From Chaetoderma sp. LZ-2023a (taxonomy: Eukaryota; Mollusca; Caudofoveata; Chaetodermatida; Chaetodermatidae), in contig CM067373.1 of assembly GCA_034401795.1 (NCBI GenBank), positions 44,256,914-44,320,913 on the forward strand: a stretch of DNA of 64,000 nucleotides, written 5' to 3'. The notes under the pieces are model-generated. The model did not search any database. It was not told the DNA's origin and saw nothing but the letters and a program-made list of their open reading frames with translations. Of this stretch, positions 1 to 64,000 are shown piece by piece; position 1 is the first letter of the stretch; every line of letters starts with the position of its first letter. Position numbers and translations under genes: made by a program.

Positions 1-3000
1 ATAGTATTAGCTGCCGTTGCTGAGATTCATTCACTGTCGTGATTATGGTGAGATATATAGAGAAATACGCTAAATCATGAGCATTATATGGCATAGTATC
101 AGCTGCCGTTGCTGAGATTCATTCACTGTCGTGATTATGGTGAGATATATAGAGAAATACGCTAAATCATGAGTATTATATGGCATAGTATCAGCTGCCG
201 TTGCCGAGATTCATTCACTGTCGTGATTATGGTGAGATATATAGAGAAATACGCTAAATCATGAGCATTATATGGCATAGTATCAGCTGCCGTTGCTGAG
301 ATTCATTCACTGTCGTGATTATGGTGAGATATATAGAGAAATACGCTAAATCATGAGTATTATATGGCATAGTATCAGCTGCCGTTGCCGAGATTCATTC
401 ACTGTCGTGATTATGGTGAGATATATAGAGAAATACGCTAAATCATGAGCATTATATGGCATAGTATCAGCTGCCGTTGCTGAGATTCATTCACTGTCGT
501 GATTATGGTGAGATATATAGAGAAATACGCTAAATCATGAGTATTATATGGCATAGTATCAGCTGCCGTTGCCGAGATTCATTCACTGTCGTGATTATGG
601 TGAGATATATAGAGAAATACGCTAAATCATGAGCATTATATGGCATAGTATCAGCTGCCATTGCCGAGATTCATTCACTGTCGTGATTATGGTGAGATAT
701 ATAGAGAAATACGCTAAATCATGAGTATTATATGGCATAGTATTAGTTGCCATTGCCGAGATTCATTCACTGTCGTGATTATGGTGAGATATATAGAGAA
801 ATACGCTAAATCATGAGTATTATATGGCATAGTATCAGCTGCCGTTGCCGAGATTCATTCACTGTCGTGATTATGGTGAGATATATAGAGAAATACGCTA
901 AATCATGAGTATTATATGGCATAGTATCAGCTGCCGTTGCCGAGATTCATTCACTGTCGTGATTATGGTGAGATATACAGAGAAATACGCTAAATCATGA
1001 GTATTATATGGCATAGTATCAGCTGCCGTTGCCGAGATTCGTTCACTGTCGTGATTATGGTGAGATATATAGAGAAATACGCTAAATCATGAGTATTATA
1101 TGGCATAGTATCAGCTGCCGTTGCTGAGATTCATTCACTGTCGTGATTATGCTGAGATATATAGAGAAATACGCTAAATCATGAGTATTATATGGCATAG
1201 TATCAGTTGCCATTGCCGAGATTCATTCACTGTCGTGATTATGGTGAGATATATATAGAAATACGCTAAATCATGAGTATTATATGGCATAGTATCTGCT
1301 GCCGTTGCCGCGATTCATTCACTGTCGTGATTATGGTGAGATATATAGAGAAATACGCTAAATCATGAGTATTATATGGCATAGTATCAGCTGCCGTTGC
1401 CGAGATTCATTCACTGTCGTGATTATGGTGAGATATATAGAGAAATACGCTAAATCATGAGTATTATATGGCATAGTATCAGCTGCCGTTGCTGAGATTC
1501 ATTCACTGTCGTGATTATGGTGAGATATATAGAGAAATACGCTAAATCATGAGTATTATATGGCATAGTATCAGCTGCCGTTGCCGAGATTCATTCACTG
1601 TCGTGATTATGGTGAGATATATAGAGAATTACGCTAAATCATGAGTATTATATGGCATAGTATCAGCTGCCGTTGCCGAGATTCATTCACTGTCGTGATT
1701 ATGGTGAGATATATAGAGAAATACGCCAAATCATGAGCATTATATGGCATAGTATCAGCTGCCATTGCCGAGATTCATTCACTGTCGTGATTATGGTGAG
1801 ATATATAGAGAAATACGCTAAATCATGAGTATTATATGGCATAGTATTAGCTGCCGTTGCTGAGATTCATTCACTGTCGTGATTATGGTGAGATATATAG
1901 AGAAATACGCTAAATCATGAGTATTATATGGCATAGTATCAGCTGCCGTTGCTGAGATTCATTCACTGTCGTGATTATGGTGAGATATATAGAGAAATAC
2001 GCTAAATCATGAGTATTATATGGCATAGTATCAGCTGCCGTTGCCGAGATTCATTCACTGTCGTGATTATGGTGAGATATATAGAGAAATACGCTAAATC
2101 ATGAGTATTATATGGCATAGTATCAGCTGCCGTTGCCGACATTTATTCACTGTCGTGATTATGATGAGATATATAGAGAAATACGCTAAATCATGAGCAT
2201 TATATGGCATAGTATCAGCTGCCGTTGCCGAGATTCATTCACTGTCGTGATTATGGTGAGATATATAGAGAATTACGCTAAATCATGAGTATTATATGGC
2301 ATAGTATCAGCTGCCGTTGCCGAGATTCATTCACTGTCGTGATTATGGTGAGATATACAGAGAAATACGCTAAATCATGAGCATTATATGGCATAGTATT
2401 AGCTGCCGTTGCCGAGATTCATTCACTGTCGTGATCATGGTGAGATATATAGAGAAATACGCTAAATCATGAGTATTATATGGCATAGTATCAGCTGCCG
2501 TTGCCGAGATTCATTCACTGTCGTGATTATGGTGAGATATATAGAGAAATACGCTAAATCATGAGTATTATATGGCATAGTATCAGCTGCCGTTGCCGAG
2601 ATTCATTCACTGTCGTGATTATGGTGAGATATATAGAGAAATACGCTAAATCATGAGTATTATATGGCATAGTATCAGCTGCCGTTGCCGAGATTCATTC
2701 ACTGTCGTGATTATGGTGAGATATATAGAGAAATACGCTAAATCATGAGTATTATATGGCATAGTATCAGCTGCCGTTGCTGAGATTCATTCACTGTCGT
2801 GATTATGGTGAGATATATAGAGAAATACGCTAAATCATGAGTATTATATGGCATAGTATCAGCTGCCGTTGCCGAGATTCATTCACTGTCGTGATTATGG
2901 TGAGATATATAGAGAAATACGCTAAATCATGAGTATTATATGGCATAGTATCAGCTGCCGTTGCCGAGATTCATTCACTGTCGTGATCATGGTGAGATAT

Positions 3001-6000
3001 ATAGAGAATTACGCTAAATCATGAGTATTATATGGCATAGTATCAGCTGCCGTTGCTGAGATTCATTCACTGTCGTGATTATGGTGAGATATATAGAGAA
3101 TTACGCTAAATCATGAGTATTATATGGCATAGTATCAGCTGCCGTTGCCGATATTCATTCACTGTCATGATTATGGTGAGATATATAGAGAAATACGCCA
3201 AATCATGAGCATTATATGGCATAGTATCAGCTGCCGTTGCTGAGATTCATTCACTGTCATGATTATGGTGAGATATACACAGAAATACGCTAAATCATGA
3301 GCATTATATGGCATAGTATTAGCTGCCGTTGCCGAGATTCATTCACTGTCGTGATTATGGTGAGATATATAGAGAAATACGCTAAATCATGAGTATTATA
3401 TGGCATAGTATCAGCTGCCGTTGCCGAGATTCATTCACTGTCGTGATTATGGTGAGATATACAGAGAAATACGCTAAATCATGAGCATTATATGGCATAG
3501 TATTAGCTGCCGTTGCCGAGATTCATTCACTGTCGTGATTATGGTGAGATATATAGAGAAATACGCTAAATCATGAGTATTATATGGCATAGTATCAGCT
3601 GCCGTTGCTGAGATTCATTCACTGTCGTGATTATGATGAGATATATAGAGAAATACGCTAAATCATGAGTATTATATGGCATAGTATCAGCTGCCGTTGC
3701 CGAGATTCATTCACTGTCGTGATTATGGTGAGATATATAGAGAAATACGCTAAATCATGAGTATTATATGGCATAGTATCAGCTGCCGTTGCCGAGATTC
3801 ATTCACTGTCGTGATTATGGTGAGATATATAGAGAAATACGCTAAATCATGAGTATTATATGGCATAGTATCAGCTGCCGTTGCCGAGATTCATTCACTG
3901 TCGTGATTATGGTGAGATATATAGAGAAATACGCTAAATCATGAGTATTATATGGCATAGTATCAGCTGCCGTTGCCGAGATTCATTCACTGTCGTGATC
4001 ATGGTGAGATATATAGAGAATTACGCTAAATCATGAGTATTATATGGCATAGTATCAGCTGCCGTTGCTGAGATTCATTCACTGTCGTGATTATGGTGAG
4101 ATATATAGAGAATTACGCTAAATCATGAGTATTATATGGCATAGTATCAGCTGCCGTTGCCGATATTCATTCACTGTCATGATTATGGTGAGATATATAG
4201 AGAAATACGCCAAATCATGAGCATTATATGGCATAGTATCAGCTGCCGTTGCTGAGATTCATTCACTGTCATGATTATGGTGAGATATACACAGAAATAC
4301 GCTAAATCATGAGCATTATATGGCATAGTATTAGCTGCCGTTGCCGAGATTCATTCACTGTCGTGATTATGGTGAGATATATAGAGAAATACGCTAAATC
4401 ATGAGTATTATATGGCATAGTATCAGCTGCCGTTGCCGAGATTCATTCACTGTCGTGATTATGGTGAGATATATAGAGAAATACGCTAAATCATGAGCAT
4501 TATATGGCATAGTATTAGCTGCCGTTGCCGAGATTCATTCACTGTCGTGATTATGGTGAGATATATAGAGAAATACGCTAAATCATGAGTATTATATGGC
4601 ATAGTATCAGCTGCCGTTGCCGAGATTCATTCACTGTCGTGATTATGGTGAGATATATAGAGAAATACGCTAAATCATGAGCATTATATGGCATAGTATT
4701 AGCTGCCGTTGCCGAGATTCATTCACTGTCGTGATTATGGTGAGATATATAGAGAAATACGCTAAATCATGAGTATTATATGGCATAGTATCAGCTGCCG
4801 TTGCTGAGATTCATTCACTGTCGTGATTATGATGAGATATATAGAGAAATACGCTAAATCATGAGTATTATATGGCATAGTATCAGCTGCCGTTGCCGAG
4901 ATTCATTCACTGTCGTGATTATGGTGAGATATATAGAGAAATACGCTAAATCATGAGTATTATATGGCATAGTATCAGCTGCCGTTGCCGAGATTCATTC
5001 ACTGTCGTGATTATGGTGAGATATATAGAGAAATACGCTAAATCATGAGTATTATATGGCATAGTATCAGCTGCCGTTGCTGAGATTCATTCACTGTCGT
5101 GATTATGGTGAGATATATAGAGAAATACGCTAAATCATGAGTATTATATGGCATAGTATCAGCTGCCGTTGCAGAGATTCATTCACTGTCGTGATTATGG
5201 TGAGATATATAGAGAAATACGCCAAATCATGAGCATTATATGGCATAGTATCAGCTGCCGTTGCTGAGATTCATTCACTGTCGTGATTATGGTGAGATAT
5301 ATAGAGAAATACGCTAAATCATGAGTATTATATGGCATAGTATCAGCTGCCGTTGCTGAGATTCATTCACTGTCGTGATTATGGTGAGATATATAGAGAA
5401 ATACGCTAAATCATGAGTATTATATGGCATAGTATCAGTTGCCATTGCCGAGATTCATTCACTGTCGTGATTATGGTGAGATATATAGAGAAATACGCTA
5501 AATCATGAGTATTATATGGCATAGTATCAGTTGCCATTGCCGAGATTCATTCACTGTCGTGATTATGGTGAGATATATAGAGAAATACGCTAAATCATGA
5601 GTATTATATGGCATAGTATCAGCTGCCATTGCCGAGATTCATTCGCTGTCGTGATTATGGTGAGATATATAGAGAAATACGCCAAATCATGAGCATTATA
5701 TGGCATAGTATCAGCTGCCGTTGCTGAGATTCATTCACTGTCGTGATTATGGTGAGATATATAGAGAAATACGCTAAATCATGAGTATTATATGGCATAG
5801 TATCAGCTGCCGTTGCCGAGATTCATTCACTGTCGTGATTATGGTGAGATATATAGAGAAATACGCTAAATCATGAGTATTATATGGCATAGTATCAGCT
5901 GCCGTTGCCGAGATTCATTCACTGTCGTGATTATGGTGAGATATATAGAGAATTACGCTAAATCATGAGTATTATATGGCATAGTATCAGCTGCCGTTGC

Positions 6001-9000
6001 TGAGATTCATTCACTGTCGTGATTATGGTGAGATATATAGAGAAATACGCTAAATCATGAGTATTATATGGCATAGTATCAGCTGCCGTTGCTGAGATTC
6101 ATTCACTGTCGTGATTATGGTGAGATATATAGAGAAATACACTAAATCATGAGTATTATATGGCATAGTATCAGCTGCCGTTGCTGAGATTCATTCACTG
6201 TCGTGATTATGGTGAGATATATAGAGAAATACGCTAAATCATGAGTATTATATGGCATAGTATCAGCTGCCGTTGCTGAGATTCATTCACTGTCGTGATT
6301 ATGGTGAGATATATAGAGAAATACGCTAAATCATGAGTATTATATGGCATAGTATCAGCTGCCGTTGCCGAGATTCATTCACTGTCGTGATTATGATGAG
6401 ATATATAGAGAAATACGCTAAATCATGAGTATTATATGGCATAGTATCAGTTGCCATTGCCGAGATTCATTCACTGTCGTGATTATGGTGAGATATATAG
6501 AGAAATACACTAAATCATGAGTATTATATGGCATAGTATCAGCTGCCGTTGCTGAGATTCATTCACTGTCGTGATTATGGTGAGATATATAGAGAAATAC
6601 GCTAAATCATGAGCATTATATGGCATAGTATCAGCTGCCGTTGCCGAGATTCATTCACTGTCGTGATTATGATGAGATATATAGAGAAATACGCTAAATC
6701 ATGAGTATTATATGGCATAGTATCAGCTGCCGTTGCTGAGATTCATTCACTGTCGTGATTATGGTGAGATATATAGAGAAATACGCTAAATCATGAGTAT
6801 TATATGGCATAGTATCAGCTGCCGTTGCCGAGATTCATTCACTGTCGTGATTATGGTGAGATATATAGAGAAATACACTAAATCATGAGTATTATATGGC
6901 ATAGTATCAGCTGCCGTTGCTGAGATTCGTTCACTGTCGTGATTATGGTGAGATATACACAGAAATATGCTAAATCATGAGCATTATATGGCATAGTATT
7001 AGCTGCCGTTGCTGAGATTCATTCACTGTCGTGATTATGGTGAGATATATAGAGAAATACGCTAAATCATGAGTATTATATGGCATAGTATCAGCTGCCG
7101 TTGCCGAGATTCATTCACTGTCGTGATTATGGTGAGATATATAGAGAAATACGCTAAATCATGAGTATTATATGGCATAGTATCAGCTGCCGTTGCCGAG
7201 ATTCATTCACTGTCGTGATTATGGTGAGATATATAGAGAAATACGCTAAATCATGAGTATTATATGGCATAGTATCAGCTGCCGTTGCCGAGATTCATTC
7301 ACTGTCGTGATTATGGTGAGATATATAGAGATATACGCTAAATCATGAGCATTATATGGCATAGTATTAGCTGCCGTTGCTGAGATTCATTCACTGTCGT
7401 GATTATGGTGAGATATATAGAGAAATACGCTAAATCATGAGTATTATATGGCATAGTATCAGCTGCCGTTGCCGAGATTCATTCACTGTCGTGATTATGG
7501 TGAGATATATAGAGAAATACGCTAAATCATGAGTATTATATGGCATAGTATCAGCTGCCGTTGCCGAGATTCATTCACTGTCGTGATTATGGTGAGATAT
7601 ATAGAGAAATACGCTAAATCATGAGTATTATATGGCATAGTATCAGCTGCCGTTGCCGAGATTCATTCACTGTCGTGATTATGGTGAGATATATAGAGAA
7701 ATACGCTAAATCATGAGTATTATATGGCATAGTATCAGCTGCCGTTGCCGAGATTCATTCACTGTCGTGATTATGGTGAGATATATAGAGAAATACGCTA
7801 AATCATGAGTATTATATGGCATAGTATCAGCTGCCGTTGCCGAGATTCATTCACTGTCGTGATTATGGTGAGATATATAGAGAAATACGCTAAATCATGA
7901 GCATTATATGGCATAGTATCAGCTGCCGTTGCCGAGATTCATTCACTGTCGTGATTATGGTGAGATATATAGAGAAATACGCTAAATCATGAGCATTATA
8001 TGGCATAGTATCAGCTGCCGTTGCCGAGATTCATTCACTGTCGTGATTATGGTGAGATATATAGAGAAATACGCCAAATCATGAGCATTATATGGCATAG
8101 TATCAGCTGCCGTTGCTGAGATTCATTCACTGTCGTGATTATGGTGAGATATATAAAGAAATACGCTAAATCATGAGCATTATATGGCATAGTATCAGCT
8201 GCCGTTGCTGAGATTCATTCACTGTCGTGATTATGATGAGATATATAGAGAAATACGCTAAATCATGAGTATTATATGGCATAGTATCAGCTGCCGTTGC
8301 CGAGATTCATTCACTGTCGTGATTATGGTGAGATATATAGAGAAATACGCTAAATCATGAGCATTATATGGCATAGTATCAGCTGCCGTTGCTGAGATTC
8401 ATTCACTGTCGTGATTATGGTGAGATATATAGAGAAATACGCCAAATCATGAGCATTATATGGCATAGTATCAGCTGCCGTTGCTGAGATTCATTCACTG
8501 TCGTGATTATGGTGAGATATATAGAGAAATACGCCAAATCATGAGCATTATATGGCATAGTATCAGCTGCCGTTGCTGAGATTCATTCACTGTCGTGATT
8601 GTGGCGAGATATATAGAGAAATACGCTAAATCATGAGTATTATATGGCATAGTATCAGCTGCCGTTGCTGAGATTCATTCACTGTCGTGATTATGGTGAG
8701 ATATATAGAGAAATACGCTAAATCATGAGTATTATATGGCATAGTATCAGCTGCCGTTGCCGAGATTCATTCACTGTCGTGATTATGGTGAGATATATAG
8801 AGAAATACGCTAAATCATGAGCATTATATGGCATAGTATCAGCTGCCGTTGCTGAGATTCATTCACTGTCGTGATTATGGTGAGATATATAGAGAAATAC
8901 GCTAAATCATGAGCATTATATGGCATAGTATCAGCTGCCGTTGCCGAGATTCATTCACTGTCGTGATTATGGTGAGATATATAGAGAAATACGCTAAATC

Positions 9001-9202
9001 ATGAGTATTATATGGCATAGTATTAGCTGCCGTTGCCGAGATTCATTCACTGTCGTGATTATGGTGAGATATATAGAGAAATACGCTAAATCATGAGTAT
9101 TATATGGCATAGTATCAGCTGCCGTTGCCGAGATTCATTCGCTGTCGTGATTATGGTGAGATATATATATATAGAGAGCAATACACGCTAAATCCTGATC
9201 AT
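1..9202. repeat. 92-bp satellite array, about 100 copies
   Basis: Head-to-tail copies of a 92-bp unit beginning ATAGTATCAGCTGCCGTTGC. It runs in from the left edge, so the true array is longer. Copies differ by a few recurring variants (for example GAGCATT/GAGTATT and TGCCGAG/TGCTGAG). Variant order repeats with an offset of 1012 bp (11 units) around 2985-4292. All reading frames contain stops. The array lies inside the RyR intron after E17. The last copy decays from about 9150, next to a MITE. Confidence 0.98.
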
Positions 9203-9425
9203 TAACCCTTTAATGACCAAATTTGGTCCAGAAAATCATAAATGTCCATTTGCATTCCAAGCAAACTATTTTTGAAAATTTACCCCTGGAATGACTGGCT
9301 CGGTTATCGAGCCAGTCATTTCAGTGGTAAATTTTCAAAAATAGTATTCTCTTAGCCTGTAAATGGATATTCCTGACCAGTACACAGGCCGACGTTGGCC
9401 AGCTTCAGCCTGAAGGGGATAAATC
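9203..9425. mobile_element. Family A palindromic MITE
   Basis: Starts TTAACCCTTTAATGACCAAA. Its core is a near-perfect inverted repeat around 9273-9343: AAAATTTACC, CTGGAATGACTGGCTCG, then the mirror image. It is non-coding and directly abuts the satellite. This family recurs about 18 times in the window. Confidence 0.8.
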
Positions 9426-9440
9426 TGCAAGGCACCTGTC

Positions 9441-9650
9441 CTTAACCCTTACCACTCTGACGTAAAAATTTAAAATTTTCAAATTAAAGTTTAAGATGAA
9501 CTGGTGTTTATTTTTCAACAAATTTGGTGGAAGATGGTGCTGTCGTAGACAGCAACTTCGTCCACCAAAATTGTTGAAAAATGTACACTAGTTTCTTCGT
9601 TATTAACACTGTAAAAGATAGAATATTGACATCAGTGTGCTAAGGGTTAA
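9441..9650. mobile_element. MITE, family A-like variant
   Basis: Bounded by CCTTAACCCTTACC and GTGCTAAGGGTTAA, so its ends are inverted. Its centre is a different hairpin, built on TTCAACAAATTTGGTGGA and its complement. A relative is embedded at about 31340-31524. Confidence 0.7.
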
Positions 9651-9794
9651 CTCTCCAAATGTCATCCGTCGTCATAACAGAGAACGAGTCCATATTGGCT
9701 AAAAATCACAGATCTACGCATTAAATGACCCACTCTAGTAATTTGCTATGCTCACTGCGTCTAAAAAGCACACATCTATATGTATTTAATGACT

Positions 9795-10220
9795 GATGAC
9801 TGTGTAATTAAGAATTACATATCTATATGTACTGAATGACTCACTGATGACTCCGTGTAATTAAGAATTACATATCTATATGTACTGAATGACTCACTGA
9901 TGACTCCGTGTAATTAAGAATTACATATCTATATGTACTGAATGACTCACTGATGACTCCGTGTAATTAAGAATTACATATCTATATGTACTGAATGACT
10001 CACTGATGACTCCGTGTAATTAAGAATTACATATCTATATGTACTGAATGACTCACTGATGACTCCGTGTAATTAAGAATTACATATCTATATGTACTGA
10101 ATGACTCACTGATGACTGTGTAATTAAGAATCACATAGCTACATGTATTGAATGACTCACTGATGACTCCGTGTAATTAAGAATTACATATCTATATGTA
10201 CTGAATGACTCACGCTAGTA
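9795..10220. repeat. 53-bp tandem array, about 8 copies
   Basis: Near-identical 53-bp units containing AATTAAGAATTACATATC and GAATGACTCACTGATGACT. The units are almost uniform, suggesting recent expansion. Intronic. Confidence 0.93.
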
Positions 10221-10740
10221 AGTGACTATACTCGATGAGCTCTAAGATGTCCAGACTGCGATTCTCCTCAGGTATATGGAGAGCCAGCATAGATACTGAA
10301 AGTATGAACAGGCAGGCATAATCTATGACACAACTCACTATCTATGAAGCATAAAGAAAATATGAAGACACAAATAATGTATATGATATGGTTCAGGTAA
10401 ATGCATGGTCTATCAAGCAGCAAGAAAGCATGAACAGTCACGCATAGCGTAAGATACAGTTCATATTGATATGCTTCAATCAGAGAGCCTCAATATTCTC
10501 TCCATAAAGCTATGATAACCAGCAGACAGCCAGCCAGCTCTACAATCTTCGTGACGAGTTAATACAAACAAATGCCTGATACAACCCATTGAATGATGGC
10601 GAGACAATCAGTTCAATGCTAACTGCCATCAATGGGATGTGTAATTGATAACATGCAATTTTCAACTAAACATGGACTTCTCAGTACTAAGTAAGTGGGT
10701 GGGTAGTTGGGTGAGTGAGCGGGTGGCCGGGTGGGTGGGT
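10221..10740. other. Intron sequence without recognised features
   Basis: AT-rich, apparently single-copy intron between two tandem arrays. A short GGGTGGGTGAG-type run lies near 10695-10750. No coding exon or RNA gene is seen. Confidence 0.6.
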
Positions 10741-10804
10741 GAGTGAGTGAGCTTGTGTGTAAGTTTGCTCAAAGGGACTCAGAGTCACATGCATGTCACC
10801 ACCC

Positions 10805-11350
10805 GGGTGCATATTCACTACCTAGGAGCAAGTTCACTACTTGGGCACCTGTTCAATATGTGGGTGCCGTGTTTATTACATGGGTGCATGTTCATTACAT
10901 GGGTGCAGGTTCATTACATGGGTGCATGTTTATTAATGTGTACATGTTCATTACATGGGTGCATGTTCATTATGTGGGTGCATGTTCATTACATGGGTGC
11001 ATGTTCATTATGTGTGTGCATGTTCATTACATGGGTGCATGTTTATTAATGTGTGTACATGTTCATTACATGGGTGCATATTCATTATGTGTGTGCATGT
11101 TCTTCACATGTGTGCATGTTCATTGTGTGTGCATGTTCATTACATGGGTGCATGTTCATTACATGGGTGAATGGTCATTAAATGGATGCATGTTCATTAC
11201 ATGGGTGAATAGTCATTAAATGGGTACATGTTCATTACATGGGTGATTATGTGTGTGTATGTTCATTGCATGGGTGCATGCTCATTACATGGGTGCATGT
11301 TCATTATATGGGTTCATGTTCATTATGTGGGTGCATGTTCATTATGTGTG
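10805..11350. repeat. 19-bp minisatellite beside the E17 donor
   Basis: About 28 imperfect copies of a 19-bp unit, GTTCATTACATGGGTGCAT. The array ends within about 20 bp of the E17 splice donor. Open frames across it simply reflect the repeat. Confidence 0.93.
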
Positions 11351-11366
11351 TCAGTGTGTGGCTTAC

Positions 11367-11553
11367 CTGGCTCTTCACACAGCATGCTCCAGCCTCTCAC
11401 ATCAGACATCTTAATGATATGTACTTTCAAACAGGCTTCAGGTACACGTGACCAGGTAGCTGGTTTAAGCACCTGGACATCGAGACGAGTAGGACAACCA
11501 GGTGTAACTTGTTTAGGGCCACGGAAGACTGCCGCTGATAATGGTAACGTGTT
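11367..11553 (-). CDS. RyR: RyR exon E17 (after SPRY3)
   Basis: A 187-bp exon after TTCTGTTACAG, with donor GTAAGCC. Encodes [30 protein letters not shown] and GWSMLCEEP, matching MPLSAAMFQ, CPPRL, WSRMPNHFLQV and GWAVQCQEP of vertebrate RyR. Phase 0 in, phase 1 out. The next exon lies beyond the left edge; I saw no candidate for it in 1-11366. Confidence 0.95.
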
Positions 11554-14500
11554 CTGTAACATACAGAATGAAGCCGGTATGATGAGAGCAAGATCAAGAT
11601 GTATAACAAATATACATTTTATTGAATCACTAAACACATTGAAATAATGTAAGTAATGCAAGTAAATTCATCAATGTCTGTGGGTATACATTATATAGCC
11701 AATGTAACCATTCTTAATCAAGCGCCACCGGTTAGCTGCTTGTACAGTACATATCGGAAACAAGAGGCCAAAGGAGCCTGTATCGCTCACCTGGACCATA
11801 GGCATTTCAACTAGAATGGTCATTTTCAATAAGTAGAACTCTAATGAGTTGAGCAGACTTGTAACCAGAAAACAGAGGCCCTGTTTCTTTATGTATCAAC
11901 TTCTCTTGAACAAACTTTAATGGCCCTTAGTCGTCAATATCATATCTCTCAAATTTCAGCCAAATCCGTTCAGTGGCTCTGGAGACGAAGTTGCTTTCAT
12001 GAAAACCAGGCCATCCAAGATGGTCACCCAACCATTTGGCAAATCAAGTTTCCTTGAACAAACTTGTTTCAGCTTGTGCCCTAAATGATATTTTATGAGT
12101 CTTGTATCAATCGCTCAAACAGTTTCGAATTAAGATTTTTAAAGACATTTCTAAAAATCGACCAAAAGCCATAATGACAACCGGCCAAATTGGCCGATCG
12201 TCTTCATTTGAACAAACTTAAATCTCCATGCCCTAAGGATATTTCCTACCATATATAATTGAAATTGGCCCAGTAGTTCTCGAGAAGACAAGACATTTTA
12301 AATTTCCCATTGCTTTAGTATGGGAGCTTTTTGCGGGAAAATTATCCAAGATGGACGGCAACCCGTTTATCCAACAGTTTCGAAAATTGCAAACTTGAGA
12401 TCAGAATACCCAAAAATATATAAAACCAATTTCGGCCTCAAAATCCATCAAACAAAAAATCCAATATGGCTGCCAAACACGCTACATTTTGATTGGCCCA
12501 TGGCCGCCATGTTTTTTTTACAGATCAACTTCCCTTGAGCAAACTTTATTGGCCCTTAGGCCCTAATCATATCTTCCAAATTTCGGCCTGATCACGTCAG
12601 CGGTTCTGGAGAAGTAGTTTTCAGGAAAACTAGGTCATCCAAGACGGCCGCTGAACAATTTGGTCAATCAAGTCCTCTTGAACAAACTTGGCTTACATCT
12701 TTCCCTAGATTAGGTTTCATGAGTTTTGAATCGATTCCCCAAGCGGTTTCGGAGAAGATTTTTAAAGATGTTTCCTAAAATCGGCCGAAATGCAAGATGG
12801 GTAACGGCCAAATTGGCCGATCGGCTTCATTTGAACAAACTTGGATCCCTATGCCCTAAGGATGCTTCCAGCCAAATATAAGTGAAATCGGCCTAGCAGT
12901 TCTCGAGAAGACATTTTAACTTTCCCATTGCTCTAGAAGGGGTTCTGGAGTTTTCTGAAAAAAATTGGTCATTCAAGATGGCCGCCGAACTGTTTGGTCA
13001 ATCAAGTTCTCTTGAACAAATTTGGTTCAGCTCTTGCCCTAATTGATTTCATGAGTTATGAATCGATCCCTCAAACGGTTTCAGAGATTTTTAAAGACGT
13101 TTCCTAAAATCGGCAGAAATCCAAGATATCAAATTGGCCGATCGGCTTCATTTGACTAAACTTGAATCCCCTATGCCCTATGGCATAAGCTCACACTTGG
13201 CCTTTCAGGCCAGGTGAGCTAATAAAATGTACTGTTGAATATTTTGAGCATAATTGTACTGGAAGACCTTCCAATCCAATTGTGTTCAAAATATTCAAAA
13301 GAACATTTCTAACATTGTGTTCAAAACTGTATTAACTAATATGTTTCTGGCTTGATTTTGGAAACATGTTAACTTATTTATGAGCTGTATTATAAGAGAA
13401 TTTCATCATTCTGGCTGCATAGATTAGATCTTCAGATGTGAGGACGTGGCTACATGTTAACATGACCATTAGGTACTTACCTTCGTCCTGGACAGCTCAA
13501 ACTTCAGGTGTGAAGATGTGGCTACATTATAACATGACCATTAGGCACTTACCCTCGTCCTGGACAGCTCAAACTTCAGGTGTGAAGATGTGGCTACATT
13601 ATAACATGACCATTAGGCACTTACCCTCGTCCTGGACAGCTCAAACTTCAGGTGTGAAGATGTGGCTACATTATAACATGACCATTAGGTACTTACCCTC
13701 GTCCTGGACAGCTCAAACTTCAGGTGTGAAGATGTGGCTACATTATAACATGACCATTAGGCACTTACCCTCGTCCTGGACAGCTCAAACTTCAGGTGTG
13801 AAGATGTGGCTACATTATAACATGACCATTAGGCACTTACCCTCGTCCTGGACAGCTCAAACTTCAGGTGTGAAGATGTGGCTACATTATAACATGACCA
13901 TTAGGCACTTACCCTCGTCCTGGACAGCTCAAACTGGAACATCTCTTTGATAGTCGGCTCACAAATGACTGCTGGAAACAGCAATGTCCCTGGCTCCACC
14001 TGAGAAATGGCGGGGAAGAATGCCGTTAAAAAATTAAGCTCAATATAATATACTCTTACATTAAAACCCCTTAATGGATACGCCGGTCAAAACTGGCCTC
14101 TGCATAGACTTGAGAAATGTCCATTTATAGATCAATTGAAGCCTATTTTTAGTTGGGACTTGCAGTAAGGTCACTTAATATAACACACAAGCTATGGTAG
14201 CTAAATGATGGCAGTCCATTAATTCCCTTGCCTTAAAAGAACCACCATCTTGTAGCGCCAGAAGAGGTGTCCATTATAGACATGTTTAAATGCACTTAGA
14301 TAAGTTATCGATGGATTGGTGCACTGTTTCATCACTAGATAAAGCTTTCTCTGACTATAACTAACTGCTAGGCCTGAGGTTTGTGAGGATTTTCATGAAC
14401 CGAACAGGTTCACGATACCGATGTCCAAACTACGAACTGGTTCACGAGCCTTTTTAATACGCTATTATATGCGAGAAATTACTCCTAACAGAAAATAACA

Positions 14501-17500
14501 TTTAAAGGCAGGTGGCTTTACTGGCTAAATGGTAGAAAAACACAAATGACCAGTTCTGACAACCAATGTTAGAAAATAATATAAGATTCATAGCCAGCTA
14601 TGTTCCATTCATGGTCATATTCAATAATAACACTTAGAGGACATTCAGAGATTGCTTGTCTATTAGCCCTTTCACCGATAAATCCCTGAAAAAGTCAATT
14701 CTTTATGATATAAAACTTACTCTATTGAATATTTTGAAATTAATTTGACTGGAAGCTGTTGCTGCTAAAGGCAGCAACAGCCTCTAGTCAAATAAATTCC
14801 AAAATATTCAACAGTTTTCCTGTATGGTTTTGCTAAAATTAGATATGGGAATTCATTGGTGAAAGGGTTAGTTTATGTATGGGTAATGAATCTCATGAAC
14901 CACATGAATCCAGTGCAAGCGAACCAAACCATGGTTCGTCTTCGCTTGGTTTGTGATTTTCCGAACCAACGAATGTTCGCTACAGCCTTACTAACTGCTA
15001 ACCTTTTCACTGCCATAAACCTTATACAACTCCTCCTTTATGCCATATGAAATACTCTGTTGAATATTATGAAGCTTATTTGTCATAAAAGCATCGAAGC
15101 TTCCAGTAAAATTATTTACAAAATATTAAACAGCTTTGTGTTGGATCCCTGTATTGTGAATGCTGACAATAGTATGAGACCGATTTGTGAAAATTATCTG
15201 GTTCTAGCTAATCATCAAGGCATTCTCACCTGTCAGAAAAGCATCGAAGCTTCCAGTAAAATTATTTACAAAATATTAACCCTGTGGCAGCGACGGGACG
15301 TATTATCGGCTTGAAATAATTATGTTCCTAGTCCGACGGGACGTATTATCTACAAGAGACAATTAGACGCCGGAGTGACGGGACGTATTATCAGCTCAAG
15401 CTACCACCAGTTTTCGATCGCTAAATACGCAAGCATTACTGGCGTTTTATCCAATCAAACTTAGCGCTACATTACGTCAGAAGGCTGAATTTTCTAAATC
15501 CACTGTCAATTGGTCATTTCAGTTTGTTTACAAATTTATGCGGGAAAATATAAATAGATCTTTGCGAATGAAATAGTTTGCGTAAACATGTCGAAGATGA
15601 CGAAGCAATTCCTTTATTTAAGCGAGTACCCGATTATCCGGATAGATGGAATCGGGTATTATTATTATTATTATTATTATCATTATTATTATAGAGCTGC
15701 TCAAAGATTGGGCAAGCTGGAAAATCTTTCTAAACGGCATCCTATACTAGCAGTGTCATATATAATCCGGAAATGCAAACGCAACCCGCTCTCAGTAGTT
15801 AAGATCACGAATTTCGTTTGTTATCTTTGTCATGTGATATGATGCTACAGCTTATGACAGTTAGTTTAATTTTAATGAAACTTTAGTTTCCACGCTTTTA
15901 AATTATTTTATAATGACAATTTGCCATTACTGAATGACTGAAAGCCTCTCACAATTATTGAACATCCATCATGGTGAAATTAATTTAAATAAATGGTCGA
16001 GTGGGGTTTGGTATTGAGAGACACTTGCCAATAATTTGAAAAAACATCACATATCCCCATACTATAATATATATATATATATTATAGTAGGGCGACATGT
16101 GGTAGTGGTATGCATGGACGAAAATTCAAAGGCCTGTGGTCTGGAACCTTGAAGGACATATTAGCATAGACAATACAATTGTTTTAAAGATATTGACCAC
16201 TGTGGAGATATGGTTCACATGGGGACAGAACAAGGGGGGGGGGGGAATTGGGAGATGCCCCTGCCCCCTTTTTTCCTCTCCCACAGTTTAGACCCCCACC
16301 CCACCCTGGTCAAAACACATTCCGACACCTCAGTTATTGCGCTTAATTGCCTTGTCCATTTTTGTCAATCTTACTGGGGTTTGCTGCTGTTCATGTTGCA
16401 ATGTTATTAATGTATCTATCCTTTTATTTTTCAGCTTGAAACACCATTTGAGAGAAAAATGAAAGCAAATTTAAACTTGATGATTTTTATAAACCCTGTA
16501 ACACTTAAATTTGCTTTAAAAACTTACATCTCATAGTAAATATCCATTTCCAGACAAAGAGAATCTGTTTGAAAGTTTACCACTCGGTTATTGCGCCAGA
16601 CATTCCAGTCATACTTTTTCAAAAATTTCCTCATGATCTGCAAATGGCCATTTTGCAAGGTCACTGCTGTAGCCGTTTTTGGCTGGCTTGCGTGTTATAG
16701 GGTTAATAATATTTAAATACTGTATTGCGTAAACTACTACCTATTGTATATGGTGCCTCCGAGTCCATAATCATATCAGTAATTTACATTAATAATTCTA
16801 TCAAAAGCTTTTGGAGATGGATGGATAGACAGATGAATGGAGGCAATTGCAATATCCCAGCAGTCTTATTCTACACAGATCAACAAATTTTTCTCTTTAT
16901 AAAATCCATGTCAGTAAACCCATCAGCCTACTTAGCAGGATAAAGTGCCTGATTTTCTTAAGCCATTGTCCGCACACCTGAAAAAATAGGAACAATAAGT
17001 TAGAAATAGGCAAATTCTAAGAGTTATATTAAGACTTTAACAATCAATTTTTTTCATGAATTTCTCAAAGACAGTGCCCATATGCAGACCAAGAGCCAGT
17101 CATTCCAGTGATACATTTTCAAAAATTTACATTTTCTTAGACAACTGCAGCAGTTCTGTCTCAAATGTTAGATGGTTAACAATATACATGTACGGCGCAG
17201 GGTCATAAGGATATACTGGTAAGCACTATGACCCGACAACAGCTGTTATGGTCATACACCGGCTTCAGATTTTAGCCAGAAATTAAATGAATAATATAAA
17301 AAATGGTGGGCATATATAGTCCAACAAGGGAGTATGACTACTAATTACTGGATTAACCTTTTCAATTGACATGAGCGAATAATAAATTTGTTACGAATGT
17401 TTCAAAATTCTGTTGAATATTTTGAAACTAATTTGACTGGAAGCTGGCTATGGCAGCAACAGCTTCACTTTGGATTCAAAATATTCTACATCTTACCGGT

Positions 17501-20500
17501 ATGACTGTAAACGTGAAATTTTGGAATTTCAGGTTCAAATGTGATAATTGTTTTTGCTTTTGGGCACACTTCCATGATAGTGCAAGTTTGTTCCATGGCC
17601 CCAGTTCTTTATATCTTTGATCAGAGGATACTGGCCACACAGTAAATGGTGATAGAATGTTTGTAACCAGGGCAACAGTGAAATATTTGTTTTCTAAGGA
17701 ATAATTAATAAGTTCCAATCATCAATTATTAGTAAATGTGCTGTTACTTCCAAGTTTTCAGTTACTCAATGACTAATTTAACCAAGAAAGTTATAGATTG
17801 TGGTAAGAGAGCAGCAGAACCAATAATATATAAATCCATTTCGTTTACCTCTGGTCGCGAAATAACAATAATAGATAAATAATCCGATAATCTCAATCAT
17901 CGATGCGTGTCTTTGTTTACAATTTCTGAGAAAACCCCCTCTTCAAATTACCGGCAGTAATACGGCCGAGTTGACATGCGAAAGCTGTCAAATATATCGG
18001 CATCACTTCCCGGTTGGCAATATCGTTAATCTAGTCATCTGTCTACTTTTTAGTTTGTGGTGTACAAGAAATATGCATAGATTGACATATTTGAACACGC
18101 AAATGTTACTATTTTACAAAACATCTGATCGTGTCGTCATCTTTCCTGAAAAATTAATATTCATGAATTCCCGGCCAATCAGACGCGTTAATATTCTAGC
18201 ACGTGATACAGTGTTGAAATTAATATTCATGAATTCCCGGCCAATCAGACGCGTTAATCTTCTAGCACATGATACGGTGTTGCCCAATAACGAACGGGTA
18301 ATGAGCTTGGTACTCATATATTAGATACGGGTACAATTCTACAAATTCCTCTCGTTCTCTGACGATCTTTTACGATAAACGATTCTTATTGGAGACGCCG
18401 CTACAAAAAAATGTCTGATGCTATAGAATCATAGTGTAAAACATTTGCGTTCGCTTTTTAAATGGCTGATTGCAACCAGCAATGCCACATAGCATAAAAT
18501 TTGCCATTTATTCGCTGTCAACGCTGAGAAACCCTGGTATGTGTTCGGTTATGTGTAAAGGAATTATTCAATATTGAATAAGGCCTTCCCCCAAAATCTG
18601 AAACAGAATTTCGAGAATTGTTATGGTAACATGGCATAATATAAATGTAATTTTCACATCTTATCGGATGAAAATCTGGACGAAACGCTGGTATCTGTTA
18701 GTTTTAATACCATTTTTCTTAAATTTATCAATGGCATTCGTGAAATATAAAAAAAAATCCGATAAATTTTGCAAAAAGAGACCAATGTATTTATTCTACA
18801 AGGGGTGTCCATTCTTGGAAGCACGTTGGCCAACTAAAATATATTTTATTCATACAAATTTTATATGTACTAAAAGGAATTTTTTTGCCCTTTCTCATGA
18901 TATATAGTTTTATATGTAGTGGTCTGTTACTTTGCCAAAGATAATTAGTATAGTCGGCATGGTAGCACTACGCCGCTATCACGCCGCTACAGCTTATAGG
19001 CTAGGGTTCTAAGCAAGTTTCTAGCTTTTGGCTGTAGGCTTTGCAGCACTTTTTTGTAAATTCTTGGTAGGGCCCAGAGGGTTAAACAGCTTTGTGTTGG
19101 ATCCCTGTATTGGGAATGCTGACAATAGTATAATGAGCATGATTTGTGAAGATTATTTGGTTCTAGCTAATAATCAAGGCATTCTCACCTGGAATTTATT
19201 TGCAACCTCCTTGCCATTGACAGAGAAGCTGAGAGTTCCACTAGCGGTATCAATGGTACAGCCGATCTGAAGACCAATTGATGCTCGTTTATTGGACATA
19301 TCTGAGGAGCCACCATATCTCTGCAGCAGGTCACCAGCTGACACCATATAACAGTCCTTACGGCAGACACTGACAACAACAAAGAAAGGCGAATTTGTGC
19401 AATGTAAGTGACAACAATAAGCATACGCCATAACAAATATTACTTAGAAATATTAATTAAAGAAGAATACTGGTTATATGCATGCTGGCCAAATAATTAA
19501 CCCTTTAATAGTCAAGCTGGGCAAAACTGGCCTCTGTAGTGGTCTTAAGGAATGCCCGTTTGCAGCCCACGAGAAGACGATTTTTGAAAATTTACCACTG
19601 GAATGCCTGGCTCTATAACCGAGCCAGTCATTGGTAAATTTTCTAAAATAACCCTCTCTTGGCCTGCAAATGGACATTCAATATGCTAATATAATGATCT
19701 CCTTGATCAAACTTGACCATTATAGGGTTAAATGAATTTTACCATACATGTAACACTGAAGACCATGGTCAGATATTATTGTAGTGCAATCCCAAGTCAG
19801 GATCTGGGATGAGGTAATGACACAAGTCATTCAAAAGTTGGCAGGGGGAGGCAGAACCCTCGGCGAATAAAGTGATTTTTCCTTAAGACAATGCCACCAG
19901 CTCACTCAGTTATAGAACCATAATTATTGACATTAAGTAGATGCTCTATGGAAATGAATATGTAGTGTCCCGGGGACAGAATATTTCATATTCCCCTCTC
20001 CACACATGCCTGCCCGCCCGCACACACGCATACCCCACCCTGTCTAATATCAGGACAATGAGTGAATGATATGTTGAAAGATAACATTGCTCAGATAGGG
20101 ATATGTAAAAAAATGGAGGGGTCCAATCTGTCACTTGCTATCTGACGTCACAATCAAAATATGTCACTTGCTATCTGACATCACAATCAAAATATGTCAC
20201 TTGCTATCTGACATCACAATCAAAATATGCCACTGGTTAGCTGATGTCACAATCAAAACATGTCACTTGTAAGCTGATGTCACAATCAGAATGTGTTACT
20301 TGTTAGCTGACGTCACAATCAAAATATGTCACTTGTTAGCCGATGTTACAATCAAAACATGTCACTTGTAAGCTGACTTGACAATCAAAATATGTCACTT
20401 GCTAGCCGACGTTACAATCAAAATATGTTACTTGCTAGCTGACATCACAATCAAAATATGTCACTTGTTAGCCGATGTCACAATGAAAACATGTCACTTG

Positions 20501-23500
20501 TAAGCTGACATCACAATCAAAATATGTCACTTGCTAGCTGATGTCACAATCAAAATATGTCACTTTCTAGCTGATGTCACAATCAAAATATGTCACTTGC
20601 TAGCTGATGTCACAATCAAAATATGTCACTTGCTATCTGATGTCACAATCAAAACATGTCACTTCTTAGCTGGTGTCACAATCAAAACATGTCACTTGTT
20701 AGCTGATGTCACAATCAAATCATGTCACTTGTAAGCTGACATCACAATCAAAACATGCCACTTGTTAGCTGACATCACAATCAAATCATGTCACTTGTTA
20801 GCTGATGTCACAATCAAAACATGTCACTTGTTAGCCGACGTCACAATCAAAATATGTCACTTGTTAGCTGACATCACAATCAAAATATCTCACTTGCTAT
20901 GGGTCCGGAAAATATTCGAAAAGTCCAAGTGGGGCGCCAAAAAATTTGCTTTGGTTGACTTCAGTCTAGTTTCTGAATTATTCTGACTTCTGAGTATCTC
21001 TAGAATCTAGTCTATAATTTACAGTGTACATATTGACTCTTTCAACAACAAGTCTCTGAAAGAGTAAACTCTGCAATGACTCATCTATCAAATATTTTGC
21101 AAGTAATATGACTGGAAAGCATTGCTGCCTTCGCCAGATATGACATCCAGTCAGATTAACTTCAAAATATTCAATAGAAATAGCATATGCTATAGTACTA
21201 TACAATGGAAAGAATCTCTTCAGTGATTTGTCGTTAGGAGCATTAAAAAATACTAATTCTCCAAAGTTAATGCAGCATTGCTGTTTCTGAGTAATCATGA
21301 TGTAGTTTCTTGACACATTACCGTTAACATGTTAAAAAATAATACTCAAGACATTTTCTTTGTCATTTTTATTAGCATATTATTTAAGGGCAACCTTGAT
21401 CTGTGGCGACCAACCTCAAAATGGGTGAAATGGCGTCACAGGTTGCCCTGGGGGGAACCTGATTTTTTTTTTTTTCTACCTCTTGTCTAATTGATTTCAA
21501 AATTCCCAACAGCTTACCCTCTAGTTACCTTGCCCGTAGTGTCCTTCCGCCAAATTAGGTTGAAATCCACGAAGCAGGTTACTGAGTAGTGTTTTGACAA
21601 TTTCTGGTAAATTTTTCACAAAATCTCAGATTTTCACCTAAAGAATTGATCAATCACAATATTGAATAGAAGTTCTAGAGCTTACCACCATAGAAACTGT
21701 CTAACCAAGTTTGGTTGAATTATGTCAAGCAACTAAGGATGAGTCGCAGCATTTTCACAATTTCCGATAAATTTTTCATAAAATCTAAGATTTTCACCCA
21801 AACAAGAATTCTGTGGAAATAATCTCGCCTGTCTCCTGTTTATCACAGTGACCTTGACCATTGACCTTGTGACCTCAATGTTAGCATGCTGCTTCCTAAC
21901 ATTATAGGTAACCATGTATTGGAAGTGTAGTTCCAATAGTATTAACCAATCCTGAAATGTAAATGATTTGCTAAACGGAAAAACTTAAAATTCAGAAAGT
22001 AGAGGTAAATAGCAAGATCGGACTGACCTTGACCTTTGACCTAGTGACCTCATCATGATGTCTCCTTGTGTACATGCAACCATGTGTCCCGGTTACGTTC
22101 TAATAGGATTAAACAATCATAAAACATAGGCAAATATGCTAAACTTAATGTTGGAAATAGACATGACAGAGGTCAAATACCAAGGCTACAATGACCTATA
22201 GCTTTGACCTAGTGATGTCACCATCAGCACACATCTTCCTTATGGCATAGGGAACCATGTGTCTAGGATTGGTTCCAGTAGAATTAAGCAATCCTAAAAT
22301 ATAGGCAAAGATGATCCGCTAAACGCAAAAACTTAACATTGACGCTTTTGCTTAGCAGACGAGACAAAAACTAACCAACCAAAATTCTGAATAGAACTTC
22401 TGGAGGGTACCAGGATAGGATCCTTCCAGCCAAATTTGGTTGAAATCTGTCAACTCGTTAAGGAGAAAAAACAATTTGATGGTCGGATGATGGATGGGCG
22501 GATGACAGCTGGATGGATGATGACGGCCAGCCACCATGGCATAGGCTCATTAGCCCCACTGAGCTAATTATAAATGTACACCTAAATATTTTGAAATTAA
22601 TTTGACTTGGATCTCCATAAGCAGCAGCAGCAGCTTGCAGTTTAATTAATTTAAAAAAAAGCCAACAGCTGTAGTTACCTTGAAATTGGAATTCTGGGAA
22701 TTCACGGTTCAAAGTGTTAAAATTGATTCAAATGTGTGTTCAAAGTGGGCAGAGCTAAGCCAACAGGCAGGGCATGGCTAGAAATGTGTCCTTCTATTGA
22801 CAGCCAGATCCACATTATGCTAAAGTGTAAGCAAACTCTCTCATACAATGCCTAGGTCTAAAAGCAGCTTCACTGTAATAGTAACATGTCCAGGTAAAGA
22901 ACAGATATGACAAATACACTATAATATATAAAAAATTCTGCTTCAACATTTTGAAATTAATTTGACTGGACACTATTGCTGGCGAAAGCACCAACATCTT
23001 TCAGTCAAGTTAGTTACAAAATATTAAACAGATTAACAGTATGGTTGGTTTCAAATTGTGATAATGTGATTTCAAATATGAAATGCTTCAACAGGTGTCC
23101 AAGTCTGATCAGAAAATACACGGATAACACAACAGGACTCACCTTTGCTTAATCGTGTAATCCATATCCAAACTCGACACTATCACATGTCGAACTTTGC
23201 GAAGATCAAATGTCTGAGTGAGCATATGAAAGCTCGGTGTAACCCAACCGACAAACACCTGATTAGGATCTTGTCCAGGAAATACCCTCACAGAATAATA
23301 ATATTCATGGATTTCCTGAACCTGTAAATTCAATGCATGAATCTCTTCGTCTGTCTGGATTAAGTCATCCAATGAACTCATTTCTCGCTTTTTATTCGCA
23401 AAGTTTTTACGTCCAACGGCATCTTGGAATTCAAATGGAACAAAGCTTTGTGCTACATGAATGTCATCGTCACCAGCCACTGTATCGCTAGCTTCCGACT

Positions 23501-26500
23501 CAGTCGTCACTTTTGCTACTGGCAATGTACGAACCTTTTTCTCCTTATTTGTAAGTCGAAATGAACCTGTCCGTGTTTCAGGTTTCTTAGAGTTATGCGG
23601 AGATGGTTCCCGTGATCGGGCCTTCTTAAAAATGGCGGTGAATGGAACTTTGGCCTTTTTACCTTTCTCAGTTAATGCACGAGCAGAGTCTATTATCCCT
23701 GAAATTGACACTTTAGACCCTGAGCGGTCTTTCCTGCCTGGCACATCCAGTGTATTAGACTTTAGAACGGACTCGGTTAGCGTCGATTCACTGACGGCTG
23801 ATTTCATACCTCTCCCGATCGCACTTGAAGATTCATCAAGCGAGTGGCCTTTATCCTTTGATCCTTGACGAAATGTTTTGCGTCGATCCGAAACTTCGAT
23901 TGTATGGTCTTCAGTGTAGCCTCGATGCATAGCTGTTTTGTAATAAGCCAAAGGATTATGTCCGAGTCATAGGAAAGTGAATAAAAACAGTATCAAGTTT
24001 CAATTGTGCAATGTTTAAACTTTTAGTGGTAAAACCGGCTCATAATTGGCAGTGGTCTTGAGAAATGTCCATTTACAGGACAAAAGCATAGTAATTTTGA
24101 CAATTTTACCACTGGAAAGACTGGCTCGATAACCAAGCCAGTCATTAGTGGTAAATTTTCAAAATAATCTGCTCTTGACCTGCAAACGGACATTCGATAT
24201 TATATGTTAAGTGATAAACTGAATCTTCGCCGCATAAGAAGAGAGGAGTGAAGAATGAATGAAAGCGTGTGGTGATTCATGCAAAGAGCTCACAATTGTA
24301 TGTAAAATTGTCTACTTTTTATCACTCCTCATCCAGTAACGGTCATGTCAGCAGAAATTTAAGCATCCATCGCGTCCATTTATTTAACACAATGAGAACT
24401 TTAACTAAGATGAAAGGACTGAAGTGTATAATGTTAGGCTTACATTAAAATAGAGATTTACCTGTAGAGGTATTAAAGTAACAGAGAAATATACAGGACC
24501 TTATACCGAATACTGATACTTCATCAGTGTCCAAAAAACCCAACTATACGGTGACAACAATGTGGGTGTTTTGACATTGAGAACACTATGAATAAAACAA
24601 TGATGAGGATGACGATGAAGAGGAGGCAGCAGCAGGGAGTAGGACAAACAAGAAAACATTCATGTTCATAGGACAGAAATAACTCACTTTTCCGGAGTGT
24701 GAGATCCGGCCCGTTGGCCAGTTGATTCTGACGAGGACGGTACTCCTCAGTATCTGATGATAAGAAGATAGATGATAAGAAGATAGATGGTTAGCAAACA
24801 GAATATAAAGATAATTTTAGCACTTTAACACGCAAGCAAGCCAAAACCTAATTCTGTGGTGTTAATAAGAAATGTTCATTTACAGAAGAGAATTTTCAAA
24901 AATTTGATAACAGCCAGTCATTCAAGTGGTAAATTTTCAAAAATCTCTAGGCCTGCAAAGGAACATTTTCTATGATAAGATTTTAATTTTCTTGACCAAA
25001 TTTGGTGATTAAAGGGCTAAGTAGTAAGGCAGGAAAATTAAATGTCCACTAGAAGCGTCTATTATTAGCGCAAGTGCTGTTAGTCAAGGTGTATATATAG
25101 AGGTCCTTTCAGACTAACCCTATACTGGTCAAGCCGGTCAAAACCAGCATCTGCAGTGGTCCTGAGAAATGTCCATTTGCAGACCAAGAGAAGAATATTT
25201 TGAAAATTTACCACTGGACTGGCGCGATAACCATGACAGTCACTCCAGTGGTAAATTTTCAAAAAGAGTCTTCCCTAGGCCTGCAAATGGACATTTTCCA
25301 TGAGAAAATCTATTTTTTAAAAACAAATTCAAGTGTTAAAGATTAGATATAAAATTGTGATCCTCTCAGATGTCTACTAGTGTTATGTCACAAGCATGCT
25401 GTGATATCTGCAATATAGATCAACAACACAGATACGTCAGCAAAATGAACTGACACAGGAGCTACAGAAACAGGACATGGTTAGAAAAAGCTACCACGGC
25501 GACTCATACAACTGATGATGCACAGCGTACTAATAACAATTTAATAGATATCTTCAGAGAAATTAAATTCACACACAAATCACCATAGCAATCATTTCAT
25601 AACAGGTTGTCACTACCTGTTAATCCTCTTACTGACAAATCTCTGAAAATGTAAATTGTTTACAATTTATAGCATATTCTGTTGAATATTTTGAACTTAA
25701 TTTGACACAATAATTTCATAATATTCAACAGTTTTCTTGTTTGTTTGCCCTCAGATTGAGATATGGGGAATTTATAAGTGAGAGTTCCATGTATCTCATT
25801 TTCAAGGCAACTATACAGGAAAACTGTCAAATATTTTGAAATTAATTTGACTGGAAGCCATTGCTAGGCAGCAACCACTTCTATCCAAATTAATTTCAAA
25901 ATATTCAACAGAATAAGGTGTATATCGTCAAGAATATTTGTTTTCAGGGATTGGTCAGTGAAATGGGTAAAACACTGCAAATATTAGAGAAGAACATGTC
26001 ATAGATCAGGATGTATCCTGGCAGTATAGCTTTTGGATGCACATGCCGCGTATCCTGGCAGTATACCTTTGGGATGCATGTGCCGCATATCCTGGCAGCA
26101 TAGCGTTTGGACACAAGCGCTGCGTATCCTGGCAGTATACCTCTTGGATGCACTTTCCGCGTATCCTGGCAGTATACCTTTTGGAAGCACGCGCTGCGTA
26201 TCCTGGCAGTATGCCTTTTGGATACATGTGCAGTGTATCCTGGCAGTATGCCTTTTGGATGCACGTGCCGCATATCCTGGCAGTATGCCTTTTGGATAGA
26301 CATGCCGCGTATCCTGGCAGTATGCCTTTTGGATGCACGTGCCGCATATCCTGGCAGTATGCCTTTTGGATGAACGTGCCGCGTATCCTGGCAGTATGCC
26401 TTTTGGATGCATGTGCCGCGTATCCTGGCAGTATACCTTTTGGATGCACACGCCGCGTATCCTGGCAGTATACCTTTTGGAAGCACGCGCCGCGTATCCT

Positions 26501-29500
26501 GGCAGTATGCCTTTTGGATACATGTGCAGTGTATCCTGGCAGTATGCCTTTTGGATGCACGTGCCGCATATCCTGGCAGTATGCCTTTTGGATAGACATG
26601 CCGCGTATCCTGGCAGTATGCCTTTTGGATGCACATGCCGCGTATCCTGGCAGTATGCCATTTGGATGCACGTGCCGCGTATCCTAGCAGTATACCTTTT
26701 GGATGCACGTTCCACGTATCCTGGCAGCATAGCTTTTGGATGCACGCGCCGCGTATCCTGGCAGTATGCCTTTTGGATACATGCGCCGCGTATCCTGGCA
26801 GTATGCCTTTTGGATACACGCGCCACGTATCCTGGCAGTATACCTTTGGGATGCATGCGCCGCGTATCCTGGCAGTATGCCTTTTGGATACACGCGCCAC
26901 ATATCCTGGCAGTATACCTTTGGGATGCATGTGCCGCATATCCTGGCAGCATAGCGTTTGGACACACGCGCTGCGTATCCTGGCAGTATACCTCTTGGAT
27001 GCACTCGCCGCGTATCCTGGCAGTATACCTTTTCGAAGCATGCGCCGCGTATCCTGGCAGTATGCCTTTTGGATACATGTGCAGTGTATCCTGGCAGTAT
27101 GCCTTTTGGATGCACGTGCCGCATATCCTGGCAGTATGCCTTTTGGATGCACATGCCGCATATCCTGGCAATATGCCTTTTGGATGAACGTGCCGCATAT
27201 CCTGGCAATATGCCTTTTGGATGAACGTGCCGTGTATCCTGGCAGTATGCCTTTTGGATGCATTTGCCGCATATCCTGGCAGTATGCCTTTTGGATGCAC
27301 GTGCCGCGTATCCTGGCAGTATACCTTTTGGAGGCACATGCCGCATATCCTGGCAGTATACCTTTGGGATGCACACGCCGCGTATCCTGGCAGCATAGCT
27401 TTGGGATGCATGTGCCGCGCATCCTGGCAGTATACCTTTTTGGATGCACGTGACGCGCATGCAGCATAGCTTTTGGATGCACACGCCACCTATCCTGGCA
27501 GCATAGCTTTTGGATGCATGCGCCACATATCCTAGCAATATACCTTTTGGATGCATGCGCCGCATATCCTAGCAATATACCTTTTGGATGCATGCGCCAC
27601 GTATCCTGGCAGCATAGCTTTTGGATGCACGCGTCGCGTATCCTGGCAGTATACCTTTTGGATGCACGCGCCGCGTATCCTGGCAGTATACCTTTTGGAT
27701 GCACGTGCCGCGTATCCTGGCAGCATAGCTTTTGGATGCCCGCGTCGCGTATCCTGGCAGTATACCTTTTGGATGCACGTGCCGCGTATCCTGGCAGTAT
27801 GCCTTTTGGATGCACGCGTCGCGTATCCTGGCAGCATAGCTTTTGGACGCACGCGTCGCGTATCCTGGCAGTATACCTTTTGGATGCACGTGCCGCGTAT
27901 CCTGGCAGCATAGCTTTTGGATGCACGTGCCGCGTATCCTGGCAGCATAGCTTTTGGATGCACGCGCCACGTATCCTGGCAGTTTACCTTTTGGATGCAC
28001 GTGTCGCGTATCCTGGAAGTAGAGCTTTTCACCCACCCCAACGTTATACTGAGCATGCTTGTACATAAAGCCACAAAAAAATACAGTAAACACACACATA
28101 CGATATAAATAAAACCTTTACAAATAAGCAGCGATGGCCTATTAAAGCAGTGATGGTGGTCCGTTATTAAAACATATGGTTAAAAAGACTGTCACACATG
28201 ACCACTTGGTGAGATAAACAGGACATTAAGGGTGGACTATGGAAGACGGACAGATAGACACATGACCACTTGGTGATTTAAACGGGACATTAAGGGTGGA
28301 CTATGGAAGACGGACAGATAGACACATGACCACTTGGTGAGATAAACAGGACATTAAGGGTGGACTATGGAAGACGGACAGATAGACACATGACCACTTG
28401 GTGATTTAAACGGGACATTAAGGGTGGACTATGGAAGACGGACAGATAGACACATGACCACTTGGTGATTTAAACAGGACATTAAGGGTGGACTATGGAA
28501 GACGGACAGATAGACACATGACCACTTGGTGATTTAAACGGGACATTAAGGGTGGACTATGGAAGACGGACAGATAGACACATGACCACTTGGTGATTTA
28601 AACGGGACATTAAGGGTGGACTATGGAAGACGGACAGATAGACACTTGACCACTTGGTGATTTAAACGGGACATTAAGGGTGGACTATGGAAGACGGACA
28701 GATAGACACATGACCACTTGGTGATTTAAACGGGACATTAAGGGTGGACTATTGAAGACGGACAGATAGACACATGGCCATGTAGATGGACATGTTGTCA
28801 TCACCATAGTTCTGAGTAAAAAAATCAGTTGAACGAAAACATATAAACATTATCATGCAAATAAAGACAATGGACCCTTCCAGTTTTAGCTATGCCCCAC
28901 CCATCTTTAGCTAAGCTCCACCCAGACCTCACTCATGTTGGGATTGATCGTCTCTGAACACCCTGACTATCAATTTCCAGAAAATTATACAAGTTGTTGA
29001 ATATTTTGAAACTAATTTGACTGGGTGCGCCCAATTCAATCAACAACGCTTAGTCCGTCACCAATTAAGCATGCATGACGAACTTATCTACGTCATTCAT
29101 GACATCCTTGATTATGATGTCATCCTTCACGTCACGTAGTTGATTATGACATCATATAATGGATGGATAAACTGGAAAGGTCCATTATGTAAGTTAATTG
29201 TTTGTAGTTTTGATACACATCAATACCTGTGCACAGGTGAGGTAAAGAATCTAAGCTCTGAGTGCGTCTTAAAGGAGGACTCTCATCTAGTGCAGCAAAA
29301 CAACACATTTGTGCAACAACAGCAAACATGCAAAGATAACGCAATTTTATGTCATACATTCCATGTCTAAGTTTCTTATATAAGTACAATGAAAGCTAAA
29401 ATAACCTCAGTAGCAAAGTAAACACCAAATTGAATTTAAATGCATCCCTGACTAATAAGATATTTTCCAGCAACTTATAACTCAGTGTTATTGTAATAGA

Positions 29501-32500
29501 AGAAATTCATATTACTAATTGACCTTACTAAAAATGTTAATCAGTAAAATCAAAGGAAAATATTAAACGAATTATTTAAAAATATAAATTGGTCACGGTT
29601 CAAGTCTTATTTACACAGCATAGTTTTTAATATTATTAGAGTTTAATCATTTCAGCAACTATTTATTAATTACAAGTAATTACAGCTACAAAATGTCGTC
29701 AAAATATTACAAGTAATTATAGCTACAAAATGTGGTTAAAACATTACAAGCAAAATGAAGACTTTAGTCTTTATTTTTAACTACTGTAACTAATATTGTA
29801 AAGTAAGTGAGAAAGTTAGAAGAGAAACACAAATATTACAATTACTGAAGACAACAGCAACTAGAAAATGTAGTTTGACTCAGAGGGCCGCGCCCCCCCC
29901 CCAACCTCTACCACCCACCACACCCCCACTGAACATACCTTTTGTCTATGTAGTAGTTAGCAATTTTATTCAAAGCATTCATATTATTAAAAAACCCATT
30001 AAAAACAAGTTTCATTAAAATATCTGTAGTGTTTCTGTATGATATGCTGTTTACAGGAACATTGACAAAAATCGTGAGTTTTTGCATTAAGAAGACAATT
30101 TTCACCAAAAGTCTTGAACCTATAAAGGTGAATCCTTCAAAAGGCACATCTACCCATCATAAAGAAGCCACCTACCAAGTTCCCTTAAATTATCTTAAGC
30201 GATGCTGTATGATATGGTGTTTACAAGAAAATTTACAAAAATCGTGAGTTTTTGCATCAAAAAGCCAATTTTCACCAAGCATCTTGGACCTATAAAGGTG
30301 ACTCATTGAAAAGGCACATCTACCCATCATAAAGAAGCCACCGGCAAAGTTTCATTAAATTATTTTAAGTGATTCTATATGATATGATGTTTACGAGAGC
30401 ATTGACAAAAATCTGGATCTTTTGCATTAAAAAGTAAATTTACACCCAAAATCTAGGACCTATAAAGGTGAATCACTGAAAAGGCACATCCACCCATCAT
30501 AAAGAAGCCACCTGTCAAGTTTCATTAAATTATTTTAAGCCAATCTGTATGATATGATGTTTACGAGATATTGTGGACAGACAGACAGACAGACAGATGG
30601 ACAGATAGATGGACAGACGCAGTGATTGCTTTAAGGCTTCCCTAATTAAGTGATTATCTTTACATGAACAATGTATTTTAGAATCAGTAGTTAGCAAGAA
30701 ACCCATTTGGCCGTTTTACAATCTGAGTAGTTTCAATCTATTCTACTTACCCAGTACAAAGTGTCAGTTTTATGCAGGTAATTATCAATTAGCATGTTAG
30801 ATGTTAAGTACGCATTGTTCCCGTCACTCCTTAACCCTTTGATGTTCACACCGGCCCAAACCGTCCTCTGCTATGGTCTTGTGGAATGTCCATTTACAGG
30901 CTATGAGAACGCGCAAGTTTTGAAAATTTACCACTAGGAATGACTAGCTCGATAACTGAGCCAGTGATAAATTTTCAAAAAGTGTATTCTCTTGGCCTGG
31001 AACTGGACATTCAATAAGAAAATATTTAAATTTTTTTTGGACCAAATTTGACCATTAAAGGATTAAATGTAAGATTGTAGTGAATTCATGTCTGGTCGTC
31101 TGTCTGTCTGTCTGTTCATCCATGTATCTCAGAAAATACTGATTAGATTTGAGTCATACAAGACAGCTTGTTACCCGAATCTTGAATTTCCATATTTAAC
31201 CCTATAACACTCATATTAGCCAAAAAACGGCTTTTACAGTGGTCTTGAGAAATGTCGATTAATCAAGCCAGTCATTCCAATGATAAATTTTCAAAAACAG
31301 TCTTCTCTTGGTCTGCAAATTGACATTTTGATATCAATGTTCTATCTTTTACTGTGTCAATATAAAAAAAATCTGGCGTACATTTTTAAACAATTTCGGT
31401 GGAAGATGTTGCTTTCTCCGACGGCACTATCTCCCACCAAATTTGTTTAAAATGAGTTAAAATTGTTCATCTGTTAATTTAATTTGAAAATTTAAAGTTT
31501 TGACACCAGAGTGATAAGGGTTAAATCACTGGATTGAGATAAGATCAAATTCCAGATCTATGGACATCTCCGACATTACAGATCCAATTTGACTCAAACG
31601 TTAACACAAGAAAGGTCGTTACGGTACATTAGGATTTGCAATCTTTAGGTCACAATCTGGATTTAAAAAGCTGGATCTGGGTTCTGATCATATTCAAGAT
31701 TTTTTAAATCTAAAAAAAATTCGAAACATTCTGAAAACTCTGATTGCAGTTGTTTAACCGTTTAATGGTCATGCCAGCCCAAACTGACCTCTGCAGTGGT
31801 CATGTCGATGGCCATTTATAGGGCAAAGGAACATTTTTGAAAGTCTACCACAGGAATGACTGGCTCGATAACCAATCTAGTCGTTTGAGTGGTAAATTTT
31901 CAAAATCCAGCCTCCTCTTATGTTCTAAATGGACATGCACTATGCAACAATCTCATTTTTCTTCACCAATCCTGACTTTTCAAGGGTTAAGAAACAATTT
32001 ATCTTATTTTATCATGCGGTTAGTCTTGTGGCAAATATATAATTATATATATATATATGGAATGACAACACCAGGCACATAACAATCACTAACAAAAATA
32101 CCAAAAAAATCTTTGAAAACCTTGCGAATGGATGAATCCACTTATAGCTATGCCACGCCCATCTTTAGCTAAGTTCCATCCATGCCTTAGCACGTGTTTG
32201 GATAGATCAAACCCTGTTGACTATTTTGAAACTAATTTGACTGGGTGTTGTTGCTGCCTATGCAAATTAGTTTCAAATTATTCAACAGAATGTTTATTGA
32301 ATTATAGACATAAAAATCTTACAACTGAAGGCCTATTAAGCGTTCATGATGCACTTAGATACTCCATCACTATGCAATTGATTGTGATGTCGGCCTACGT
32401 GTGACATACTTGATAATGGTGTAATATACTTGATCGACAGATTCATTAATTATATGTCCTGAAAAACAATCTCTTTCACAGTTAGATGTGTCAAGTTATT

Positions 32501-35500
32501 ATTAATTTTATCCCATATCATTCACCAGGTAAAGTTATCCTCTAAGATATGCTCTAACCATTCGGTTAAAGAATAATTATTTCACATAATAGGGAGAGCG
32601 CCCCATCTATGATTCAAATCTAATCACTGCTAGTTTTCTGTTATCTCAGATATGATCAGGAGAAACTGATGCAGAATATAAATTACAAATCCTTTTTAAA
32701 TATCATGCAAATGTACATGAGTGCTTATAATAGTGGAGTTAGTTCCCTTATCCACCAGGCGGATACAGAATTTGCAGAAGTGAGGGTGAAATGGGTGTGC
32801 ATTAGGCAGGATATCCCACGTAGATCCGTTCCTGTTATGTAAAGACCCTTACCTGCTTTGGTACTGTCATCAAATGATCCACCCTCGCTGTAGTTAGCGT
32901 CATTGTAGCCGTCATCGCGCTCGTCGTCGTCATCATCATGGCGTATGTTCTCTCTGTTCATGTGGTGCTCTAAAGCTGATAGCTGTACTCGTCTTTCTCT
33001 GTGCAAACACATGATCAGTTAGTGAACAACAGTGAATCACATGACCATTCTGTTCACGCAGTCAATCACATGATCACTCAGTTCACATAAGGAACCACAC
33101 ACAGTCAAGTTATCTTGAATGAATACTACTCACAAGTCAGCGGTCTAGCCAATTGTCTTTTCAGTGAAGATTATCTAATATTAGGCGCAAACGAATTTAG
33201 GTAGAGTTACACAGATAAGTTAATATTGTAGCATTTGGCTAACAAATTTGAAAATGATGCCGATGATTGGGTGTGTGTCATAAACTATTGGAAGTAAGTA
33301 TACTTCAAACACACTATTTGAAATTTCTGGTTAATAGCTCAGAAATAACTTAAATTGTTTCGCAAACAAAATAAAATGTACTGTTGAATAATTGATTGGA
33401 TTGGAAGACATTGCTGAGTAATTATGTTTCCAATAATCACAAGAACATTTGTTATATCCCATTCCAAATTGTATTAACTAGTTACGGTTTTCTTATTTAT
33501 GAGCTGTACTGTAACTTACTGACAAATTAACCCTCTAAGTTTAATCATTGAAAGTCCAGGGTCTCGATTTCAAGACAAGTATACAGGACCACTGTTGAAT
33601 ATTTTAATAACTAATTTGAATGGAACCTGTTGCTGTAATAGGCAGCAAACAGCTTTCGGTCAACCTATTTAAAAAATATTCACTAGAATATTCTTTACAT
33701 GATAAAAGAATTTGTGGCTTCTGGTCTATACGGGTTGATGAGTTAGGGAAAGAGGGCAGTAGGGAGTGAGGGAGGGGAGGGGAGGTAGGAGAGGGATGGG
33801 TGGCGAGGTGAGGGAGGAGAGGGATGGGTGGCGAGGTGAGGGCGGGAGGGAGGAATGGTGGGGAGGGGAAAGAGATGGGTGGGGACGGGGAGGGAGGGAG
33901 GTGAGGGAGGGGCAGGGAGAGGGAGAGAGGGGGCAAGGGATGGGAGGAAGCAAGGGAGGGAGAGGGAAGGAGGAAGGGAGCAAGGGAGAGGGAGGCAGCA
34001 AGGGAGGGAGGGCGGGAGGGAGCATGCCAGAGAATAAATAAGTGATGACAGTAAAGAATTGCTGTGATGCTGTGACCTGTAGAGATTTGAGAATGAAGTA
34101 TTTTCCTTGTTTTACCTTTGGAAGAATCTATCGTGACACTTGACGGGCAGAGAGAGGCGCATATACTCAAGCCGCACCTTCTCCAGTGTGCCGAAAGCTT
34201 TTGACATCACCTTCAAACACGGCGTCACATTGGCTCTAAACAAAAAGTCTTATAGTTATTAAAATCAGATTAAAAACATATCAGAAATTATAACTTTGCA
34301 AAAATCACAACACGTATAAATGAATAGGTAATTAAGGTAACATGTCTTAAGTGACCCACTTATGGAGCCATAGTCTGTCTAAAGCGACCACTTTATAGAG
34401 CCACAGTTAAACTTTTCTTACATGACCACCTTAGTCACAGTTAATGACTCCTGGTTTCTTAACCCTTTAATGGTCAAGCCAGCCAAAACTGGCCTTGCAG
34501 TGGTCTCAAAGAATTTCCATTTGTAGGCCAAGAGAGGACTATTTTAGAAAATATACCGCTAGTATGCCTGGCTCGTCAATCCAGAGGTAAATTTTCAAAA
34601 ATAGTCCTCTCTCGGCCTACAAATGGACATTCTATAAGCAAATATTTTGATTTTTGATAGTGGCTCTTTATAAGAGGGTCTTTCAACCACAGTCTTAAAG
34701 AACCACAATCATTTGTAAGTGAAACTAGGCTCTCTCTCTCTCCCTCCCTCCCTCCATCCATCCATCCATCCCCTTATGAAATAAACAATCTTTTTAAAGG
34801 ATATGTAATATTTAGCCAGTCACATCTAATATCACTTCCATGATGAGGTTTTTGAGGTATACATTAAACATAGTCATAAGGCAGCGAAAATTTGTATCGT
34901 AAAATTGTGTTGAATTCTTATGGTATTGTCTCAGTTTTAGAGAATGAATTTCGACTTTTTCTTGAAATATACCTAACATAACTCCACACCCGTTCTCAGA
35001 GATGCTGGTTTGGAATTTGTTATCATCCTAATAGAAGCCTAGGCTACTACAAGGAGAAATATGGCAGTCTTCTCTTGCCCAGCAAATGGACATTGCTCAA
35101 GCCCACTGCAGAGGATGTTTTTTGCTGCCTTGACCATTAAAGACAACTTTGACTGAATTGGACAGGTAAATGAGTAAAGCAATTAGACTTACCCGCCAGG
35201 TATTCTTGACACTTGTAGTCTTGGATGGTTGTTATTATCAAGTGGCTCAAATATTGGCAGTTCTTTACCATACCACAGGCTCATATTTCTTGTCATATTT
35301 CTGAAATAAACCAAGAATCATTTTTTCAACAAGGTATATATTTGCAGTCAATATATAGTATATAAGAACTATGGATTTATAAATCTACTAAGTCAGAACA
35401 TATATCAGAGAGCATTTTACCCACCACCCACTCCAGCCCAGCCCTCTATGATCTGACACTGTCCACAACAACGGAATCTTGATCTGATCTATTGATCCAT

Positions 35501-38500
35501 GCTGCACTGACCAATATGACCTTCTTTACTGAAGACATATTCTGTGAAAAATTTGAAAGTATTTTTTACTGGAACCGGCTATTGGAGAGAAATTGTTTCC
35601 AATATTCCTGCTATTGGAGAGAAATTGTTTCCAATATTTTCAATATCTTACAAGCATTGATGATCACCATAAGCATAACCGTTGACATTTTTTACTTTCT
35701 TACGTTACTAAGTTTCTTTGCTTTGCCAAGGGCACTTTGAAGGTTAGGTGTAGTGAAGATATATTCACACGATTGTCCAGAAGCACAAAGTCACTAATAT
35801 GGTCACCATAAGCTTGACCTCTTGACATGTATATTTTGATGCTAGTATGCATATATGTACGCAACGCATAGGTGCAGAATGCATAAATCCATTTTCTCAG
35901 TCAATCACATGACGTCATAATCAACTAAGTGACGTGTAGGATGACCTCATAATCATTGCGTCATAAATGACTAGATTTAGTCCATCTTAAACGGTTAATA
36001 GTTCATCAGGTTGTATGAATGTATGTCTTTAACCATTTAATAAACATGCTGTTGAATATTTTGGAACTAATTTGACTGGGTGCTGCTGTTGCCGCTATTA
36101 GCAGCAACAGCACCTAGTCAAATTAGTTTCAAACTATTCAACAGCTTACCTGTAGTTTTCTGGAAAATGATAGTGAGGGAGTTTAGGGATTGATCGATCC
36201 CAACATGAGTGAGTTGTGGGTGGACCTTAGCTAGAGATGGGTGGGGCATAGATAAAACTGGAAAGGTCGATTGCATGGAAATGAGACACTTACACACAAA
36301 ATGGTTCATATCCTTCTTGTAGACCACAATATGTGAAGTACTTCAAGGAATTCACATCCTGGAACAAGAAAATGACAAACATTGCGATGATTAGATCATT
36401 CAGCATGCACTCGAAATGCCCAAGCCAGAACATTTATCTACATAGTACTTCAACGCTCAAAGAGAGACGCATTTACCTACAGAGTACTTCAACGCTCAAA
36501 GAGAGACGCATTTACCTACAGAGTACTTCAACGCTCGAAGAGAGAAGCATTTACCTACAGAGTACTTCAAAGCTCGAAGAGAGAAGCATTTACCTACAGA
36601 GTACTTCAACGCTTGAAGAGAGAAGCATTTACCTACATAGTACTTCAACGCTCGAAGAGAGAAGCATTTACCTACAGAGTACTTCAAAGCTCGAAGAGAG
36701 AAGCATTTACCTACAGAGTACTTCAACGCTCGAAGAGAGAAGCATTTACCTACATAGTACTTCAACGACCTACACAGTACTTCAACACTCGAAGAGCGCT
36801 TCAATGCTCGAAGAGAGAAGCATTTACCTACAGAGTAGTTCAACGCTCGAAGAGAGAAGCATTTAACTATAGAGTCCTTCAATGCTCGAAGAGAGAAGCA
36901 TTTATCTACAGAGTACTTCCATGCTCGAAGAGAGAAGCATTTATCTACAGAGTACTTCAAAGCTCTAATATAGAAGCATTTACCTACATAGTACTTTAAC
37001 ACTCAGAGAGCAGCATTTACCTACAGAGTACTTCAAGGCTCTAAGAGAGAAGCATTTACCTACATAGTACATCAACGCTCAGAGAGAAGCATTTACCTAC
37101 TTAGTACTTCAACGATCTACACCGTACTTCAAACCTCGAAGAGAGCTTCAATGCTCGAAGAGAGAAGCATTTACCTAGATAGTACTTCAACGCTTGAAGA
37201 GAGAAACATTTACCTACATAGTACTTCAACACTCAAACAGAGAAGCATTTACCTACAGAGTACTTCAACGCTCGAAGAGAGAAGCATTTACCTACATAGT
37301 ACTTCAACGATCTACACCGTACTTCAAACCTCGAACAGAGCTTCAACGCTCGAAGAGAGAAGCATCCTAGATAGTACTTCAACGCTTGAAGAGAGAAACA
37401 TTTACCTACATAGTACTTCAACACTCCAACAGAGAAGCATTTACCTACAGAGTACTTCAACGCTCGAAGAGAGAAGCATTTACCTACAGAGTACTTCAAC
37501 GCTCAAAGAGAGAAGCATTTACCTACAGAGTACTTCAATGCTCAAAGAGAGAAGCATTTACCTACAGAGTACTTCAACGCTCAGAGAGAAGCATTTACCT
37601 ACAGAGTACATCAACGCTCGAAGAGACGCATTTACCTACAGAGTACTTCAATGCTCAAAGAGAGAAGCATTTACCTACAGAGTACTTCAACGCTCAGAGA
37701 GAAGCATTTACCTACAGAGTACATCGACGCTCGTAGAGATGCATTTACCTACAGAGTACTTCAACGCTCGAAGAGAGAAGCATTTACCTACAGAGTACTT
37801 CAAAGCCCGAAGAGAGAAGCATTTACCTACATAGTACTTCAACAACCTACAGAGTACTTCAACGCTCGAAGAGAGCTTCAACGCTCGAAGAGAGAAGAAT
37901 TTACCTACAGAGTACTTCAACGCTCGAAGAGAGAAGCATTTACCTACAGAATCCTTCAATGCTCGAAGAGAGAAGCATTTACCTACAGAGTACTTCAACG
38001 CTTGATTAGAGAAGCATTTACCTAGAGTACTTCAACGCTTGAAGAGAACCAAAATCAACGATTGCATTTTTAGTTTGCGTCTCACAACGAGTATGTTATT
38101 CTGTCTGTTAGTTTGTCTGTCAAATTTTTGGCATTTCTGACAAAGCTGCCTAATTCACAACTATGGCGTGTCACACTTGTTAAGGCACTGGTCGCTTTGC
38201 TTTATAGTACTGTAAAATAAAACTACTCTATGTCACAAGGATGCTTGCTCGGTTGAAATTGGATGTGAAAGTTTAATTTCCTTATTTACTTATATCAAAG
38301 GCATCTATATTTATCCAAACAAGTTCATGGAATTCTCTAAACATCAAATACACCTAGTCCCATCCAGCAGTCCTCTTCAATGGCATACCTGTCCTGATCA
38401 AGCGTCAACTGAGCTAATGATATACAGATCATCAATAACTTAAATGTCATACCTGTCCCATGTTCATTCTGGCTTTTTGATGCGTACCCAATGTCACTGC

Positions 38501-41500
38501 CGGTACAAAACCTGTAAAATCAGAACAACACAGAAGCATTAACCCTTCACCGAAGAATTCCCAATATCTAATTTTCAACGCTACCCCACAGCGAAATAAA
38601 CCAAGAATCATTTTTTCAACAAGGTATATATTTGCAGTCAATAGATAGTATATAAGAACTACGGATTTATAAATCTACCAAGTCAGAACATATATCAGAG
38701 AGCATTTTACCCACAACCCACTCCAGCCCAGCCCTCTATGATCTGACATTGTCCACAACAACGGAATCTTGATCTGATCTATTGATCCATGCTGCACTGA
38801 CCAATATGACCTTCTTTACTGAAGACATATTCTGTGAAATAGAGAGAAAAAACCACCATAGCCATATCATATGATGCACATACAGAAAACTGGTAACACA
38901 TCAAATGTGATGGAAAACAAGGTCATGATGTTTAATCAAAATTTGATGTGGCATTGCAGAAGCATAGCTGCTTTTAAAACCGCATCCAAAAACCTTAGCC
39001 AAAAATACCAAGGGAGTCCAAATGAGATGAAAATTCTGTACAGAAAATTCATGAATATCCTAAAATTCTAACAACGGTTGGAATGAAGATTTCATCCTTT
39101 TATAGTGTAGATCAATTCTGCAGTTTCATTAAAATTAGATGAGCAATTGAAATATAAGCCAATGAAAAAAACCTTAACCAAAAGTACATGCACAGAAAAT
39201 ACATAAAAATTCTCTAAGTCCAATCATGAAAAATATGGATAAGATGTTCCAAAATGATATTGGTTGCCATGGAGATGATGCTATCTCCATGGCAACCAAT
39301 ATCATTTTGGAACATCTTATCCATATTTTTGTATAGTGTAGACCAATTCTGCAAGGATTCATTGAAATTGGATGAGCAATTGATGAAATATAAGCCAATG
39401 AAAAAAACCTTAACCAAAAGTACAGGCACAGAAAAGCCATGAAAAATATGGCTAAGATGTTCCAAAATGATATTGGTTGCCATAGAGATAGCATCCTTGT
39501 ATAGTGTAGCCCAATTCTGCAGTTTCACTGAAATTAGATGAGCCATTGATGAGATATAAGCCAATGAAACAAGAGCCATTAGAAGACGTCATATCCCCCC
39601 GGATCCAAACATTTCAGATAAACATACATCGTAGCTAACTGTAGTTGTGTTGACATCTTGAAATGATTGCCATAGATGGATGGACCAACAGACTGACACA
39701 CATACATTCTATACAGACGCATGGATGTACAGGAATAGGGATAGCACATGCACATCTTCAAGTGGTAATGAGAATCCTTACTAAGTTTCAATAGAATCAC
39801 AGCTAAATTCTAGTTGTGTTGACAAGAAATGATTGGTACTGCAGTTTATGTATCGGCTTAAAGGTATTTAAAGGGAGATAACGCTGTAATGAATAATTTT
39901 CTGGCCATGAAAAAAGCACATGCACATCTTCGGATGGTAATGACTAGATTTACCATGTTTCAAAAGAATTGTAACTAAACTGTAGGAGTTGCATTGACAA
40001 GGATGGACCGACAGATGAACATACATTTTGGACAGATGGATGGATGTACAAGTATACGGATAGCACATGCACATCTTCATGTCATAATGATAACACTTAC
40101 CAAGTTTCAAAGGAATCGCAGCTAAACTGTAGGAGTTGCGTTGACAAATGATTCAAAAAAGCATCCGCTTTTGTTTCTACGAGAATTCTTAATACTTACC
40201 AGATGTACTATTATGATAATGTCTATTATCTAGTCTAGCTCAAAATAAACAATTAAAACTCCGCACTCTCCTGGTCCTGCCCATACTGTGTCCAGGAATA
40301 CCATAGCCGCAGGTACCGAGTCAATTCCCAATCACAGTCAGATTCGTCTTATATTTGCCTTGACAAACAGCGAAAGCAGCTCAGCCTCACCTCAGCAGGG
40401 TGGCTGAGGCAGGGCCATAGTACATCTGGTAAGTATTAAGAATTCTCGTAGAAACAAAAGCGGATGCTTTTTTGATTCTACCTCGAATAATACTTACCAG
40501 ATGTACTATTATGATAAACTCCGGATTTCAACAGCCAGGAAATATCGGTGGGAGGAGGTGAGGCTCAAAACAGCACTAATCTATCATCCAACAGCGAAGG
40601 TTGTGAAGAGACTGGAACCCTGGCATACGCTTGGGTTCTGCCATCTGACTCATAGAGTGCTAAACTTCCATGGTCTAGACCGCGCTCCCCCACCCCCCTC
40701 TTTTGTCCGCACAAAATTCAGAGGGCTGTCAATGGGGATGCAACACCCACCAGACCCGTGTCAGCCCCAAGTCTCAGCTAGGGCAGTCCAGTAGAGTGCA
40801 AAGAAGCTACTACAAATTATAATTTTGAAAAAATATCAGTATATCGATTAGGTTTTCAAATTGGAATGAGTCTAATGTCTGTTTGAGAGGATAAGTATAC
40901 TCTTACACCAGACTATTTACCTAAGCAGTCTGGTATTTCGACTGTAAGTAAATTATTTATAGTCACTTAATTAATGTAAACACTCACCATTTTGAGTGCT
41001 TGGTCTTTTCTTGTTCATCACAGGAGCTCAGTCGTTCTCAGGTCATGTGCATAGCCATTGTTCAGTGCATTCGCACGATCAATCTGCTTTCCTGTAGCGA
41101 TTTTGTGCGACATCTGAATAGCGTCGACTATCCAACGAGAAATGGTATCTTTCGAGGCATGCAAATGAGGAGCTTTGAGACATAACCACAGAGATTTCAG
41201 GTCATCTCTCCACTCCTCAGTACGTTTCTTATACATTTTCAGACATCTGACAGGACACCAAGCAGAAGAGTTTGGGTCATGTCTAGTTAAACTTGGCAAA
41301 TTGATTGGCTGTCCCGGATATTTAAGTGACTGATTCTTTGCCAGGAAACAAAGACGTGGAAGTAGTCTTAAACCTTCACCCGTGACGACAAAACGGTCTT
41401 GTTCGGCAGAAAGCGCATGTATTTCGCTTCTCTTTCTTGCCGACGCTGCGGCAACCAAGAAAACTGATTTAATAGTTAACAGTTTAATGTCTATAGATCT

Positions 41501-44500
41501 AATTGGTTCAAAGGGAGCATGCCCTGTAGAACAAGAGATAGATTCCATGCTGGGATAGGAATTGGCTGTCTAGGTCGCAGATTGCTCATTCCTTTAATAA
41601 CTTCATTTAAAGTGTCATTTTCCACTCCTTCAATGGCCAGACTGGGAACGACTGAAGCTAATGCAGACTTATATGCTGCTAGGGTTTTGAAGTTACAAGT
41701 TTGTCAACTTCGTATAAATGACAGATAAAATCTGCTACGTGTTGAACAGATGTAGAAAAGGGATCGATATCTCTTCCCTTACACCACTCTGCAAATTTGT
41801 TGATTCTATAATTATATGTTTTAGTGGTTGAACCTCTTCTGGCTGGAGCGACAAACTTCGCTGCTTGCTCAGAAAAGCCACCCTCAATTGCACGCTGCTT
41901 GATAACATCCATGCAGTCAATTCGAACACTTCTGGTCTGTCGTGGAGGTACAGACCCCTGTTCTGAGAGATTAGATCTCTTCTGTCTGGAAGAGGGATTG
42001 GATTGCAGACCAGAAGGTCCAGCAGATCCGTAAACCATGATCGGCCTGGCCAATAAGGGGCGATCAGTAGCACTTGGCACATACCCTCTCTTATCTTTGC
42101 CACAACTTTTGGGATGAGAATCGTTGGAGGATACGCATACGCGTAAATTTCCTTTCAACTTATCGCCAGTGCATCTACCGCTAGAGCTAGCGGGTCCGGG
42201 ATCAGTGACACGTAAGTGACCATCTCTGCGTTTTGTTTCATCGCAAACAGGTCCACATTTGGCTTGCCCCAATGTTTGAATAGAACCTCCGCTACCGATT
42301 GGTTGAGCTGCCATTCCGTCGGACGACAAACCGTCCTTCGACTGAGAGCATCCGCTAGGATGTTCAATCTTCCTGGAATGTGTGCTGCCCGAAGAATAAC
42401 ATTCCTCTCTTGGCACCACAGCAGAAGGTTCCAAATCATCATACACAACTCCGGTGATCTAGTCCCGCCTTGGCGGTTCAAATAAGACACCACTGTTGAG
42501 TTGTCTGTCCTTATTAGGACAATCTTGTCTTGAATTAAATTCTCGAACTTTCGAAGTGCCAATACCACCGCTAATTGTTCGAGAACATTGATGTTTCTGC
42601 GCATTGGTCCGATCCCATTCCCCTGACACTGACTGATCGTCCAATACTGCTCCCCAACCCATCGTCGATGCATCTGTGAAGATGGACATCTGTGGTTGAG
42701 GAGGTAGCAGAGGAACACCTCGCAGGAGACTCTGTTCTGATAACCACCACTGAAGGTGGAATATCAATGGTTCTTTTACTGGTATCCTCAGAGATAACGG
42801 ATCCGTTCTCTGAGACCAGAATGACATTAGATACATCTGAATTGGCCTGCGCCTGAGTGCCGCATAAGGAACCACCTTCTCAAGAGACACTAGTAAACCC
42901 AATATTCTGAGAAATTGGCGCGCCGTCAGATAGGCTCCTAGAGAAACCGACTCCAGAACAGCAATCAGGCTCTTGACTCTGCTCCCCGCCGGAAAAGCTA
43001 CGCCGTCCCTGAGATTGAAAAATATTTCCAGATAAACAAACTCCTGGGATGGAGTCAATTCTGATTTCTCTAGATTCACAATCCATCCTAGATCCTTTAA
43101 TAAGGCTAGGACCACCTGAAGATTGTTGTGCAGAGTGACTGGATTCCCCGCCATTAGCAGCCAGTCGTCTATGTAAGTATGAACAGCTATGTTTCTCCTG
43201 CGAAGATAAGAAGTCATGGCGAGAACCACTTTGGTGAAGACCCTTGGTGCTGTGGTCAGGCCGAATGGAAGCGCATTGCAAAGCGAAGGTATTTCTGAAA
43301 AGGAATTGACATTGGAATATGAAAATAAGCATCCTTCAGATCTATCGACACTGCCCACATGCCTTTTCTCAGTCCTGTCATTACCGCTGCTACAGTCTCC
43401 ATCTGAAATTTGGGAGAAAGAATAAATTTGTTCAACGGTTTGAGATTGAGAATTGGTCTCCATCCTCCGGTACGTTTCGGAATGAGGAACATCATCGAAT
43501 AGAAGCCTAGGGATGACTGATTGCGGACTAGATGAATCGCGTTGTTCTGCTGAAGAGATTCTATCTCTTGAGCAAATGGCATCTAGACGATCGGATTCCC
43601 TTGGAACGGGAGTCCATACTGGAGTCGATGTCAACGGATGAACGATTGACGGATGAGCCAGTCCGGTTCGCAGCCATTTCTTAACCACTGACAGACTAAA
43701 CAATCTCGCACAACCTGTTCCCATTGGCTTGAGAACAGTTGAAGTCTGCCTCCGACGGTAGGAATCTGCACACAGCTGGCGGTCAAGATTGCACGAGAAG
43801 ACGCTAAATCGCTTGGGTGAAGACTCTCGACTCCCTTCGTTCCTGAGGTCACCGGAACTGATTCCGCCGGAAATCCGTCAGGACCAGCCTCACGGCCGCC
43901 CCGCGGCTTCTTGGAATATGACGGTTCGGAACCGCCGCCACGGTTATCCCTACGGTAACTGCTGCGGCCCGAACCGCCACCCTTCCTGTCATCCTCATAC
44001 GGCCTCTTATTAGAGGGCTTGTATGAGGACGAACGGCCAGGTCCTTGAGATCCGGCCTGAAGGACGGAAGGGCGATCTTTGGCGCTGCCTCTGTTGCTTT
44101 TGCTGATGCTGCTTGTAGGACTGCTGCGGCTGTGTCCTCTTAGTCGACTTCCACGACTTGCCGACTACTTCCTGTTCAGCAACCATTGACGCGACCTTGG
44201 ATAAGGCTTGTCGTGCCGAGCCGCCGAACAAGCCTGGACTGATGAAGGGCGCAGAAGACAATGCAGCCCTCATATCCGGTCCTGGTTCTACACAATCGAG
44301 AACCATTCTCCGTCGCTCTGCCAATGTTCTGGTGATCACCCTGGCCAGGCAATCTTGAGACAAGCGCATGGTGTCCCGAATAACTCCGGGAGCAGCCTCT
44401 GGCACTTGTCCACCTTCCGCCGCGCAGGCCAGCATACCCTGCAGGATGGTACATCCGTGCGAGAGCGCAGCCATGGCTGCCCTCGCCGCATCTTCAATGA

Positions 44501-47500
44501 GCATCAGCTCATTGAACGGATCTTTGTTAACTTGGGAAACTAAGGGACGAGAACGGCCCTTAAATTTTCCAGCCAACGGCCTATTCAGCGCCTCTCGCTC
44601 CCCGACGGAAAGCCATGGAACCATGGCATACTGATGGTAGGCCTGCTCAGGAAAATGGACCCTACTCCTTATCCCCTTCGGGGCTTTGGGCAGCGCATAC
44701 TCTGGCTGAACCAGACAGTATGCCGCAACCTCCAACATGTGGGAAGTCTGCGTGTCCAAAGGGAGTGTCGGCATGGCCGAAGAGCCACTTGACAGAGCAC
44801 TAGCCGCTCGCTCTGACATCCGTTCCATCGCCGGATCGCGCTCAGATCCTAGATCAGATGCCAACCCGAGACGGTCGGACATCCAGCCAAGGACCTGCAC
44901 CCATTCAGCTTCGGTGCAGAAAGCGGATTCGTCCATCAATGAACTACCGTTTTCATCTTCCCTCTCACCCTTGGATGAGTAGGCCACCGACGATCCATGC
45001 TGAGAGCTATGGGCCGCACTTCTAGCACCATGAGGCACGTCCATAGCCCGACTACCAGCGGCACCGGTGTCCAACGAATCGCCGGACACGGATTCACCGC
45101 AGTCCATCGGCTCCAGCACGGGAGGCGGGACTACGGCCGCTTTCACTACGGCAGGTGTCGGCATTCCGAGAGGAGCCGCATCTAACGCCGCCGGGATGCC
45201 GCTAGGAACCGCAAAACATGGCTCCACCGACAACGCGGGTTGCACGAAATCCGGATGGAAAATGCCCGACGGAACGTCGACATCACCATCCGCTTGGCAG
45301 ACCCATACAAAACCCAAAGGAGATCCCTGGGATGTACTGGGCATAGCCGTCAACGAGATATCCGGCATGCCGGAATCTTCCATCAGATCTTCCTCCTCCG
45401 CCATCGGCTCTTGAGCCAAGGTCAGAGAAGGGACAGGTGCTTGTCCCTCCACAGAACTAGCCGGACCACCTAAAGGTTGCCCTGCACCAGCCTGCATCAT
45501 CGGGACCGTCGACTGCAATGACTCGAACATTGCCTTGAACTGGGCCGCCCATACGCCCAGTGCTGAATCCATGCGATCATTCAGACGACCTTCCAGTCCT
45601 CTCAGCGACGCCTGATCCAGCTTGGCCGCCTTGTCCCTCACGATCCTCTCCAAGCGCGCACGTCGATCACGATCGAATTCCGCCACCATCTCCGACGACC
45701 ACTTGGCGCACACATCACAGGGACTTCCAATCTTGCACTTAGCACAAGCCACACAATGATGGCCCGAGTACTTGCGCTTCATGAACCTGTTTGGCACGTG
45801 TCCTGGTTCTTGGCTTTCTGCGAACACAAAGAATTAAAATGCTGCACATGACAAACGATCACGAGCAATACGCACAATTGACTTGATTGTAAAATTGAAT
45901 TACTTAGAAAACATTAACTTTCTCTTAAATTAATGATAATCAAGCCTTAGGCAGGAAATATTTGAAACTTTTTCAAGTGAAATTTAATAAACACAACTTG
46001 GAAGTTAACTAACATTAATACAGCCAAGAATTAAATGCCGATCGCTACAAACACCCTCGACAATGAAGCGAGAGCTAAAAAACCCGGCATAAACAGAGTG
46101 CATAGATACGCGAAGCCAAGCGAACCAATAGTCATGGGCGTCGCCATCTTGGCTAAGGGCGCATCCATCTTTGAAGGAACAGAGTCGCAAGAGAAAATAA
46201 CCGAGTACCCGGATTAAGACTAACAAGTTAACGGGTACCGAGCGACTCCAACAACGGCTACCATTTTAGAATAATGTGCCAATTTAAGGAAATTTCAAAC
46301 AGTCATTATGGCATGAATGTATAAATTTTAGATTGATACAACCTGCCCCTGTGATGATTTCCCTAACTCCTCCATGAAGCCAACGATGGTTTTCTAGAAA
46401 CAACGCTAAATCCACTTAAATTAGAATAATTTGAGCACAACAAAACATACGACTTGTAAAGCGCAAAATAGACAAATCTGACTGTGATTGGGAATTGACT
46501 CGGTACCTGCGGCTATGGTATTCCCGGACACAGTATGGGCAGGACCAGGAGAGTGCGGAGTTTTAATTGTTTATTTTGAGCTAGACTAGATAATAGACAT
46601 TGTCATAATAGTACATCTGGTAAGTATTATTCGAAGTAGAATGGCAGTGCAGTTTATACATTGGCTATAAGATATTTAAAGGGTGATAACTCTGTAATGA
46701 ATAAGTTTTTGGGCACGAAAAAAGCACATGCACATCTGCACATGATACTGATAATGTGGACAAAATTTAAAGTTAATCCATTGAGACCTCTAGGAGGAGC
46801 TGCGTTGACAAGAAATGATTGTTGAGATGGATGGAGTGACAGACGGACATACATACATTTTGGACAGATGGATGGACGTACAGGTATATGGCTAACACAT
46901 GATAATGACAATGTGGACAAAATTTAGTTAATCCACCGAGACCTCTAGTAGGAGTTGCGTTGACATGAAATGATTGTCAGAGATGGATGGAGTGACAGAC
47001 GGACATACATACATTTTGGACAGACGGATGGGCGTACAGGTATACGGATAGCACATGCACACCTTCACGTGGAAAAGAATCGGAGCTAAACTGTGGGAGG
47101 AGTTGCGTTGACAAGAAATGAACGCAATGCAGTTTATGTATCGGCTTTAAGATATATATATAAAGGGGGATAACTCTGTAATGAACAATATTTCGGACGC
47201 GAAAAAAGCACATGCACATCCGCACATGATACTGATAATGTGGACAAAACTTTAAGTTAATCCATTGAGACCTCTAGGAGGAGTTGCTGTGACAAGAAAT
47301 GATTGGCAATGCAGTTTATGTATCAGCTTTAAGATATATAAAGGGGGATAACTCTATAATGAACAATATTTCGGCCGCAAAAAAGGCACATGCACATCCG
47401 CACATGATACTGATAATGTGGACACAATTTTAAGTTAATCCATTGAGACCTCTAGGAGGAGTTGTGTTGACAAGAAATGAACGCAATGCAGTTTATGTAT

Positions 47501-50500
47501 CGGCTTCAAGATATACAAAGGGGGATAACTCTGTAATGAACAATATTTCTGATGCGAAAAAAGCACATGCACATCCGCACATGATACTGATAACGTGGAC
47601 AAAATCTTAAGTTAATCCATTGAGACCTCTAGGTGTTGCGTTGACAAGAAATGATTGTCAGAGATGGATGGAGTGACAGGCGGACATACATACATTTTGG
47701 ACAGATGGATGGACATACAGGTATACGGATAGCACATGCACACCTTCATGTGGGAATGATAACACATACCAATTTTCAAAAGAATCAGAGCTAAACTGTA
47801 GGAGTTGCGTTGACAAGAAATGATTGGCAATGCAGTTTATGTATCAGCTTTAAGATATATAAAGGGGGATAACTGTATAATGAACAACATTTCTGATGCG
47901 AAAAAAGCACATGCATATCCGCACATGATACTGATAATGTGGACAAAATTTAAAATTAATCCATTGAGACCTCTAGGAGGTGTTGCGTTGACAAGAAATG
48001 ATTGGCAATGCAGTTTATGTATCGGCTTTAAGATATATATAAAGGGGGATAACTCTATAATGAAAAATATTTCGGACGCGAAAAAAGCACATGCACATCC
48101 GCACATGATACTGATAATGTGGACAAAACTTTAAGTTAATCCATTGAGACCTCTAGGAGGAGTTGCGGTGACAAGAAATGATTGGCAATGCAGTTTATGT
48201 ATCAGCTTTAAGATATATAAAGGGGGATAACTCTATAATGAACAATATTTCGGCCGCAAAAAAGGCACATGCACATTTAAAATTAATCCATTGAGACCTC
48301 TAGGAGGTGTTGCGTTGACAAGAAATGATTGGCAATGCAGTTTATGTATCGGCTTTAAGATATATATAAAGGGGGATAACTCTGTAATGAACAATATTTT
48401 GGACGCGAAAAAAGCACATGCACATCCGCACATGATACTGATAATGTGGACAAAACTTTAAGTTAATCCATTGAGACCTCTAGGAGGAGTTGCGTTGACA
48501 AGAAATGATTGGCAATGCAGTTTATGTATCAGCTTTAAGATATATAAAGGGGGATAACTCTATAATGAACAATATTTCGGCCGCAAAAAAGGCACATGCA
48601 CATTTAAAATTAATCCATTGAGACCTCTAGGAGGTGTTGCGTTGACAAGAAATGATTGGCAATGCAGTTTATGTATCGGCTTTAAGATATATATAAAGGG
48701 GGATAACTCTGTAATGAACAATATTTCGGACGCGAAAAAAGCACATGCACATCCGCACATGATACTGATAATGTGGACAAAACTTTAAGTTAATCCATTG
48801 AGACCTCTAGGAGGAGTTGCGTTGACAAGAAATGATTGGCAATGCAGTTTATGTATCAGCTTTAAGATATATAAAGGGGGATAACTCTATAATGAAAAAT
48901 ATTTCGGACGCGAAAAAAGCACATGCACATCCGCACATGATACTGATAATGTGGACACAATTTTAAGTTAATCCATTGAGACCTCTAGGAGGAGTTGCGT
49001 TGACAAGAAATGCACGCAATGCAGTTTATGTATCGGCTTCAAGATATACAAAGGGGGATAACTCTGTAATGAACAATATTTCTGATGCGAAAAAAGCACA
49101 TGCACATCCGCACATGATACTGATAACGTGGACAAAATCTTAAGTTAATCCATTGAGACCTCTAGGTGTTGCGTTGACAAGAAATGGTTGTCAGAGATGG
49201 ATGGAGTGACAGACGGACATACATACATTTTGGACAGATGGATGGACATACAGGTATACGGATAGCACATGCACACCTACATGTGGGAATGATAACACGT
49301 ACCAATTTTCAAAAGAATCAGAGCTAAACTGTAGGAGGAGTTGCGTTGACAAGAAATGATTGGCAATGCCGTTTATGCATCGGCTTTAAGATATATAAAG
49401 GCGGATAACTCTGTAATGAACAATAGTTCGGACACGAAAAAAGCACATGCATATCCACACATGATACTGACAAGGTGGACAAAATTTTAAGTTAATCCAT
49501 TGAGACTTCTAGGAGTTGCGTTGACAAGACGGGGACAGATGGACGGACGGACGGATGGACAGATGGAGAGATGGCCAGACGGACAGATGGACGGACGGAC
49601 ATGCTGATCGCTCCATCCCCCCCCCCCCCCGTCTTCCAGACCGGGGGGATAAAAATCTTAACCAAAAGTACAAATCTATACGGACAACGGCGCCGCTGCA
49701 ATGAGTAATCACTGTCTCACTTCTGCTCCGCAGGCGAGACAAAAAATGTTATCACTAGAATGGCTGGTTCAATAGTGGGCTAGCATTATCAAACATATGA
49801 CACTTATCTATCACCTCTAGCAGGTCTTAAACCCCACCCTCAGATAATCATTATATAACACCATAGCATTTTAATCCTCTCTTCAATGAGCAGCTCTTGG
49901 TCGACTGGCCGTCGTGATGGCCTGGTCGACTGGTAATCAGCCGGGTGGAGTTCAAATCCCGCTCGATTACCGGGCGGAGTTCAAATCCCACTCGATTGTC
50001 AATCAGTGGAAACACAGGCAATCTCCTTTACTCCTCGTTGCCTCTCTCAACCTAGGAGTATAAATGGGTACCCGTAGTGTAAAACTGGGGAAGTTATCAA
50101 TAATAGACTGAAATATAAAACCAACATAGATATGGTGTGAATGGGAACTGGAATTAGGGACATGAGACGCCAATAGTCTTCAGCAGCTCTGAATGCTTTT
50201 ATTCATTCCTAACCATGATCTGGTCGCCGCGTCTGTCATAAAGAGTAGTGCATTAGATTAGAAGTCTAGAGGCGACACTCAGAGAACAGCAAGATGACTA
50301 CAGCAAAACTAACCTTCACTTGTGTCAACGCCTCTGAAGGCTATCTCTTGTCCCATTGCATCCATCATTAGCTCGCCATTCAATGAAAAACCTACGAAAA
50401 CACAGAAAAGTAGAAAAGAAGTGGATTTCATAGAAATATGAATGAAAGATTGATGGACAAACTAGTGTAAGATTTAAGTTCTCTCCTGGCTTTATATTTG

Positions 50501-52936
50501 CTGGCTCTGAGTAGGGTGAATTCCAAGGCTCTCTGTGCTGGTGTCCCTTCTGGCATCCTTAGCACATGGCCAAACATGGACCATCTTTATTGGGCAACTT
50601 TTACAGACAGTGGCGACGTATTACACATCTTGTATAGTGCATTATTGGAAATTATGCTGTCTGGCCATCGGTGACCAGTGATGGTGCGTAGGTGTTTGCG
50701 ATGGCAGGCATCGCGTTTGTCTAGAGCTGCCTTTGGGGCTTCCCAGCTGTTACAGTTATACAGCATCAAGGATACGCAGGTTGCATTATATAAAAGTAGT
50801 CTTTTTTGTCAATGGAATCTTTGATCTACGAATCCATAGCTTCCAGAAGGACTGAAAAGCTATGTTCCCCATGACGCCGCACATCTTCAATGCAATGCAA
50901 CTGGCCTGGCGTTGTACATCTAGGATCTTTGCGCATTTAATTGTGTCGAAGGCTCGTGACATGTCAATGGCAATTTTGTGGAAATCCCAGTGTTTGGACA
51001 TGACTACCGACACAAGCATGAGTTGAGCCCATACAATGTCTGCGCAGCTACATCCACATCTGAAGCCACTTTGACATGATCCGGTGAAGTCATCGATCTT
51101 GTCTCGGATGCCGCATAGAGTAACACTGGATAGGATTTCTGTATGCTGTTGAGAATGGCTGGGGCCAGATGGCTTCTTGGGCTTGGGTAGTGTGATAACG
51201 GTGCCTTGGCCTACAGCGTCGATGGGAAGGTGGTGCATAAAAACTGAATTGATTAGGCGCATGATCAGCTCTGACAGTGTATGAGATATCATGTCTAGTC
51301 TATAACGGACAATGTATGAGCTATCATGGCTAGTCTATAACTGACAGTGTATGACCTATCGTGTCTAGTCTATATCTGACAGTGCATGAGCTATCATGAG
51401 TGGTCTATAACGGACAGTGTATGAGTTATCATGTCTAGTCTATAACGGACAGTGTATGAGCTATCATGTCTAGTCTATAACTGACAGTGTATGAGCTATC
51501 GTGTCTAGTCTGGTCTATAACGAACAGTGTATGAGCTTTCATGTCTAGTCTATAACGGACAGTGTATGAGCTTTCATGTCTAGTCTATAACTGATAGTGT
51601 ATGAGCTTTTGTGTCTAGTCTATAACTGACAGTGTATGAGCTATCATGTCTAGGCTATAAAGGACACTGTATGAGCTATCATGTCTAGTCTATAACTGAC
51701 AGTGCATGAGCTCTCATGTCTAGTCTATAACTGACAGTGCATGAGCTATCATGTCTAGTCTATAACTAACAGTGTATGAGCTATCGTGTCTAGTCTATAA
51801 CGGACAGTGTATGAGCTATCGTGTCTAGTCTGGTCTATAACGAACAGTGTATGAGCTTTCATGTCTAGTCTATAACGGACAGTGTATGAGCTTTCATGTC
51901 TAGTCTATAACTGATAGTGTATGAGCTTTTGTGTCTAGTCTATAACTGACAGTGTATGAGCTATCATGTCTAGGCTATAAAGGACACTGTATGAGCTATC
52001 ATGTCTAGTCTATAACTGACAGTGCATGAGCTCTCATGTCTAGTCTATAACTGACAGTGCATGAGCTATCATGTCTAGTCTATAACTAACAGTGTATGAG
52101 CTATCGTGTCTAGTCTATAACGGACAGTGTATGAGCTATCATCTCTAGTCTATAACTGACAGTGCATGAGCTATCATGTCTAGTCTATAACTGACAGTGC
52201 ATGAGCTATCGTGTCTAGTCTATAAGTGACAGTGTATGAGCTATCACGTCTAGTCTATAACTGACGGTGTATGAGCTATCATGTCTAGTCTATAAAGGAC
52301 ACTGTATGAGCTATCATGTCTAGTCTATAACTGACAGTGCATGAGCTCTCATGTCTAGTCTATAACTGACAGTGCATGAGCTATCATGTCTAGTCTATAA
52401 CTAACAGTGTATGAGCTATCGTGTCTAGTCTATAACGGACAGTGTATGAGCTATCATCTCTAGTCTATAACTGACAGTGCATGAGCTATCATGTCTAGGC
52501 TATAACTGACAGTGCATGAGCTATCGTGTCTAGTCTATAAGTGACAGTGTATGAGCTATCACGTCTAGTCTATAACTGACGGTGTATGAGCTATCATGTC
52601 TAGTCTATAACTGACGGTGTATGAGCTATCATGTCTAGTCTATAACTGACGGTGTATGAGCTATTATGTCTAGTCTATAAAGGACAATGTATGAGCTATC
52701 GTGTCTAGTCTATAACTGACAGTGTATGAGCTATCGTGTCTAGTCTATAACTGATGGTGTATGAGCTATCATGTCTAGTCTATAACTGACGGTGTATGAG
52801 CTATGATGTCTAGTCTATAACTGACGGTGTATGAGCTATCATGTCTAGTCTATGACTGACAGTGTATGAGCTTTTAACCCTTACACTGATGAATTCCCTC
52901 TATCTCATTTTCATGGCAGTCATGGAGGAGAACTGT

Positions 52937-52967
<31 letters not shown>

Positions 52968-55900
52968 AAATTAATATAACTGGAAGACATTGCCTTCTAG
53001 TTAAACTAATTTCAAACTATTCAACAGAATAAGTTTTATATGGTAAAGAATATTCATTTTCAGGGATTTGTCATAGAAAGGGTTGAAAACATCTAATATC
53101 CAATACGGGAGGCCATATATTAAATTATTGGGGGGAGGGATGGAGGGGGGAGTAATGATGGTGGTTCATTTAGCTGGGTGGTTTTATGACCACCCATCCT
53201 ACAGTAGCTGCCCCTTTCATCATCAAAATAAAGTTTCAACAATAGAACTGTTTGTGTGTATAATGCTTCTCTCTTACTGATGGTTTTATCCTGCATATCG
53301 AGCATGACGCCAATAATATCTCCAACCTGCCACGCTTTGCCATAAGGTTCCTGGTTCTGATACCATTTGTGCGCCTGAGAAAGGAGACAAAAGGGGCATA
53401 GTATCATACAGCAGTCTGACTGTAAAACATACAGTCATGTGTGCAGCACAGATAACATAACTGCAGTGAGTTGCAATAATATGTATAAACATGCACACAT
53501 GCATGCAGACACACACACACACGCGCGCACGCACACACACCACAGGCATGCTCTCTAAATATTGAACCAGCCTGTTTCAAACAATCTTTCTGACAACGGC
53601 AGAAAACCCCAGATAATTTTACTACATCATGTCCCCTCATTGCATACACTGTAAGTTAATAAAGAAGTAATATTCATACCCCATTAAATGACAATTCCAG
53701 CTTTAGCTTTGCCACGCCTATCTATAGCTAAGCTCCACCGATGCATCGTCTGTGTTGAGATCGATTGATCCCTGAACTCCCTGACAATCAATTTCCAAAA
53801 AACTATACAAGCAATTTGTTGACTATTTTGAAACTAATTTGACTGGGTGCTGTTGCTGCCATCAACAGCATGTTTATTTAATAGTAACGACATACAATTT
53901 GTACAACAATGCTTAGTCCATCACGTAGATGATTGTGACGTCATATGATGGATGGATAAGCTGAAAAGGTCCATTAACCAATATGTACAACAAACATCGA
54001 CAGATCCTGATATGCTCTACAACATTAGAGCTCTAGTTGATATATGTTAATGCATTAATGGTCAATCCAATCAGAAATGAACTCTGCACCGGCTTTGAAG
54101 AATATCCATTTGCAAGCCAAATGGAGACTATTTTTCTATTTTTATCAATGGAATATGCAGCTTTATAACTGAGTCAGTCATTCCAGTGCTAAAATTTCAA
54201 AAAAATTGAATTCTCCTGGCCTTCAAAGTAACAACTAGTGAGCAGATATTTTTTAATTCTTTAAATCTTGACCATTACCGTAGACCCATCGAATGCATAT
54301 GACATGCCATCAGTGCCGAGTTCTACATATGGACATGAAGAGACTTTGGCCCAGCCAACCTTCATATAACCTGTGGTTATCACCTCAAACTCATAGTACC
54401 TGGGAAAAAACAACAATATTTTAATAACATAAGATCTTAACCACTTAATCATTGAATTTGTTCAAGAAAATTAAAAATACAAATTTTCTATGAGAAAATG
54501 TCCATTTGCAGAACAAGACACTATTTCTTATAATTTACTATTGAAATGACTGATCGAATCGAGCCAGTTGTTCTCGTGGTAAAGTATCAATAATAGCGTT
54601 CTCTTTTCGGCAAACTGACCTTTGTCAAGACACCTGCACAAGCTGTTTTGACCAGCTTGAGTGTAAAAGGATTAATAAGAGAAAACTTAGAAAACATAGT
54701 AAAGCCTACCTGAATGAGACAAAATAATTTCTTATAGATTTCATAACAAGAGAAAAGATACATTTAGCCACACCTTAACTCGCTAGTCTTAGTGAGAAAA
54801 TAATTTGCTACAAATTTGGAGTTTGACAGATTCCTAATAATTTTACAACAATCAAAGAAAGTAAAATTAAAGACAGAAAAACAGACAGACAGACTGACCA
54901 ACCAACAGACTGACTTATACTTGTTGTGAGTCGCAACTAAAAATGAAAAAGACAGACAATAGAAGAACAGTTCACCAAGTCAATGACTGACACGGGATGG
55001 GCCATAGATAAATATGAAAGACAGGTGGTTGATTAATGCCACTCACTTGCTATGGTAAATAACATCTGTTGGCCAAAAGATAGTAGTTCTTTAAGATGGA
55101 TTCTCATAGAACCACACGTCTTAAAGAAGGGCAATCATTTAGTCCTGATAGCAGGTGTTTGCCTTATGTATGTATGATTACTGTATTGTGCGGCTATAGT
55201 TCTCAGCCAAAATCTTTAACTTCCTCAGATAAATTCTTGGTTTGACTGTACCCCGAGTCCTGCTTTCATGGTCACCTCGTAGCACGCTTAACAGATTTAT
55301 GCAATGATGCCTTCTTCTGGCTTTGTATTTGCTGGCTCCCAATAGGGCAAATTTCAAGGCTCTCTGTGCTGGTGTGTCCCCTGACATCCTTACCACATGC
55401 CCAAACATGGACCATCTTTTCTGTGCGACTTGTACGAACAGCGCCAATGTATTAAACATCTTGTATAGTGCATCATTGGAAACTATGCTGTCAGGCCATC
55501 AGTGTCCAGTGATGGTGCGTAGATGTTTGCGGTGGCAGGCATCGAGTTTGTCTAGAGCTGCCTTTGGAGCTGCCCAGCCGCTATACAGCATCAAGGATAC
55601 ACAGGTTGCATTGTATAAAAGTAGCCTTTTTATCAAGGGCATCTTTGATCTACGAATCCATAGCTTCCAGGACCGGAAAGCTGTGTTCCCTATGACGCAG
55701 CATGTAGTAATGTCAGCAGTACTGCAAAGCAGTGAGCACAGGATGTTACTTTTTCTCCATGGTTCGCCACCTCGAAGTGGATCATCATCTTTTTTAGTTT
55801 CATGCTTTGTAGATATGTGTATGTGGGTGAACTCTGGATTCATTCATAGAGATTCTTACTTTTTAGTTTGCTTACAGCCATTGGGAGAAATTCGTCAAAG

Positions 55901-58670
55901 GGTTTCTTTTCCTCGTCTATGAAGTCCACGTCGTCAGCATATTCCTGTGGAATTTTCCCGCACAGATTTCAATGCAGCATGACTAGTGACACAAGAAGGC
56001 GTTGAGCCCATACAATGTCTGCGCAGCTCCTTCCATGTTTAAAGCCACTTTGACGTGATTCGGTGAAGTTGTCGATCTTGTCTCGGATGCGGCATAGAGT
56101 AATACTGCATAGGATTTTCCGTACGCTGTTGAGAAGCACAATGGGCCGTAGATTCCCGCGGGGGGGGGGGGGGGGGGGGGGGGGGGGCTTTTTGGGTTTG
56201 AGGAGCGCGATAAGGGTGCCTTGGCCTACAGCATCAATGGGAAGGTGGTACATAAAAGCTGACTTGATAATGTGCGTGATCAACTTAAGATAATGTCACT
56301 TGCGTATTTGAATAGTTGATTGCTTATGCCATCAGGTCCAGATGCATGGACATATTTCAGGGCTTTGAGTGCCTTCAACTTTTGCTGTTTTAATTGGTGT
56401 TAGTAATGGCCTGGGGTCTCTTGAGAATTGACTGTTCCTTGAACCATTCTCGAATTGCCTCGAATTTGGCCTGGTCAGTGTCGATAAAGTGTCCATCAGA
56501 GTTATGTACAGTGAGTGGTGGTGTGTAGTCTAATTCTCAGGGCTCAGGCTGCCCGAAGCATTTTGTGACAGTCGTCCATGGCAGTGATTTCGTCTGCTTG
56601 TTGAATAGCAAGATCTTTTAAGCGTTCACTGATGTGGTGCAGAATGTTAATACATTCCCCGCATAGTTTGGTGTGGTCTTCACTTTGGCGACTTTGATAG
56701 ATGCGCAGCCGTAACACTTTGTTTGCTTTAGACAGTTTTAAAGAATGTCAATCACTTAGTCCCAATAGCAGGTGCTTGCTTGAGACAGATAATTTGCACA
56801 CAGGAAGCAGAATGTTTCTATATCAACGACAGCGAGCAATATAGTAGAATGTTCCATATCTTACCATTTTCCCTCTGTGACAGTATAGGTTAGCTCTGCT
56901 CTGAAGGTCCGTGTAGCATTAGCTTTCTCAGCACTCTGTCGCAGCAAGGCTGAAACAGCAAGGCATTGCCATTATGACAAAGTCAACTATACAACACCGC
57001 ATCTGTACTGCTAATTCCATCTAGTTATCTCTCAAACAGATTTATGCCACATCAAGTCCAGGAAATCTAGCTCATTCTTTGAACCTCAAACTAATGGAGG
57101 AATAGAGTTTTAGCTTTGCCCCGCCCATCTTTAGCTAAGCTCCACCCATGCTTTGCCTGTGGTGGCATCAATTGATCCCTGCACTCTCTCAATCTGAATT
57201 TCCAGAAAACTATACTGATAAGCTGTTGAATAGTTTGAAACTAATTTGACTGGGTGCTGTGCTGCCTATGGCAGCAACAGCGCCCGTCAAATTAGTTTCA
57301 AATCATTCAACAGCCTGTTTATTAAATAGTAAAGACATACCATTCGCACAACTTGACAGACTATTAAGCATTTATAACAGACTATATCCTGTCATTCATG
57401 ATATAATTGATTATGTCAGCCTACATGTGACGTAGTTGATTATGAAATGTGTCATATATATCTGCTCTCCGCTAACATATTGGAGAGGCGTAGCATTTTA
57501 TGGCTTAAATTTTTTCAAGAAAATATAAATTCTCACAAAGACAATGTCAATTTGCAGACCAAGAAGACTATTTTTGACAATTTACCACTGGATGACTGAC
57601 TCGGCTATCAAGCCAGTCATTCCAGTTGTAAATTTTCAAAAATTGTTTTCTCTTGGTCTGCAAATCGACATTTCTCAAGACCACTGCAGAGGCCGTTTTG
57701 GCTGATATGAGGGTTAAAGGTTCAACTCCCAGAATGGCATTTATGAGGACCAGGAATAATTCACAAAGCCTGCTTATTAGATTAGATGACAAGGTCATAA
57801 TTTGCACAAACTCAATATGACCGCCATATTAAGCACAAATGTCGGTGCCCCTCAAATCATTCAAATGTAATTTTTGGTTAATGTAAGCTACTTATAATTT
57901 GGTGGCTGAAGACATCGTACAAAATTATCTTACTGATGTCAAGAAAATAGATGACTCATCTCAATTGCCAAATGGAGAAATCTGTTCAGCAGATAATTTA
58001 CAAAGAATAGAAATTAAACTTCTTGATGAATTTCAAACAATCACTTCACAACTCGTAATGGTCTGGATCCTGTGCATGAAACTTGGCAAATTTCTTAGTT
58101 TAAAAATTACACCTGCAATCAGTTTGTCATATGCTCCCATATTTTGCTTCATCGTGGCATATCCTGTAGCAAAAATGTGCATATCTACCTACAGATGATG
58201 ATCGAACACCTAACAACATGATGTCAACCAGAAATTGGAAGATGACTATCACATAATTTAATATTGTTCTGTTACAATGCAGCTTTCTTTTTTCTGTTAC
58301 ACCTCAAGATTCTTTTTTCCATTACAACTCAAGATTTTGAGTCAAGCTTAGTTAGTTTGGTATGGGTGGGGGTGTGTGAGGGGGTGGGGATAGATAACGA
58401 ATGCTTCTAATTATCAGAGTAATATACATGAAAGAACGATGTACTGCAGATGCTGATAGTTAAATAAATATCACAATATCATACTGCATGCGACACAAAC
58501 AGCCCAAAGTCATCAATAAAACAAACATCGCGTCTTTCCATCCTACCTTTTTAGTTTACAACAATATTTGACCGCATAACCCCGAAAATCAAGTCTTCAT
58601 CGGGACCACAAGGGCAATCAGCCACCCAAGTTTGGTCAGGATCTCTTCACACAGAGACAGACAAGCAAGC

Positions 58671-58765
<95 letters not shown>

Positions 58766-61700
58766 GACAGACAGACATGGCTATCTCAATAGTCTCACAT
58801 CATTTCATGGTGAGGCTAATAACAGGAAAATGTTAAGCATGGAAAAAGCAAAGATAAATAAAGCGATCACAAAGTAAAATAGAGACTTAGTACAAACAAG
58901 GTAATATGAAAGCAACACGAGCAATCACAGATTACATGCCCCTCATCCTCGAATTTATGTCAAATTGTAAATTTTGGGGGATTTTCTGGATCATGCCCAA
59001 TGTTGTGACATCCTAGTTACAGTCACACACTTTCATATTCTAAAATTTGAGCCACATCTGACTGGTAGTTTCCGAGATATCCATAGATCCAGTATTTGAT
59101 CAAATCTGCATCCAGTTTTTATCAAGATCATGGCCAGCACAAACATTGTGAATCCTCTTTCAAGGTAAGGTACCATGTCGTGATAACATTTGAGCCAAAT
59201 CAGATTATTTTTTTAGATACAGCACCGGACACACAAACAGACAAACACACCTGTAAACACACCTGTAGACAGAGACATCAAAGCAATACCCGCTTTTGCT
59301 TACAGGACTAAGGTAACAAACAAAGCATCAAGAGCAAATGAACTATAGCCGAGACTATTGTCAAACAGACAGATGAGCGGACAGATGCACAGACATAGGG
59401 ATGGACAGATGGACAAACTTCTGTAATAGTAAACACAAGACAACGTGGGAGAGGAAGGAGATAAAAAATCATGTTCACTTCTCTCATACAAGACAACATG
59501 AGAATGGAAGGAGACAAGGAATTTGACACATCACTACACAATTCACAAAGATGAGAATCGCTTTGTACAAAAATGCTGATGACAGAAACTTGTGTCGGGA
59601 AACAGTTACGGGTTTCCATACCTTTATGTCGTGCATGTAGAGATTTGACCCGGGCTAGAAGCTTACTTCCTGTTAATAAAATCATGCAGGGGTGTGGTTT
59701 AGCAGAAAGGTAAATCAACATAGCACATGAGTCAGTATGAAATATGAATACATTGGCAGCCACATATGGCATGCATACAAATGTTATCTTTCTGAATTCA
59801 GTCTCAGTCACAATTTCTCTCTTCTCCTTCTTACACCTACCTCTATCCATGACGCCTTTCTATGCTTCACCACTGGTCTTGAGAAATGTCCATTTGCAGA
59901 CCAAGAGAAGACTATTTTTGAAAAATTACCACTGGAATGACTGGCTCGATAACCGAGCCAGTCATTCCAGTGGTAAATGTTCAAAATCTTCTTGAATAAA
60001 TTTGAGGGTTAAAGGGTTAAATGCTGATTAACTAACCTAATTTGATTAACTAACAATTATATTTTACCATTAAATTTGCATTGAGCAATGAAGTAATGGC
60101 ATGGTGAAATAGGATTGAAACTTCATTTGCAGGCCAAGAGAATACTATTGTTGAAAATTTACCACTGAAATGACTGGCTCGGTTATCGAGCCAGTCATTC
60201 CAGTGGTAATTTAAAAAAAAATAATATTCTCTTGGTCTGTAAACGGACATTTTTTAAAACCACAGCAGAGTGCAGTTTTGGCCAGCTCCACTAAGAAAGG
60301 GTTAAATGACCAATGAAATGAGACCCCCACCCCTCCCACCCATTATAATTGTCCATAAGCTGGGGAATGAGAAAATACCTAACCTGACATGGCAAAAGCT
60401 CTGGGCTAAAATAACATGGCTGAATAATATCAATGCACTTTAGCATTCATATAGCTGTAGTTATACAGGTGCAATAACTGTGTTACATAGACAGCTTGGT
60501 AGCTGTGATCCCGACAGCCTAGCTGGAGCAAAGTTAAATGCAAAACTTTACATGTGTTGTACTAAGTCCCGCTAAACAGACTAAGCCTGCATTGACAAAG
60601 TCCATATGCTAAAATTACAGGCTAGAATGATAGACACACTATTGTATTACCCCCCAGCAATATCACATGGCCAAATGCTGTTATTTGATTGGTTATGTTC
60701 AGTGATGTATGATCTGGTATTTCCATCACGCGAGGGCAATACTACATGGTGTTTTGTCGAGGGGATTACAGACTATTATGCATGTGCAGACATATATAAT
60801 ATGTAAACTGTCCCCCCGGCAAAACACTGGTGCAACTAATAGTATTGGAATAGATTCAGTGATACTGTTTTGCTGTGACCTTGCTTATGGGCAAAAAATT
60901 ATTTACCTAAAGCTCTAAATATGACAAAGTATGAAGAACTATCTTTTACACTGTTTTCTATAATTTAGAAATTGCACTAAACATGTTAAATAAGCTTTAG
61001 TTTCACAACAGATAAGAAATGTATCTATGAACAGTGTGACAAGTTCAGGTGTCACTAGCCCAGGAAACGGAAAACCAGTAAGAATGGAGACCTAGATACG
61101 TAGAGCGGAGGTGGTGTGAGCATGTGTAATTGTAATAAGTCAGCTGACCGATAACGTAACACTTTCAGCGACAACTCATTGAATAAGTAACTTCTTTATG
61201 GCATATAACATATTCTGTTGAATATTTTGAAATTAAAATGACTGGAATTCCAGTCATATTAATTTCAAAATATTCAACAGTTTTCCTGTTTGTATGCCCT
61301 GAGATTGAGATATGAGGAATTTATCGGTGAAAGGGTTAAATGAGCCAAAGATATAATATCATGCAAAAGTGGGCCATATTCTACCAGTGAACTATAGGCC
61401 AGAATAGAGTGATCTGATCTGTCACTCATGTATCCGACGTCATAATCAACTACATCACAAAACAATCGAAAAGTCTGTCACTAAAGTGTATAAATTGTAT
61501 GTTTTTGATAAATTAAAAATTTAATAAACATTTTGTTAAATATTTTGAAACTAATATGACAGAAATTAGTTTCAAGAGATTCAACAGCTTACCTGTATAG
61601 CTACCTTGAGATGTAGATTTTGGGAATTCCGGTATCAATGTTTCAAATCCATTCCAACACGCGTAAAAAGGTGAAAGGAGCTTAAGCAGAAACAGGCGGG

Positions 61701-63973: not shown

Positions 63974-64000
63974 CTACAAAAATAAGCATCATATCACTAT

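Follow-up and report, generated by a model that had tools for sequence, protein, structure and literature searches.

Background

How one splice site is chosen among identical copies is a classical question, studied largely with built constructs that carry two sites. In one study, minigenes that had two identical CAG/guaagu donors and 365-nt introns were spliced from the upstream donor only, and human transcripts with large introns (> ~250 nt) preferred the sites closest to each other across the exon; at 3' splice sites, exon definition merely weakened the upstream preference (PMC9225289). Duplications that carry a donor have been described in natural genes. An 8-bp duplication at a human ATP11A donor reportedly extended the exon, with the distal copy used (PMC9035003), and a tandem duplication across an exon-intron boundary multiplied the splice signals of a potato RdRp gene (PMC4974935). 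Within the open-licence literature, represented mostly by abstracts, we found no description of splice-site arrays.

Here we describe tandem arrays in the genome of the mollusc Chaetoderma sp. LZ-2023a whose units contain a splice signal of the adjoining exon. Like intronic minisatellites (VNTRs), they consist of head-to-tail units specific to each locus (29-72 bp in the donor arrays), with near-identical inner copies and a diverged outer copy. Unlike VNTRs, the unit holds a live splice signal, in most cases together with coding bases, and the arrangement recurs at several exon ends. The potato case resembles these arrays in that a tandem duplication across an exon-intron boundary multiplies splice signals, but it involves two copies rather than many, and on our reading the existing intron here just lengthens. 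The present sequences give no sign of a new intron spliced between copies, unlike intron gain by duplication. The cross-exon minigenes share with our arrays identical tandem donors behind one acceptor and long introns; that account concerns two-site minigenes and human transcripts, whereas the arrays described here are natural and comprise ~3 to 22 or more units, as counted by TRF. The ATP11A duplication likewise spans an exon end and its donor; it is a single event of 8 bp that includes only the GT of the intron.

An array of donors at a ryanodine receptor exon

The window, a 64,000-nt stretch of contig C15, contains exons of a ryanodine receptor (RyR) gene on the minus strand. One of these, at 13913..13999 (minus strand), is 87 nt long and in phase 0 on both sides; searched against PDB as part of an exon pair, it matches vertebrate RyR1, RyR2 and RyR3 (best E 2.6e-23), in agreement with the gene identity proposed in the first-pass annotation. 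A 72-bp unit composed of the last 21 coding bases of this exon and the first 51 bases of the intron, and thus spanning the exon-intron boundary, occurs seven times at 13430-13933 (minus strand). TRF reports 7.0 copies of 72 bp at 13430-13935 with a 97% match. Unit alignment and TRF thus confirm the seven tandem copies of exon end and 5' splice site that the first-pass annotation had described. The head-to-tail order of the copies and a unit length within 10-100 bp make the array a minisatellite, and searching the 2.44-Gb genome, with very common words skipped, gave a single match for the 505-bp array.

Unit 1 (13862..13933, minus strand) comprises the 21-nt live exon end and the live donor GTAAGTG at 13912. 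Units 2-7 (13430..13861, minus strand) lie in the intron, and their donors are at 13840, 13768, 13696, 13624, 13552 and 13480. Units 1, 2, 3, 5 and 6 are identical, the exon-borne copy included, and unit 4 differs by a single change (G to A at intron position +7). Unit 7 (13430..13501, minus strand), the outermost, is the most diverged with 7 changes in 72 positions, and its last codon is AAG (Lys), the residue found in the aligned vertebrate RyR1, RyR2 and RyR3; the exon and the five units in between carry AGG (Arg) instead. Each of the seven donors is preserved as GTAAGTG or GTAAGTA, as stated in the first-pass annotation. In a scoring that covered 44 donors of the gene, the live donor and five distal donors reach 10.0 each and the donor of unit 7 reaches 12.2. 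The acceptor of the next RyR exon (11367..11553, minus strand; own donor CAG/GTAAGC) is the expected partner of the donor at 13912. Unless an exon was overlooked, the introns flanking exon 13913-13999 are ~5.2 and 2.4 kb long. The early stop, the AG directly before each 21-nt piece and the in-frame exon end with phase 0 on both sides were also borne out: read-through past the first donor yields V-S-A-stop.

The same window contains a second donor array. A RyR exon at 10214..10295 (minus strand), ending in ..LALHIPEENRSLDILELIEYSHLLA, has the donor AGC/GTGAGT, the lowest-scoring of the 44, and an array of 53 bp x 8.0 at 9792..10213 (minus strand) begins with the first base of this donor. The array is devoid of any exon piece. 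The motif GTGAGTCATT is kept in all 8 units, including the live one, and the decoy donors score 2.6 compared with 1.6 for the live donor. Two further arrays lie close to splice sites: 28.8 copies of 19 bp at 10805..11344 (minus strand), starting 22 nt past the donor of exon 11367-11553 and with no GTRAG in the consensus unit, and 2.7 copies of 29 bp at 33004..33086 (minus strand), ending 6 nt before the acceptor of exon 32853-32998.

The gene is rich in other repeats. A 92-bp satellite of ~227 copies (20.8 kb, 97% match), located inside one RyR intron, occupies window positions 1-9167 and runs past the left end of the window. Other RyR introns contain large minisatellites of 33-39 bp in 23-55 copies, at 36427-38047, 26013-28029, 51271-52872 and 20125-20896. 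A retroelement lies within an intron at 41021-45833 (minus strand), with RVT_1 detected in 1 of 4 frames searched (Pfam E 7e-12); frames resembling it by eye recur in further introns and genes. One RyR exon, at 23143-23932 (minus strand), is 790 nt long, far longer than the other assigned exons.

Further arrays in the same gene and in other genes

The survey was extended to a 264-kb region consisting of the window and 100 kb on each side, in which region positions equal window positions plus 100000 (the 92-bp satellite thus spans region 88305-109167). We assigned 44 RyR donors and 45 acceptors, mostly by eye, on the basis of open frames flanked by good splice signals and of their resemblance to RyR; homology searches extend to only a few of the 44 donors. 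Pfam returned no family for a 92-residue query and none for 5 of 9 exon pieces in another search. The uncertain exon at region 83163-83320 was left out of the donor and acceptor counts, and the exon at region 217712 has no assigned donor. Across the 264 kb, 5 of the 44 RyR donors (two of them in the window) carry a donor array and 1 of the 45 acceptors carries an acceptor array. The array first seen at one exon is therefore not a curiosity of that exon, as it had appeared in the first-pass annotation, but a member of a class that recurs in this gene and in others.

The three donor arrays outside the window measure 43 bp x 2.9 (region 703-822), 48 bp x 5.3 (region 16322-16570) and 65 bp x 2.7 (region 220261-220435). 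The exon of the first falls below the Pfam cut-off for the RyR domain (E 6.1e-5, 23.6 bits compared with a cut-off of 27.4); those of the other two were assigned by eye, with no family returned by Pfam. The donor is intact in 3 of 3 units of the array at region 805, the live one counted. Decay is evident elsewhere: in the array at region 16549, 2 of 5 units have lost the two bases just before the GT, and at region 220397 AT replaces GT in the middle one of three units.

The acceptor array is a mirror image of the donor arrays. It consists of ~16 copies of 44 bp at region 80280-80979, to the left of the window, each with a pyrimidine tract, ACAG and ~31 exon bases, and the last copy is the live exon start. 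The exon behind it matches the RyR junctional-solenoid domain (Pfam E 5e-11). Its 17 acceptors, including the live one, score from 8.4 to 12.3, the live one 11.6. Each unit seems to have its own branch-like TTAAC or ATAAC, identified by eye, along with a pyrimidine tract and AG. The signal part shows 15 changes in 15 columns compared with 25 in 31 for the exon-derived part, so that the signal is not less variable, and none of the unit alignments revealed signal-specific conservation of decoys.

Arrays in other genes were sought genome-wide with a pattern in which three AGGTAAGT words follow one another at intervals of 42-72 bases; it gave 1149 overlapping matches. Among the matches listed, 11 distinct arrays were read at their starts, ten on contig C1 and one on C2. 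In 4 of the 11, all in other genes, the array starts at an exon end; in the remaining 7 no recognizable exon was found at the edge. At one of these seven (C1:151380900-151381600) the array may begin at a candidate 42-nt exon (LPNLLHIELVIFFE). The array-bearing exons belong to a DnaJ-domain gene (Pfam E 3.8e-10), a TPGS1-like gene (E 3.7e-8) and a CHD4-like helicase (E 1.1e-9), in each of which the domain match reaches within one residue of the exon end, and to a CLC-type channel, for which the match is weak (E 0.013, residues 1-28 only) and further CLC-like exons were recognized by eye. The unit takes in between ~6 and 52 exon bases in these four arrays. In 40 kb around the CHD4-like gene, a second exon has an older array, diverged in its copies of the exon end and of the donor. 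The recurrence of exon-end donor arrays in several genes is firmly established by these observations.

Comparison with chance expectation

Tandem arrays with periods of at least 10 account for 26% of the 264 kb, in 92 clusters. We compared the counts with 20,000 circular shifts of the TRF arrays; at donors, an array was counted when its edge fell within the last 60 exon bases. Five donor arrays were observed against 0.78 expected for the 44 donors (P = 0.0003). For the 45 acceptors the shifts gave no excess, with 1 array observed against 0.80 expected (P = 0.55). Counted within 60 nt either side of the site, array starts around donors numbered 10 (1.87 expected) and array ends around acceptors 3 (1.87 expected). 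When the donors that had revealed their loci are set aside, arrays are present at 5 of the 61 remaining donors, which belong to three genes, compared with 1.12 expected (P ~0.006 by a Poisson approximation); the CHD4-like gene alone contributes 1 of 14 unselected donors (P = 0.25), and none of the 4 unselected donors of the CLC gene has an array.

Several controls point the opposite way. On both sides of exons, array edges reach about twice the density at distances of 241-1000 nt, with no consistent trend closer in, and part of the donor excess may therefore be regional. By coverage, donors lie in arrays less often than intron sequence does (3 of 45 donors compared with ~30% of intron 30-mers, at 22/30 identity); this comparison weights long arrays by their length, which is why the tests of array edges were added. 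Genome-wide, the donor word has no advantage in triple arrays: 1149 overlapping matches compare with 5748 for the backwards pattern. In view of these controls we propose a preference of arrays for donors only tentatively.

Proposed mechanism and alternative explanations

We infer the donor used, the fate of mis-spliced RNA and the founding mechanism as follows. It is likely, in our judgement, that the 72-bp array is a young minisatellite born of a duplication across the exon end, that it is tolerated because the donor nearest its own exon wins, and that the distal donors are near-silent decoys undergoing decay. In a genome dense with tandem arrays, a tandem duplication across the exon-intron boundary would found the array; the copy joined to the exon would stay coding and its donor live. 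With long flanking introns the splice sites would be paired across the exon, so that the donor nearest to the acceptor of the same exon would win and the distal donors would be bound transiently at most. Rare use of a distal donor would extend the exon into the stop, and the message would be degraded. Decoys would not be maintained and would mutate in older arrays, while the exon and intron copies would be kept identical by recent expansion or by exchange.

Two considerations point to the copy adjoining the exon as probably the one used. The exon-borne copy keeps the protein intact and must serve most transcripts if the gene works, and as the decoys are not weaker than the live donor, position must decide. 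Applied by inference to the present arrays, the cross-exon rule from human cells would predict silent donor arrays and costlier acceptor arrays, which is in line with the 5 donor arrays and 1 acceptor array of this small sample. The ATP11A case counts against a preference for the upstream donor, although only the GT of the intron was duplicated there.

The distribution of differences among units bears on the age of the array. Identity of the exon and inner copies together with divergence of the outermost fits a young array that may be growing or homogenizing from the exon side. The split between Lys in unit 7 and Arg in the exon could mean either that the exon changed and then spread the change through the array, or that the outer copy changed by chance. 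A bolder reading, in which donors are preferred birthplaces of arrays in this genome and intronic copies exchange with the exon end, so that an intronic repeat could alter the final codons of a conserved protein, seems to us unlikely.

Membership in two known classes was considered and rejected. A recursive (ratchet) splice site is an acceptor with a pyrimidine tract immediately joined to a donor (AG/GTRAGT). The 72-bp unit has no AG/GT joint; its AG is 21 nt upstream of the donor and scores poorly as an acceptor. Introners are many similar copies inserted in many genes (PMC9860276); as an introner or other dispersed element the array was rejected on its one genomic match (very common words skipped) and on the unrelated units of the other arrays.

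Among the alternatives to the proposed mechanism, it is possible, though less than likely, that tandem duplication is especially frequent at donors or in the DNA immediately behind them, for instance through transcription-linked structures, and that arrays are seeded there and then drift. The excess of donor arrays over the shifts and of array edges within 60 nt of donors, compared with the slight one at acceptors, speaks for such hot spots, but most of the sample comes from one gene, array edges are also denser 241-1000 nt from exons, the backwards-pattern control is unfavourable, and selection against acceptor arrays could yield the same asymmetry. That the arrays are kept for a function, with extra donors serving as U1 docking sites that shield long introns from early cleavage or buffer donor loss, appears very unlikely: the donors of young arrays are all intact (7 of 7 in the 72-bp array, 8 of 8 in the 53-bp array, 3 of 3 at region 805), but the young arrays are near-identical throughout and intact donors therefore say little, older arrays have lost donors, and the signal part of the acceptor array is no less variable than the part derived from the exon. 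Regular use of distal donors, with stop-bearing messages going to decay and receptor output lowered as in control by unproductive splicing, would be helped by the strength of these donors and the immediacy of the stop; we regard it as improbable in view of the minigenes, which under exon definition were spliced only from the upstream donor (PMC9225289).

The first-pass annotation had offered decoy donors and protein variants as alternatives, the latter arising if each unit were spliced as an in-frame 21-nt microexon that adds FELSRTR. As anatomy the decoy array stands, with distal scores equal to or above that of the live donor and an immediate stop; the repeat-number variants fare badly. An AG does precede each piece, in frame and with phases 0, but as a microexon acceptor the AG in CACACCTGAAG scores -8.7, whereas the 44 live acceptors from which the matrix was built range from -0.2 to 15.3, and the spacer between 21-nt pieces is only 51 nt. 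In a leave-one-out comparison of 14 exons the AG scores -8.05 and 1 of the 14 live acceptors falls below it (-16.4), which suggests a poor rather than an impossible acceptor. With the 53-bp window array lacking an exon piece altogether, we find microexon splicing extremely doubtful. Hardly any weight falls on an assembly artefact, whether a wrong copy number or a repeat made in assembly: tandem arrays can be hard to assemble, but 2 of the 7 units have differences of their own, the whole array spans just 504 bp, and like arrays with different units stand at other exons.

Conclusions

This genome holds natural arrays of 3 to 20 or more copies at the exon ends of conserved genes, with donors and, in one case, acceptors as the repeated signal, and the arrays differ in age. 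Annotation of repeat-rich genomes should expect false extra exons at such arrays; the exon scan used here called some decoy units as exons. The arrays would permit a direct test of cross-exon pairing in vivo, and of the extent to which evolution puts up with duplicated splice signals at each end of an exon.
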